A DNA stretch of 64,000 bases from Ascidia mentula. Its lineage: Eukaryota; Chordata; Ascidiacea; Phlebobranchia; Ascidiidae. This document shows positions 1 to 64,000 of this stretch, piece after piece. A model generated the notes under the pieces. The model was not told where the DNA came from. It saw only the letters and a program-made list of their open reading frames with translations, and made no database searches. The number at the start of each line of letters is the position of its first letter. The first letter of the stretch is position 1. Location: contig OX387201.1 in the NCBI GenBank assembly GCA_947561715.1, positions 13,530,001-13,594,000 of the forward strand. The letters are read 5' to 3'. Position numbers and translations under genes: made by a program.

Positions 1-154
1 CAATAAAATGCAACTAATATTATTACCAAATGAAAACTAGAAAGCATTTCGGTTTTGCACCTAATGCGATGTACACACACTTATAACAAGTCATACAAAA
101 TGCAAGTACATTTTGCTTTAGCAGCGTACAAATTAAGCAAATGTTTACATATAG

Positions 155-438
155 AGCCAGTGGCATACAGTAAAGAGCCAGTTTATGAGCAACGGCACAC
201 GATGCAATACGATAGAAGATCTGATTACTATGGAAAGAGTTCCTCTCGACGAAACGACAGAGCTTCATCGCACCATTCATCTCGTGATCGCGACCGTGAC
301 CGTGATCGTGCGTCTTCACGTCGTCGTGATTCAGTTTCGTCATCAGAAGAGAGTCACAGCACTAACGGTCGGGCCAAGTCTGGGCATGGCGGCAGCAGGC
401 ACGACAGCGACCTCATGCGGGCAAGCGGATTTGTCTGA
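155..438 (+). CDS. Terminal exon of an Arg/Ser-rich protein (partial)
   Basis: A reading frame opens after a plausible acceptor (ATATAG at 149-154) and stops at 436-438. It encodes about 94 residues. After a short lead-in it becomes strongly low-complexity, with RDRDRDRDR, SSRRR and SSSEES runs typical of RS-domain tails on nuclear RNA-processing proteins. The upstream part of the gene lies outside the window, so the family cannot be named. An AATAAA at 884-889 gives a 3' UTR of about 450 nt. What is seen is the composition, the acceptor, the stop and the poly(A) signal; nuclear RNA processing is inference from composition only. Confidence 0.5.
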
Positions 439-883
439 CTCGCATGTATTTCGACAATCCACTAAGTTTTTATTGTCGGCACGCGTAATTGGCCTCAAAC
501 GTCACTTTGGTAACAGCCGTTGTTGACTGTAAGTTAAAACCCAGGTTCATAAGTTATAGATCTTGAATTTGTAAAAGGATTTCCATTTACGTAATATTTA
601 ATTATTACATACAACAATTATCAAAATAATAGCCGATGGCACGTTCACTTCATGTAATTGGAGTATTGTTTCGTTCACATTTTGTACATAGGTTTTTATA
701 CCGTTTTGTATGTCGTTGTGTTATGCATTGACTGCTCATTTGTGTTTTGTAAAAGTAATTTGTGTGCAATTACGAAGAAAAGAAATTAGGCTATGTATTT
801 AGATAATCAGGTGATCTAATAATCGACATTTTATATTGGCTGCCACGCTGTACGTGACGATGTAAATTTATTTTACAAATATT

Positions 884-889
884 AATAAA
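884..889 (+). promoter_or_regulatory. Poly(A) signal of the RS-rich gene
   Basis: AATAAA lies about 450 nt after the stop at 438, with no other gene in between. Confidence 0.5.
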
Positions 890-1637
890 ATGTATATTTG
901 TCACATAGTATTTTGTTTTATCAACAGTTATATTTTGCGATTTTATGCTTAGCATTACACTTGTTTTTAATTTTTAAAATGTGCTTGATGCATTTGCAAC
1001 GAAGGACATAAATCAATTTTGGATAAACGCGAAACTTAACTTTGACAAGAAATTTTCTATTTCGTGATTTATTGAGATTTAAATTGCATTTCTGGTAACG
1101 CGTATTGCAACGCACGCAAATGCCCTCGTGCAGTAAAATCGAGGTATTAAAGCGACAGCCGACAAGCTTAGGATTTGCGCCCCTCTTTTGCCACGCGAAT
1201 GGCAAGACAATGCATGGGGGAGAGATAATTGAGTATAACAACCCAGTAAACTTGATTGTGTTGCAAGGTTTCCGATTGGCCTGCCCTTAGCCGGCAATAA
1301 ACGCTCGTAACATTGCAGTTCACTTTCGCAGAAGTTGTCAGCAGAAGTGTATATACAGAGCCTCAAGGTGAGACTCGGGTAATACTAGCTGGAAGTCTAG
1401 CACTGGTAAGGCCGCGTTTTTTTCCTGCAGTTTTGTTTGCGTTAATTTTTAAACCAGCAGAGAAAATGTGTCATTGTGAACGCCTGTACTGTCTATGCTA
1501 ACAACATATCGTAAACGTGAAATAGAGAAGAATCAAACTTTTTTTGTTTGAGATTTAATTTGAAAATAAACAATCGTGTTTTTAAAGTTTTGCAGTTAAT
1601 TCTGTTCCAACTGATGTCGAACACATAAAGATAGAAC
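890..1637. other. Intergenic / 5' region of the next gene
   Basis: No coding exon recognised. It presumably holds the promoter and 5' UTR of the secreted vWA gene that starts at 1638. A TATA-like GTATATACA is at about 1349, with no supporting evidence for a start site. Confidence 0.3.
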
Positions 1638-4600
1638 ATGAATGTTTTGTTATTTCTTTGTCTTACCTCTATATCTGTGCTGTGGAAACAGACAACAGGT
1701 TGGTTCTATTTTCCCAGTTGCGTAACAATGGTAATTGTTTTAACCTTGTATTACAGCACTCAGCTGCATCACATGTACTGGTGAATCTTTGCAAGAATGT
1801 TATGCGACTGGAAAAGTAAAGCAATGTTGGCAACGGCAACAGGTAATATTTCTACTTTGATTGTTATTTGTGATAGTGCAGATTAAAAGTTAAAACAACA
1901 TCTGTTGTTTTTTAATCATCGATAAAACGAAACAAAACCCCCAATTATATATTGCAGGTATGTTACACAGAAGTGCGTTACGAACAACCTCACCAAATCA
2001 CCGGCCTTTACTCGCTAAAGCGGGTAACTGCTGGTTGCAAACAAAAGTTTGCATGTTTAAATGACGAAAGACAAAACCCAACAAACTGCTACCACGAAAC
2101 CCCAAGATCTCCCCAAAGGTGTTATCGTTGTTGTCGATCACCTGACTGCATAGGTATGAGGGTGGAAAGGACAGAGCCTATGTGCTTCGATGGTAAGTTG
2201 AATTTACAATGTCACATGAGAAAGTAAATGTAGTCAGTTTGTTCGATAACTTACTGTATGTAAACATCCTCATAGGTACATACAGTAACTTTACAATAAT
2301 GTGATCAAGCTTTCTAAAAGATAAAAATATGTGTTATGTGTACGACCAATATTTTTGGGAGGTTGTTTTGTAACAAGTCAGTTTCTGTTAAAACGTTTGT
2401 ATATTTCAGCAATGAAGCGCTTTTTTAAGCGGTTCGATGTCAATGACGATGGCGTGGTTCATGCTTGGGAAGCAGAACTCCAATCCGAAGGACGCAAAAT
2501 GAAAAGCATCGCTTTCTTCGTATCACTTTTTGCCGGACAGAAAGATTTCAAAAAGAAGGGGGCGGATTTCGTTAAGTTTCAGGCGGTCATGGGATCTTGG
2601 CTCGAAGAGCAGAAATTGGTATTCCAAATTGTTTACATACATACGTTAAAATTTGTAGACAGAAATATGTGTTTATGGTAAGCTTGGCCCTTGTTTGAAG
2701 CTTGCTCACACTTTTATCTGAGAACAATTGGCGGTCTAAAACAAACAACATACCAAACAGCACAAAAATTTCCAATATTGGTGACAAAACTGTAACACTA
2801 TGTTTTAGGTCGCAGATCGTAATGGAAACGGGAAAATCTCGTTTTGGGAGTTTTACTTATTTCTACAAGGACAGAAAAATCTTTCGCACAGAGGAAAGGT
2901 GACTCAACTAGAGGCAAAGGAGATGTTTTTGAAACTTGCGAGAAAGCAGATCGAAATTGATCTGTGCCAGTTTATGGAAGTTTACTCATCGGATGTTTCC
3001 GAAAAACTGACTGGTTGGTTAATGTTTGTTTTGCAAGATATAATACGTAATCTTAATCGTGAATTTTCTTTTCTGTGAAATGTTAAAATAACGAATAACA
3101 CCGATGTTTAGTTATTAAATGCAAGCAAAAGATGTACATTCCGAAGTACGGCATGAGGCAATGCACCAACTACGATATTTCGGGAAGCACTTGCTCATTT
3201 ACCTGCCAACCTGGCTACCGTTTGATTGGTCCAAGCCAAGTCACGTGCTTGCGAACAGGACAATGGGACACACCTCGCGGGCCTTATTGTCGTAGTAAGT
3301 TCTGTCATACAACTATAATAATTTGTGACTTATTCGTTACGAAAATCTGTAGTGATGTTGAATGTAAACTTGCTCGCGGATGTTTGTTGCATTTTCTGTC
3401 TATGTTGGAGTTGACGCGGTGTGAGATATATCCTAAAGCGATGACAATGCAATTTTTCTCCTTATATGCAGTCATAAAATGTCCGAAAATCAAACAACCC
3501 AAAGGTGGATTGTTGAAATGCTCACGGTCCAACTACGCGTTTAGCGAATGTAAGACGACGTGCGACTCAAGATCCGGGTTCGTAATGACGGGAAATGGAT
3601 TGTCGACATGCACGCCACAGGCTATTTGGTCAACACCAGCCGCGTGTTGTTCGCGTAAGATTAAGAATATTATGTCACGTATTGTTTTTGTTTTTTTAAA
3701 TACTTACTTTTGAAATTTTTTAAACTTCTCAAAATAGGCAGGGTATATTTCGTTGAAAAAAAAATTTTTTTTCACCACTTAGGCTACCTTCCACTTTCAG
3801 TGGTAATAGGGAAAATTCCCGTATTTACAACAAATGCTTTTTATGATTCGTTTTCAGTCATAATATTTTCCCCTTGATCGTTGAATGACGATGTCGAACG
3901 ACGTTATGTTTTGTAAAAAAATATATTTCTCATTTAGGACCTTGTCCACCGTTCGCTACACTGGATCTTATCATGGTTTTCGACAGCTCCAGTTCCGTGG
4001 GATCGGAAAACTGGAAGAAACTTCTTCAGTTTGCTGCAAAAATTCTAAAGTCTTTTCACATCAGTGACAACACCCTTCGAGTCGGTGCTTTTCGGTATAA
4101 CAAGGTAATCTTCTTGATCCCACGTACCTTAAACGAGCAAGGACAGTATGATAAATACAGTGTGTAGTAGTGTCACAAAGGTTTGCATTTAAACCCTATG
4201 TGATGGACTTTTATGGGTATACAGCGTTATTGTAGGATAATTTGCTGAACATATTTGTAAAGAATAAGTTTTCGCTCAAATAAAGTTTTTGGCGTTTCTT
4301 AAAGGATTTAATTATTTGTTTGTATAAAGAAAAATTACCATGACTGTGTTGTAGCATGTTGACGTTCGAACGGAGATTTTAATGGGAGAAGCGAATACGT
4401 TCGAAGAATTGAACAAACGCATTCACAACATTCCTTATAATGGCTCAGGTAATCAACCCAGACTATCCTAGCCTACATATTGCTGCTTTGGTTGACAAAA
4501 TGGAATATTTTGACAATCGTTTGTTTGTCGCTTACGGAGCGAATCTACATGTTTTGAATTTAGGAACATTGACCGGGCAAGCGTTGCAACACGCTTACGA

Positions 4601-5318
4601 TTACAGCATACGTGTAAAACAAAATCGTCAGAACGTGAGAGATGTGCTTCTTCTTTTCACTGATGGTGTATCACAAGATGACGCTGTTGCACCCGCCAAG
4701 CGACTCAAGTCGATGGGTGTCAATGTGAGTGCGAATAGTTTGAACGTAACTTGAAGATAATCCCGCAACACTTGTTATTTGCCTCCATTTTTTCAAACAA
4801 ATCTAACTTTCTTTGTTTCATTGTCACACGATTCCCCTTTAAAAACTCAAAGCAACGAACTAAGGAATCGCGACATAGTTAGGGAACAAGTTGATAACTA
4901 ATTTTGTAATCAAAATTATTAAAATCTTCGCGTGTTTAGTGAAACATAGGCCTACTGTGTGCCGTTTACCTTTTTCGTATTTGGTAGCAAGGGTATCTCA
5001 TTCAAACAAAATTCGTGCCTGAGCCTGTTAAATACGAATCATTTAATGCTCCAAACCACCTTGGACGTTAAAATGCATCAAATTATGTGGGATGTCGACG
5101 TGACACATTCAGTAACAGATTTGGGTTATGAACATTTCAAGGTGAACGTGGTTGGCATTAAGAACATGAAAGGAAAACTTGATCAAGAGACGATGAAACT
5201 GATGGTAAGTTCTCCTGCAGAGGATCATATCATGGTCATCTCTGGAGGATTTGAGGAGCTTACAGAGAAATTTGTTCAAAGAATTTCAAGACTGGTGTGT
5301 GGAAACCCGTGCAGGTAA
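1638..5318 (+). CDS. Secreted Ly6-like / EF-hand / sushi / vWA multidomain protein
   Basis: Eleven exons read in phase: 1638-1698, 1757-1842, 1958-2192, 2410-2618, 2809-3013, 3112-3294, 3472-3654, 3938-4104, 4355-4448, 4564-4724, 5142-5318. Order of parts: a signal peptide (MNVLLFLCLTSISVL), a Cys-rich segment with CxxC and a late CC pair resembling a Ly6/uPAR three-finger fold, an EF-hand pair (DVNDDGVVHAWE and DRNGNGKISFWE, both with acidic loop ligands), two CCP/sushi modules, then one vWA domain. The vWA keeps a full MIDAS: DSSSS at the start, Thr in GTLTG and Asp in FTDG. It ends GNPCR-stop just after the vWA. Likely an extracellular, Ca/Mg-dependent adhesion or recognition protein. The domains are seen; the function is inference. 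I know of no family with this exact order. Confidence 0.8.
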
Positions 5319-6239
5319 ACACCAGTTAAAATGGAATGCAAGTGGGGTTGTTGGAAAAGTGCAGGATTTTTTTGTAATAACGAAATCTAACATATAATCA
5401 ATATTTTTGATTATTTATTATAAAACCAATAACAAGATTATTGTATTTTTGTTGTTTTAATAGTGAATTATTGTACATTTTGGAATATATTTTGCCACAA
5501 AAAATTCTTTGAAACAGGTTTACAAATTTATTTTGCATAAAGTGCAAAACTAACAATGAGATTACCATGTGAAACAAATGTTTTTTTACCCAAAATCACA
5601 CAACATGTTTATGTAAAATGGAAAGAAGTATAATAAGGGTGATGCATTACATCAAAGGCAGTAAAAGAAAACCTAAAATGCACATTGAAAACGTTACACA
5701 GTGGTGAAAACAAAAGAAAACAAGAATATCAGATTATTGTTTTTTAATTTTATGTTTGACAAAACTTTTTTGTTTGGTTTTAACACTTTTATTAATATAC
5801 TTTTGTATAAAAAGAAATCTTAGTAATGCTATATGAGAGCTGTGTTTTCATCCACTTTAGGCATCTTCTCACATGATGGTTGTGGATTCAAATTGCAATG
5901 ACTGTTCAACCAACTGCAACACATACGAGAAATATATTACAAATGTGCACAAGAAACATTTCTTTGTGAATATTTATGTACTTTTTCAAAATGTGCACAT
6001 TAAATGTCTTATTTTGTTGATGATTTTATATTTATATACCATTTTTTATTTGAAATAAATCAAAATGTGAGAAATTATTGACTAACAATTTGCGAAAGTG
6101 CATTTTTTAGACATGACATTATCGATTAGGAAAGTCACATTAAATTTAAACTTATTAAAAATAATTCCAATATTAACCTTTTTATAGCATACAAAGTACA
6201 TAGTATTAATTATGATCAGAATACGAGAGCTTAGATTGC
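5319..6239 (+). other. 3' UTR and intergenic spacer
   Basis: AT-rich, non-coding. The last good AATAAA is at 6054-6059, about 740 nt after the stop of the vWA gene. No further gene before the SINE at 6240. Confidence 0.4.
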
Positions 6240-6590
6240 TAAATATAAAGGGCCTGTGCAGTGGGGGCTATCCTGCCTTGCTATACAAAAGTATGGTATT
6301 ATTTCTGCGTTGTCTGATTAAGGTGGTGGAGATCCCCTACATATGTGAAGGTCGCCTGACAAGTTGTGCACTTGCACACCAGTGTACCTTGGCCACAATA
6401 TACCCCGTGAAACCACTGAGCTCCTGTAGCTCAGTTGGTAAAGTGTTGCGCTTGGTTAGCTGAGGGTCGTGAGTTCAAACCTGACTGGGAGCTTGATTTT
6501 TCAGATCTCCCTCTGACTTGTCGGGATTAGTGGCTGATCCAGCTTGGCTTCAATGCATTGGCTGCAAATCCTGTAAACCTTAGTTTCAAT
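6240..6590 (+). mobile_element. tRNA-derived composite SINE, copy 1
   Basis: The tRNA-like part has an A box (TAGCTCAGTTGG) and a B box (GAGTTCAAACC), flanked by conserved non-tRNA arms: upstream CTTGGCCACAATATACCCC and downstream GAGCTTGATTTTTC followed by GTGGCTGATCCAGC. The same architecture recurs at seven other places in this window. It resembles the composite SINE described from Ciona (Cics-1); that assignment is from memory and unchecked. Confidence 0.85.
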
Positions 6591-6601
6591 AATGTCATAA
6601 A

Positions 6602-8538
6602 CTAACCACCATGTCCATCAAGTGCCACAGATTCCAGTTCAGCAACCATTTTTCTTAATTCTTCATTTTCAGCCTCAATTTCCATTATCTTTATTTTGTG
6701 GTTGACATTGGTTTGCTCCAAAATTTGTAAAAGCGGAGAAATCACTGTTTCAGTGATGTTACAGATGCTTTGTGTGTGAACGGAGGCGTTGTGTAACTTG
6801 GTTAATATACAGCTGCCGCACGACCTAAAACCGACAAACATAAACTATTTGGCACTAAGTACAATTTGATTCTATGGTAGGAGAGATAATATGGAACTTG
6901 AAAGGAAAGTTGGATTCTGGCCAGTTTTGCATTTGTTTTATGTATGTATATATATAGGTTTGCAAAGTTTAATAACAGCTTATGTAGTTTCTTACCCTAC
7001 AACTGCATTGTATGCTTCACATTCCTCATGAACTAATGTTTTTGGCAAACTTGTCAATGTCTGAAGGTTAGCTTCACTCAAACTTTGACTTCTTTCCAGG
7101 TAGATTGGAACTTCAATACGTTGGTGCCTGCAGTTCATACAACACAAGACACAAATTAAATCTGCGAAACACTTGTTTGTAACAGCAGTGTTGTACACTA
7201 AATGGTAAAATAACAAGTAACATTTTTTACTCACTGAGAACTGTCGCCCATACTTGTCAATGATTGGAAGCAAATCATTTCTACAGTTTGGTGCTAAATC
7301 ACACAAGTTATTTCGTTAAAAACAAAAATTAATATTTTTAAAAATGAAATAATTTACCATGTTTGATTTGTTCTCATTAAAACACGAGAATATCAACCCG
7401 ACAAACGTCTCATCCATCATCTGATACATTGCCTGGGTCTGAACATCTTAATGCAAATGAGCAATTAAATACAAATAATGCATGTAACACAAAGTAAGCT
7501 TACCAACATGTGAAGGCCAAACAGTAATATGTGGGTGGGAGTGATACCAACCAACAATTCGTAAATTCTTTCCACTTTTAATGGCCAACTCGTACACACA
7601 TGGTATTTTGTCAAGGAATATATTTGTAGTTTTCTAAACTGATAGCAGTATTCTCTACAACTAGAGCATTGGTGTTTACTTTTTACACTAGTTTTGTGAA
7701 AGCAGCCATAAGCCAACAAGTGCCAAAATCTACAACTGTGTTCACTACAATAGCTTTCTGGAACTTGGATAGCTAAAACATACATTTATGAACTATAAAT
7801 AAACTAGATAAACCAGAATGAATGTTACAACAGGTCTAGCCAAAAACACATTGGTTGGGATATCTCAGCATAGGATGAAGCATTGGAAAGTTGCTCAACA
7901 GATATTTCAACTCTGTCTTTGCGTTTGTCCATTCTTCGAAGTAGAAGAACAGCAGAAATGTTAATTTCACAGCCAGAGAGCTAAACAAAACAGAATATAG
8001 TTATTGTGTATAAGCTGCAGACAGATGGCCACTGTTTCGACCTAAAAGGTCTCATCAGTGCAGCTGGTGTGACTTTCAGACGACTTTGCTGACTAAACGG
8101 CCAAGCAAAGACTTCCACTTTGTGGTGACTATACAATCACCGTCATCCGTTGGGCATCAAACTAGGTGCAACCTTATGGAGAAAACAAGGTGGAAACACT
8201 ATGGCCAAGCAACACTCAACCAATAGTGCCGTCAGGCCCCGTGTCTAATCATTTGATAAGCAATGTGGAGCCAATTATATGCCAATAAGAAAATAGTTAG
8301 TATGCACAATCCAAACTTTTCATAAATAATATGCTAGTGGTAGTATAAGGTTTTCAAATACTCCCCATAACAATCACGAGTTTAGGATAATAGATGAACA
8401 CATAAACACATGCAATACCTTCTCGATCATTTCTCCAATGCACAATCCCATAACTTCTTCCGTCTCATTTGACAAAGCATGCATTAGACAGGTTAGATAG
8501 GCATCACAGTTTAACCTCACGCACGCCACTGATCCCAT
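6602..8538 (-). CDS. BRCC3: BRCC36, K63-specific JAMM deubiquitinase
   Basis: Seven exons on the minus strand: 8538-8419, 7980-7864, 7591-7504, 7446-7358, 7293-7235, 7127-6996, 6824-6602; about 275 residues. It aligns along its length with BRCC36, the MPN+ metalloprotease that removes K63-linked ubiquitin in the BRCA1-A and BRISC complexes. Seen: the catalytic Glu region EEVMGLCIGE, the conserved RMDKRKDRVEIS, and a full JAMM zinc motif HSHPHITVWPSHVD (HxHx7SxxD). The C-terminus matches the KLHNASVHTQS helix and an acidic coiled coil. The start MGSV was chosen because it gives the usual short lead before the first MPN strand. The link between exons 1 and 2 is shorter than in human, so a small exon may be missed. 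Intron 2 appears to be U12-type (AT-AC). Confidence 0.92.
7592..7863 (-). other. Candidate U12-type AT-AC intron in BRCC3
   Basis: No GT donor fits between exons 2 and 3. On the minus strand exon 2 ends GCTGAG and the next bases are ATATCCCA (U12 AT-AC consensus ATATCCTT). The intron ends in AC at 7592-7593. A TTCCTTGAC at 7618-7610 matches the U12 branch consensus TTCCTTRAC, with its branch A about 19 nt from the junction. Joining at these borders gives a gap-free 20-residue alignment to human BRCC36 across the junction. Confidence 0.8.
8013..8065 (-). ncRNA. Type I hammerhead ribozyme 1, core intact
   Basis: On the minus strand: helix I AGCTGCA pairs with TGCAGCT at the 3' end; core CTGATGA; helix II GACC(U)/(A)GGUC; GAAA; helix III ACAG/CTGT with a 7-nt loop; then GUC, cleavage expected after the C at 8020. 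Every conserved core base is present. It lies in intron 1 of BRCC3, in the sense orientation. Confidence 0.85.
8066..8290 (-). mobile_element. Body of hammerhead-bearing repeat, element 1
   Basis: The sequence on the 5' side of the ribozyme shares blocks with the repeats at 16783-16976 and 31235-31395, notably TTCCACTTTGTGGT and GTTGGG. There is no ORF, so the element is non-autonomous. Its far end is not sharply defined. Confidence 0.5.
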
Positions 8539-9649
8539 TTCAGGAGTCTTTTGTGTACAAATAAAATGAGAATTCTGAATTGTTGCAGCAACAATTACTT
8601 TTGATAACTACCAAAATCAATAATTCCCGAATGATTTGTAGAAAAAAATAATATGAAAACAGAAAAATACTGTTTTTTCACTGTTTCTGAAAGTCTTTGT
8701 ATGTTTTTGACCAAACTCCTAAACCAAAAGTTTTTAATTTCTGCTGAGTAATTGTTTTTCGGAAAAGTGACAAGGCATAAAAGTCGATTTTGTGGCTATT
8801 TTAAACTTTTCAAAAGCTGTTTTTTTGCAAATAGGCATCATATCCATTAGACCACTTATCACGCTATATTTCTCCACACTACAAAAAGATTACAATGATG
8901 TTAATATGAATCCTAATTATTTGCCCTAAACCATATGTTTGTTACGCTTTCGAGCATACTGGAGTTATGGTCTGGTTATTTTCTAAAGGTAGCAGTTGGA
9001 CGTGACGCTTGTGCAAGTAACAAGGTAACACTCACTAACAAACATTTAGGTAACGTGTTTTTCCAAACCGAATGTCCATTTCAAAAGAAACCGTATCCAA
9101 TTACTTGCAACAAAGAGCCAGCAGAAAGCGAAGTAGCTTCAGGCAAAGTGATGTATGCTACGTGCCTTATTTCTGGAGCTTTTCTCATTGATCTGACTGG
9201 GTTGTCGGTTTATTTAGTGAAAGGTAGCGAACTCGCACGGGTAAACATTTTGTGGAGATACATAGCTTATGATATCATACACAGGGGGAAGCTGGGAGTG
9301 TTGATGACGTCATAATCGCGTTAATGTGGTGGCACACAGAGGGTCAGGTAAATCTATTAGTTTGGCCATTGTTAATTCTAGTTAATTCTGACTGTTCATA
9401 CGTGTCAAATACTCAACAAGTTTCTTATAAGTTATAGAACTGCAATTGAAGATTGTCCGACAGTGTTGAACGGCATTCACAGTATTTCTTTAGTTTGTAG
9501 GCAATATGTACCCGATTTCTTTAAAACGATCAAGGGACGTCGCCATTCGTTGTCTACAATGTCAGGACTTAGTTTGTGACCTGTAACGTTTGTGTTCTTC
9601 ACATACATCAGATCGTTTAACACAATAGAGGTTTGTCAGCCCTTCGGGC

Positions 9650-12600
9650 ATGGCTTCTGTGGCCAAAAATTTAAACGCGGCTTTTTTATCTGTTGGAAAA
9701 ACTGTGAAGACCAGCTCGGGTTCAGCAATTAACATTGTGATATGCCTGGCAACTGTAGGATCCGAACAGTTATTTTCGTTTGCTGTATTTAACTGTCCAT
9801 GTCCTCCAGCCAATGGAACAGAATCAGGTATTCTGTTACAATTAACTTCCTACGTGGTTTTTATTATTTTGCACGAAATTTGATAATTCACAGAACATTT
9901 GTTATTTCAGCAAAGGTGAAGAAACACAAATTCAAAATATCGCTTTTCGTTTGCTAATTCCACTTAGTTATATTCTGCGAAATAGTTGATTAGCAAGTGC
10001 AAGGCTACTAGAATGTGTTGGTCACAGTAATGAAGCGAGTTATAAGCATATACCTTATACCGTTGAACAGTAATTAAATCTTCGTGTGAAACGCTCAGGT
10101 AATACAAAAGTAAAAGAAGTTAAGATAAGAAGATCATTCCAATATTCCAGAAAAAATTTTTTCAGGAAAAGAACAAACATGAGCCAGTCATAAATATTTT
10201 GTCTTTCCTCCTGTAATTTACTTAAATGTAGTTTATGTCCAATATCACTGGTCGCAGTATATGGCGTAATTCATAGGCGAAGTCAAAAGTAAGCGATTTA
10301 AACCCAATCTGTATAAAGGCAAATATATCGATAATTCATGTTAATACCTGGTGTACTTCCATCCCTACCAACTAACTGAAAACGACCTAACGCCATATTT
10401 TTGTATTTTGACACAGTTCGGCTAGGCGTTGTCAATGGCAACGTCATCTATGGCAGTGTGTTCATTATCGTTCCTTCAGTCACGCTGTTCTTCCTCGGTT
10501 ATGCGATGAACATCCGGACTTGGAAATTGATGACTGGATGTTGTAAAAGGGATCCTCTTGCTTCGAGAGGTTACCTCGCAGGATGCAGCACTTTATTGGA
10601 GATTTTTATGCAGGTAGTGAAACATTTTGAAATTTTAAATTGCGACGTGTGAGCAAACTATATATAGAATAACGCAGTGTATCCGTCGCTACAAAACAAA
10701 TACCGTAATAATGGCAATGGACAGATTAACAGTTCTGTATTTTAAACTTTTAAATGTAGTTGAAGCGACAATTTAAACGTTTTCGATTTTGCAGTCATTG
10801 GTGGCGCCCTGTGCTTGGATTTCAATCGCGTTTCTTGACGGCAAGTACTACGCATGCGCTACGACCTTCAAACCGTATGACATGGCTTGTAGCGACGTCG
10901 TAAAAACTCCAGCAAATAAACGTAAGTTTTTCCATGGATTGAAATTGTAAAAATGCTTTGATATAAAACAATATTGTCCAGATCTAGGTCAGAAAATGAA
11001 ATGAAATACTTGATGAAAACAAGACCTGCGCAGTGGGGCGATCCTGCCAATCATGCCATTGCATGAAATATAACTTCGTTATCTGATACGGTGGTAGAGA
11101 TCCCCTACGTATATGTGAAGGTTGCCTGACAAGTTGTGCGCTTGCGCACCAGCGTACCTTGGCCACAATATACCCCGCGAAACCACTAAGCTCCTGTAGC
11201 TCAGTTGGTTGAGCGTTGGGCCTAGTTAGCCCAGGGTCGTGAGTTCAAACCTCACTGGGAGCTTGATTTTTCAAATCTTGCTCCGACTTGTCAGGAAAAA
11301 GTGGCCGATCCAGCTATTCTGCAATACCTGGGCTGCCAAGCCTGCAAATCTAATGATCGCGATACGATAGCTGTGATCGCCAAGCAAGGACCTGCGCAGT
11401 GGGGCGATCATGCCATTGCCTGAAATATTACTGCGTTGTTGAAAACAAAGAAGTTCAAGCGCACCAGCGTACCTTGGCCACAATATACCCCGTGAAACCA
11501 CTGAGCTCCTGTAGCTTAGTTGGTAGAGCGTTGGGCCTGGTTAGCCCAGGGTCGTGAGTTTAAACCTCACCGGAAGCTTGATTTTTCAAATCTCGCTCCG
11601 ACTTGTCGGGAAAAGTGGCTGATCCAGCTTGGCTTCAATGCCTTGGCTGCGAAGCCTTTGAACCTTGTTGAAAACAATGTCTTATTTTTTTGCAGTTCCT
11701 TATACTGTGGATTATGAGAGACAAATACAAACTTCTCAGGTTATTGGTTGGGTTTTTATCGCTACCGCTTTGATCATTGGAGGATTTTTTTACATGTGCT
11801 ACCGGTAAAAGATACGCCATGAGCATTTTTTAAAACGAAGTAAAGCTTTCAATGAAACGCATGCATACAACAATTTGGAACATAGTATCGACCAAATGCA
11901 TTTCGTCAGATGGATTTCCCCTTTGACGTACCACCAACGTCATTACATGATGTGGTATCAGGAGATAGAGAAACAGCAATTTGAAGAAATCGCTAAAGAA
12001 GAGGTAACGTTTCATGTGGAGGAACTGTCGGGTTGTACAAAGCAATCACGACTCGTTTCCTTGCATATACAAATTCAAAGTATTAAGGTTCTATTGCATC
12101 GATAAATGATAATTAGCTTAGGGTTTAACAACCTGGAGTCAATGTACTTTGTGGGGCATGTATGCCGAAAATGTCTCACAACAGAGTATTTTGTCTCCTT
12201 GAACTTTTGGGTACGTGACTAAAACAAGGTTGAGGTTTACTGTTCCATCTATCAGGTATTAAGAAGCAGCCCTCGCTTAAAATAATTTAATATTGTCTTG
12301 CCGAGCGTGTTTGGTTGTGGCTGATATGTTACCTTTGCGTTGTAACTTAAACTTGTTTCAGTGATTTATCGTTAAAATGCAATCCCGTATTTGTATTTCT
12401 GCAAACTCTAATGTTCACAGTATTATTGCAAGGAAATATGGCAAATATTTTGTTACAGATTACGAAGGAAACGAAGGAAAACGTAAAGAGCTTTCTTAAA
12501 CACAGACGCGAGAAGGAATATTGGGACAAAATTAGCACTGTGTTTACTCATACCAAGAATAAGGAAGGTTACGAAGTTTACAGGTAAAATGTTATGAATA

Positions 12601-13145
12601 TGTTGTGCATTTCCACGCACTAAATTCGTGGACTTTCAATTCACCCATTGAGACTATTTGAACATTTGTTTCAAAAAACGATTTATTGCATAGGGCTATC
12701 CACTTAGACCTCCATTGTGTAAAACATGATTGTAAGACAACCACCAGGCAGGGAGTAAACCACCATATACCATACCTTAATATCAGTTGTTGCAAATCAT
12801 CTTGTATATAGGTCGACACGCAAAGAAGATTTGGCAAATTTCCTCAACCTTCACGGTTGTTTATACTTTGCACTAAAACCGTTACAGTTTGCAATTCCTT
12901 TAAGTTTACAGAACTGTTTTACAATTTCAAGCCGTCTGGATCAGTGGTGTGAACAAAACGAAGGGACATCTTGCGTGGACGATAACCATAAAAAACCACG
13001 TGACCTGTCGTCTGACGCAAGCGTTTCTTCTCTTGGCAAAGTAGATGAGACCACTACCAACACCGTGGCAACAGAAATGGAAACGTTAAAAAACGATGCC
13101 GAAACGTTACAGCTGCTAAAATCAATGCCAGACACGAAATTCTGA
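9650..13145 (+). CDS. CALHM-family large-pore channel
   Basis: Seven exons in phase: 9650-9827, 10417-10613, 10795-10921, 11696-11804, 11910-12003, 12459-12583, 12812-13145. The N-terminal helix and first membrane segment lead into FNCPCPP, the signature of calcium homeostasis modulators. The second segment (GSVFIIVPSVTLFFLGYAM), a third ending in APCAWISIAFLDGKYYAC, and a fourth (VIGWVFIATALIIGGFFYM) follow in family order. After it comes HQRHYMMWYQEIEKQQFEE, matching the CALHM cytosolic helix after TM4. CALHMs form oligomeric plasma-membrane pores for ions and ATP. The Ser/Thr-rich tail is unlike vertebrate members, and the last exon could be spliced further. AATAAA at 13157-13162 is only 12 nt after the stop. 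The two SINE copies sit in intron 3. Confidence 0.85.
11025..11350 (+). mobile_element. tRNA-derived composite SINE, copy 2
   Basis: Full copy in CALHM intron 3, with A box TAGCTCAGTTGG and B box GAGTTCAAACC, conserved upstream arm (CTGCGCAGTGGGGCGATC) and downstream arm. It runs straight into copy 3. Confidence 0.85.
11351..11680 (+). mobile_element. tRNA-derived composite SINE, copy 3
   Basis: Second copy in tandem with copy 2 in the same orientation. The tRNA region (TAGCTTAGTTGG, GAGTTTAAACC) and the downstream GGCTGATCCAGC arm are clear. The upstream arm is shortened. It ends just before the acceptor of CALHM exon 4 at 11695. Confidence 0.8.
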
Positions 13146-13170
13146 TTGTAAGTAAGAATAAAACCCAATG

Positions 13171-13949
13171 AGGATAAGATGTTCCAGCACTGCAATGAAA
13201 GATGTAAAGGATATTTGATGTCTCCTGTTAATTCCAAGCGGAGTTAACCGTTAAACGAACATACAGACTGATACGTTCCATTGTGTTTGCAATGATGAAA
13301 AGTGTTTGGGATTGTTTAACGTATATTCGTTTTCCTATACATATATAATTTATTTTTTCGCATGCGGACTTGCTGCATGTATCAAAACAGACGGGGCTTC
13401 AAAGCAAATATGGCACTAAACAAGTAAACACGGCTTGTTTTGAAATGATGGAAATGACGTTGTCCGCACGTATGAATCATAAAATTAACTAAAATGATAT
13501 CACTACATTTCGGAAATTAATTTTAAAACTTTGTTATGAAACATTTTGTAGTTTAATGTGCAAAATGTGTCATGTAGACAACAAAGTTATGATTTATAAA
13601 AGGCTACTGTATAAAGTAGTTAGATTAACCCAACTCGAAATCCAATGAAAAAACGACTCATCACATTCGTTTCCGTCGTAATTCAACCGACCTTCGTAAC
13701 TACGTATGGTGCACCACCAGCACTGTCAATACACTAAAGCACAAAATAGCAAATCGTGCTCCTACAGTAGTTGCGTGGTTGAAGCTCCACTCCACTCTAA
13801 CCTCCCACTACACTTACTGTTTTCCGGGATGTGAGCTGCGTTTTACTGATGGGGTCATTCTACGCGTTCTTATTTATATTTTATTATATAGCTGTAACAG
13901 CGGCAATGCATGTTGGTTTAATTTAGGCGGTAACATGAGAAAACCACAT
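13171..13949. other. Spacer and duplicated 3' flank of the methyltransferase unit
   Basis: 13171-13600 shows no gene. From about 13640 the sequence is shared with 20680-20910 and 23620-23950, which marks the 3' side of a triplicated unit. Confidence 0.5.
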
Positions 13950-15670
13950 TTAAGCAAGTTTTTTGTAAACAAACACTTCGGTTTCTCCAACATCTTTATG
14001 CCAACTCTGCATACATCTTTCCACCAGCGATATCTTGCCAGATTTGATGAAATCTTCGATAGTTTTGTTTAGCAGCATGTCGTATGCTTTTGATCGTGTC
14101 TTTCGTAAATTCCACACGAGGAAGCCGCCGACCTTTGCGGCATCAACCATGTACTGCAGTAAATGTAAGTTAATTTGAAGCAAACCTTATTGCACAGTGT
14201 ATGGATTTCTGCCATTGGCACTAAAATAAGACAATTTCTTCAATGCTCCGTGTCAGTTTCTGTCTATAAATGTACCCCTGGTGCACTGTTTGATACGAGA
14301 TTGAATTTCAATGTATTTGTTTAACAACCAGTCTCTTAAGAAAACAGTGCACCAGAAAGTATTATGATAAAATAATAGAGTGAGGTTTTATTCTTTTGTT
14401 GTGTCTTTCTTACATAAAAGTGTGTAAAGAATTTCTTACATCAATGGTTACAGGCTGGCAATTATTTGGGATAAATGCTCCAATGCAAAAAACTGCATCA
14501 TACGAATTATTCTTCAACGGAAACTCGCCCTCCAGGCAATGTCGAATAATATTCCTACATGCGAAAAGTTTGAATATAGATTAAAAGTCCTAAAGTTAAA
14601 GTAATTGAATACAACCTGAACTTGATGTTCTTTTTGCTCGCTATGTAAAGCATTTCCATGTTGGCATCCAATATGTCAATTTCACCACCAAAGCCCTCGA
14701 CGCGCAAACTTTGCCCGACCGCCCCGGTGCCTTTAAAGCACAAACAAAAAAAGTAAACACATATACTTCGCTTTTATGCACACAAAGCACAAGCTTTTGC
14801 CAGTCGGACCAGCCTGGCTATTGTTTGCCTGCACTTTCGAAAGTCAGCATCGAACCCGTGTTGATAAAATCTACGCTGATGTCGCTGATAAGGCAAACTG
14901 CACAAAACACATTAAAACCAAAATAACTCACACAGACTGTGGACGATCAGGTCAGGCGATGTTTTATTTGAGATTAAACAGAAAAATTAATTTTGACATA
15001 GCCGTCATCGTCGGTTTCTGTGCTAACAGAATGTTTAAACGCCTGACGCTGCATGATCGTCCATGTGTGAGTTATTTTGGATATCAGACAAGTCAGGACA
15101 GATCCGTCGGCACCACCGAGCAAACAGGCTGAATTCAGCTGTCTAAATGACATTTTCTCTCACGTGGAAGCCACACACAAAAAAAGAACAGAAAAATGCT
15201 GACAGCGCGAAATATCTATTCCAAATAACAGCGAGGCAGAGCCTGATGTTAAAAGATAGTGCTTTGTGTGCATATTACCATTACGGATGGTATACAGTGA
15301 TCGGCCAGCATCTGCGGTCCATGGTTAGACCTCAATTTTTTAATATTTGAAGTACTTCGCTTTTATATCTGTAACTGCGACATTTTACCATCATTTGGTT
15401 TAACCATTACATTTGTCAAAACAAACCTGTGGCTATGTCCAAAACCAAAGCGTGCTTCCCAATATATTTCAAACACATTTCGGCTGCAACTTTTGGGATA
15501 GTGTAGCCAGTTGCTGATGTGTCTTTGTCATAATTCTTGCTCCATTTGTCGTAAACCAACTGCGAGTCCACAGGGGTATCACAATTTAATTCCTCGGAAT
15601 GCGTCAAAGACCAGGATTTCCACTGAAGTGTAGTTTGCTCTGTCATGTTTGCTCTATACACACAAATCAT
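13950..15670 (-). CDS. METTL27-like SAM methyltransferase, copy A
   Basis: Four exons: 15670/15646-15427, 14730-14616, 14554-14440, 14153-13950. Starting at the second Met (15646) gives 217 residues; the upstream Met at 15670 is also open. It resembles METTL27/WBSCR27: YDKWSKNYDKD, then motif I VLDIATG joined to TGAVG across the exon border, the acidic ILDANMEML loop, and SYDAVFCIGAF after the third strand. The SAM fold is therefore complete; the substrate is unknown. Minus-strand AATAAA at 13885-13880. Copy B encodes an equal-length, nearly identical protein. Confidence 0.8.
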
Positions 15671-16780
15671 TGTAGTTGACTCAAATGCATTTAAAACACT
15701 TGTTACGTGTTTGATAAACGTTATTAACTGTTCTTAGTTCGCTTATATTTGGCAAACTAAGAATGATTCTAAAACTTTATTTCACACAAAACTAGTCTCA
15801 AAAAACTGTTTCACAAACTATTTTCTTACAACGTTATGCAACACCGCCAATGTATTTACAGTGCCTCCAACCAAGTTACTTTGATAAACGCAAAGTTATG
15901 ATGTTCTGAATAATATTATATGGAATCGTAATAAAATTAACAAAGAATGGCGAAACTGTCTCCACGAAACAAAGTGACACAGTTTATCACATACCTGGTG
16001 TGAAGTTGGACTCGCTCTCTCTGCCCTTCGCATTGACCACGCAGATTATAAATAGGCAGCGCGATGACGCATGAAAAAAGAGTTGTGCCACGCGTAATAC
16101 AGCAAAACTCGAACAAAGTCCAACGTGACGTGTTTGTTCTTGCTCTGACCCGGTATAGCCCTTCATAAGGAGGTGCAAAGACGGGCGATGTTTGTCTTTG
16201 TGTATGAAAAGATCAGCGCTTTTGTCCAACGACTTGGAGAACTTTCTTTGGGGTGTGAGTGACGCGACATAGATGTCGGTAAGAGCCTTCAAACAGCCGA
16301 CCTCAAAGCTGACAAGATTCGACGCGGGGACGGTTCGGTGGGTGTTTGTCACGTTTCACTATTTCAAAGATGACTGGTTTCTGGACAGCAGTGTACACGA
16401 GGGGTTTATTCTTACCCGCCAAAAACTTACCCGCCAAAAAGTACACGAGGCACATTTTTACCGGCACAGTATTCAAGCCCGACTCATTAAATCAGCTCCG
16501 ACATTATCATATTAATAAAGAAACTAAGAGATGATTATGATCCTCAAACATTTTTGGTGAAAAAAGTAGCTTGATACGGCGATTGGTTTCTGAGATACAG
16601 CTGATTAAAGTCGCAGTTTAACCGCTGCGAACGAAATCGTGCAAAAGCGAAATTATTGTTGCGTGACGTCATAGAAGGAGCTTTAGTCGTGCGAGCGCTG
16701 GCAACCAGCCTTATGCGTTGGAATGAAAAACATTGCAAAACTGGTTTAGTATATGTGGAAAAGAGCCATAATAATCAAGT
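15671..16780. other. Upstream flank of methyltransferase copy A
   Basis: The stretch to about 16110 is alignable with 22666-23090 upstream of copy B. Both contain a TATA-like box (TATAAATAGGCAGC near 16045, TATAAAAAGGCAGC near 23015), which reads best on the plus strand. It may be a divergent promoter. No coding exon is recognised. Confidence 0.35.
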
Positions 16781-16782
16781 AA

Positions 16783-16916
16783 GGTCTCATCAGTGCAGCT
16801 GTTGATGTGGCACTGTGCTAGCTGGTAGACTAGCAGGCACACAGATTTCCACTTTGTGGTACCTTTCGGTCAATCGTCGATATGTTGGGTACCAGCTAGC
16901 ACAGTGCCACATCAAC
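16783..16916 (+). mobile_element. Hammerhead-bearing inverted repeat, element 2 body
   Basis: The left end is a truncated inverted ribozyme half (AAGGTCTCATCAGTGCAGCT); the right end leads into an intact ribozyme. The arms GATGTGGCACTGTGCTAGCT and their complement are nearly perfect. The body block CAGATTTCCACTTTGTGGT is shared with elements 1 and 3. Confidence 0.7.
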
Positions 16917-16976
16917 AGCTGCACTGATGAGACCTTACAGGTCGAAACAGTGCGTGTATACACCCTGTCTGCAGCT
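16917..16976 (+). ncRNA. Type I hammerhead ribozyme 2, core intact
   Basis: Helix I AGCTGCA/TGCAGCT, core CTGATGA, helix II GACCUUACAGGUC, GAAA, helix III ACAG/CTGT with a longer palindromic loop (GTGTATACAC), GUC with cleavage expected after C16969. It lies between genes. Confidence 0.85.
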
Positions 16977-17899
16977 CTCATGGTTTAGTATAGTTTTGCA
17001 TAAAACAGAGGGCACAACAAGTGAACAAGTGCAACAAACGGATTTTGATGTTAATTTAAGCTGCTTCGACCTATTATGTCTTATTTAGTTGTGTAATAAT
17101 AAAACAGTTACTGGGACAGGGTGTTCTTGTTGTTAAAGCATTTATGATCGCTTACGTGATACATGAACTTTTGTAAACACGACAGAGACAAACTGTCAAT
17201 TTAGGCATTGTCGTTTTGTCCACTCACAGCAAAAGAAAAAGTAATTAAATTTTAAGGCTGGCAAAGACCGCCGAGAAAAGTCGACCAAATTACCTGATTA
17301 TGTAACACGGTTATTCTGCCATAGTACAACGTTTTGTCTGGCAGTAGCGTTGCCTATGAGTTCGCGTCATAAATGATTTGATTAATTCGCCATAATTTCA
17401 CCAATGTATTTTTCGCAAAAAAGTTAAATGTTGGAATTAACAAATTAAAGTCAACACATGGGTGAGTTATGACATCACACCAAAAATGACGTCATGTAAT
17501 GCCACTGAGCAAGGAAACGCACCATCCCCGTCTTATCGAAGTACAGAGTAGTGTCGTTGCTGGTATACCATTTGGTCTTCCGATAATCATGGACAAATAA
17601 AATAAGCCTTTGGTTTGTGACGTCACAGTGACATATGTTTGTGTGATGTCAAACCTTGTCCCGACTTTTGAGGTAACGTAATCTGTGGATTCTCCTATGT
17701 TTGAAACTATTCGATATCGAAAATGTAAGGCGTCCTTCCCTATGTAAACAATGCATTTTTTCGACGCGAGCGCCTTGTGTGATGTCATTTTCGCCACAGC
17801 GCAAAAGGTTTACGATTTTTGGTCGCCGCTACTTCTCGTGCAGTTTTCTACATTTTGTAGTTGACGTAGAAGAAAAAAACTTTGGATATATGTTTGTTG
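16977..17899. other. Spacer, no gene recognised
   Basis: Several short ORFs show no recognisable domain. The sequence lies between the ribozyme repeat and the gypsy fossil and may include eroded parts of the latter. Confidence 0.3.
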
Positions 17900-20140
17900 T
17901 AGATGTACCTTTAGTTTTACGTAAGTTGCCATGACCGTGTCATATGCACTTTGAAACTTTCGTACCTTACTCGGTAACTTTGCAGAATTAACGCGTAGCG
18001 CATAACACCATCGTTACTAAATTTGGCTGATGAAAAGTGTGTGAGCGGCTTATGATCAGTTTGCAATGCAAATTCAGAGCCACACAAATAAATCTTGTAT
18101 TTCTCAGAAGAGCATACATTAGCCAAATAATCCCTTTTAACAGCGAAATATGACTCTCCCGCCTTATAGTTTCTTACTGGCTTAGCTCACTGGATATATC
18201 CCGCCATTGTCCTCTTGTAGCAGGACGCATCCAAGACGTTTATCCGAGGCCCCCGAGGGCAGCACGATTGCTTTCTTAACGTCGGGCAGGCAAAGGATCG
18301 TCCTTGCTTGATTTCAAGCTTGATTAACGCATCTTCTTGCTCTGGTCCCCATGTGACCTCTATGTGATTTTCTTTCGTGGTGAGGTCAGTCACTGGTTTG
18401 GCAATTTCAGCGCAATCAAGGATAAAAACCCAATAGTATCCAGTTAACCTGATGAACGAGCGAAACTCCTTTTTCTTCTTCGGGCGTTTTGCCTCTCGAA
18501 TCTTGGACACGTTGAGACCCAAAATTCATGTGCACATTATGTCCGAGAAAGTCATCCTCGTCTGTCCCGACTGTGCACTTCGACGACTTCGCAGTAACCC
18601 CGGCCTCACTTAGACGTGCTAACAAGGCACCCAAAGAGCTATTATGTTGATCCCATCTTTCAGAGTGTACATCAATATAGCATTCGACATCCCAAAACCG
18701 GCAAAAAGAGACCTCGTGTCTCTCAAACGTTACCCCAGCGTTTACCATTCCAAATGGCATTCTGAGGAACTCATACGTCCCTGAGTGCGTTATGAAAGCC
18801 GTCATTGCTATATCTTCTTCGGCTACTTGGATTTGCTAATATCCTTTAGTCAGTTCAGGTTTTGTAAAGTACTTGGTACTTCCATTCAAGCGTTGAAACA
18901 CTGCCTCGTCCGTAGGCATTAGTTCTGGATCGCACACCGTTAGTTTCGTCCGCTTACTGTAGTCGTACTAGTCGATGCATATCCGGTTTGACCCATCCTT
19001 TTCCTTGACAACCACTAGAGGCGAACGTACGCAGACTGTGACCGTCGTATGACGCCAAACCGTCAGCATTGATCAAGCGCCCGACCCATATACCAAGAAG
19101 AAAGCCTGATCGGTATTCGTGCTTAGGATATCCTGGGTTCAAATCCCGGTGCGGTCAAAAAAAACGTAACATCTCCTCGATCTCCATTTGATCTTCGTCC
19201 CTCATGGCGTAAGGCACAGTGTATGGTTTAAAATGCACTGGTTTATTATCCTACAACTGAATGTGATGCTTTTGGATGGAAACGTTGCAAGGTACATCGC
19301 TAAATACACCCGTATATTGTTCGACCAAAGCAAACACTTGCGACCTTTGCTTGGCTGAGAGGCTGCCGCGCCACAATTGCACCATTACGCAAAGCGGTAC
19401 TGGACTGAATGAAATCGACTGTCGGTTCCACCGTCAGTCGCCTCGCAAGCATCACGTGTCACATAATTTTTTAACTTATTCGCATGAAATTTACGCTCTA
19501 TTCCTCCAGCGCCAAGAGTGTAGTTGTTACATCTTCAAGATCATTGTGTGTAATCGACAGTGACGCAACAATGATCTTAATGCGTAACACTTCTTTTCGA
19601 ATGCCATTGTTGCTTGGTAGCAATTTGTTCACTTGTTTGCAGCGTGCTAGTAGGATAAAATAGTTTGTGTCAGTTAAATTGTTTATTTACCCCTTTCAGG
19701 AGATAATTTTGGCTTTAATGTTATTGTTCATTTGTTTGCTGCAAATTCAGCTGTCATACGGAAACGTGGCATGTTAAAAAACAGTTGGTAAGTGCTCGCA
19801 AGCGTTTATGGTTGGCTGTGTTGTTGATTGTTGATTTTTTAATAGAAAACCGTCGTTACGTTGATGTTAATACACCGGGAAAAGGAAACGGCGTGTTTCA
19901 ACAAAGAAGGTTACGCTTTATGAGACTTGGCCCTCGTAGGCCGTGCGTTCAGAGTCTACAGCAGTCGTTATGACCACTTTTTCGCACAACCTTAAATGGA
20001 CCTTTCCACTGCGGAAGCAGTTTGTTGTGGTCCGTGGGCAGAAGCACGTGTTTTGATTTTTCTATCGAAATACCTTTTGCATTGTGGCTTAATTTAACAA
20101 GCTCCTCACTGGGCAACGTCAGTACGGTCTGCAATTTTTT
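17900..20140 (-). mobile_element. Ty3/gypsy-type LTR retroelement fossil, broken
   Basis: Minus-strand pieces of pol are recognisable: a reverse transcriptase region at about 19420-18190 (with LRMPFGMVNA), an RNase H region at about 18126-17917 (LQTDHKPLTHF), and an integrase-tail piece at 20134-19949 (LLPQWKGPFKVV). The integrase piece lies upstream of the RT on that strand, the reverse of normal gypsy order, so two partial copies or a rearrangement is likely. Many breaks; no LTRs or capsid region seen. A SINE of a second family is inserted in the RT region. The family matches the gypsy element type known from Ciona (Cigr-1), which is not confirmed here. Confidence 0.75.
19060..19160 (+). 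mobile_element. tRNA-derived SINE, second family, copy 1
   Basis: It carries a B box GGTTCAAATCCCGG and an upstream CATTGATCAAGCGCCCGACC segment. The element at 45163-45268, on the other strand, matches over about 100 bp. Here it interrupts the gypsy fossil. Confidence 0.65.
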
Positions 20141-20910
20141 TGTCGTACATGTTTACCGGGGCACCGTGTCACATGGATCAACTTTGACACATCGCAGAGG
20201 AAAGCCACTCACATCACAACAAGAATCGGCATCCAAACGTGTTTACGGCGCAACCACCACACATCCAAACCACTTACGGTGTTACTTTCGCGGAAGAACC
20301 TCGCACCAACGCATTGGATTGCGCTGAGGTTGGCCTAACAAAAACATCAAGAAAATGATTTTGCCTCGTTGCAAATGAGTGTCCCTTTCGTTTTACCGCG
20401 CAAGATTTCTGATTCGTCAAAGTGATCTTATCTTTTACCCGCGTGTTTTTACTATGCTATACGTGTCCTGGTAGTTACTTGTGACAAGGGTTGTGTTGCA
20501 CACGGAGCATCCTTAAGACAGAAATTAGTTTTTAGTTGGTGTCCTTTTACTCCCTTTTACGTTTTTTCACAGACACTGAAGATGCTTTACAACGAAATAT
20601 ATTGTCTTACTGTAAAGTGGTGAGATTAACTCAATGAAAATCGAAAACTACAGTGACAAAACGATTTGACACATTTGACGTTTCCGTTGTTATTCAAAGG
20701 ATCTTCCAAAAAATACTTCGCATATGGTGCCCCACCAGCACTGTCAATACACTAAAGCACGAAACAGCAAACCGTGCTCCTACATTAGTTGCGTGGTTGA
20801 AGCAACACTCTATCCTCATTTTACACATTCTTATTTATATTTTGTTATACAGCTGTAACAACGACAATGCGTGTTGATTTAATTTAAGCGGTAAAATGAG
20901 AAAACCACAT
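20141..20910. other. Spacer leading into methyltransferase unit B
   Basis: No gene to about 20620. From there the flank shared with units A and C begins (for example CACCAGCACTGTCAATACAC near 20731). Confidence 0.4.
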
Positions 20911-22665
20911 TTAAGCAAGTTTTTTGTAAACAACCACTTTGGTTTCTCCAACATCTTTATGCCAACTCTGCATGCATATTTCCACCAGCGATATCTTGCC
21001 AGCTTCGATGAAATCTTCAATAGTTTTATTTAGCAGCATGTCGTAAGATTTGGATCGTGTCTTTCGCATGTTCCACACGAGGAAGCCGCCTACCTTTGCG
21101 GCATCAACCATGTACTGCAGTAAATGTAAGTTAATTTGAAGCAAATTACACATGTATGGAATTTATGCTAACGGAAATAAATAACAGCCTGAGGTTTTAT
21201 TTTTTTGCTGCGTCTTGCTTACGTAAAAGTGTGTAAAGAATTTCTTACATCAATGGTTACAGGCTGGCAATTATTTGGGATAAATGCTCCAATGCAAAAA
21301 ACTGCATCATACGAATTATTCTTCAACGGAAACTCGCCCTCCAGGCCATGTCGAATAATATTCCTATATGTAAAAAGTTTGAAGATGGTTTACAGTCTTA
21401 ATATTAAAATATTAATAACAACCTGAACTTGATGTTCTTTTTGCTTGCTATGTAAAGCATTTCCATGTTGGCATCCAATATGTCAATTTCACCACCAAAG
21501 CCCCCGACGCGCAAACTATGCCCGACCGCCCCGGTGCCTTTAAAGCACAAACAATAAAAGTAAATTAAACTTTATACTCAAGGAAGGCGAAAAATGTCAT
21601 TCAGACAACAGGATTCATTCTGTTTGCTAGGTGGTACCGACGAGTCTGTCCGGTCTTGTCAGATCTCCAGAATAACTCACAAAGAGTGATGGACGATCAG
21701 CGTCAGATCATCCATCATAATTTGTGAATTAATTTGCATGCAAAAATATTTATATCACTTTCTTTTCTGCATGTTTAGTGACGTGAATTATATTTTCTTG
21801 TAGTTAAGTTGAATTGGTGAAAAAGTAAACATATATTTTGCTTTTATACACACAAAGCACATGCATTTTACAACAGGATTAACCTGGCTGTTGTTTGGAA
21901 TATATATTTCGCCCCGTGGGCGTCTTCAGTTCCTTAGTTACATATAACCATAATAATGAAATGCGTGCGAAATACAATGACACTATATGGACTATGCATA
22001 AAAAAGGGCATCCAACCTGTTGCATTGGTACTGTGACCAGTGTAGGCACTACACTGTGTTGCAAGCAGTGCATGAGAAGGAAAGAGAATTGCCTGCACAG
22101 TTGAAAAGCAACATCGAACGCGTGTTCATAACAGTCACGCTGGTATGGCGAACTGCACAAAAACACAAAAAAGGCACTGAAGATGCCCACAGGGCGTGAT
22201 ATATATTCCAAACAACAGCCAGGCTGATCCTGTTGTCAAAAGTTAGTGCTTTATGTTTGCATATTGCCATTACGGACGGTACGGTGATCGCTAGACCAGC
22301 ATCTGCAGTGTATGGTTTGGACCTCAATTGTTCAATGATTAAAGTACTTGATCGCTTTTATATCTGTAACTGCGACATTTATCATCATTTTGGTTTAACC
22401 ATTACATTTGTTAAAACAAACCTGCGGCAATGTCCAAAACCAAAGCGTGCTTCCCAATATACTTCAAACACAATTCGGCTGCAACTTTTGGGATAGTGTA
22501 ACCAGTTGCTGATGTATCTTTGTCATAATTCTTGCTCCATTTGTCGTAAACCAACTGCGAGTCCACAGGGGTATCACAATTTAATTCCTCGGAATGCGTT
22601 AAAGACCAGGATTTCCATTGAAGTGTAGTTTGCTCTGCCATGTTTACTCTATACACACAAATCAT
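20911..22665 (-). CDS. METTL27-like SAM methyltransferase, copy B
   Basis: Four exons: 22665/22641-22422, 21537-21423, 21363-21249, 21114-20911. Exon lengths are identical to copy A (220, 115, 115 and 204 nt from the inner Met). The first exon differs from copy A at only a few residues. The SAM motifs VLDIAAG-TGAVG and ILDANMEML are present, so the copy looks functional. Intron 1 carries a 365-bp foldback element at 21871-22235 that copy A lacks in this form. Confidence 0.8.
21871..22235. mobile_element. Foldback/MITE with about 60-bp terminal inverted repeats, copy 1
   Basis: The ends are inverted copies (CAACAGGATTAACCTGGCTG against its near-complement ending CAGGCTGATCCTGTTG). The arms include a hammerhead-like skeleton on the outward strands: CTGAAGA, a GCCC/GGGC stem, then GAAA in the left arm. 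It lies in intron 1 of copy B. Confidence 0.75.
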
Positions 22666-23590
22666 TGTAGTTGACTCAAATGCACGAAAAACACTTCTTA
22701 CGCGTTTAGCACACGTCTTCGTGAGTTCGTTGTTCGCTTATATTTGGCAAACTAAGAATGATTCTAAAACTTCCTTTCACAAAAACTAACCTCACTAAAC
22801 TGTTTTACAAACTATTTTCTTACAACGTTATGCAACACCACCAATGTATTTTCAGTGCCTCGAACTAAGTTACTTCCATAAACACGAAGTTATAATCAAA
22901 TTAACAAACTAAGGCGAAATTGTTTTTACGAAACAAAGTAACACAATTTATCACATATATCGGGCTGAGTTTTGACTCACTCTCTCTGCCCATCGCATTG
23001 ACGACGGCAGATTATAAAAAGGCAGCGCGACGAGGCGAGAAAAAATCGACTAGAGTTCTGCCACGCGTAATACAGCAAAACTCAACACGAAAAGATTTAA
23101 ATTACAGGGTGTGTGGTTTGGAAATTGTGTACCACTTTAAATTACATAATTATGTCAAAGTTCTCACGAAATTAAAGGTCGGAAAATTAGTTATAAAAAA
23201 TACGAATTATGGAGATGATGCAATATTTCGCATTGTCTTTGATTCTTTGTCGATTTTTTATGTTTTTTTCCGAGACTAAAACCAGGCTTAGATCAGGCGT
23301 GTTGATCAAATAATCGATGACGTAAACCATACAGCCGAGTATGAGTTTTCAAAAAATATTTCTTCAACAATTGCTTAATACGGAACACAACAAATCAATA
23401 TAACGCACATACTTAAAAAATGACGAGACTTTGCACAAAACAATAGTGGACAACCTCAAGCAAGTTAACTTATTTTGCTCACAACATAACAGAAGCTAAC
23501 AGTTTTTCCACTTTTTTCCTGATATATAACCATTCACGGATGCATATTAATTCTCGTTGCAGCTTCCCCAGTAAACAAACACGCGTCGTT
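22666..23590. other. Upstream flank of methyltransferase copy B and spacer
   Basis: Shares about 400 bp with the flank of copy A, including the TATA-like box near 23015. The remainder shows no gene. Confidence 0.4.
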
Positions 23591-23959
23591 CATAGCATTT
23601 GTATAAGAATAGGTTGCACGATTTGTCATTCCTCGTTTCCGTCGTTATTCAACCGACCTTCGTTAGGGTACTTTGCGTATGGTGCACCACCAGCACTGTC
23701 AAAACAATAAAGCACGAAACAGCAAATCGTGCTCTTACAGTAGCTGCGTGGTTGAAGTTACACAAGACTCTGTCCTACAACTACACTTGGTGCTTTCCGG
23801 GAATTGTGCTGCGATTTACTAAAGGGGTCATTCTACACATTCTTATTTATATTTCGTTATATAGCTGTAGCAGCGACAATGCGTGTTGATTTAATTTAAG
23901 CGGTAACATGAGAAAACCACATTTAAGCAAGTTTTTTTGTAAACAAACACTTAGGTTTC

Positions 23960-25125
23960 TCCAACATCCTTATGTCAAGCGTTGTACTGCTTCATTGCAT
24001 TACCCAGTTAAGAATGACTACAAGTCCACGCAACAAAAGGAAAAGAGAAAGGCGGCGAAAGAATGCAATTAATCCGCTTCGTTACAATGCCGTAAAGAGA
24101 GCGTTACACCAGCTCTGATAAAATCTTCGATAGTTTTATTTAGCAGCATGTCGCATGCCTACGATGGTGTCTTTCGCATGTTTCACACGAGGAAGCCGCA
24201 AGCCTTTGCGGCATCAACCATGTATCACTCTCTCTGTCCATCGCATTGACCTACTGCAGCAAATGTAAGTTAATTTGAAGCAAACAATAGTACACAGTTT
24301 ATGGAATGCCTGTCACAACCTAATTGAATAAAATTAACAAAAATGTTTGCAACGTCACAGCTGCAAACTGCAATAAAATAATAGTGCGTAAAATAGTTAA
24401 TAAAATAATAATTTTTTATTCTTTTGTTTCGTCTTGATTACATAAATGTGTGGAAAGAATTTCTTACATCAATGGTTACAGGCTGGCAATTATGGGATAA
24501 ATGCTCCAATGCAAAAAACTGCATCATACGAATTATTCTTCAACGGGAACTTGTTCTGTTCATTATAATTTCTCTTCGATATGATGAGCGTTGTTATCGT
24601 GTCCCCATCTGAATGTTGTTGTTTGGTTTACATCTAAAATGCGGTACCAAACCCTGATGAAGTCTGGCCTTATGGAAACGTCGAAAGAATACAGTACGTT
24701 AGTTTTAGTCTTTTTTAAATTGCAATATGCCTGGAAGCAATAGTACTACAAATCGTTATACTTAACTAAAATATACTTTTAACACTATTAGAAGATTTTG
24801 TTCATAACTAATCCAATATGATTGGATACTGCGCCAAATTATTATGAGCAAATTACTACGCATCATGCTCCAATGCAAAAAACTGCATCATACGAATTAT
24901 TCTTCAACGGAAACTCGCCCTCCAGGCCATGTCGAATAATATTCCTATATGTAAAAAGTTTGAAGATGGTTTACAGTCTTAATATTAAAATATTAATAAC
25001 AACCTGAACTTGATGTTCTTTTTGCTTGCTATGTAAAGCATTTCCATGTTGGCATCCAATATGTCAATTTCACCACCAAAGCCCCCGACGCGCAAACTAT
25101 GCCCGACCGCCCCGGTGCCTTTAAA
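23960..25125 (-). pseudogene. METTL27-like methyltransferase, copy C, broken
   Basis: A third copy with all recognisable parts damaged. The terminal exon (about 24230-23960) is split by foreign sequence at about 23985-24115 and again near its 5' end. The third exon occurs twice: a truncated version at 24455-24550 and a whole one at about 24950-24850. The second exon (25125-25011) is whole. The first exon is missing. The segment 24865-25838 is almost identical to 21284-22277 of unit B, including the foldback element, so part of the copy arose by a recent duplication from B. Confidence 0.8.
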
Positions 25126-25451
25126 GCACAAACAATAAAAGTAAATTAAACTTTATACTCAAGGAAGGCGAAAAATGTCATTCAGACAACAGGATTCATT
25201 CTGTTTGCTAGGTGGTACCGACGAGTCTGTCCGGTCTTGTCAGATCTCCAGAATAACTCACAAAGAGTGATGGACGATCAGCGTCAGATCATCCATCATA
25301 ATTTGTGAATTAATTTGCATGCAAAAATATTTATATCACTTTCTTTTCTGCATGTTTAGTGACGTGAATTATATTTTCTTGTAGTTAAGTTGAATTGGTG
25401 AAAAAGTAAACATATATTTTGCTTTTATACACACAAAGCACATGCATTTTA

Positions 25452-25795
25452 CAACAGGATTAACCTGGCTGTTGTTTGGAATATATATTTCGCCCCGTGG
25501 GCGTCTTCAGTTCCTTAGTTACATATAACCATAATAATGAAATGCGTGCGAAATACAATGACACTATATGGACTATGCATAAAAAAGGGCATCCAACCTG
25601 TTGCATTGGTACTGTGACCAGTGTAGGCACTACACTGTGTTGCAAGCAGTGCATGAGAAGGAAAGAGAATTGCCTGCACAGTTGAAAAGCAACATCACGC
25701 TGGTATGGCGAACTGCACAAAAACACAAAAAAGGCACTGAAGATGCCCACAGGGCGTGATATATATTCCAAACAACAGCCAGGCTGATCCTGTTG
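25452..25795. mobile_element. Foldback/MITE with long inverted repeats, copy 2
   Basis: Same element as 21871-22235 with a short internal deletion (about 21 bp). It was carried here inside the duplicated segment rather than by fresh insertion. Confidence 0.75.
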
Positions 25796-25839
25796 TCAAA
25801 AGTTAGTGCTTTATGTTTGCATATTGCCATTACGGACGG

Positions 25840-28828
25840 CAACCTATAAGCAACCTGTATTCTCCCTTCAGCAGTACGGCGCAAACACATAAGGCCAACT
25901 TGGTCATGGACATCTAATGTTGTGCTGATTGGCAAATATTCTTTTTGATTTAGAAGCGAAAAACTTGATGTGACTGCAGTGCACCGAATCATTGTTGCTG
26001 CAGTGCGACTTTCTTTTGACCCGTTTTCTGTTTTACGCGTCAGTTGGCATTTGTTCTGCTTGATTACTTTTGTATTGAATCGGTTGCAGTTTTATTTTAA
26101 GTAACTTCGAAAAGAGACAAAAATGCACGAGCCCAGTAATTTTTTTTCAAATATTGATGCGATAAAGACACAAGTCAGCAAGGGTTTATTCACTACACTG
26201 ATGCGAAAAAGCAAACAATGGCAAAACTGCATGTGCAGTTTCTTTGGAAAGATAAAATGCCAGATTTTGTTGGGAAACAGAAATCATTTTGAGTCAAAGT
26301 TAACGTTTTGAACAGGATATTACCGTACAGTCCAACCATTCCCAACCGCGGGTAAATTCACCCCTTGGGGTGTAAATTTAACTGCTTTTTACAGTACACT
26401 GTGTAGTTTTAAAACAGTTAAGTTTTTCCAAAACCCATTAGTTATTCTTACATTATGATTTTAAGTTTAATACAATTTCGTTCTATATTTTAAAATTTCT
26501 CTTTGCAAAATCCGTGTGATAAAACATGAGGGGAAATTTTGTCTTTAAAGGTTCCCGGTAAGCAAATTGAAGAAAAAGTTTGGGAACCTAATGGTATAGT
26601 CAAACTAAGTTGCAAAACAACATTCCATAAGTCTAGTGCCTCGCTTTACGTTGAAACACGGCTTTTTCAAAAAAAAAGTTAGCTGCAAAATATGGCATTT
26701 AGCCACTTTTTGTGGCGCGTTTATATGGCCGCAAAAAGCCCACTATTTGAACCGCAGAATTTGCTTTGTCACAGTGCTGGTTGCTGCAGGTATGTAGGCT
26801 ACCTACAATGATGAACTTGTGACCGACAGATTACGTGTTTGCAAAATATAATGATAAATTATGTAAAAAGTTGCTGTGGACAATAAGGAAGCAAAAGCGT
26901 TAGTTTGTGATGTTGTGTTTAGTATTTTTGAAACAGACCAAAAAGTTTTGAGATTTTGGATGATAAACGTAAACTATGTATTACCTTATTTTTCCTCCAA
27001 TAAACAAATCTATACTCCATAATTTTCAAGGTCCGCAGAATGGAGGAATTTTGCATATGAGCCTACTTATCATGCCGATGTAATAAACTACTGTTTGAAT
27101 GTTCACATATTCACAAACTTTTAAACTCGACTTAATACTAAGGTCATTCCTGAAAGTATCTTTAGCACAGCTAATTTAACTCCTTACAGCGCACAATTTT
27201 GCGCCAGAGGCATATAGGCTTATAATTACCGAAGTCGTGGACAACTCGTTTTGGAAACAAACCGGTTTTCAAAAAGCCACGTTTGAGTCCACCACGTTTG
27301 GAGTAGGTCCGTGTAAAAGCCACGTTTTTGCTAAAATACACAGTGGCCAAAAACTGCGGCCAGGCCGAATTTTCAACAACATTTTCTTAGCCATATAACC
27401 CCACTGCCAAATGTGGTGAAAAAATATCCACAGTGTCCCCAAAACTCGGCAAAGCAATTTTTTAGAAATGTTTGATGTGGCTATGCAAACGGGCTATATG
27501 TGAAGTGAATGACTTGAGTTATTACGTAACAGGACTTCTTAAAATCTTTTTCAAAGTATACGCAATGAACCATGTTAAATAAAAGCGCGCGGATATTTTT
27601 TCTAAAAATTCTAGTTCACAATTGTTATTTTGCTAGCGGTTCGTTGTTTTCCTGTTAGCTTGTTATTTTTGTAAATTTCGTAGATTGTCACAGCAATTTA
27701 CTGGTGCATCTGATCTGACGTTAAACTCTTGGTCACAGATATATTCTGCTTTTTACTGTCGCAGATTGAACGATCAAATCCCGGACATATCGCAAATAAT
27801 CCTGACTAGCATTGCCATGGCAATTCTTTAGCCTTACTGCAGTACATTTACTTTTCTGCTGGTGATTAAATGCTCGCAGCACGAATCTAATCCTCTACAA
27901 ATCTATATTAGTCCAGATTAGAAAAAGTGTTGTGCTTGTGCACATTTGTGAATATCGGTTTTCCTTGCAGAAAAATGTATTATGAACCATAACACCACTA
28001 TCGCTACTCGCTAGCGGCAAGCGAGACTGGCCAAAAATATAATCTCTGCCCATATTTTAAAAAACATTCTGATATTATACGCAATTAACATCCTTAAAAC
28101 ATTCTGGACCAGTGGTTATCTTATCACCTTCTTTTGTCATGCTTCCCTTAGCATTCAGGCCTCCAGTAACCTTCAAACAAATATCTTAACAATCAGTTCA
28201 GTTAAGTCAACCAACTTTGCAACTGGAATTAGGCCTAGTTCTTTTAATTTTAGAGATTTACAAATTGCGAAATATCAATGTATGACATTACAGCCAATCC
28301 AGTGGTCGTCTCATGACATTTTATGAGATCAGTGAGCCGGTTGGCATTACTGGTTACTGTCAATGGATGTTTGTAACAGAGCCGGCTGAAAAATATGACT
28401 TTTGCAATGGAACCGGGCAACCGCTTGACAAAAAATTTAAATCCCACCACTGAGCCAACCATGAAAGATATTGTTGTAACATGATGTTGTGTCAGTTTGT
28501 TTTTTAGGTCTGCTCAATAACTTGTATCTTCTGCGTTTTTTTTCTGGAGTTTACTAATATTACTACCTAATTGGAAAGAATGAAATGCAGATCTTTCAAA
28601 TTTAATCAGCAATTCACATGAAAAATAAAGTAATGCATAAATTAGCAGAATGCACACAGCATCTGTATAGGTAATGTTCACTTAAAAATGTTCTATGCAA
28701 ATTATAAACTTTACAATCTATCTGATTGGACATGATCACTTTTATTAAATTGGTTTATTTTTGGTTTCTGCCTGTCGAAGATTTGTTGGGACATAATGCT
28801 TTAGAAATTTGCTAACCAAAATTACAAT
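25840..28828. other. Large spacer, no gene recognised
   Basis: AT-rich. A palindromic patch near 26340-26385 (TTCACCCCTTGGGGTGTAAA) resembles a decayed transposon end. Repeated GCCAC/GTGGC and AAAAAGCC motifs at 26650-26770 and 27260-27480 suggest an eroded repeat. No coding exon is supported. Confidence 0.35.
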
Positions 28829-31800
28829 ATGAACTTTGTAATTCCTGAAAATAAGGATGATTTGGTGAAACGTACTTCTGGTCAATACTACGTTGAAGAC
28901 TATATTCCAACAAGGCTAATTCCAATCAAGCTTCAAGGTTTGCTTAAAAACAATTTACAAGTATATATTTCTTTCATACATATAACTTATAAATGTATAT
29001 CCTATCTCAGAGGCTAAAACGACGCTCATCAAATTGAATGGAACAACTATTGATCAGTATTTCGATGTTTTCTTCACAATCATTTCCAAGTTTACTGAAA
29101 TCGATGTCACCACCAAAGTGCTTGCTTGGAACATTTTAAAAAAAGGTTTAATTTGAACATTTAATTTATCTTTGAGAAAGGAGGTTGTTTCTAAAGTTTT
29201 TGGTTGTACATTTTTTGGTACAAGATGCTTAAAAACAAAGTTACGACAATTTTGACAAAATATTTGCACAGCATGTGAATCATTCAGCGGCGTCTTGGTC
29301 AAATTTCTTGCTGACCTTTTGACCGACGACTCTGGACATGCCAGCTCTGAAAGCAAGAAGTTCCAGCTTCGGTGTTTAAAAATGGATATTTATCTTCTTG
29401 TGGAAATGATGCGCTCCTTTCAAATGCACTCCACACAAAATACTACCTTACTTTCATCGCCACCAAAAGGCAGGAAACAGACCAAGGCTAAGCCTTCTGC
29501 CAATTTGGGTAAGTTTAAATCAACAGGTGAAACATTTATATGCGATTCAATATATATATACAACTTGTTTTATTACTTATGAGTTATTTTTTGTACTTCC
29601 TAATGTAAAAATACTAACATTTACTAACTACTACGTGTAAATCTTTTAAACCTACAATCTACATTTTCAGGGTTGGACTGGGAAAAAGAATGTCAACATG
29701 GTTTACAAATCCTCATGAATTTTGTTGACTTGGACATTCACCGACTGTGGGATTCACAAATTGTGGAAGATGAACTTACTAGGTGTGTTATATTGTCAGG
29801 TTTGCCAAAATTTCTAGGATTTGTGTTTGTTTTCATGTGCAGTATGTAGTAGCTAAAAGGGTATGGTTGAGAATTTTGAAGTAAGACATTTTAATGTTTA
29901 CTTTGTTGTCAGCCTGATTAGCAATCTTTGCTACAAGTTGATGGAAGATCCTGCAATATTGAAGGCCAAGTCACTTAAAGCTGTTTTATTTCACCTTACT
30001 GGATGCATTACCAAAAAGTGAGAATGATTCAATAAACGCAAGTGTTTACCTACACATGTACAAACAATGTGTGGTCAATGAACCAGACACCATTGTATTG
30101 GTTTTTACATCATTAACTATTTAAATTCCATCTAACTTATCATCACTAGATCACAAAATTAATTTTTTTTTTATTTTAACCAGCATTATAATCTCATAAT
30201 TTTGTTATTTTTTCCCCATCTTGTAAGTTATCGCCTCTTTTCTGTAATTATAACTGTTCTTTTTTTAGACACAACCAGTCAATGAGTGCTGCAGTGAAGC
30301 TAATTCAAATGCTTCAGCATTTTGAGCATGTGGCATTGCCTCTTTCTGAAGCCGTTCATCTGTGGGTTGATAGTTACAAATGCAAAACGCTGGTGTCTGA
30401 AATTATCAGGTAATGAAAAGTTTGGCATGTTATTGGGCCTATATCACACTCAGTTAATTAAAAAGAAATCTTCTGTTTAATTTATGTAGAGAGTTAAGCA
30501 ATATACCAGAGCGAGACTTAACTCGTGATAGTGGAAGTACAAAAACCATCTGCTCTTTCACTCTTGAAATGTCGAAGTTGCTCCCAAGCGAGGTTTTAAA
30601 TAACATCAGCCTTCTGCTACCAAGAATGGATGAAGATGTGAGCAACATTCTTTATATATCTTGGATTTGCAATCTTTTTTTGTGCAGAATGTTTAAAAAT
30701 GCTTTGAAAAACATTGTTGTTAATTAGGTATTACCACTAACCTAACGACCTTTGTGTCAAACACTTATAAAAACAGGAATTATCCTTATTTAATGTATTG
30801 CAGGAGTGCTGTGATAAGGTTTTGTTGTGGGTTAATTATCAAACTATTTCAATTGTAACAGTTTTTTAAACAACTACTTTTACTAATTTCAGCATGTGTT
30901 CTTCTGTAAATTCTTTTTATCTTGTTAACATCAGGCTTCCACAATTTTTTACATGTGGCATGTTTCTATATTGTGATTTAATATTAGCATAGTGTGTAGT
31001 TAAGACTGGAAAAGGCCTGTTTTTTAAGTCCTGACTGTTTGTTAAAAATGTCTTTGTTAACTAACTGTTACCGGTAACTGTGGATTTGACTAAAATGACG
31101 AAACACCTTTTTTTTCAGTCATACATGATGAGAAATACAGTTTTGGGTGCAATTGGAGAAATCATAGTTCAGTGTTTGAATGGTGAAGGACTGGACAACA
31201 AAGCCAAAGCAGCAAGGTAAGGAAAAAGCAAAAACTGGTGTCTGTGGCACTGGGCTAGCTTTAAAAGTCGCAAGCACACATATTTCCACTTTCCAATCGG
31301 TTGGGAACCAAACATCAGAGACAAACCAACATGGAGCATACCAACTGCACTGATGAGACCCTATAGTTTAAAACAGTTTTTAAAATTGGCTGCAGCTTTC
31401 GATGAATATTATTGCCCTTTTTGCAATTTACAAAAAAATAGTAGTAACTGTTGTATGCAGGTTTGTAGCAGTGATATTGAATTCCTTTCCCCACTTTATT
31501 TCTTTCTTTTAAACAGAGACCAGTTCCTTGATATTTTGTATGACCATGCTAACCTTGACACAAATGCCTTTGTGAGATCAAGATCAGTTCACATTTATTG
31601 TACTCTGGTGAAAGAACAGTGCCTACCTATTAAAAGGTACCTATTCAGCTTATCCGTTACCTTTTTAGTGGATATTAGCTCTGTATGTACAAAATAAATC
31701 ACACATTGTATGTGATCTGTTGATTGGTAACCACTTATTCATAAAATTTAGATATACTGATGTGGTTGAACTTGGTGTACAGCTATTGCTAGATCGTGGA

Positions 31801-34800
31801 AACCTTGTTCGCAAGGCATCAGTTCAGCTACTAGAAGCATTGCTGCGGTGCAATCCTTTTGCTGCTACTGTAAGTTGTTATGTATTATTGCTGATTAGGT
31901 TATTGTGAAAATTAACCTGCTTTAGTGTGCTTACTTGCTTTTGATGTCTGGGCAGTTACCTCCACATGTCGTGTATTACTACTGTTTCATTACATGTGTA
32001 TATGGAACACGGCAGTATACTTTGTTGTGGTTTTTGTTTAGCTTCCAATGACAATTCTTCGGGAACAGTATGAAGAGGCAAAATTTCGTCTGGCAGCACT
32101 TCAAGCTGAAGGTTTGTGAAATACATAAAAACCTAATTTTATTCTGATATATGCTGCAATTTTTTTCTTTATATTCATGATATTTCAAAAATATGAACAG
32201 TAAGTGATATCTTACTGGGAGTCCTGGGACTATGGTGGACATATAATTTTGCTGTGAAGTTTAAAATATATTTTTAGTTACAAACTGATTCAGTTTAGTC
32301 TGTGACTAATATCACTGTAGTTTTAGCGGATACTTCATGAAAAATACTTTTGTTTGCATGAGAAAGTGGTGTTTAAAACTTACAGTGTATTGTATTTTTA
32401 GAAGCTGCAGAAAAAGAAGCAACTGTAAATAAATCAACAGATGAAAATAAGGGGGTCGAAAATTCACTAGATGGTGATCAAGAGGTAGTTAATTCAAATG
32501 AAATTACTGAAATGCAAACAGAAAATAAAGAAATGGACAAACAGAAGGTAAGAAATAGGGTTTAACATTTGCATTTGAATAAACTACAACAAACATCTTC
32601 AGTTGATGAAAACGTTTAGTCAAGTTGCCGAATGTTAAAATGATGTCCCCTGTTGGGGCAGATTCTGATTGTTATTCCAATTATATCTTCATGATAATTG
32701 ATTGTAATAAAATAAATAAATAACGTGAAAACTTAATTACTGACTTTATTTGTTAACCACATTGTTCCATTGTTAAACAGACATCCTTGTTTGTTATTTC
32801 AAAAAACATGTGGTCAAAAATTACTGTTGACGCTGGACAATTTGAGAAGTTGATTAAATGTTGTTGTTGCTTGTATTGAATCTAGAGTGTGGTGACATAC
32901 TATGAAGAGTCGATTCGTTTTGTTGAAAAACTCCAGGAAGCAGTTCCTGTTTTGTGTCAACTCCTGCATTCCCGTTCAAACACTGATGTTTTGGAAGCCA
33001 TCAGTTTCTTTACTGCAGCTTGGGAATTCAAGATGAACTTTGCCCTACAGGGTAGGATACCACATTCCTCTGTGCTGTTCTACTTTTTGTTAATTGTTTA
33101 TATATAATATTTTTTAAACCAATACCAAGATCGTGCATAGTCACACCAAGCTACAGCTGCACTGGTGAGACCTTATAGGTCGGTGCAGTTTCTATCTGTA
33201 TGCAGCCCACAAAATAGATTTTTAGATCAAACCCTAATTTCGTTTAAAACATCCTTAAAAGTTTCAACTGACAGAAACTTGCTTTAGGCATTGGAGAAAT
33301 GTTAAACCAGATATGGAATGAAGACATAAAGATTAAGGAAGCTGTTGTATTTGCTTACAAGGAACTTTACCTCAAACAAAAAAGTTCATCCAGGTGATTT
33401 TGAAATTAATCTTGTTGAGTTAGTGTGATGTTGCTCCCATTTAAAAACATGAATGAAGTCACATGTGAAATATGTTTTTCCAGCACATCTCACTCTGCCC
33501 AAGTGACGGACAACATGATAATGTTGGTGTCAAGTTCAACAGGGGCCCGACGAAATGCGGTCCAAGCTTTAATCGGTGAATTACAAAAGTCGGGTGATCT
33601 TCCATCTGGGGTTATTTCAGTAAGTTTTAACAAAATAAAAAATGAGAACACAATAATGATTTATTGAACTTTCAACATTAATCTCTCCCACTGTGCTCCT
33701 ACATTCTTTCTCTGTTAACTTTTCTCCCTTTTTCCTCCATTAGACTATTTTGTCTACGAGTGTCAGTATTCTTATGCATGGAAATTGAGTGATAAAACAA
33801 CTAAAATGTTTACAAATAATGAATCATGTGGACTTTGCAGTCCGTGCCTGAAATTGATCGCTGCAGAGTATAATGCTTTATTTGTTCAACATGAAATCTC
33901 AGTGTTTCATGAGCGAATAGTTTTAATCTTTCTTGTGTGAACAATAAATATAACAATGGTTAATCAGAACGTAGGTAAGTTTACTGAATCCCAAATCTAT
34001 TTGTGGTTGTGATTTATTTGGAAACCTGCATGTCCTCGTGAAATGCCAACCGCCTCCAAAACTTAAGTTTTTTTTTTTGAAGCCCGAATTTGCTCCTACG
34101 TTCACCTCATAAGCACGTTTGTGTCTGGGAATCATTTCACTGCATATGCACACAATTGAATAGAAATATAATTTTTATTGATAGCTTGGTTAATCTTGAT
34201 GCTGTTTCATGTAGATCTTATGGGAGCGCCTGGCAAATCCCCCTTCCTCATTCACAATGCAGAAAGGTGTGAGTGAACTCCAACAACAAAAAGTGATAAC
34301 ACAGCTTTTGGCAATGCTTGCCCAGTAAGTTACTTATAAAAAGTGCCCATTAAGAAACAAATCCAATCCATATTGACTTTTTTTAGTGATGACCCCAGCA
34401 TTATTCGCTCAAAGCTTGACATATTGTGTGATGTTGGTTTTGTGGAAGCGACCTCTGTGGAGGAATCAAGAGAGATTTTTGACTATGAGCTTCCTTATAA
34501 CACTTGTGTTGCTCTATCTAAGCTGGGAAGTCGTAAACTGGAAGCAGGGAAATACGTGAAATCCTTCAGGCTTCCTGACGAGCACCCTTCAATGGCAAGA
34601 ATTTCTAAGTTGCTCACAAGAGGTGAGTGCAGGCAAACTTCACATCACAGTAATTTAAATGTTTGATTATTTTTTCTTAGTTTGTTTCGCACATACAAAC
34701 TGCAACACCAAATGCTTTGCAATTATATGTAGAGAAATATTTACATGATATACTTTGCAACATTTCATTTGGGGGGATTTCTTTCATAATTATTATTAGG

Positions 34801-37800
34801 GAAGGACCAAATTAAAAATCCTCAAGGTTATGAATAAAATTTAAAAAACTTATTTGCTATTAGGCATAAATGCAAATGTGCAAAAGAAGAATGTTGTATG
34901 TCAAAACATTTTAATGTAGCTTTAAAGTAACTTCTTTTTTTGCATTCAGGGTTTGACAAAGAATCAAAAAGTTGGGTTCGTTTTGCTTTGCAAGCGATTG
35001 GAAACATCTTTCAACTTGCATCACATCCAGTCGAACTTATGACTTCAATCCTAAAGGAAATTAAACAGACTATGAGAAATTATATGAGCAATAGTGAAAC
35101 AGGTAATTTTCTTCTCTTGTTAGTTGAAAAATATATACATGCACCTCTTTCCTAATGGCTATGTTTATTCATTTCAAATGTTTTATCCACAGAAAATGTG
35201 ATTAAGCAAGAACTCCTTACCCGATATTTCCACATTTGTGGTCAGTGTGCTTTGAAGCTTCTTATTTTTGTTGATGGAGATGTTCAAGATGAGTTAAAGC
35301 GAAGAAGGTTTGTTTTCCAACATCAACCACAATTTTCATTTAACAAATTTCCTATGATGGAATATTCATACTTGGGTGCAAAGTATCTGGAGTTAAATAG
35401 TCTAAATAAAAAAGCCAAAGCTAGAATGCTGTTCATCATAATGCTGGTAAACGTTTCGAACTCATACAGTGTTCATCATTAGTGAACTCTGTATGAGTTC
35501 GAAACGTTTACCAGCATTATGATGAACAGCATTCTAGCTTTGGCTTTTTTATTTAGGAATATTCATACATAGTCAATTCAAGTAGTATTAATTTACAAAA
35601 ATTCTTTAATATATGCAAATTACAACGTACCTAAAAAAATGCGTTGTACAGAAAACTACAGGAAGAAAGGGAAGAAAACGAAAAGAAAAAACAGAGAAGT
35701 AAAAAACTGGAGAAAACACCTGACAAGGTAACTTTCTACTTTGTTATATTCAGTTTGGGGACAGCTTGTATTCACCACCAATAATTATTTGTACAGACTG
35801 AAAGTAATCTAGAGGAAGATATGGGAGTGGGTGGAGCTACTGTGGATGACGCCGATCAGGATTTCTTGAAAAATATTCTTGAAACTGAAATTGTTTGTAA
35901 GTTTTCTATTAAAAGTAATACTGTAATAATTAATTTTCAGGAAACTAAAAAAACAACTAATTCAAATTTTGAATTGTTTGTAAGTCTTCTATCAAAAGTA
36001 ATACTGTAATAATTAATTTTCATAAAACTACAAACCAGCTAATTCAAATTTTGAATTGTTTGTAAGTCTTCTATCAAAAGTAATACTGTAATAATTAATT
36101 TTCATAAAACTACAAACCAGCTAATTCAAATTTTGAATTGTTTGTAAGTCTTCTATCAAAAGTAATACTGTAATAATTAATTTTCATAAAACTACAAACC
36201 AGCTAATTCAAATTTTGAATTGTTTGTAAGTCTTCTATCAAAAGTAATACTGTAATAATTAATTTTCATAAAACTACAAACCAGCTAATTCAAATTTTGA
36301 ATTGTTTTAAGTCTTCTATCAAAAGTAATACTGTAATAATTAATTTTCAGGAAACTACAAACCAACTAATTCAAACTTTATAGCCCCATTATATTAAAAT
36401 ATTTTGTACATGTTTTTATATGGTGAGCTGTAGACAGGGTCTCATAATTCCAGCTTTTGTAAACATAGGCTTTGCTTCTTTGTACCATGAAATGTTTTGT
36501 TTATGGCAGCCCCGGAAAGTTTGCTTGGGAGTGCCACAGAGTTGATTGTAAGAACCTCGTTGTTGTCCGTTCCACCCAATGACATCACAGGAATTAAAAT
36601 GCAACAAAGTGCTACACTTGCACTGGCCAAATACATGCTTGTAAGTTTCTTAAAACATTCGAATTTTTACAAAATCACGTTTTTAGATGTTAAAATTTGA
36701 TTACATGCCCATAATAGTTTATTTTTTTTCTGTTGGGAATGGATACATTTTTGTAATGTGCTTTTTCTGTGGAACAATGTTTGAATTTAGGATTAAAGAA
36801 TAAATCTTGGCGTATGGTGAAATATCATCATTGCATTTTGCTATTGCTCAGGTGAGCTCTGAATTTTGTGAGCGTCACCTCCGTATTTTCTTCACAATCC
36901 TGGACACTTCACCACATGAGGGCGTGAGAGCCAATCTAATAATAGCGGCCGGTGATCTTTGTGTTCGATTTCCCAATCTTCTTGAACCGTGGACATCCAG
37001 AATATATGCCAGGTATAAAACAAGTAATCCCAGAATGTTCAATTCCAACAATGAATTGAGTAATGCTTGAGGTTCGTTTTATCCTAGATTACAGGACAGC
37101 TCAGAGATGGTTAGGATTTATGGGATAAAAGTCATTACCTCTCTCATTTTGAATGACATGATTAAAGTGAAGGGATATGTATCGGAAATGGCTCGATGTA
37201 TCGTCGATTTGAACGAACGCATCAGCATGCTCGCAAAAAGATTCTTTCAAGAGTTGTCCAAGAAGGTTAACAATAATAATAGCACAATGCAATTTAAAAT
37301 ATATCGGCTTTTGCCTACAACATTAAATATACCATATTGTAAATATGCCTGTGAGACAGTTTAAAACAAAACTTCATTCCTCATGCAATAAATGTTCATC
37401 AATGAATTTTCAGGGCAACGCGGTGTACAACGTCATGCCTGACATCATCAGTCGTTTGTCTGATCGTAAAAACAGCAAAGTTGATGCTGTTGATTTTAAG
37501 TCAATCATGAGGTTCTTGTTCGAGTATATCCAGAAAGACCGACAGACCGAGAGTTTAGTTGAGAAACTCTGCCATCGATTTAAAGCGACCAGGTTGTTTG
37601 TTAATCGTTTTTTTCAATATTTTTCGCTTTTATGTGGTTAAATGTTCATTTAGGCCTTGTGTTAAATATACTGTGATGAGACCTAATAGGTCGAAACAGT
37701 GTCCCAGTTTGCAACTGTCTTAAAGCATTATTGACTTATTGCTATGAGTTAAGTAGATCAGCAGGTTTTGAATAAATGTAACCAACGTCTTGTAACACAG

Positions 37801-40717
37801 GGAGGTGGAACACTGGCGAGACTTGGCTCATTGTCTCTCCCTACTTAACTACACAGAGAAGGCTTCCAAGCGTTTGATAGAGAATTTCTCGTTTTACGCT
37901 GAAACACTTCGCGACGAGACCGTGTATTTTTCCTTCAACGCCATCTTGACCAAGTGCAAGAAAACAGCTAAAGAGGACCTGAAGGTATATGTTTTTTCCT
38001 AGCGCATTTTGTATTTCCATGTCCTATCGGTAACGACTAACGGATCAATTTTTCCTGAAGACTTGCTAATGTACTGCTTCCTGCTGGACATTCTTTAGTC
38101 CTTTGGCGCTTGAATATTCTCATAATCAACTAACTTTAATATGTCCTTATTTTCATTCTAACAAATTAGTGAAATACAATCATAAAACAAATGTCATTTG
38201 AGCTGCAGACACTATAGTGCACACAATGTTTCGACCTGCAAGGCCTCGTCAGTGCAGCTGGTGACCCGTTTTACTGCACCAGCTGATAAGCTAGCCAGGT
38301 CTTGGGCTGTTTTGCCATGCTTCGAAATAATGTCGTTATGTTTGTAACGGATTGTTTTTTCCTAAAGACTCAAATCGAGGAACTGGAGGGAAAGATTATC
38401 GACTCCCATGCACAGGGAGTTAGCGAGGACGAATCTGCTGCCAAGGCTGCTCAGGCATCCAAGCAATACCAGATCGTTCCTCAATCCCCGTCCGTCAGTC
38501 AAACTCCAAGTAAGTGTTTTTTTCTCATCGTCACTTCCTTTGTTGATGAGAGGTCACAACATCACCTTTTTTTTAAAAAAAGGCAGGGTTAAAAAAAAAT
38601 TAAGTGGGTCTGTCCGTACCATGTAACTCGTCGCATTCGTAACGTTGGAAGAAAAAACACCTAAAAACAATGTGTTTTACACGGCGTGCACAGAAAGTTG
38701 ACCTAGTTTCGTGTATTACAAGGTTATGTAGTCATTTTGCAGTTGGTGTATCTCTGTTGTATTTGCTATCAGCTACGTAGTAAAGTATGATAAAAAGGCT
38801 AGATTGGAAAGTGTTAGTTATGTGATGTTATAGTAACAAAGTGAGACTTTCTTATCAATTGATTATCACACATTCACGTTCTAACCACTGTCAAATATTC
38901 TTTATGTTAATAACACAAGCACAATAAGTACAAGTTATGAAGAAGAAAGTAAAAACTTTGATTCAGAAATGACAGGAGTTTATTCGTTAGTGGATGTAGT
39001 TTGTGTGATTTACACATAGTGGCGGGGAAGTTTGAACACATCATACCCATGAATTAAAACCATGATTTACATGTTTATTAATAATCGCGAACAGCTGCCT
39101 TCATCAGGCGCATGAGGCGACGATTGCTTTTCATGAAATCGGTGAGAGCTTTGTGTTTCCGCTTCACTAAATATGTTGAGTGAGTTATTTCTCTTTTTTT
39201 CAGGTTCGTCACGGAAGCGCAAGTTCTCACTCGTCCGTGACGTTTCGGTGTCGTGCGCAAAACTGAACCTGGACGAAATTTCCATCATGTCTGTTGAGGT
39301 AGAAGCGTGTTTATGAGCAAATATATCTTTCAAAGATGTTTGTGGGGTTTCGGCATGTAACAAGTTGTTAGACAAGGGAAGGCGATATCTAGGGGCCACA
39401 TTCGACCCGTCCAGCGAAATCGTCAGGCCAAAGCCCCTTCACTAATTGTAGATCTGTAGTGACTCGCCGAATGATTTTATACTACAAGATAAGAAGACAC
39501 CCAAAAAATGAATTCCCGTAATTCGCAAGGTTTACCAACTTTATAGAGACTGAAGTGCATGATATTGGTGGTGGAAACCCCGCAGATACATCGTAGCGTT
39601 TGGCTGTGGCCCGCGGGTAGATAAAGGTTGCCAACCTTGGATCCATTATAACAAACCGAAAGTGACATCTAAAGTCATTAATAAAATATATTCTTTTTGC
39701 AGAGTCCGGATTCGTTCGATAATCTGTTCCCTCGTTTCAGAAGCATGTCGGAATGACGAAAATTGTTTATACGGGTTTGTGACTTAACTGTTAATTTCTA
39801 AAAATTAAAAAATCTTAATTTCTTTTTTTTTGATACAGGGCAAATGCGACCACAACCAAACAGTGTTTTTGTAGTTATTGTGATTTATTGTCGATATTTT
39901 TATGTTTTATTCCCGTCTTTCTTAAATCGTGCCTTTCATTCATGCACCATTCTTCAGTCTTGCTGTGTTGTTGTTGTTTTTATCCTGACACAAGAAATAA
40001 AATTTTCTAAAATGACCAATGACGTCATTTTTGCCGTCAGTCGTGATATTTGCGGCCAGCAGACGACGAAGATCGCAGTTGTTTGTTTCAAATCGAAATC
40101 TACCGAACTTTCATGTGATATTTGCCAGCAGGCGACAGACGAACGGCCAAGAAAAAGAAAACGCGAAACCGGCGCGTCGTTGACGTCAGTGATGATGACG
40201 TAGAAGTTAAAAAGTCGCCACGAGCGACTCGACGAACAACCCGACGTCGTCCTGTTCTTCAATTTTCAAGTGATGATGACGAGGTTGATGATATTGGCGA
40301 AGCGGAAAAAGGTTTGTTGCTAAAGCATTTCTCATTACGGACATTTAGACTGCGTTGTTGTTCATGTTTTAAAAGCAACTAATCGAATCTGATCGGGCAG
40401 AACAGGATAGCTGAATTATACAACATCTTAAATGTGTGGACCATTAAATCGGTTATTTTCTTTGTGGATAATAAATTGAATGTAATGTTTTGTACGGTTT
40501 GTCGTGCTGGTAAGATTTTTACCGGTGCCTTGCATAAGAATTTGTCATATTTAAAAACAACAGTTACTCCCAACTGCTAGAATCCAAAACAAACAAACCT
40601 TACTTTATAGAAAATGTTGGCGATCCACAATTTGCGTCGGAAGAAATGGAGTCGACTCCGATAAGACGTGTGAAAACTCCCAAGCGTTCACAACAGAGAT
40701 CTGTGTTGCGTGTCTAA
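28829..40717 (+). CDS. NCAPD2: Condensin I subunit D2 (CAP-D2)
   Basis: About 29 exons in phase. First: 28829-28937, 29011-29145, 29272-29508, 29671-29782, 29913-30017, 30269-30409, 30490-30637, 31119-31216, 31517-31636, 31752-31869, 32042-32111, 32402-32547, 32886-33051, 33288-33393, 33484-33619, 34215-34324, 34387-34622, 34950-35102, 35193-35307, 35652-35727, 35797-35896, 36510-36640, 36852-37012, 37088-37265, 37414-37592, 37801-37984, 38368-38509; then 40129-40311 and 40611-40717. Aligns along its length with human NCAPD2, the HEAT-repeat regulatory subunit of condensin I. Hallmarks: VRANLIIAAGDLCVRFPNL, DMIKVKGYVSEMARCIVDLN, GNAVYNVMPDIISRLSD and RQTESLVEKLCHRFKATR. The basic-acidic tail (VLQFSSDDDEVDD) matches the human C-terminus. 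AATAAA at 40915-40920. Two extra exons at 39204-39756 give an alternative end. Confidence 0.93.
31235..31395 (+). mobile_element. Hammerhead-bearing repeat, element 3, decayed
   Basis: Body blocks (GTGGCACTGGGCTAGCT, TTCCACTTT) match element 2. The ribozyme part at about 31343-31395 keeps helix I and CTGATGA, but the GGUCGAAAC and CUGUC positions are changed. Sense orientation in NCAPD2 intron 8. Confidence 0.7.
33148..33206 (+). ncRNA. Hammerhead ribozyme 4, decayed
   Basis: Helix I CAGCTGCA and TGCAGC and helix II GACC/GGUC remain. The core reads CTGGTGA (A6 changed) and GAAAC is replaced by GGTGC. Sense orientation in NCAPD2 intron 13. Confidence 0.65.
35402..35556. repeat. Near-perfect 155-bp palindrome (foldback) in NCAPD2 intron 19
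   Basis: The arms from CTAAATAAAAAAGCC to GGCTTTTTTATTTAG are complementary for about 65 bp without a visible mismatch, with a short imperfect centre (CATCATTAG). The outward strands contain TGATGA and GAGTTCGAAACG, a hammerhead-like skeleton. Confidence 0.85.
35891..36384 (+). repeat. 82-bp minisatellite, about six copies, spanning the donor of NCAPD2 exon 21
   Basis: Units begin at 35891, 35974, 36056, 36138, 36220 and 36302, spaced 82-83 bp. Each unit starts with TTGTTTGTAAGT (the real exon-intron border in copy 1) except the last, TTGTTTTAAGT. TTAATTTTCAG, acceptor-like, survives in the first and last copies and is TTTTCAT in the middle ones. The copies are almost identical, so the expansion is recent. 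Confidence 0.9.
37668..37715 (+). ncRNA. Hammerhead ribozyme 5, decayed
   Basis: Helix II GACCTAATAGGTC, GAAA, ACAG and CTGTC are intact. The first core base is changed (GTGATGA) and the helix I partners are lost. Sense orientation in NCAPD2 intron 25. Confidence 0.65.
38201..38259 (-). ncRNA. Type I hammerhead ribozyme 6, core intact, antisense in NCAPD2
   Basis: Minus strand: helix I AGCTGCA/TGCAGCT, core CTGACGA (the variable N7 is C, allowed), helix II GGCC/GGUC with one G-U pair, GAAA, a shorter helix III (ACA/TGT) and GUC. It lies in NCAPD2 intron 26 on the strand opposite the gene. Confidence 0.75.
39204..39756 (+). CDS. NCAPD2: Alternative 3' exons of NCAPD2 (short C-terminus)
   Basis: Exon 38368-38509 ends in phase 1. 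It joins in frame either to 39204-39298 plus 39703-39756, ending SMSE-stop, or directly to 40129-40311, which gives the family's usual basic-acidic tail. The first path has good splice sites (TTTTTTTCAG, TTTTTGCAG) but no homology to known condensin tails. Isoform choice is inference. Confidence 0.5.
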
Positions 40718-42429
40718 ACCACATATCAATACCAGCAGCTTCTTGTGGAATTTGACCATTGTCCCGCACTGCTATATTGTAAACATACCTCTGTATAGTT
40801 TAATAGGTTTATGGTGGTTCTACGGGCGTTCTTGCTGTTTTTCCAAGAACTTTTACTGCCAAGTTGCGAAACTTGTAAATTGCAGTTCCGCTATATGACT
40901 GCCTGTAGAAACAAAATAAAGCTTTCCAATCAACTTTTTTATGTTTTATATCGCAGTCATGTTCCACCACTGAAGCAGTAAGTCTGAGTTTTAACGGATA
41001 TTTAACCAAATTATCACATACTTCTAACTTATGATGGTTCGAGCGATCAGAAATGCAAACGGCCGTGTCTGCTTTGATTATATTTTCTGAGCTCGGGTAG
41101 CCTGTCAACACTCTTATTTACGAGTACTCTTATTTACTTTTTGATACAAGGTTTGTTTCGTTACGTCTGTAATTTTTGTTTCTACAAGATAATCGGAGTC
41201 TTCCAGCGCATAGCTGGGCGAAATATTTACAAGTTATACATCCCAAAATCAAATACTAGTTCCTAAGCAGCCTATATGTAAAACGCATTCATTAGCTGAC
41301 TTCTGTTTGAATCCACCTGCCCACAGCTGTTGCATCATATGAGAAACCTGTGGCATATTCACCACAAGAACACGTAATTTATAGTTAATATGTCAAACTC
41401 GTTCAGAAAAAATAAAACACCCCTGCATGAAATTGGGAGGTATATATGTAACATGAACGACACTGTGTAACATATAAGCAGTAAACGGTATGGACAAAGT
41501 AGTCATTCGCAAACTATATGCTGTGGCAAAACTACTTTTAATGAGAATTTAGGAATCGTTCCACTGCGCGGTTAGGAGGCGCACAGTCAAGAACCTCAAA
41601 ACCGCCATTTGCTGTCAACATGTGGATGGCAGTCCGCCTTACAGGATACATTACAGAACATGTGTGTATGGAACACTAATGAATTGATTGTATAAAAGGT
41701 AATTGACCTAGGACAATTGTAATAATTTCACTTTCTTGTTCACGAAACGTTTGGTGACATGTAATTTCCAAGCCCACTTCATTAAGTAGCAAACTGCATA
41801 CAGCTGCTGTCATGGTTAAAATATTAACGATAGCATTTGAGTTTTTATTTCACAGTACGTTTTTGAAGATACCTGATGACAAATTTGGGCTGTTTTGCAT
41901 CCGTTTTAGTGTACTTTATGCATTGTAACCAAGCTGCAGACTTGGTACGTTATTTTAACATCGTTTTTGAAAATGTGCAAAACTAGTTCTGTTTGAACCG
42001 TTTTGCAAAAATTTTTGTGCCAAACGAGTGCCCACACATCCACGTATTTTGCTCATGTAAACATGGACCGCAAATATTTTGTGGTTCGATTCTTTTTTCT
42101 CAACCCTCCGACCCTGCATTCTTCTCGCATCAACGTTGGCATGTTTCATTGGTTTGTAAGTAGTAGAATAGTTTGCAACAGGCTGACAGCCAAAAGGTTT
42201 TGCAGAGGTATTGTTTGTATTAACATGGATTGATAATTATGAAAATGGCGAAATTCAGTCGATTTTACTATTCTTTTGTTGTAAGAATGCAAGTAGACGT
42301 CATACACTGTATACAGTGTACGGTAAAGAGACAATCCTGATTGTTTTTGCCCCAGGCAAATTTCATCATAGGGATATTTTCAGCGCTTTGTTGAAACAAT
42401 TGAAAGATTGGACAAGAAAAGCAGTGAAA
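40718..42429. other. 3' UTR of NCAPD2 and spacer
   Basis: AATAAA at 40915-40920. Otherwise AT-rich, with scattered short ORFs and no recognised coding exon. Confidence 0.4.
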
Positions 42430-45400
42430 ATGGTACAAGAGGTAACGAGACATTTATCGCATTTCATTAATTATTTTTAGTTTCTTTTTTTTTCTTAAAA
42501 TTTAATATCTACATATTATATTACTTTTACAAAAAAGCAGGAATTAAACAAAGTGTAATGTCGTTTGAAACTTGTGATAATCTACAGATACGTAGCTTGT
42601 AAAATAAAAACAATTCGAAAAGATTTTGCAGGCAGTCGGTTTAGTGGCTGGAGAAAGTACTTTGAATTAATCCCAGACATTTTACACGGTTGCTCTACTT
42701 TCATTGCTAACCGACCATGCGTAACCCCTGCCCTGTTACGTCATAGGGCGATTCGACTGTAGGGGAAAGAGATGAAAATCAGGATCGAGGCAACTGGGAC
42801 AACAAAGCAGATTACCTTCTATCGTGTATTGGATATGCTGTCGGTTTGGGCAACGTTTGGCGCTTTCCGTACCTGGCCTTTAAGCATGGCGGAGGTATAA
42901 CCTTTTAGCGCTATCTTGGCCCCATTATTTCAAAGTAATATTAAGCATGCACCGTCGTTGTTGTCCTAAATAAGGTGATCTAATTTCACATAATTTTTTT
43001 CTCATTTCGCAGTTATACCTTCTGTGTATTTGTGCAAATTAAAAATAAAAGCAAAAAGTATCGTAAAAAAGTATTCCCTGCACGTTTTACTGAATACATC
43101 CTTCTGATTTTTTAGGTGCCTTTCTCATTCCCTACGTGATCATGTTGGCTTTTGCCGGCTTGCCGGTCTTTTTCCTAGAATGCGCCCTTGGTCAATTTTC
43201 CAGCTTGGGTCCCATCTCTGCTTTCAAGTTCAGTCCCATACTTAAAGGTTTGTTGTAAGAAAAAATGATTTTCGTTAAATTTTGGACAAAGAAAACTTGA
43301 CGCGATGTACGAAGTAATGTAGATGACACAGCACTGATCACCGGTATTAACGGCAGCATATTGTTTCAGGAATCGGAATTTTCATGGTGATTTTGAATAT
43401 CATCGTATCCATCTATTACAACATCATCATTGCCTACACGGTCTTTTACTTTTTCTCATCACTTACCTCGCAACTGCCGTGGGATTCTTGTTCAAATTGG
43501 TGGAATGACCAGGAATCATGCAGTACCACGTTTAGTGAGACAATAACATTAATAATATCGTGTTTTGTCAAATTAAACATAGTTCGTTACTAATGCTGCC
43601 AGGTATATTTAAAAACGAACTTCCGGCAATAATTTCTCGACGTTTTGATTGTTGTACAACAATAACCTTTATCAGGATGTGCATTTAGAATGCGCACAAA
43701 ACAGGGTGGTAAAATGCCAATATGCGCAGAAACGTATATGCGATGAAGGTTGATGCTGTTGTCAGAAGAGCCCTTTGATTTACAAAAAAAATAATATTTG
43801 ATTGTGCAATAATAATAAGCTGTTAATAAAGACCTAGTGATACTATATGTGACCGAACCCTAAAGTTTGATTTCTGTGCAGAGCAAGTTTGTGATGTCTC
43901 GGTTTCCACATTCCCGAACCACTCAGTTGTGATTACGTGGATTCAAAACAACAATTTAGGGCTTCCAAATCAAACATCCTTCAATTCAGGTATAAACTCT
44001 TTTGTCTTGGTTATATTTTACAGTGAGCGCTTAATTCGCGTTTTTAAGTTAAAAACTTGTATCAGTGTTTTACCTTCTCGTTTCTTTGCGGTAATTGCGC
44101 AGTGATATAGCTGGATTTTATTATGGGTCATAGTTATCTACAACATTTTGCAGTTTTTCGCACGACTGTGCTCAATCTGACTAGCACCCTCAATATAAAC
44201 TTGACCGATGTTGGTTGTGTCAACTTCACAACGGCTCGTGCAACCAGCGCCAGCGAGGAATATTGGGAGTAAGTAAATATTTATAAGTTTCAAAATAAAT
44301 TCTTCTCATATGATAAGCAATGCGGAGCCAATAATATGAATTGTGTATAAGTTGCAGACAGATGGCCGCTGTTTCGACCTAAAAGGTCTCACCAGCTGCA
44401 CTGATGAGACCTTTTAGGTCGAAACAGTGGCCATCTGTCTGCAGCTTATACATAAATACTTTTCCTTTCTGCTGTGGAATGTTTTTGTCAGCGGTTGCTC
44501 ACTGCGAAAAAACGCAAGTTGTGCAATTACATTTATATAACAAACATTCGCATTTTTTGTTCGATTACTTTAATCTCTATGTGACGTCAATTTAAGAAAT
44601 CTACCTCAATACATTTAGTTGGTAAAAATATTTGTGTTTGCAGAAAATATGCTCTTCAACGTTCAGCTGATATTGATCACACCGGTTCAGTCGTCATGCC
44701 TCTTGTCTTGTCTTTGCTTCTTGCATGGATCGTTGTTTATTTTAGCATGATCCGTGGAATTAAGTCTTCCGGAAAGGTAATGCTTGAGTTATTGTCAAGG
44801 GTTTAACTAAATTTTGATTGATTGTAACATGGTGCAACTAATAACAATGTATAATGCCAGTTTATGTAATTAAAGAATAAAAAAACTGTCGATCACCCAC
44901 CTTATCAATATGATTATGTGTTAAATTCCACAATGCGATTTGTGGGCGGCTCAGATGGTGGGTTTTTATTGAGAAAAATATATTTCGCCTGAATAATTCT
45001 ATTTGAATAAGTTGGAGAAACTGATGATGCCTTTTTTATGCGAAATATATTTTTCTCAATAAACATCCACCATTGTCCACAGATCGCCTCCTGGAATTTA
45101 ACATATAATCATAATGCTTGTTTATATTATAATTTCAGTTATCTACTGCACACCACTAATAACACACCGGGGTTTGAACTCAGGATACCCTGGGCACGAA
45201 TCCCGGTCAGGTTTTCTTCTTGGTATATGGGTCGGGCGCTTGACCAATGCTGCCAATCACCGGCCCCCTTTTTCGTGTTTAGAAAAAGATTTATTATTTT
45301 TCATGTAAATGCCTCCCACTTGTGGCAAACATATTTTGGTGATATGTTCGGTATAGGTTGTTTATTTCACTGCCATTTTTCCGTACGTCGTTTTGCTGAT

Positions 45401-48332
45401 CTTGTTGGTCCGTGGAGCTACACTGGAGGGCGCCATTGACGGCATTCAGTTTTACATCGGGACTAAATCCGACTTCAAAAAGCTGACAGATGCTGATGTA
45501 AGTATGTATTTGTGTTTGCCAGATATAATTGTCTAATCCTTTGCCATGTGAAAGTGAGTGCATGAAAAGATAAGGACGTTTAGGCATAAACGCATTTTTT
45601 TAGGTCTGTATCTTTAACTTTTATAGGAATACACTACACATCAATTGACTGTGCAAGACACAGCGTGTATGAATCTGTAAAAAGAACGTCAAAACACATC
45701 GTTTTAAACGAGTACATCCGAGAACGTTACAAGAACACGCTTTTTTGTAATATAAATAATTTTGTGTTCTATGTCAACACAAACTGAAAGGTTTGAAAAT
45801 CTTTTAATACCCAATGAAGTTGGTGGTGTTGTAATATAAAAACAACTGGTGAGACAGAATGTATTCACACCAATATTAACCGTTGGCTAATCTTCAGGTA
45901 TGGAAGGATGCAGCGACTCAGATATTTTTTTCCTTAAGTGCTGCATGGGGAGGATTAATCGCACTTTCTTCCTACAATAAGTTTCACAACAACTGCTTTC
46001 ATGACGCCATCATCGTTTGCACCACAAATTGTGCCACGTCATTCTTCGCTGGTTTCTCAGTTTTCACAATTGTCGGCCACATGGCGTTCAGGCTTGGGAA
46101 AGAAGTGAAAGATGTTGTTAATTCTGGTATGGTGATACTCGATAAAATAAAATTCTTAAGTGAGCCGCAGATAAAATGAATGCCTTAGGATGATTATTAA
46201 TTTTAATATACCCTTCCTAGCCTTTTCTCTAACTTTGACCATAGTTGCGTCTTAAACAGAGAACCTATTCATAAGTATGAAAACAGAATCTTAGCAACTT
46301 TGTCATTAATTTTTGTGTAAACGTACTTGCGAAGCAAACAGCAAACAGCTTTGAACTTAGATTTAGCAGCTGTTTATTCGTTTTTACACTTATAAGTCAC
46401 AGAAAGTGAAGATGCCTCTTTAGGCTAAATATAGTTGCTTATATATGATATTTCTTTAGGGTTGTTTTTGACTGCAATTTGAAATTCTGTTAGTTTCATA
46501 ACATTGACTTAATATCAAAATAGAAAATTGGTGTCGCTGATAGAATACAATGCCAAACAGAGGGCTAGACTCTGAAAAAATTAAGGAATCAGTCTATAGA
46601 GTTGTCTGTTTGATTGGCATTTTCACCTTCACAAAGAAACTCCCAATACGGTTATCGACAGCCAACCAGGGTGGCTTGGTTTCAGTCTAGATCCCGTATC
46701 GTTTTTGTTCCTCTTTTCCTATTTCCAAATTGTTTTGATTCTATAAATTGCTAATATAACTGCAGGTTTTAGTCTTGCGTTCGTCGCTTACCCAGAAGCG
46801 ATTTCGCAACTTCCAGTCTCTCCTCTCTGGGCGATCCTCTTTTTCCTCATGCTCTTCACACTTGGACTTGACAGTCAGTTCACAGGAATCGAGGCCATCT
46901 TGACAGCTTTCATCGATCTATTTCCCAAACAGCTTCGTAGCAAGAGAAAAAGTCTGACACTGGGAACCATGATTGCTCTTTTCCTGCTTGGAATTCCTTG
47001 CGTCACAGAAGTCAGTGTTTTGTGCATTGTGGGGTATTAGATATAAACGAATCATTTATACCTTCATATATTTTATTTTTAGGCTGGTGTTTACTGGTTG
47101 AACCTCATTGATCATTACTCGGCTGGCTGGGGTTTAATCTTGGTGGCTGTCCTTGAGTTAATGGGAATATCGTGGATTTATGGAGGGAACAGATTTATCG
47201 AGGACATTGAAATGATGATCGGAAAACATCACTGGCTTTTCTGGCTTTACTGGAGAGCCTGTTGGTTTTTCGTGTCGCCACTTTTGTTGCTAGTGGGTGT
47301 TTTGTCTTGCTGTTTAGTATTTACTCAACATTTGATGTTTGATATCCAAGCTCGACTTATGGTAAACAAAGAGTAGTAGTTTTACACTGACTGTTTTCTC
47401 AAGAACTTAGTAATAATTCGTCCTGCTATAAAAATCATGGTTATGTAAAAAGAATAAAACAGTTTGTGTGTCTTTTAAATTTCTATTCCAGTTTAAAAAA
47501 AGCAAACACGCTTTAACGCTGATTGAAAACAAGTATTTCATTGCAGGCGGTGTTGATATGGTCACTTTTGACGTTCACACCTCCAGATTACGCCAATGTT
47601 CCTTATCCTCCATGGGCAAACGCTATTGGCTGGTGTTCGGTTATTATTGGGCTCGTGTTTCTTCCCATTATGGCGGTGGTTGCTATCGTGCAGCACGGAG
47701 GCTTTTTTAAGGTGAATCTCAATGACCTTCAAGCTTTGTTCACCAAACCACGTGTTTGCGTTTGTGTAAAGATTAATTCACATGTGCTTGATATTAAAAC
47801 TGATATAACTTACAATGCAAGCAAATCTGTAGATTATTAGCTTGGTGTTGAATTAATTTGAGAAATATTTTTATAGTTTGCACACCATTGTTTTGCCGTC
47901 TTGGCTCTGGATTATTTCACGCTGGTTAACTTGTTCGTTCCGACGCAATGACGTGTAAAAAATGAAATTATTGTAACCTTACTATAGTAGCTTGTCAGAC
48001 TTGTTACATTTGGAAATATTGGCGTGTAAGGAATCGAAACGCGAACTTGAAGCACAAGTATAAGATTAAGTAAAATACATTTCGTGTATTGGTTCCGTAC
48101 AATGTGCGTTTTACATCGTTGTGAAACTTCAAAATTTCAATATTCTCAGGCTTGTCAACCAACTTCTGATTGGGGTCCTTATCTCAAGCAATTCAGAGGC
48201 AAACGTTATGCAAACATGGACGAACCCGTAGAAGCACTCGGTTTTAGCGATTCGGGCAAGGGTACGGAACTGGACGGAAAACAAAACCCAGGATACGCTG
48301 GTGACCCGGATGAAGGCCAAACAAAAATGTGA
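42430..48332 (+). CDS. SLC6A14-like Na/Cl-coupled amino-acid transporter, copy 1
   Basis: Thirteen exons: 42430-42441 (MVQE), 42747-42894, 43116-43247, 43370-43534, 43882-43990, 44154-44268, 44644-44776, 45357-45497, 45898-46126, 46766-47010, 47083-47292, 47547-47711, 48150-48332. The protein aligns over its whole length with SLC6 transporters, closest by eye to human SLC6A14 (ATB0,+): [13 protein letters not shown] just before TM1, [15 protein letters not shown] in TM1 (Na/substrate site), a glycosylated extracellular loop 2, [20 protein letters not shown], and [10 protein letters not shown]. It should import neutral and cationic amino acids at the plasma membrane. The C-terminus GQTKM, shared with copy 2, could be a class I PDZ ligand. 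The first exon of four codons was placed by analogy with copy 2 (MPKE). Poly(A) signal at 49051-49056. Confidence 0.9.
43610..43700 (-). repeat. Decayed hammerhead-like repeat
   Basis: Minus strand: CCTGATAAAGG, then a long palindromic stem (ATTGTTGTACAACAAT), then CAAAACGTCG. This looks like a CUGAUGA - stem - GAAACGUC motif with changed core bases. Intron 4 of SLC6 copy 1. Confidence 0.45.
44345..44450. mobile_element. Head-to-head inverted hammerhead repeat, element 7
   Basis: Two ribozyme arms point outward from a short shared centre (CAGCTG). The left arm on the minus strand has CTGGTGA, so its core is damaged; the right arm is intact. Almost the whole length is palindromic. Intron 6 of SLC6 copy 1. 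Confidence 0.8.
44394..44446 (+). ncRNA. Type I hammerhead ribozyme 7, core intact
   Basis: Identical over the whole 53-nt motif to ribozyme 1: AGCTGCA, CTGATGA, GACC/GGUC, GAAA, ACAG/CTGT, GUC (cleavage after C44439), TGCAGCT. It is in the sense orientation in an SLC6 intron. Confidence 0.85.
44954..45074. mobile_element. Foldback element containing the Ciona spliced-leader sequence
   Basis: The arms TTTATTGAGAAAAATATATT and complement flank a centre with ATTCTATTTGAATAAG at 44996-45011. That is the published 16-nt Ciona SL, base for base. CTGATGA follows at 45021-45027 and GAAA in the right arm, with GAGAAA/TTTCTC able to close helix I, a hammerhead-like layout. Intron 7 of SLC6 copy 1. 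Confidence 0.7.
45163..45268 (-). mobile_element. tRNA-derived SINE, second family, copy 2
   Basis: Minus strand: GGCAGCATTGGTCAAGCGCC (A-box-like) and GAGTTCAAACCCCGG (B box). Matches 19060-19160. It lies about 90 bp before exon 8 of SLC6 copy 1. Confidence 0.65.
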
Positions 48333-50496
48333 AACCTTGACTTTTCTATTATAATGCACAGGTTGTTTCTAATTATTGCACATATTGAAGCCGCGTGATT
48401 CACCAACATTAATTTGGCTTACAAGCAAGTCGTAGTTTGCATGCCTTCCGAAATTTAGTGTGTGTATGTGTTATTAACACTGCTTTTGATAACAGTTTAT
48501 AAGTGAAGAGTTTTCTGTGTGTTTGCCAAATTTATACTTGCACATTGGGAAATTGATTAATTTTTAATTTTATTGTGGTAACTTACATGTATAACGCAAA
48601 TTGCCAGTGCAAGAATTACATTTAATTGGTACTTGTTGATGAAATGCATTTCAACACTTTTAGTTTGCATTGTAGAAGACTTTTTTGCATTATGCCGTTT
48701 CGTATGTGTCAGTTTAAATTATAACTTAGTTGCAGAACACGTTGCGCATGAGAGCACCGTGCGCCGCAAGGCATTCATGTTCTGGCACCGGCCTTGCGTT
48801 AAATTCTCTTCGCATTCTTTCGGCCTATTCGCTTGTGTACAAATTTTGCACAGTTTGTGCAGCTGCATGCAATGGTGTCATTTCTTAACCTCTAGAATGT
48901 TGATTTCTATATTTAATTTCTTGTCTTTGATTAACTAACTAATTTGTTGCTTTTGGTAATATGCTAATTTGTTCAAAGTGAATTTTAAAGCGTCTTTCTG
49001 TCGCCCCTGCACTCAATATATCCCAGGTTTAAAAGCGATACTATATATTCAATAAAATACTAGACTAACAGAACATTTTTGCAAACTCAACTTACAGATG
49101 TAGATAATGGGCAATGTGTTATGGGAGTGAAATTGTTCATACTTTGATTTGAGTATGAAAGTTTTATTGCCGTTTTACTCTTTTAACTTGCGTGTAGAAA
49201 TTACGTTTGCTATTGACGCAATTTGCCAAAATATGAATGCATGAGTGCAACCGTTTAACTGCAGTTGTACCTTTAGACGTGAAACAAAGGATCCAAAGCG
49301 AGCGGTTTATTGTTGACAAAATGAGGTTCCAAGAAAGCCACAAGATTGCTTATCCCAGGTCTACAGCCCGCTGTGTTGTCGACGTCGACTTTTGTGATAA
49401 GAGCTTACCTGAAGGGTCCTTGAGTGTCTCCTACCCATTCACTCCAATCGAGTGAAAGAAGCGGTCGTTAGTACTTGCAGGGTCTTGAGATTACGTCGGA
49501 GCCGTCGGCGGTGCGGAAAAAAAGATGATCGAAAAAGCTTCATATGAAGTAACTTTATCGGGTTCACGTCGACAATTTGCCTGTTTATATTTAAAATAGG
49601 TTGTCAATCCGATGGTTGTATTGCCCTAGGCATTCGACCGAGCAGGGGAAAAAAAGGTTTAGTCCAATATTGGCGATTAAATGTGACGAGTTCATACACG
49701 AGGTATGGGCGTTGTCATCATTTTACTGACAGGAACTGCTGTTGTATGAGGAAGCTCTACTGAACTATATAGTTCTACTTTTTTTGAAAGCAAATCATGT
49801 GCACGGAAATCATATGGCATGTTTCTATTTTGTTTCCTAAGAATCAGCTTTTTCACAATGACGAATGTTGCAAGTCACGAAAAATTTTTTAAAAGAGTGA
49901 TAAACCAAACAGTAAAAACTGAAACCCAGCAAAACAAGACGTAATATATTGCGTAAAAGATTGCAACTTGAATGAAACAAAAGCGAGAAGTTGTGAGAAC
50001 TGATAAAGTTATCTACGCGCTGTTTCGAGTCCGGCGAAAAAAAAAGAAATAAAGATAACATAAATTGCTTTTAGTTCTTTTGTTTGTTTTTTTGCCGGAG
50101 GGAATAAGAACCGATCATCTCAACAAACCCAGCAATCAGACGGGTTATTTTTATCGGTATAACTAATTCAACCTTACAAACAAAATTACCACCTACTGCT
50201 TTTTAACAAAAAGAGCGAGCTGCTGTTTGGCCGCAATTGATATCAGTTTACAGCTATTGTCCGCCAAGTAGAGACAGATACAATGATAGTTGTGTAGAAC
50301 TTTATTATGCGACACATTCTTATATATTATGGTTTGATGTATTTGTGTTGGTATATGTGCAGTTTTGTAAAGATTTCATGCTATGTTTTAACAGTAGATA
50401 TGGTGAAGACCAATCTAATTAACATACGTTACACATTCTACTTAAGGTTGAATCATTAGTTCATATTAATCTGCTGATTCGCACGATAACAAGAAA
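48333..50496. other. 3' UTR of SLC6 copy 1 and spacer to copy 2
   Basis: AATAAA at 49051-49056. No coding exon is recognised; the 5' flank of copy 2 shows no clear similarity to that of copy 1. Confidence 0.4.
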
Positions 50497-53400
50497 ATGC
50501 CCAAAGAGGTAAGAGTGTGTTTGATAAACTAGCAGATGACGAGTAAATTTCGCGGCTGGCTTTGTACGTATGAAAGTTTGACACATTTAAATCAGGCCAG
50601 GGACTACATGAGTTCCAAGTTCAAATGTGATTTGTACTTCAACTGTGTAATGCTACTTGTACACATGATTCACTGGCATCGCAGCCAAGGTGAATCAGAT
50701 ACTTTCCCGCTCGACAAGTCGGAGCAAGATATAAAATATCAAGCTCTCGGCGACTCAGGGCTTTACCAAGCCCGGCATGAGCTTGGCAATTGACGGAGTA
50801 TGTTGGTCAAGATACACTGATGCGCAAGCGCACAACTTGCCAGACGACCTTCACATATATAGCGAACCTACTCTTGTGTGCATACCTGATAAACCTGGCT
50901 TCGTTTATTACCAAGAATTCAAATTTTAAAACGTGATATAACAAAAACAAGCATTGCATCGTCTACCGACAATTTCTGTCAACTATGTAATTTGAAAGTT
51001 GGCAACAAATATGCATTTTTTTATTTTTAAAATAGAGCAACGACGAAAACACCGATCGAGGCAACTGGGACAACAAGGCAGATTACCTTCTATCGTGTAT
51101 TGGATATGCTGTCGGTTTGGGCAACGTTTGGCGCTTTCCATACCTTGCATTTGAAAATGGTGGAGGTAAGGAATAATTTAATTCACCAGGAAGTTACTAG
51201 TTTATGTATATCTCCTGACCGTGTCCCGAAGGACGCAACATTCTCGCCCAAGGGCTGATGTGACTTTGCTTACGTAACCAAGACTCGAGCTATTGGGGAA
51301 TTCTTTTTTATCACCTTTCATCAAGCCAAAGAATAAAAAAACAGTTCCTCGTATAATTTTTTAAACAAACACTTGAAAGTGATTCATATGAAATTTAAAT
51401 ACACACGACTTTACATTTTTCGATTCACCAACACAACTAAAATTAATAGAACCAGATTAGTAAAAAGGAATTTGCTCATATGATATCACACACTAACAAG
51501 CGTTAACTGCTTGTTAGCCGGGTGTACCATATTTAAAGTTGACTGGCAGATGTAATATATATGTATATATGTAAATACATTTCCATATATTTAAGGTGCT
51601 TTTCTTATCCCGTACATTGTCATGTTGGTGTTCGCTGGTCTTCCTATTTTCTTTATGGAAGTTGCGTTGGGTCAGTTCTCCAGCTTGGGGCCTACGGCCG
51701 TGTGGAAGTTCAGTCCAATATTCCAAGGTACAAAAATCGATTTAAAACCAAAAAATTGGATCAAACAATGTTGTTCAAAACTTTAAAGGATTACTTGATG
51801 CAACGCTGTTTTGTCTGATACCTTTTTAATAAATAAGAAAATGATCTGCTGATATAAATTCTTGCTGCTTGAAAATATATTATTATGTCCAACTTTGTAA
51901 CAGTTGTTTGCAAATGTTGACATGATGTTATTCACGCAGTAGATTTATTCATACTAAGAGCCTGTTGGGAGTCGCACTGCTTGCAAATAGCATTTCCTTG
52001 TTGCTCTACAGGAGTTGGAATTTGCATGGTGGTACTGAGCGCAATGGTCGGTATTTACTACAACGTGATCATCGCCTACACCGTGTTTTATTTCTTCTCG
52101 TCGCTTACGTCACTGTTGCCATGGGATTCTTGTGACAACTGGTGGAACAATCAGATGACATGCAGTGATAAATTTAGTGAGTAATCGTAATTTAAAGTGT
52201 AAACATAGTTTTGCTTAAAGATGTTTGATTGTGGGCGTAAAGTTTGTTTATGTCATGTGACATAGTTAAGCCCAACAAGTTTCGTTAAGTACATAAAGTC
52301 TGGCATTTGTCAAATGTTCGTACGCTTGTGTTAATAGTTCCTGTTTGCAACATTAACATCACTGGAGTGGCGTTAACTGCTGATGAACAACAGTTCCTTT
52401 CGACAACCAACAATTCCTTCATAGGATCTGGAATATTTTTCACTGACGGTTTGAAGTTGTTTTTAGTAAAGAATATGTGCAAAATTATGACAAACCTATC
52501 TTTCCCCAGCTTTCACTTGAATTTATAATAAAAGAAATTCTATCGACCTGAAAATTTCATAATTTTCCATATATTGCAGTGTTGCAAGAAGATGTTGAAA
52601 AATTCCTCAACGTGTCCGGGCGCAACCAAAGCGAATTTGGATGCCATAAATTTACCGGAAGAAGACAAACCAGTCCTTCAGAGGAATACTGGAAGTAAGC
52701 CATACTGTTTATATTTATATAAATAATGGATTGTCTGGTCATGTCGATATTGCCAATAGCTTGAAAGAGCAGTAATATTTCATGCAATAGCATGATTGTC
52801 AGGATCGCCCACTGCGCAGGTCCTTGCTTGGCGATCGCTATCGTATCGCAATCATTGGCCACAATATACCTCGTGAAACCACTGAGCTCCTGGGAGCGTT
52901 GGGCCTGGTTAACCCAGGGTCGTAAGTTCAAACCTCACCGGAAGCTTGATTTTTCAAATCTTAGGGAAAGTGGCTGATCCAGCTAAGCTACATTGCCTAG
53001 GCTGCCAACCCTGCAAACCTATAGCTTGAAAGATCTTTCGTAACGACATGATTATTAATTAATAAAAGTTTGACGCAATTTGTAGGATTAAAAATGTATC
53101 ATACCTCTATTTCTAAATCTAACTGCTGTTTGTTTTAGTTTTTATGCATTGAACAAGGCTCCGGGAATTGATACACAATACACAGGCAACGTTAACACAC
53201 ACCTCGCACTTTCACTTATCGTCGCATGGATTGTTGTTTTCTACAGTTTGATCAAAGGTGTTAAATCCTCTGGAAAAGTAAGTTGCTCTTCTCGTCATTT
53301 CAAAATAACATTATCAATACAAGATATATTAACCAGGCGATGTTAACTTTCTTGTCATAAACTAGGTCGTCTATTTCACCGCTCTGTTTCCATACGTGGT

Positions 53401-55435
53401 TTTGCTTATTCTACTGATCAGAGGAGCTACGTTGGAAGGAGCTTACGATGGTGTCCAATATTACATTGGCTACAACTCGGATTTGGAAAAGCTAAAAGAT
53501 GCAAATGTAAGAAACATGATTTTGAGTTACCTCACTTGCTGTTAGTTGGGGGTGAAATATTCAAGCAAAAAGATTAAATTCATTAACATTTGGCAACTGT
53601 TTGAGAAAATATTCACAAAACTGATATATCATAATAGCTACAGATACTGCTTTGGTAGGATGTTAATTAAACAACAGGCCATAACCGATTCTCTTATTGG
53701 TTAATGTTTCGAATACGTAAAAGTCAAAGAACTGAGGTTTAAAAAATAAGCTCAAATTGTTTGTTCAGGTTTGGAAAGCTGCAGCAACACAGATTTTCTT
53801 CTCGTTAAGTGCAGCGTGGGGAGGATTAATCGCTCTTTCCTCTTACAATAAATTCAACAACAACTGTTTCTACGATGCAATTATAGTTTGCTCAGTCAAC
53901 TGCGCCACTTCTCTGTTTGCCGGATTTGCAATTTTTACAGTTGTGGGACATATGGCGCATGTTCTTGGAAAACCGGTCCCCGAAGTAGTGGACTCAGGTA
54001 CTATAGGTTTTGTGATTTCAGTTTTGTCACAGAGCATATGACTTTTTTACACCAAATAACGTTTTTGAGCCCATCAAATTCCTTAAAACTATTACAGCAG
54101 AAACACATTTTCAAATTCCAACTTGTTTCCATTCAGGATTCGGACTAGCGTTCGTCGCTTACCCAGAAGCGATTTCGCAACTTCCAGTCTCTCCTCTCTG
54201 GGCGATCCTCTTTTTCCTCATGCTCTTCACACTTGGACTCGACAGTCAGTTCACCATCCTGGAGACCGTGAGCACATCCATAATTGATGCTTTCCCGAGG
54301 CAACTCAGAAACCGAAGATGGCAACTTATGTTGTTTCTCTCTGTTATTATGTTCTTGCTCGGCCTCGTCTGTGTTACAAACGTAAGTTCTTGTCTTTGGA
54401 ATATTCAGTCATTCGTATTAGTTGTGTGTGCGGCAAATGGAATTCTGATGTTAACTTTATACGCGCATGTTTATTTCTGTGTTTGGACAACACACGAAAC
54501 TTACAAATCGGTTATCTTCTTTTTACCATTAGGGATCTCTATTGAAATCAACAAGCAACTGACCAAGGGACAAAAATATAGAAAACTAATTGCGACAAAC
54601 ATTTTTATCAGACTGGAATATACTGGGTTGATCTGATCGATCATTATGCTGCCGGTTGGGGTCTTCTAATAGTTGCTGTGATGGAATTATTCGGTGTGTG
54701 TTACATCTATGGAGGAAATAGATTCATTGCAGACATTGAAATGATGATAGGCAAGAAGCACTGGGTGTTCTGGTTATTCTGGAGAGCTTGCTGGTTCTTC
54801 ATATCACCTTTACTTTTAATGGTACCGTAATCTTTGTTTATCATTTTTATTGATAAAAGAGTGAAAATAATGGTGAATTCACTAGATTGAAGTTGTAAAC
54901 ACTGAAATGCGCTCACCTGATGCTGTATGTGTTGACGTGTGACTGTGTCTCAACTCAACTTTATTCCTTTTTTAGGCTATTTTGGTGTGGTCACTGGTAA
55001 CCTTTAAGGGCAAGACATACGGATCAGGGGAATCATACCCAACGTGGGCAAATGCCATTGGCTGGTTGATCATTGCCTTCGGAATAATGTTCATTCCATT
55101 GTTTGCAATCATTTCAATCATACAACAGAAAGGAAATATCTTCAAGGTATAAAGAAATTATGGGCAACCAGACTGGCACTGACAATAATTTAAATCAAAG
55201 TAAAGTCAGGTATTTTCAATAAAACGTTCACTTTAAACCAAATGTTTGTCAGGCCGCTTCACCATCACCGGACTGGGGACCGTACCTGAAACAACATCGC
55301 GGTGATCGTTACGCCAACATCGATGAGCCACGTGAGGCACTAGAGATCGCCAAGGCTATCAATGACACCAAAATACCGGGAACTGAGAACCCTGTCTATG
55401 AAGACGACAAGAATATCGGCCAAACTAAAATGTGA
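50497..55435 (+). CDS. SLC6A14-like Na/Cl-coupled amino-acid transporter, copy 2
   Basis: Thirteen exons with the same phases as copy 1: 50497-50508 (MPKE), 51036-51165, 51596-51727, 52012-52176, 52338-52448, 52580-52694, 53139-53277, 53366-53506, 53769-53997, 54137-54381, 54612-54821, 54976-55146, 55253-55435. TM1 [15 protein letters not shown], the extracellular loop 2 with NxS/T sites, and the downstream SLC6 helices are complete. It ends GQTKM like copy 1. Loop 2 and the tail differ most from copy 1, while parts of exons 2 and 10 are nearly identical at DNA level. Poly(A) signal at 55546-55551, close to the stop. Introns 1 and 6 hold SINE copies. Confidence 0.9.
50690..50870 (-). mobile_element. 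tRNA-derived composite SINE, copy 4, decayed
   Basis: The flanking arms are clear (GCGCAAGCGCACAACTTGCC, CGACAAGTCGGAGCAAGAT), but the tRNA part is badly eroded. It lies in intron 1 of SLC6 copy 2. Confidence 0.65.
52770..53030 (+). mobile_element. tRNA-derived composite SINE, copy 5, rearranged
   Basis: The B-box region (AAGTTCAAACCTCACCGG) and the downstream GGCTGATCCAGC arm are present. The A box is partly deleted, and a piece of the downstream arm is found inverted at the 5' side (AGGATCGCCCACTGCGCAGG). Intron 6 of SLC6 copy 2. Confidence 0.7.
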
Positions 55436-55684
55436 ACAGTCAATTTCATGTAACGTCCTGGTGAAACCCACATTCAGAATGACTCTATTTGCCTCAGTGC
55501 CTGTTGCTGTCATGTACATAAAAGAAGAAATCAATGTATGCTGCCAATAAAATCCAACTAACGATCTTTAACAGTTGCTTTGTTTCATTGGGAATAGTAG
55601 TTTGCATAACACTACACAGTGATGTCAGTTCTTGGCTGCACACACTTCATTAGCTCAAATTTTATAGCTATTCCAAAAGCGGAT

Positions 55685-55990
55685 AATTGGCAGGATCGCC
55701 CACTGCGCAGTACCTTACTTGGCGATCACAGTTATCGTATGGTGATTATTATGGTTTACAGGTTTCGCAGCCCAGGCATTGCTGCCCAGCTGCATCAGCC
55801 ACTTTTTCCTGACAAGTCGGAGCGAGATTTGATAAATTAGGCTCCCGGTTAGGTTTGAACTCGCGACCCTTATAACAAGGCCCAACGTCCTACCAACTGA
55901 GCTACATGAGCTTAGTGGTTTCACGGGGTATATTGTGGTCAAGATTCACTGGTGTGCAAGCGCACAACTTGCCAGACAACCTTAACATAA
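55685..55990 (-). mobile_element. tRNA-derived composite SINE, copy 6
   Basis: Minus-strand copy with tRNA core (complement seen as ACCAACTGAGCTAC and GGTTTGAACTCGCGACC), both conserved arms, and the terminal AGGATCGCCCACTGCGCAG. Confidence 0.8.
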
Positions 55991-56879
55991 ATGAGATCTC
56001 CACACTACGTTGTGAGTTCAAACTCAGCGAATTGTGGGCAAAACCTCGTGGCTCATTAAACCAGTTGTCAGGTGCTGGATTTCACAACACTGTGGAACAA
56101 CAATAAAAGTTTATTGTGGGATCGAGCACCTAAATGGTCATAAAGTTTCCAGAGCAAACAAAGGCAGAAATTCATAGTCTTGCGCAAGTTCTTGTAAATG
56201 TTTTGACTAAAACCAGTTCATAAATTGTTCAGTGGAAATTTTTATTAATTTAATCAATTTTGTGAACCCAAAATCAGTTTCTTAAACAGACATGAAAATA
56301 AATTTGCCAGTTCAATGTAACGGCTTTCGGCTTGGGTGATTAACCATACAAATCGAAACGTGTCATCAATTTTTAGATTGAAACAAAGTTGTAATCGAAC
56401 GATAAGGTTCAGTTGTAAATGTGTAAATTTAACATGATATGTATTTCAATGTATTCTATGTGAAACCGTTGCTACCCCGAAACCACAGCTGTACCAACTA
56501 AACATGTTACTAAACGGCGAAAAAGACATTTATGGCCGCATTAAAAAGAATTGCTTTTTGCAAATCTTTGCAAACCTAAAGCCGCGTTTACTTTGTGGTT
56601 GTTTTACAAGTTAATTCTAGTGCGGATAAGTTGCTGTTCAAAGGGAAATGACCAATTGCATTGGTGCCGCTATGTACCGTTGTTTTATTTAAACAGATAA
56701 ACTATATAGTACCGCACCCCGAACGATTGCTCTGCAACCAACAACTACTGGTCTCTCTTCGGTTACGGCTACGTATGCTTACATTTGTCAGTGTCTCAAT
56801 AAGATCGATGAATGTGAAAAGCTTTGCATATGATAACATAATCATAGAATATTTTTTGCTGAGGAAATCACAACTTGCG
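55991..56879. other. Spacer, no gene recognised
   Basis: Lies between the SINE and the SLC6 remnant. It may include unrecognisable parts of the third transporter copy. Confidence 0.3.
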
Positions 56880-57260
56880 TTCGTTGTCAGTTCACTATCC
56901 TTGAGACCGCAGCACAGCCATAATTGATGCCTTTCCAAGATAACTCAAAAACCGAACATAGCAACACATGCTGTTCCTCTCCGTTAACTTGTTTTTGGTT
57001 GAGTTTGTCAGTATTGCAGTCAGTGCCTGTTTTTTTAGAACCCAGCAATTGTTTGGGAGTTGCGCGCGTGCAAAAAAAAATTGATTTTGCGCCGACTGGT
57101 ACATACCGGGTGGACTTTGTAGTTTATTGAACTATAACTGGTTCTGAATTTCTGATCTTCGCTGCGTTGGAAATAGTGCTGTATGTGTTACATCCATGAA
57201 GAAAGCCAATTCATTCAAGACATGTAATCGTAACCAACAGAATGAAGTGTTCTGTTTAAA
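56880..57260 (+). pseudogene. SLC6 transporter remnant, copy 3
   Basis: Two stretches align at DNA level with SLC6 copy 2. 56886-57030 matches its exon 10 around 54245-54380 (TCAGTTCAC, ATAATTGATGC, AACTCA-AAACCGAA). 57150-57260 matches exon 11 around 54655-54770 (TGTGTTACATC, GAAATGATG-like remains). The order is kept with spacer between them, so this is an unprocessed tandem copy rather than a retrocopy. Stops and indels are frequent, and no long frame survives. Confidence 0.75.
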
Positions 57261-57601
57261 ACTGTTATGCAGTAAAAACACTTTTAACGACAAAAGGCAA
57301 ACAAGGTAAGCCATACTTAAACTTGAATATACATGCTAACACTCTTTGTTAGTTGTTCAGTTTTATTGGGAAGCAGAATAGCACGTGTTATTTATGACTT
57401 GCGTGAACTGTCGTGTTTTTTGGGTGGTTCATGACGTTTACACAACTATGTAGAATGTACATTTTACAGTAACTCCTAACGTCTTAATCCCATCAAAAAT
57501 TTTTTTTTGGCTTTTTGTCATGTATACAATTTATTCTTAAACCAGAGGCATGTTCAGAATCGATGTCTTTGTTTACAATAAAAACGTGATTTTATCTGAA
57601 A

Positions 57602-60600
57602 TTATCGGTGAGCCTCTGTAGCATTCACTGCAAAGAAAAAGGTTTATCTCAAAAAAAGGGTAACAACAACAGAATAATTAACAAATTTTTCGTGTTTGTC
57701 CAACGTAGTTAAAAGAAACAGCTGTAAAATTTTCTTAAAAAATATGACCCACCTGGTTGAAGAAGACAGAAAGTCCCATCAGGTCTGGGTTGTGCAATAT
57801 ACTGAGTAACGTATCGAGTTCCTGGACTCGGCTTTACTGTCGGGTTGGAGTGTAGAGAATGAGCGATTTGACCAATTTGAGGTACTGCAAATATTAAACA
57901 CAAAATTTTCGTAAATTTATCTGTTGGGGATAATCATTTTAATAGTCCCAGGTTTACTATGCAACAACATGCAGGTAATCCAGACCACCTCTAAATTACA
58001 CCATCGAACTTTTAGACAGTCCTCGGGACGACTAAGTCCGTCAATTAGGATCAAATGATCGTTCATTGAACCGCATTGGCGTTTTGATTTTTGCTTTGGC
58101 CAGCACGGCCGTATGGCCACTTGATGTCATATGCAACCTGTCGCAACCCATCACCTTCCAGTGAGACTTTCCGCGTTTCTACGACAGACGGTGATTTTCC
58201 GCGATGAAATCACCTTCACATGGGCGCCTGGCTCGATAATCCTTGTGGTTTTTCCATGCTATTTTATGTTTCACGTTTATTGGTTAGGTGCGTAGAAAAC
58301 ACATTAGGTGGCAATACCTTGAATGTAGTCTGGATTTCTGCCGTTCGTTGCGTTGAAAAATGCTGAACTCAATTCTATGAAGTAGTCTGCAGAAATTTAA
58401 TGTAAAATGATTTTCCGAAACCTTTACATCCTGAGTGTTCATTTAGAGACACTTACCACTTATTGAAAAATCTTTCGATTCTTCGTAGGGTTGCACTGTC
58501 GAAAATAAGTGTATCAAAGTGTTGCTTTATGCCTGGATAACCCTAATCTATAAGATTATTACCCGGCAACAATATAAGTTTGTTCATATATTTTAGACAG
58601 TTTATCTCACCCGGTGTATAGACATCATTTGGCTGCGCTTGTTCCAAAGTAGCAACATCTACAAACAAAATATCGTAATAAGTATGTGATAAGCATTCCT
58701 TAAAACTTCCTGCTCAAAATCGTGTACGTTATTTGTATTCTGTCATTTTTGGCTGATTATGCTTTGACCGAAAGTTGTGTTTGTTTTGCGGCGAAATAGA
58801 AATAGAAGCTGCTGCTGGCTCAGTATTAATGAGCATCAGTAAGGTCTTCAACCAGTTAGACCATTATTCATATGAAATAATTTGGTTTGTGTCGTAGTTC
58901 CTGGGGTGGTCAGTTAGAGGTTAACCTCGTGTATTGATGCTAATAGAAACCGTTGCAGCTTCGGTGCGTATAGTTAGCGCAAAGTTATTTGGAAATACAA
59001 TATGTGTATATTCTGTCTGAGTATTTCGTAGGGTGAATTTATGTTTTACTTCTTACACGTTGTATAATGTCGCTGATTTGCAAGAAACTGTTTAAGGACG
59101 ATGCAAGCGTTTACATTTCACAAGTTGAGTTATCAATTCTGTACCTGGTTCTTCAGTTGGTTCCTGTTTGCTGCTAACCCCGATCTTTTTAGCTGAAATA
59201 AAACATAACACTATCTTTAACACTAGTTTTTCTTCTACAATCCTTTAAGTTTAATAAGTAAATTTATTCGATGTAGGCTACCAACCGATTACAGTGCTTT
59301 TCTCATCATATGTGATGTCGTGGCTGTTCTCCGGACTTTCAAACATTGATTTACCAATTTCCTCTGCATGTAAAATATATAGGCTAGTATTGTTCGTTTT
59401 TATAACTCAATTTCTCACATTTATGTAATTTTGTATTTGATTTTATTATGTAAAAATAACTAAAAACCTACATTAAAAGGTCCTTTTTTGGACTAACGAA
59501 ATCGACACAAAAAATCCATTTCCAAGTGTTAAATACAAAACAAAAGAACTACGAACCTTGCTTTTGTGGTTGATCAGGACTGCCAATCTCCTCTGAAACA
59601 ATAGAAACAAGATGTGTGTCTCAAAGTCATTCAATTTATCTTGAATTATTACAAATTTGTAACAATCGAAACCGCCTACCTGCAATTATGGTGTTTTCTT
59701 TTTGGTATGTAATGTTGTGAGAGTTTACTGGAGAAAATTCTCTTGTGTTTCCTGCAAAACAAACTTTAAGGCTGCAATAACCTAGTATTGATGTATGTAC
59801 TTACCTTCAGTCTCTGCGGCGTTTGTTTGGTTTCCTGAACAAAAATGTGTTATATTTTTACCAACAAAAAATGGTGTTAAAAATTGAGGGTCTTTATAAT
59901 TCTGAACGAAGCTACTTCATTACCTTGAAGGTTGAAGGCGTTCAAGCTGAATAGTTTCCCTGCACAAAAGAAACACTTTAAACTATGTCACGCTCGTGGT
60001 AAGGTTTAAATGCACTTGGTATTCACCTGCTCGGATTTTGATTCTTTCCGTGAACTTTACATCAGTAGAATTTTCTGGACCTAAAACAATTAGTGGTAAT
60101 GGACGATATTTAATTCACACAATACGTCATTTCTTTACATACCTTGTGGCGCTTCTTTTTTCTCACCAATTTTTTTCAAATTGTCTTGAATATAAAACGT
60201 AACTTTAGCAACAAAACAAATGACGCGATATTGTGTAGAGCAAAAAGTGGTTTCTCATGAGTTTAAAGTTTTCACTACTACCAAAAGTTCATAAATATTT
60301 CTATTTTTAGGAATTTTCTGGGAATTACCTTTCCATTTGTTGAAAACCTTTTTCATTTGTTTTTTGCTTAACTTCTTGGTGTTTTCTTCGCATAACAAGA
60401 AATGTAAGTTGTTTGTTAAAACCATTTTAAGAGACGTTACCTTCTTCATCCTTTTCCAGTCCAATTTCATCTTTTAACAAAACATGATCATATGTCTGCA
60501 GCTTTGCAATATTATGGCTTTTTTTGCACATATATGATCATATAATTACGAAAAATATAAAAACTAAAATTACGTTGTTTAACCTGCTTTAATCTCTAAT

Positions 60601-63600
60601 TCCGTGGTGTATTCATTGCCAGATGACTTCTTTTCTTCTTTCGCAAACTTAGCTGGAATTAATAAAACTTCCATTATTTCGTCTTTCCTTATATTTTTGA
60701 GATCTCAGATGACGTTATGTTCGTTTAAGTCCAAATCTTGTGGCCATTTATTCAAATATTCACTTAACCGTTAACCGTTTTGTACATTCTATTTCTACAA
60801 CCAAAGTCATTAGTATGTTATAGCATACAAATCAGCATGTGAAAAGTAAAAATACCCGCAAGCAATACACCGAATGATGGACATAGCTTCGATAACCACA
60901 TTTTATTTTCTTCCTCGGATTCTGTAAAACATATGAATAATATGTTAATTGTAATACGGTGTAGGGTGAAGAAAATTTACACAGGTATTCACCGGAGTTT
61001 TTTCTCGTCGAGGGAGTCGAACGTTCGTTTTCAATCCCGTCCTCTTCAACTTCTATTCGGTCGATTACTTGTGCCAAGACTATTCACATACTTAGTTTGT
61101 TGATTTTACATCTCATGCAAATATATACTTGTAAAGACCAACAATATCATTATATTTTTGCTTCCAATGGTTTCCTGTGTAGATGCTCCATTCGTTTATT
61201 TTTAGATCAAACGCGCATGTAACAGCATGACTTAAAAATTAAAAAATAAACGAGGTGAAGTATTAACATCTCCGGTACTATATGTGAGTACAATTTCTTG
61301 ACTTTGATGGTGACTCAGTATTAAGGTAAATGCTAAAGAACCACCTCACAGCCAGGTCGGCATTTGTGATCCTAAGTGTGTGGAACATAGAAATCTGTGT
61401 AAATGTTGACAGTAAATGTTATGTACAATTTAGTGTAGTATTTTTATCCAAATATATGATCAAAAATAATAGGTGATTGCTTTGTTAACACCTGGATGTT
61501 AAACTCGCAGAGATTTCTATGTTTCACACACTTAGTAATGTTTCATGCAATGGCCTGATTGGCAGGATCGCCCCAGTGAGCAGGTCCTTACTTGGCGACC
61601 ACAGCTAGCGTATCAAGATCATTAGGTTTACAGGCTTCGTAGCCCAGACATTGCAGCTCCGGACAGTCCTTGTTTGTAAACGTTGTTTGCACTCAACAAA
61701 TTATAGATACGAGATGTGCTTAAAAGCACTTACGCTGCCATTAGTATGTTTGACTTCAGAAGCAAAGGACATAAAGACGAGAATCCACTCTGCATCGTAC
61801 AACTATTAACTACCCCAAAACCAACAGTTAATACTTCTTGTGTTTCTTACATTAAATACGTAACTCGTTCGCTTGCAGCACATTTATTATTGTGTAATCA
61901 CCTCCCACGGCTTCTTCATCTAGATCTGGCCCAGTTCTTTCGTGATAATGGATGTCACTTGCTCCGACTGGTGATTTTACAAGCGTTACGTTTTCCAATA
62001 TCAATGCTTCGTTATCTTCCTTGTCATCTGCATCTTCCTCTGTGAATCAATATTATCTATATTACTGCAATGAATACTGGTACAAATTTATCAGTAGTTA
62101 AAACTATTTGTTAAAAATTAAACCTAAGATTTTAATCTTCATTATTAAATATGCTGTTGAAAATCAAACCTTAGCTTTACACGTTTAGAATGTACACTGT
62201 AAAAAAACATACAGTTTTGTAATGCAAATCTGTGTTACAAAAGTTCGCAAAGCCCTAAATCCCACCTTTATCCTCAGTTGACTCTTCGTGAGATTCATTC
62301 GCCTCCTCTTCATTTCGATCCCAACCCTCTACAAAATGATAGTCTTTGTCGTATCGCTGGTTGCTTCCATTAAACAAGAATTACTCACTTCGTTTAAACA
62401 TACTCCATAGTGAAGAGATACCAAATCTTTCTTTGTGCTGATGTTCGGATGAAGTTCCGGCAATGTCTTCTGCGTTTGAACAAGAATACAGATTTACTAA
62501 ACCTCCAAACGAATTTAAAAATCCTAACAAAGTTATATCATGCAAAATATTTGATGTATATGAGATTAGAGGAAAAATAACAGGTGGTTCAATTGGGATA
62601 GCGTTGAGTGTGGTTAGCCCATAGAATCTTGAGTTCAAACCGCACCGAGAGCTTGATTTTTGAGATATCGCTACGACTTATCGATAAAAAGAGGTTGATC
62701 CAGCTAGGCTGCAATGCCTGGATTGCAAATCTTGAAAACCTATTTCACACACATATAGTGGGAAACACAATGCCAACCTAGCTGTGAGATGGTTCTTAAG
62801 CAAAACACATTGAAAAGCTGGTGAGGTGTATTTTGCGCAGGACGTTTATTAAGTGTGGCCGAATCTTGTGTTTAGCGAAACAACGTTTGTACATTACTGT
62901 CTGCAGCGCTGTTCGCCATGTTTGTGCACAAGGGAACTTTTTTGTGAAATACAAATACTTTCGTACCGCAACGAGGGTAATGAACAACCCAACAAACATG
63001 AGGTGGGAAAACCTGAAGCTCTGCTAATATTGCGGTAAAGGAACAGACTCCGGACAGACTTGGTTTGTAGACGTTGTTTGCACTCAACAAATTATAGATA
63101 TAAGATCTGTTTAAAAGCACTTACGCTGCCATTAGTATCTCTGACTTCAGAAGCAAAGGACACAAGGACAAAAATCCACTCTGCTTCGTATAACTATTAA
63201 CTACCTAAAAACCAACACTTCTTATCTTTCTCACACAGACTACGACAAAAACCCTACATAGAATACGTTACTTGCTCGCTTGCAGCACATTTGGAGTTTT
63301 TTTCTGGTATGTGTGAAAGTATATTTATTATTGTGTAATCACCTCCCACGGCTTCTTCATCTAGATCTTGCCCAGTTCTTTCGTGATAAAGGATGTCACT
63401 TGCTCCGTCTGGTGATTTTACAAGCGTTAAGTTTTCCAATGTTAATGCTTCGTTATCTTCCTTGTCATCTGCATCTTCCTCTGTGAATCAATATTATCTA
63501 TATTACAGCAATGAATACTGGTACAAATTTATAAATAGTTAAAACTATTTGTTGAAAATTTAGCCTAAGATTTTGACCATTGATACCTGGTTTTCATCAT

Positions 63601-63928
63601 TAAATATGCTGTTGACAATCAAACCTTAGCTTTACACGTTTAGAATGTACACTATATTGTAAATAACCTACAGTTTTGTAATGCAAATCTGTGTTATTAA
63701 AGTTTGCAAAGCCCTAAATCCCACCTTTATTCTCAGTTGATTCTTCGTGAGATTCATTCGCCTCCTCTTCATTTCGATCCCAACCCTCTACAAAATGTTA
63801 GTCTTTGTCGTATCGCTGGTTGCTTCCATTAAACAAGAATTACTCACTTCGTTTAAACATACTCCATAGTGAAGAGATACCAAATCTTTCTTTGTGCTGA
63901 TGTTCGGATGAAGTTCCGGCAATGTCTT
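57602..63928 (-). CDS. Unrecognised acidic/lysine-rich gene of many phase 1-1 micro-exons (5' end outside window)
   Basis: Minus-strand exons, 5' to 3': 63928-63848, 63787-63725, 63480-63343, 62469-62389, 62328-62266, 62039-61902, 61067-60993, 60921-60856, 60652-60584, 60470-60441, 60385-60329, 60184-60143, 60080-60027, 59959-59924, 59834-59805, 59751-59680, 59592-59557, 59363-59286, 59192-59145, 58658-58611, 58480-58457, 58386-58318, 58178-58155, 57884-57753, and the last 57627-57602 ending HR-stop. Every internal exon is a multiple of three (24 to 138 nt), and all borders I can fix are phase 1, so any exon can be skipped or repeated in frame. The product is rich in Glu, Lys, Ser and Asn, probably disordered, with internal echoes (EEIG and KKIG; NSHNITY and NSHDITY). 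The minus-strand AATAAA is near 57530. No family recognised. The smallest exons are the least certain. Confidence 0.65.
61370..61538. mobile_element. Small MITE-like element with about 28-bp inverted ends
   Basis: CCTAAGTGTGTGGAACATAG at the left matches the complement of the right end (CTATGTTTCACACACTTAG) with few changes. It is 169 bp, has no ORF, and lies in an intron of the micro-exon gene. Confidence 0.6.
61545..61659 (-). mobile_element. tRNA-derived composite SINE, copy 7, 3' arm only
   Basis: Only the terminal arm is present (GGCAGGATCGCCCCAGTGAG, then GGTTTACAGGCTTCGTAGCC), truncated before the tRNA part. Confidence 0.6.
61660..62545 (-). repeat. Three-exon cassette duplication, unit 1
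   Basis: Holds exons 62469-62389, 62328-62266 and 62039-61902 with their introns. High identity to 63051-64000 through exons and introns alike, with a few indels such as a 34-bp difference near 61880. Confidence 0.85.
62585..62745 (+). mobile_element. tRNA-derived composite SINE, copy 8, decayed
   Basis: B-box region GAGTTCAAACCGCACC and the downstream GAGCTTGATTTTTGAGATAT and GTTGATCCAGC arm are present. The A box is weak. Confidence 0.65.
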
Positions 63929-64000
63929 CTGCGTTTGAACAAGAAAACAGATTTACTAAACCTCCAAACGAATTTGAAAGTCCTAACAAAATTCTATCTT
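63051..64000 (-). repeat. Three-exon cassette duplication, unit 2 (runs to window end)
   Basis: Holds exons 63928-63848, 63787-63725 and 63480-63343, of the same lengths (81, 63 and 138 nt) as unit 1. The match continues to the last base, so the repeat or a further unit extends beyond the window. Confidence 0.85.

What the first reader, a model, noticed from the sequence alone, without database searches (positions are those of the whole stretch)
8013..8065. Intact type I hammerhead ribozyme in a BRCC3 intron (sense)
All hammerhead parts are present on the minus strand: 7-bp helix I AGCTGCA/TGCAGCT, CTGATGA, helix II, GAAA, helix III ACAG/CTGT and GUC. The chance of all pairings and core bases co-occurring is very small, and an identical motif recurs at 44394. 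Sense orientation means the BRCC3 pre-mRNA could cleave itself within intron 1. Hammerheads are known in Penelope-like elements, retrozymes and satellites; here the carrier is a short repeat without an ORF.
Basis: partly seen in the sequence, partly recalled or inferred. Interest (0 to 1): 0.88.

Follow-up and report, generated by a model that had tools for sequence, protein, structure and literature searches.

The report
Self-cutting RNA jumping element in sea-squirt gene
The motif is a real, intact self-cutting RNA sequence, but it belongs to a small jumping element found in many copies in this sea-squirt genome, and the way the examined copies are inserted suggests that a larger Penelope-type jumping element moves them.

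Summary
The motif is real: 8013-8065 (-) holds a complete type I hammerhead, and 44394-44446 (+) is identical. Its carrier is a known kind of element, a metazoan non-LTR retrozyme, here with a 285-nt unit. The window copy is one near-full unit (8004-8287) between 12-bp target-site duplications (one mismatch). The genome holds 333 exact copies of a 55-nt ribozyme-plus-tail string and 1543 matches to a looser core pattern. Rfam type I gives 20.8 bits, below its 34-bit cut-off.

What is new is insertion anatomy. In 54 complete inserts, cDNA starts cluster at two sites about 29 nt apart. Of 32 inverted two-arm inserts, 30 have one end at each site. 20 of 86 arms exceed one unit, and 82 of 85 site-primed arms read through the scissile bond. 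This matches the published "tail" signature of Penelope-like elements; 6 of 9 such loci examined in this genome show it too. So these retrozymes were most likely inserted by Penelope-type machinery from uncleaved or circular RNA. Catalysis, circular RNA and any effect on BRCC3 are untested.

The parts
8013..8065 (-). type I hammerhead ribozyme, predicted scissile bond between 8020 and 8019
   Evidence: Rfam RF00163 20.8 bits, below gathering
8004..8287 (-). retrozyme insertion, one near-full unit (284 bp), single arm, cDNA start at site A (u16), aligned other end u20 after about one circuit
   Evidence: 94% identity over 278 bp to the 285-nt unit of L026
7992..8003 (.). target-site duplication, left copy AGAATATAGTTA
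   Evidence: 12 bp, 1 mismatch to the right copy; score 9.5; 300 random placements gave median 3.9, 95th percentile 7.2, maximum 18.25
8288..8299 (.). target-site duplication, right copy AGAAAATAGTTA
8404..8532 (-). BRCC3 exon (N-terminal part), upstream of the insertion; exon ends not mapped
   Evidence: phmmer of 8377-8607 to BRCC36 chains, best E 3.6e-9, residues 26-68 matched over the hits
7861..7965 (-). next BRCC3 exon, downstream of the insertion; acceptor AG probably at 7981-7982 (inferred by eye, no transcript data)
   Evidence: phmmer of 7828-7980 to BRCC36, best E 8.8e-8
44394..44446 (+). identical hammerhead in the + arm of a two-arm insertion
44308..44451 (.). two-arm (inverted) retrozyme insertion: left end at site B, right end at site A
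   Evidence: duplications 44295-44307 and 44452-44464, 13 bp with 2 mismatches, score 8.0
16754..16980 (.). two-arm insertion of a related retrozyme family
   Evidence: exact 12-bp duplications 16742-16753 and 16981-16992, TGGTTTAGTATA
16917..16976 (+). complete hammerhead of the related family (loop II differs, longer helix III region)
38201..38259 (-). complete but diverged hammerhead (CTGACGA core), no convincing target-site duplication
33137..33206 (+). decayed hammerhead copy
   Evidence: 77% identity to the unit
31342..31421 (+). decayed related-family hammerhead copy, with an inverted part at 31243-31292
   Evidence: 73% and 82% identity
37674..37704 (+). decayed hammerhead fragment; weak Rfam type I hit at 37668-37710 (19.6 bits)
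60493..60534 (+). fragment matching the end of a related-family query (ribozyme end and tail)
   Evidence: 98% over 42 bp

Best explanation
This is a near-full-unit copy of a non-autonomous, non-LTR metazoan retrozyme in the ascidian Ascidia mentula, inserted into an intron of BRCC3. Transcripts carry a type I hammerhead. In the published model for such elements the ribozyme cuts out monomers that a host ligase closes into circles (inferred here). A Penelope-like element (PLE) protein then cuts both target strands, usually 12-14 bp apart, and starts reverse transcription at two internal sites on the retrozyme RNA: site A, about 17 nt past the ribozyme's scissile bond, and site B, about 29 nt further on. 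One primed end gives a simple, often truncated copy. Two primed ends give head-to-head inverted arms, one from A and one from B. Because the RNA is circular or multimeric, the enzyme can pass several units, so a tandem array can arise in one insertion. Shown from sequence: motif, unit, duplications, the two start sites, arms longer than one unit, reading through the scissile bond, and similar end offsets in PLEs of this genome. Inferred: PLE protein as the mover, circularity of the template, and catalysis.
For: 285-bp head-to-tail arrays and single units. Set: 62 loci, 6 loci dropped as second views or later duplications of an insertion already counted, 4 inserts dropped as cut by a locus end, 54 inserts left. 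Two-arm: 30 of 32 are A/B. One-arm: 17 start at A and 5 at B, of 22. Median positions u17 and u46. 20 of 86 arms exceed 285 nt, the longest 1680. 82 of 85 site-primed arms cross the scissile bond; 2 of 86 inner ends lie within 5 nt of it, 3.0 expected. Duplications: of 47 inserts (L004 left out as a copy of L002), 28 have 12-14 bp, 11 have 7-11, 4 have 16-18, 4 none found (count); one search adds 12-14 bp in 6 distinct inserts of 12 loci. Opposite-strand neighbours under 1.2 kb among the first 100 places listed: 12 of 12 tails-out (one search list) and 10 of 10 (one search list, overlapping). Units within an insert differ by 73/12518 (0.58%), between the same inserts by 1917/115777 (1.66%). 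In loci chosen outside the ribozyme: 6/1823 mismatches in the ribozyme, 23/1203 in u179-232; 12 of 12 loci (11 distinct insertions) keep an exact ribozyme. PLEs: 121 GIY-YIG matches from 150 scored of 382 candidates; neighbours under 6 kb on opposite strands are 17 of 17 in the same tails-out order; an 885-aa ORF has RVT_1 and GIY-YIG; of 9 PLE loci examined 7 gave exact 12-14 bp duplications, and 6 of these 7 have ends offset by 27-44 nt, counted by eye. PMC11167929 (parts 1-2 of 4 read) reports two adjacent internal starts and cutting and extension of both strands for a PLE; PMC3846280 (passages) reports head-to-head pLTRs with a 31-bp tail.
Against: No RNA, protein or cleavage data. Rfam scores are below gathering. 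The minimum-energy fold mispairs the core and helix III has low probability. Helix I is an unbroken 7-bp stem, so no loop I-loop II contact is evident. Two two-arm inserts break the A/B rule: L028 (A/A) and L116 (B and u269). Some inserts are not homogeneous between units: L018 2.9%, L063 2.5%, L074 1.1%. No PLE with the retrozyme's own tail was found in the 39 PLE loci searched, which mostly hold only about 1.5 kb either side of the GIY-YIG match. PLE L083 has ends that do not match its family's usual inner site; in that family the inner site varies by several nt. In the published PLE system ribozyme mutants still inserted and unprocessed RNA was called the dominant substrate, which speaks against a need for circles.
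Confidence: 0.8

Rival explanations
1. Same element and same PLE mover, but the template is an uncleaved tandem transcript rather than a circle; the ribozyme matters for something else, or only occasionally.
For: Crossing of the scissile bond and arms longer than one unit fit a linear multimer equally well. In the PLE of Anolis, unprocessed RNA is called the dominant substrate and ribozyme mutants insert normally.
Against: In 5 of 11 inserts with enough overlap, units are identical (L020 0/730, L076 0/279, L078 0/269, L028 0/229, L062 0/117), as expected if one monomer is read repeatedly; the ribozyme is less changed than its neighbourhood in loci chosen outside it. Neither excludes the rival, because genomic arrays can themselves be homogeneous.
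Confidence: 0.4
2. The hammerhead in the BRCC3 intron has a host function: sense-strand self-cleavage tunes BRCC3 splicing or expression.
For: Sense orientation, about 37 nt upstream of the inferred 3' splice site; the ribozyme is unchanged although the insert is 94% identical to the unit.
Against: It is one of many insertions of a mobile family found on both strands; conservation in another species was not tested; folding predicts weak activity. The insert was noticed because its ribozyme is intact, so its intactness is a biased observation.
Confidence: 0.05
3. A LINE-type non-LTR enzyme with ordinary twin priming moves the retrozyme.
For: Target-site duplications and inverted arms are also seen with LINE twin priming (recalled).
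Against: Starts cluster at two fixed internal sites about 29 nt apart, and 30 of 32 two-arm inserts use one of each; the PLE paper calls this signature unique to PLEs, and PLEs of this genome show it.
Confidence: 0.08
4. Ordinary satellite DNA amplified by unequal exchange, with the ribozyme as a passenger.
For: 285-bp head-to-tail arrays exist.
Against: Dispersed single units and multi-unit arrays alike mostly sit between duplications with the same two end positions.
Confidence: 0.02
5. Chance or non-catalytic look-alike.
For: Sub-threshold Rfam scores; 1 of 30 shuffles produced two motif-like matches.
Against: 333 exact and 1543 looser genomic matches with zero control matches, and related families with the same core (loci chosen by that core).
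Confidence: 0.02

Closest known systems
Metazoan non-LTR retrozymes with type I hammerheads (PMC7229834; parts 2-4 of 6 read)
   Same: Small repeat unit (285 nt, within 150-450 bp), one type I hammerhead, tandem copies, longer target-site duplications than plant retrozymes, PLEs with minimal hammerheads in the same genome.
   Different: The paper's main text does not mention ascidian, tunicate or Ciona. Two start sites and inverted arms are not described in the parts read; PLE is there a 'strong candidate' mover.
Penelope-like elements, e.g. Poseidon of Anolis (PMC11167929; parts 1-2 of 4 read) and Adineta Penelope (PMC3846280; passages)
   Same: Two adjacent internal reverse-transcription starts giving an optional tail, both target strands used, head-to-head inverted arms, tandem arrays, hammerhead near the start site.
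   Different: The retrozyme unit is too short for the RT/GIY-YIG ORF; its offset is about 29 nt, against 30-40 in the paper; its hammerhead has a 4-bp helix III instead of the minimal form; duplications mostly 12-14 bp against 8-10 in the Adineta passages.
Newt satellite and axolotl retrozymes (PMC7229834)
   Same: Type I hammerhead with a short helix III, many genomic copies.
   Different: Unit 330-350 bp there; loop 1-loop 2 interactions are reported, fully conserved in one of the two axolotl forms.
Hammerhead type I loci of the tunicate Didemnum vexillum (PMC8704543; one passage)
   Same: Type I hammerheads in a tunicate genome.
   Different: 9 loci are listed in that passage, without carrier or mechanism.

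Membership tests
Type I hammerhead ribozyme | Core CUGANGA / GAA / UH with helices I, II, III | tested here: met
   Helices 7, 5, 4 bp with full core
Type I hammerhead ribozyme | Open end at helix I | tested here: met
   Loops close helices II and III; flanks continue from helix I
Type I hammerhead ribozyme | Rfam RF00163 gathering score | tested here: not met
   20.8 of 34 bits; the site is absent from the whole-window table at E up to 10. A curation threshold, not a mechanistic feature
Type I hammerhead ribozyme | Loop I-loop II tertiary contact of fast natural forms | tested here: inconclusive
   Helix I is unbroken over 7 bp; no internal loop seen by eye
Type I hammerhead ribozyme | Self-cleavage | not testable with these tools
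   Needs transcription and a Mg2+ assay
Metazoan non-LTR retrozyme | 150-450 bp unit with a type I hammerhead, also in tandem | tested here: met
   285-bp unit and arrays
Metazoan non-LTR retrozyme | Target-site duplications longer than 4 bp | tested here: met
   28 of 47 inserts 12-14 bp, 15 others 7-18 bp, 4 none found; window copy 12 bp with 1 mismatch
Metazoan non-LTR retrozyme | No LTR, primer-binding site or polypurine tract | not tested
   No dedicated search was made
Metazoan non-LTR retrozyme | Expressed as circular RNA | not testable with these tools
   No RNA data held
Metazoan non-LTR retrozyme | Co-existing PLEs with minimal hammerheads | tested here: met
   885-aa RT/GIY-YIG ORF; minimal hammerheads read by eye in L061, L042, L086 and L032. 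Automatic scans with stricter criteria found none in L031-L060
Penelope-like element | Two adjacent internal start sites / tail, head-to-head arms | tested here: met
   30 of 32 two-arm inserts A/B, offset about 29 nt; no tails-in pair among the first 100 places of two overlapping lists
Penelope-like element | ORF with RT and GIY-YIG | tested here: not met
   A 285-nt unit cannot hold it; so the element behaves like a PLE substrate but is not itself a PLE

The most novel reading that the evidence does not exclude
Animal retrozymes are PLE-mobilised circular RNAs: a PLE protein starts cDNA at two fixed sites on a ribozyme-made RNA circle from both ends of one staggered cut and runs round it, so inverted arms and whole tandem hammerhead 'satellite' arrays are made in a single insertion. 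The insert ends are a genomic record that could be read in any animal genome.
Probability: 0.5. Interest if true: 0.75.

Novelty: new member of a known kind. Interest (0 to 1): 0.58.

Why it matters
Which enzyme spreads animal retrozymes is given in the papers I read only as a likely candidate. The two-start-site signature is sequence evidence for PLE machinery and predicts start positions (near u17 and u46) that an in vitro reaction can test. It also offers a single-event origin for tandem hammerhead arrays. For the host, a ribozyme of this family can sit in sense orientation in a gene, as in BRCC3, where splicing would have to outrun any cleavage.

Tried and rejected
Rfam gathering scan as a test of the motif: it fails for the window copy and for 12 related loci, yet core, helices and copy number are clear, so I did not take it as refutation. 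Looking for canonical hammerheads next to GIY-YIG ORFs automatically: none in 30 loci; minimal PLE hammerheads were then seen by eye in four loci. Looking for a PLE with the retrozyme's own tail: none convincing; hits in L050 and L060 look like retrozyme fragments in or beside PLE remnants, and L032 carries a degenerate retrozyme-like hammerhead downstream of its ORF. Ribozyme conservation from the first 50 loci (28/4668 in the ribozyme, 33/2683 in the tail, 186/9172 elsewhere) is not used as proof, because those loci were chosen with the ribozyme in the query; one search uses loci chosen by u60-160, but those are young copies, L119 and L120 are copies of one insertion, and most mismatches in u179-232 are at a few shared positions (u215-230), so counts are not independent. 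Arm lengths as a test of circle against multimer: no clear pile-up. Covariation: in the alignment three rows (L094, L101, L108) had wrong coordinates, and it was not used further. TSD tests for 38201 and 35421 were not convincing. Two scripts failed: time limit; stopped at L084, which gave no inverted arms; L085-L089 were done, where L087 gave no duplication.

Full report
What was checked. The finding names a hammerhead ribozyme at 8013-8065 on the minus strand. Reading the sequence confirms it base for base: AGCTGCA CTGATGA GACCT-TTT-AGGTC GAA ACAG-TGGCCAT-CTGT C|TGCAGCT. The identical 53 nt stand at 44394-44446 (+). A strict scan finds four complete motifs in 64 kb (8013-, 38201-, 16917+, 44394+); of 30 shuffled windows 29 gave none and one gave two. 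Rfam is lukewarm: no listing for 8013 in whole-window scans, 20.8 bits against a gathering score of 34 when only 161 bases are searched.

Where it is. The window is G000:C69:13530001-13594000 of a 195.8-Mb assembly. The contig lengths C1 27.92, C2 19.88, C52 23.17, C67 22.72, C69 22.34, C70 21.17, C71 19.87, C72 19.66 and C73 15.45 Mb match the nine chromosomes of Ascidia mentula kaAscMent1.1 (PMC11109543, passages), whose table gives 22.35 for chromosome 5 and whose abstract gives 197.0 Mb in all, 1.2 Mb more than held here. The identification is by lengths only. BRCC3: minus-strand translations of 8377-8607 and 7828-7980 match BRCC36 chains (best E 3.6e-9 and 8.8e-8), 6992-7315 matches weakly (best E 0.028), and a frame at 7451-7633 reads GWYHSHPHITVWPSHV, which I recognise by eye as BRCC36-like. 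The ribozyme lies between the first two of these exons, in sense orientation. I infer the acceptor AG at 7981-7982, about 37 nt past the cut site; there is no transcript evidence.

What carries it. A genome search with 131 bases around the ribozyme reported 52 matches (40 of 1776 first-look candidates scored, so a lower bound), among them arrays with a 285-bp period. Pattern counts: 333 copies (184 + 149) of a 55-nt ribozyme-plus-tail string and 1543 (765 + 778) of a looser core pattern, with zero for the reversed control in both. I number the 285-nt unit of L026 from the base after the cut (u1). The window copy is a single, nearly full circuit of the unit (8004-8287, 94% identity) between 12-bp duplications with one mismatch. 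The copy at 44308-44451 and a related-family copy at 16754-16980 are inverted two-arm inserts with duplications of 13 bp (2 mismatches) and 12 bp (exact).

How inserts are built. I mapped inserts in 50 loci chosen with the ribozyme in the query or pattern and 12 loci chosen by u60-160, outside it. One search puts them together: 62 loci; 6 loci dropped (L025, L026 and L029 overlap L024 and L028; L003 and L004 share the duplication of L002, and L120 that of L119, at other places); 4 inserts dropped because the locus end cuts them; 54 left. Of these 32 are two-arm and 22 one-arm; in none do both tails point inward. Outer ends fall at site A (median u17) or site B (median u46). Two-arm inserts use one of each in 30 of 32; the exceptions are L028 (A/A, beside a palindromic duplication) and L116 (B and u269). 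One-arm inserts start at A in 17 and at B in 5. In the first sample the A/B pairing was 26 of 27, reached by 1 of 20,000 label shuffles (L002 and L004 both counted there). Of 86 arms, 20 are longer than 285 nt, the longest 1680. Of 85 arms starting at A or B, 82 pass the scissile bond, while 2 of 86 inner ends fall within 5 nt of it (3.0 expected if uniform). So the RNA was continuous across the cut site: never cut, or cut and re-joined. Duplications of the 47 inserts without L004: 28 of 12-14 bp, 11 of 7-11, 4 of 16-18, 4 not found; the shortest may be chance. In 20 loci of related families (chosen by their ribozyme core), 12 show an exact 10-14 bp repeat placing the end at about u8-11 or u29-35, L105 at both; two of the 12 (L096, L097) share one repeat, and 8 show none that I accept (sorted by eye). 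Among the first 100 places listed in each, opposite-strand neighbours closer than 1.2 kb are tails-out in 12 of 12 and 10 of 10; the lists overlap.

Who moves it. GIY-YIG matches number 121 (150 of 382 candidates scored), 19 of them in open frames of 700 codons or more (my count). One ORF (L061, 885 aa) has RVT_1 (E 3.2e-10) and GIY-YIG (E 2.4e-6); units of it lie in tandem and head to head, with a minimal hammerhead in the spacer. Of the 121 places, neighbours closer than 6 kb on opposite strands are tails-out in 17 of 17. Of nine PLE loci examined for ends (L041, L082-L089), seven gave exact 12-14 bp duplications. By eye, in six of these seven one end is longer than the other by 27-44 nt (L041 38, L082 40, L085 39, L086 44, L088 27, L089 33), though L082, L088 and L089 are one family whose inner end varies by several nt. 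L083 has unequal ends too, but at another inner place; L084 gave no inverted arms, L087 no duplication. Frangieh and others (PMC11167929, parts 1-2 of 4 read) showed in vitro that a PLE protein starts at two adjacent internal RNA sites, cuts and extends both strands, and that this corresponds to the 30-40 bp genomic tail they call unique to PLEs. An earlier paper (PMC3846280, passages) describes a 31-bp tail and inverted pLTRs. The retrozyme inserts carry this signature. Cervera and de la Pena (PMC7229834, parts 2-4 of 6 read) named PLEs a strong candidate for moving animal retrozymes, and a review (PMC7761336, passages) says likely candidates. Neither these passages nor the listings of six searches showed me the tail signature in retrozymes; I did not read the other papers listed, and the library lacks preprints and most subscription journals.

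Circle or multimer. Units of one insert differ by 0.58% (73/12518), units of different inserts in the same set by 1.66% (1917/115777), leaving out u160-178. Of 11 inserts with at least 100 compared positions, 5 have no difference at all (L020, L028, L062, L076, L078) and 3 have 1% or more (L018, L063, L074). This fits repeated reading of one circle but also a transcript of a young array. In loci chosen outside the ribozyme, mismatches are 6/1823 in the ribozyme, 11/1194 in the tail and 23/1203 in u179-232, suggesting the ribozyme is kept, with the caveats given under Tried and rejected. The published PLE inserts ribozyme-dead RNA in vitro, so the ribozyme's necessity is open. I give the circular template about even odds or slightly better.

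Does it cut, and does BRCC3 care? Unknown. The hammerhead fold is 1.4 kcal/mol above a competing fold, and helix III has a pair probability of 0.02 in the linear unit model, although such programs ignore tertiary contacts and Mg2+. The helix III loop contains the palindrome UGGCCA, so two copies might help each other, as dimers do for amphibian hammerheads; a lone copy like this one may be slow. A host role in BRCC3 rests on position alone.

Verdict.

Noticed in passing
35421-35537: Near-perfect hairpin (about 50-bp arms) sharing stretches such as GTTCGAAACGTTTAC and AGCTTTGGCTTT with the region after the minimal hammerhead of the PLE in L032 (by eye); perhaps a tiny head-to-head PLE insertion, no convincing duplication found. 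Sub-threshold Rfam microRNA hits fall there.
   Followed up: partly
11190-11263, 11505-11578, 6420-6493: Two tRNA-Thr genes by ARAGORN (anticodons AGT and GGT) and a weaker Rfam tRNA match.
   Followed up: no
35889-36379: Tandem array of an 82-bp unit, 6 copies, 96% matches, next to the hairpin above.
   Followed up: no
18187-18835 (-): ORF pieces resembling a Gypsy-type reverse transcriptase by eye (FLRMPFGMVNAG).
   Followed up: no
G000:C67:6134028-6146916 (L043-L047, L061): Five PLE GIY-YIG matches in order - - + + + with a 2870-bp period within each strand: a large tails-out tandem and inverted PLE array, partly read.
   Followed up: partly
u164-184 of the unit (GGTGAACTGTTTAGTCACC): Of 21 one-arm inserts, 8 have their truncated end at u168-183, at a small potential hairpin that may stop the reverse transcriptase.
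   Followed up: partly
L002, L003, L004 (C69:14.91-14.97 Mb); L119, L120 (C52:4.60-4.61 Mb): The same insertion with the same duplication at three and at two places, pointing to segmental duplication after insertion.
   Followed up: no
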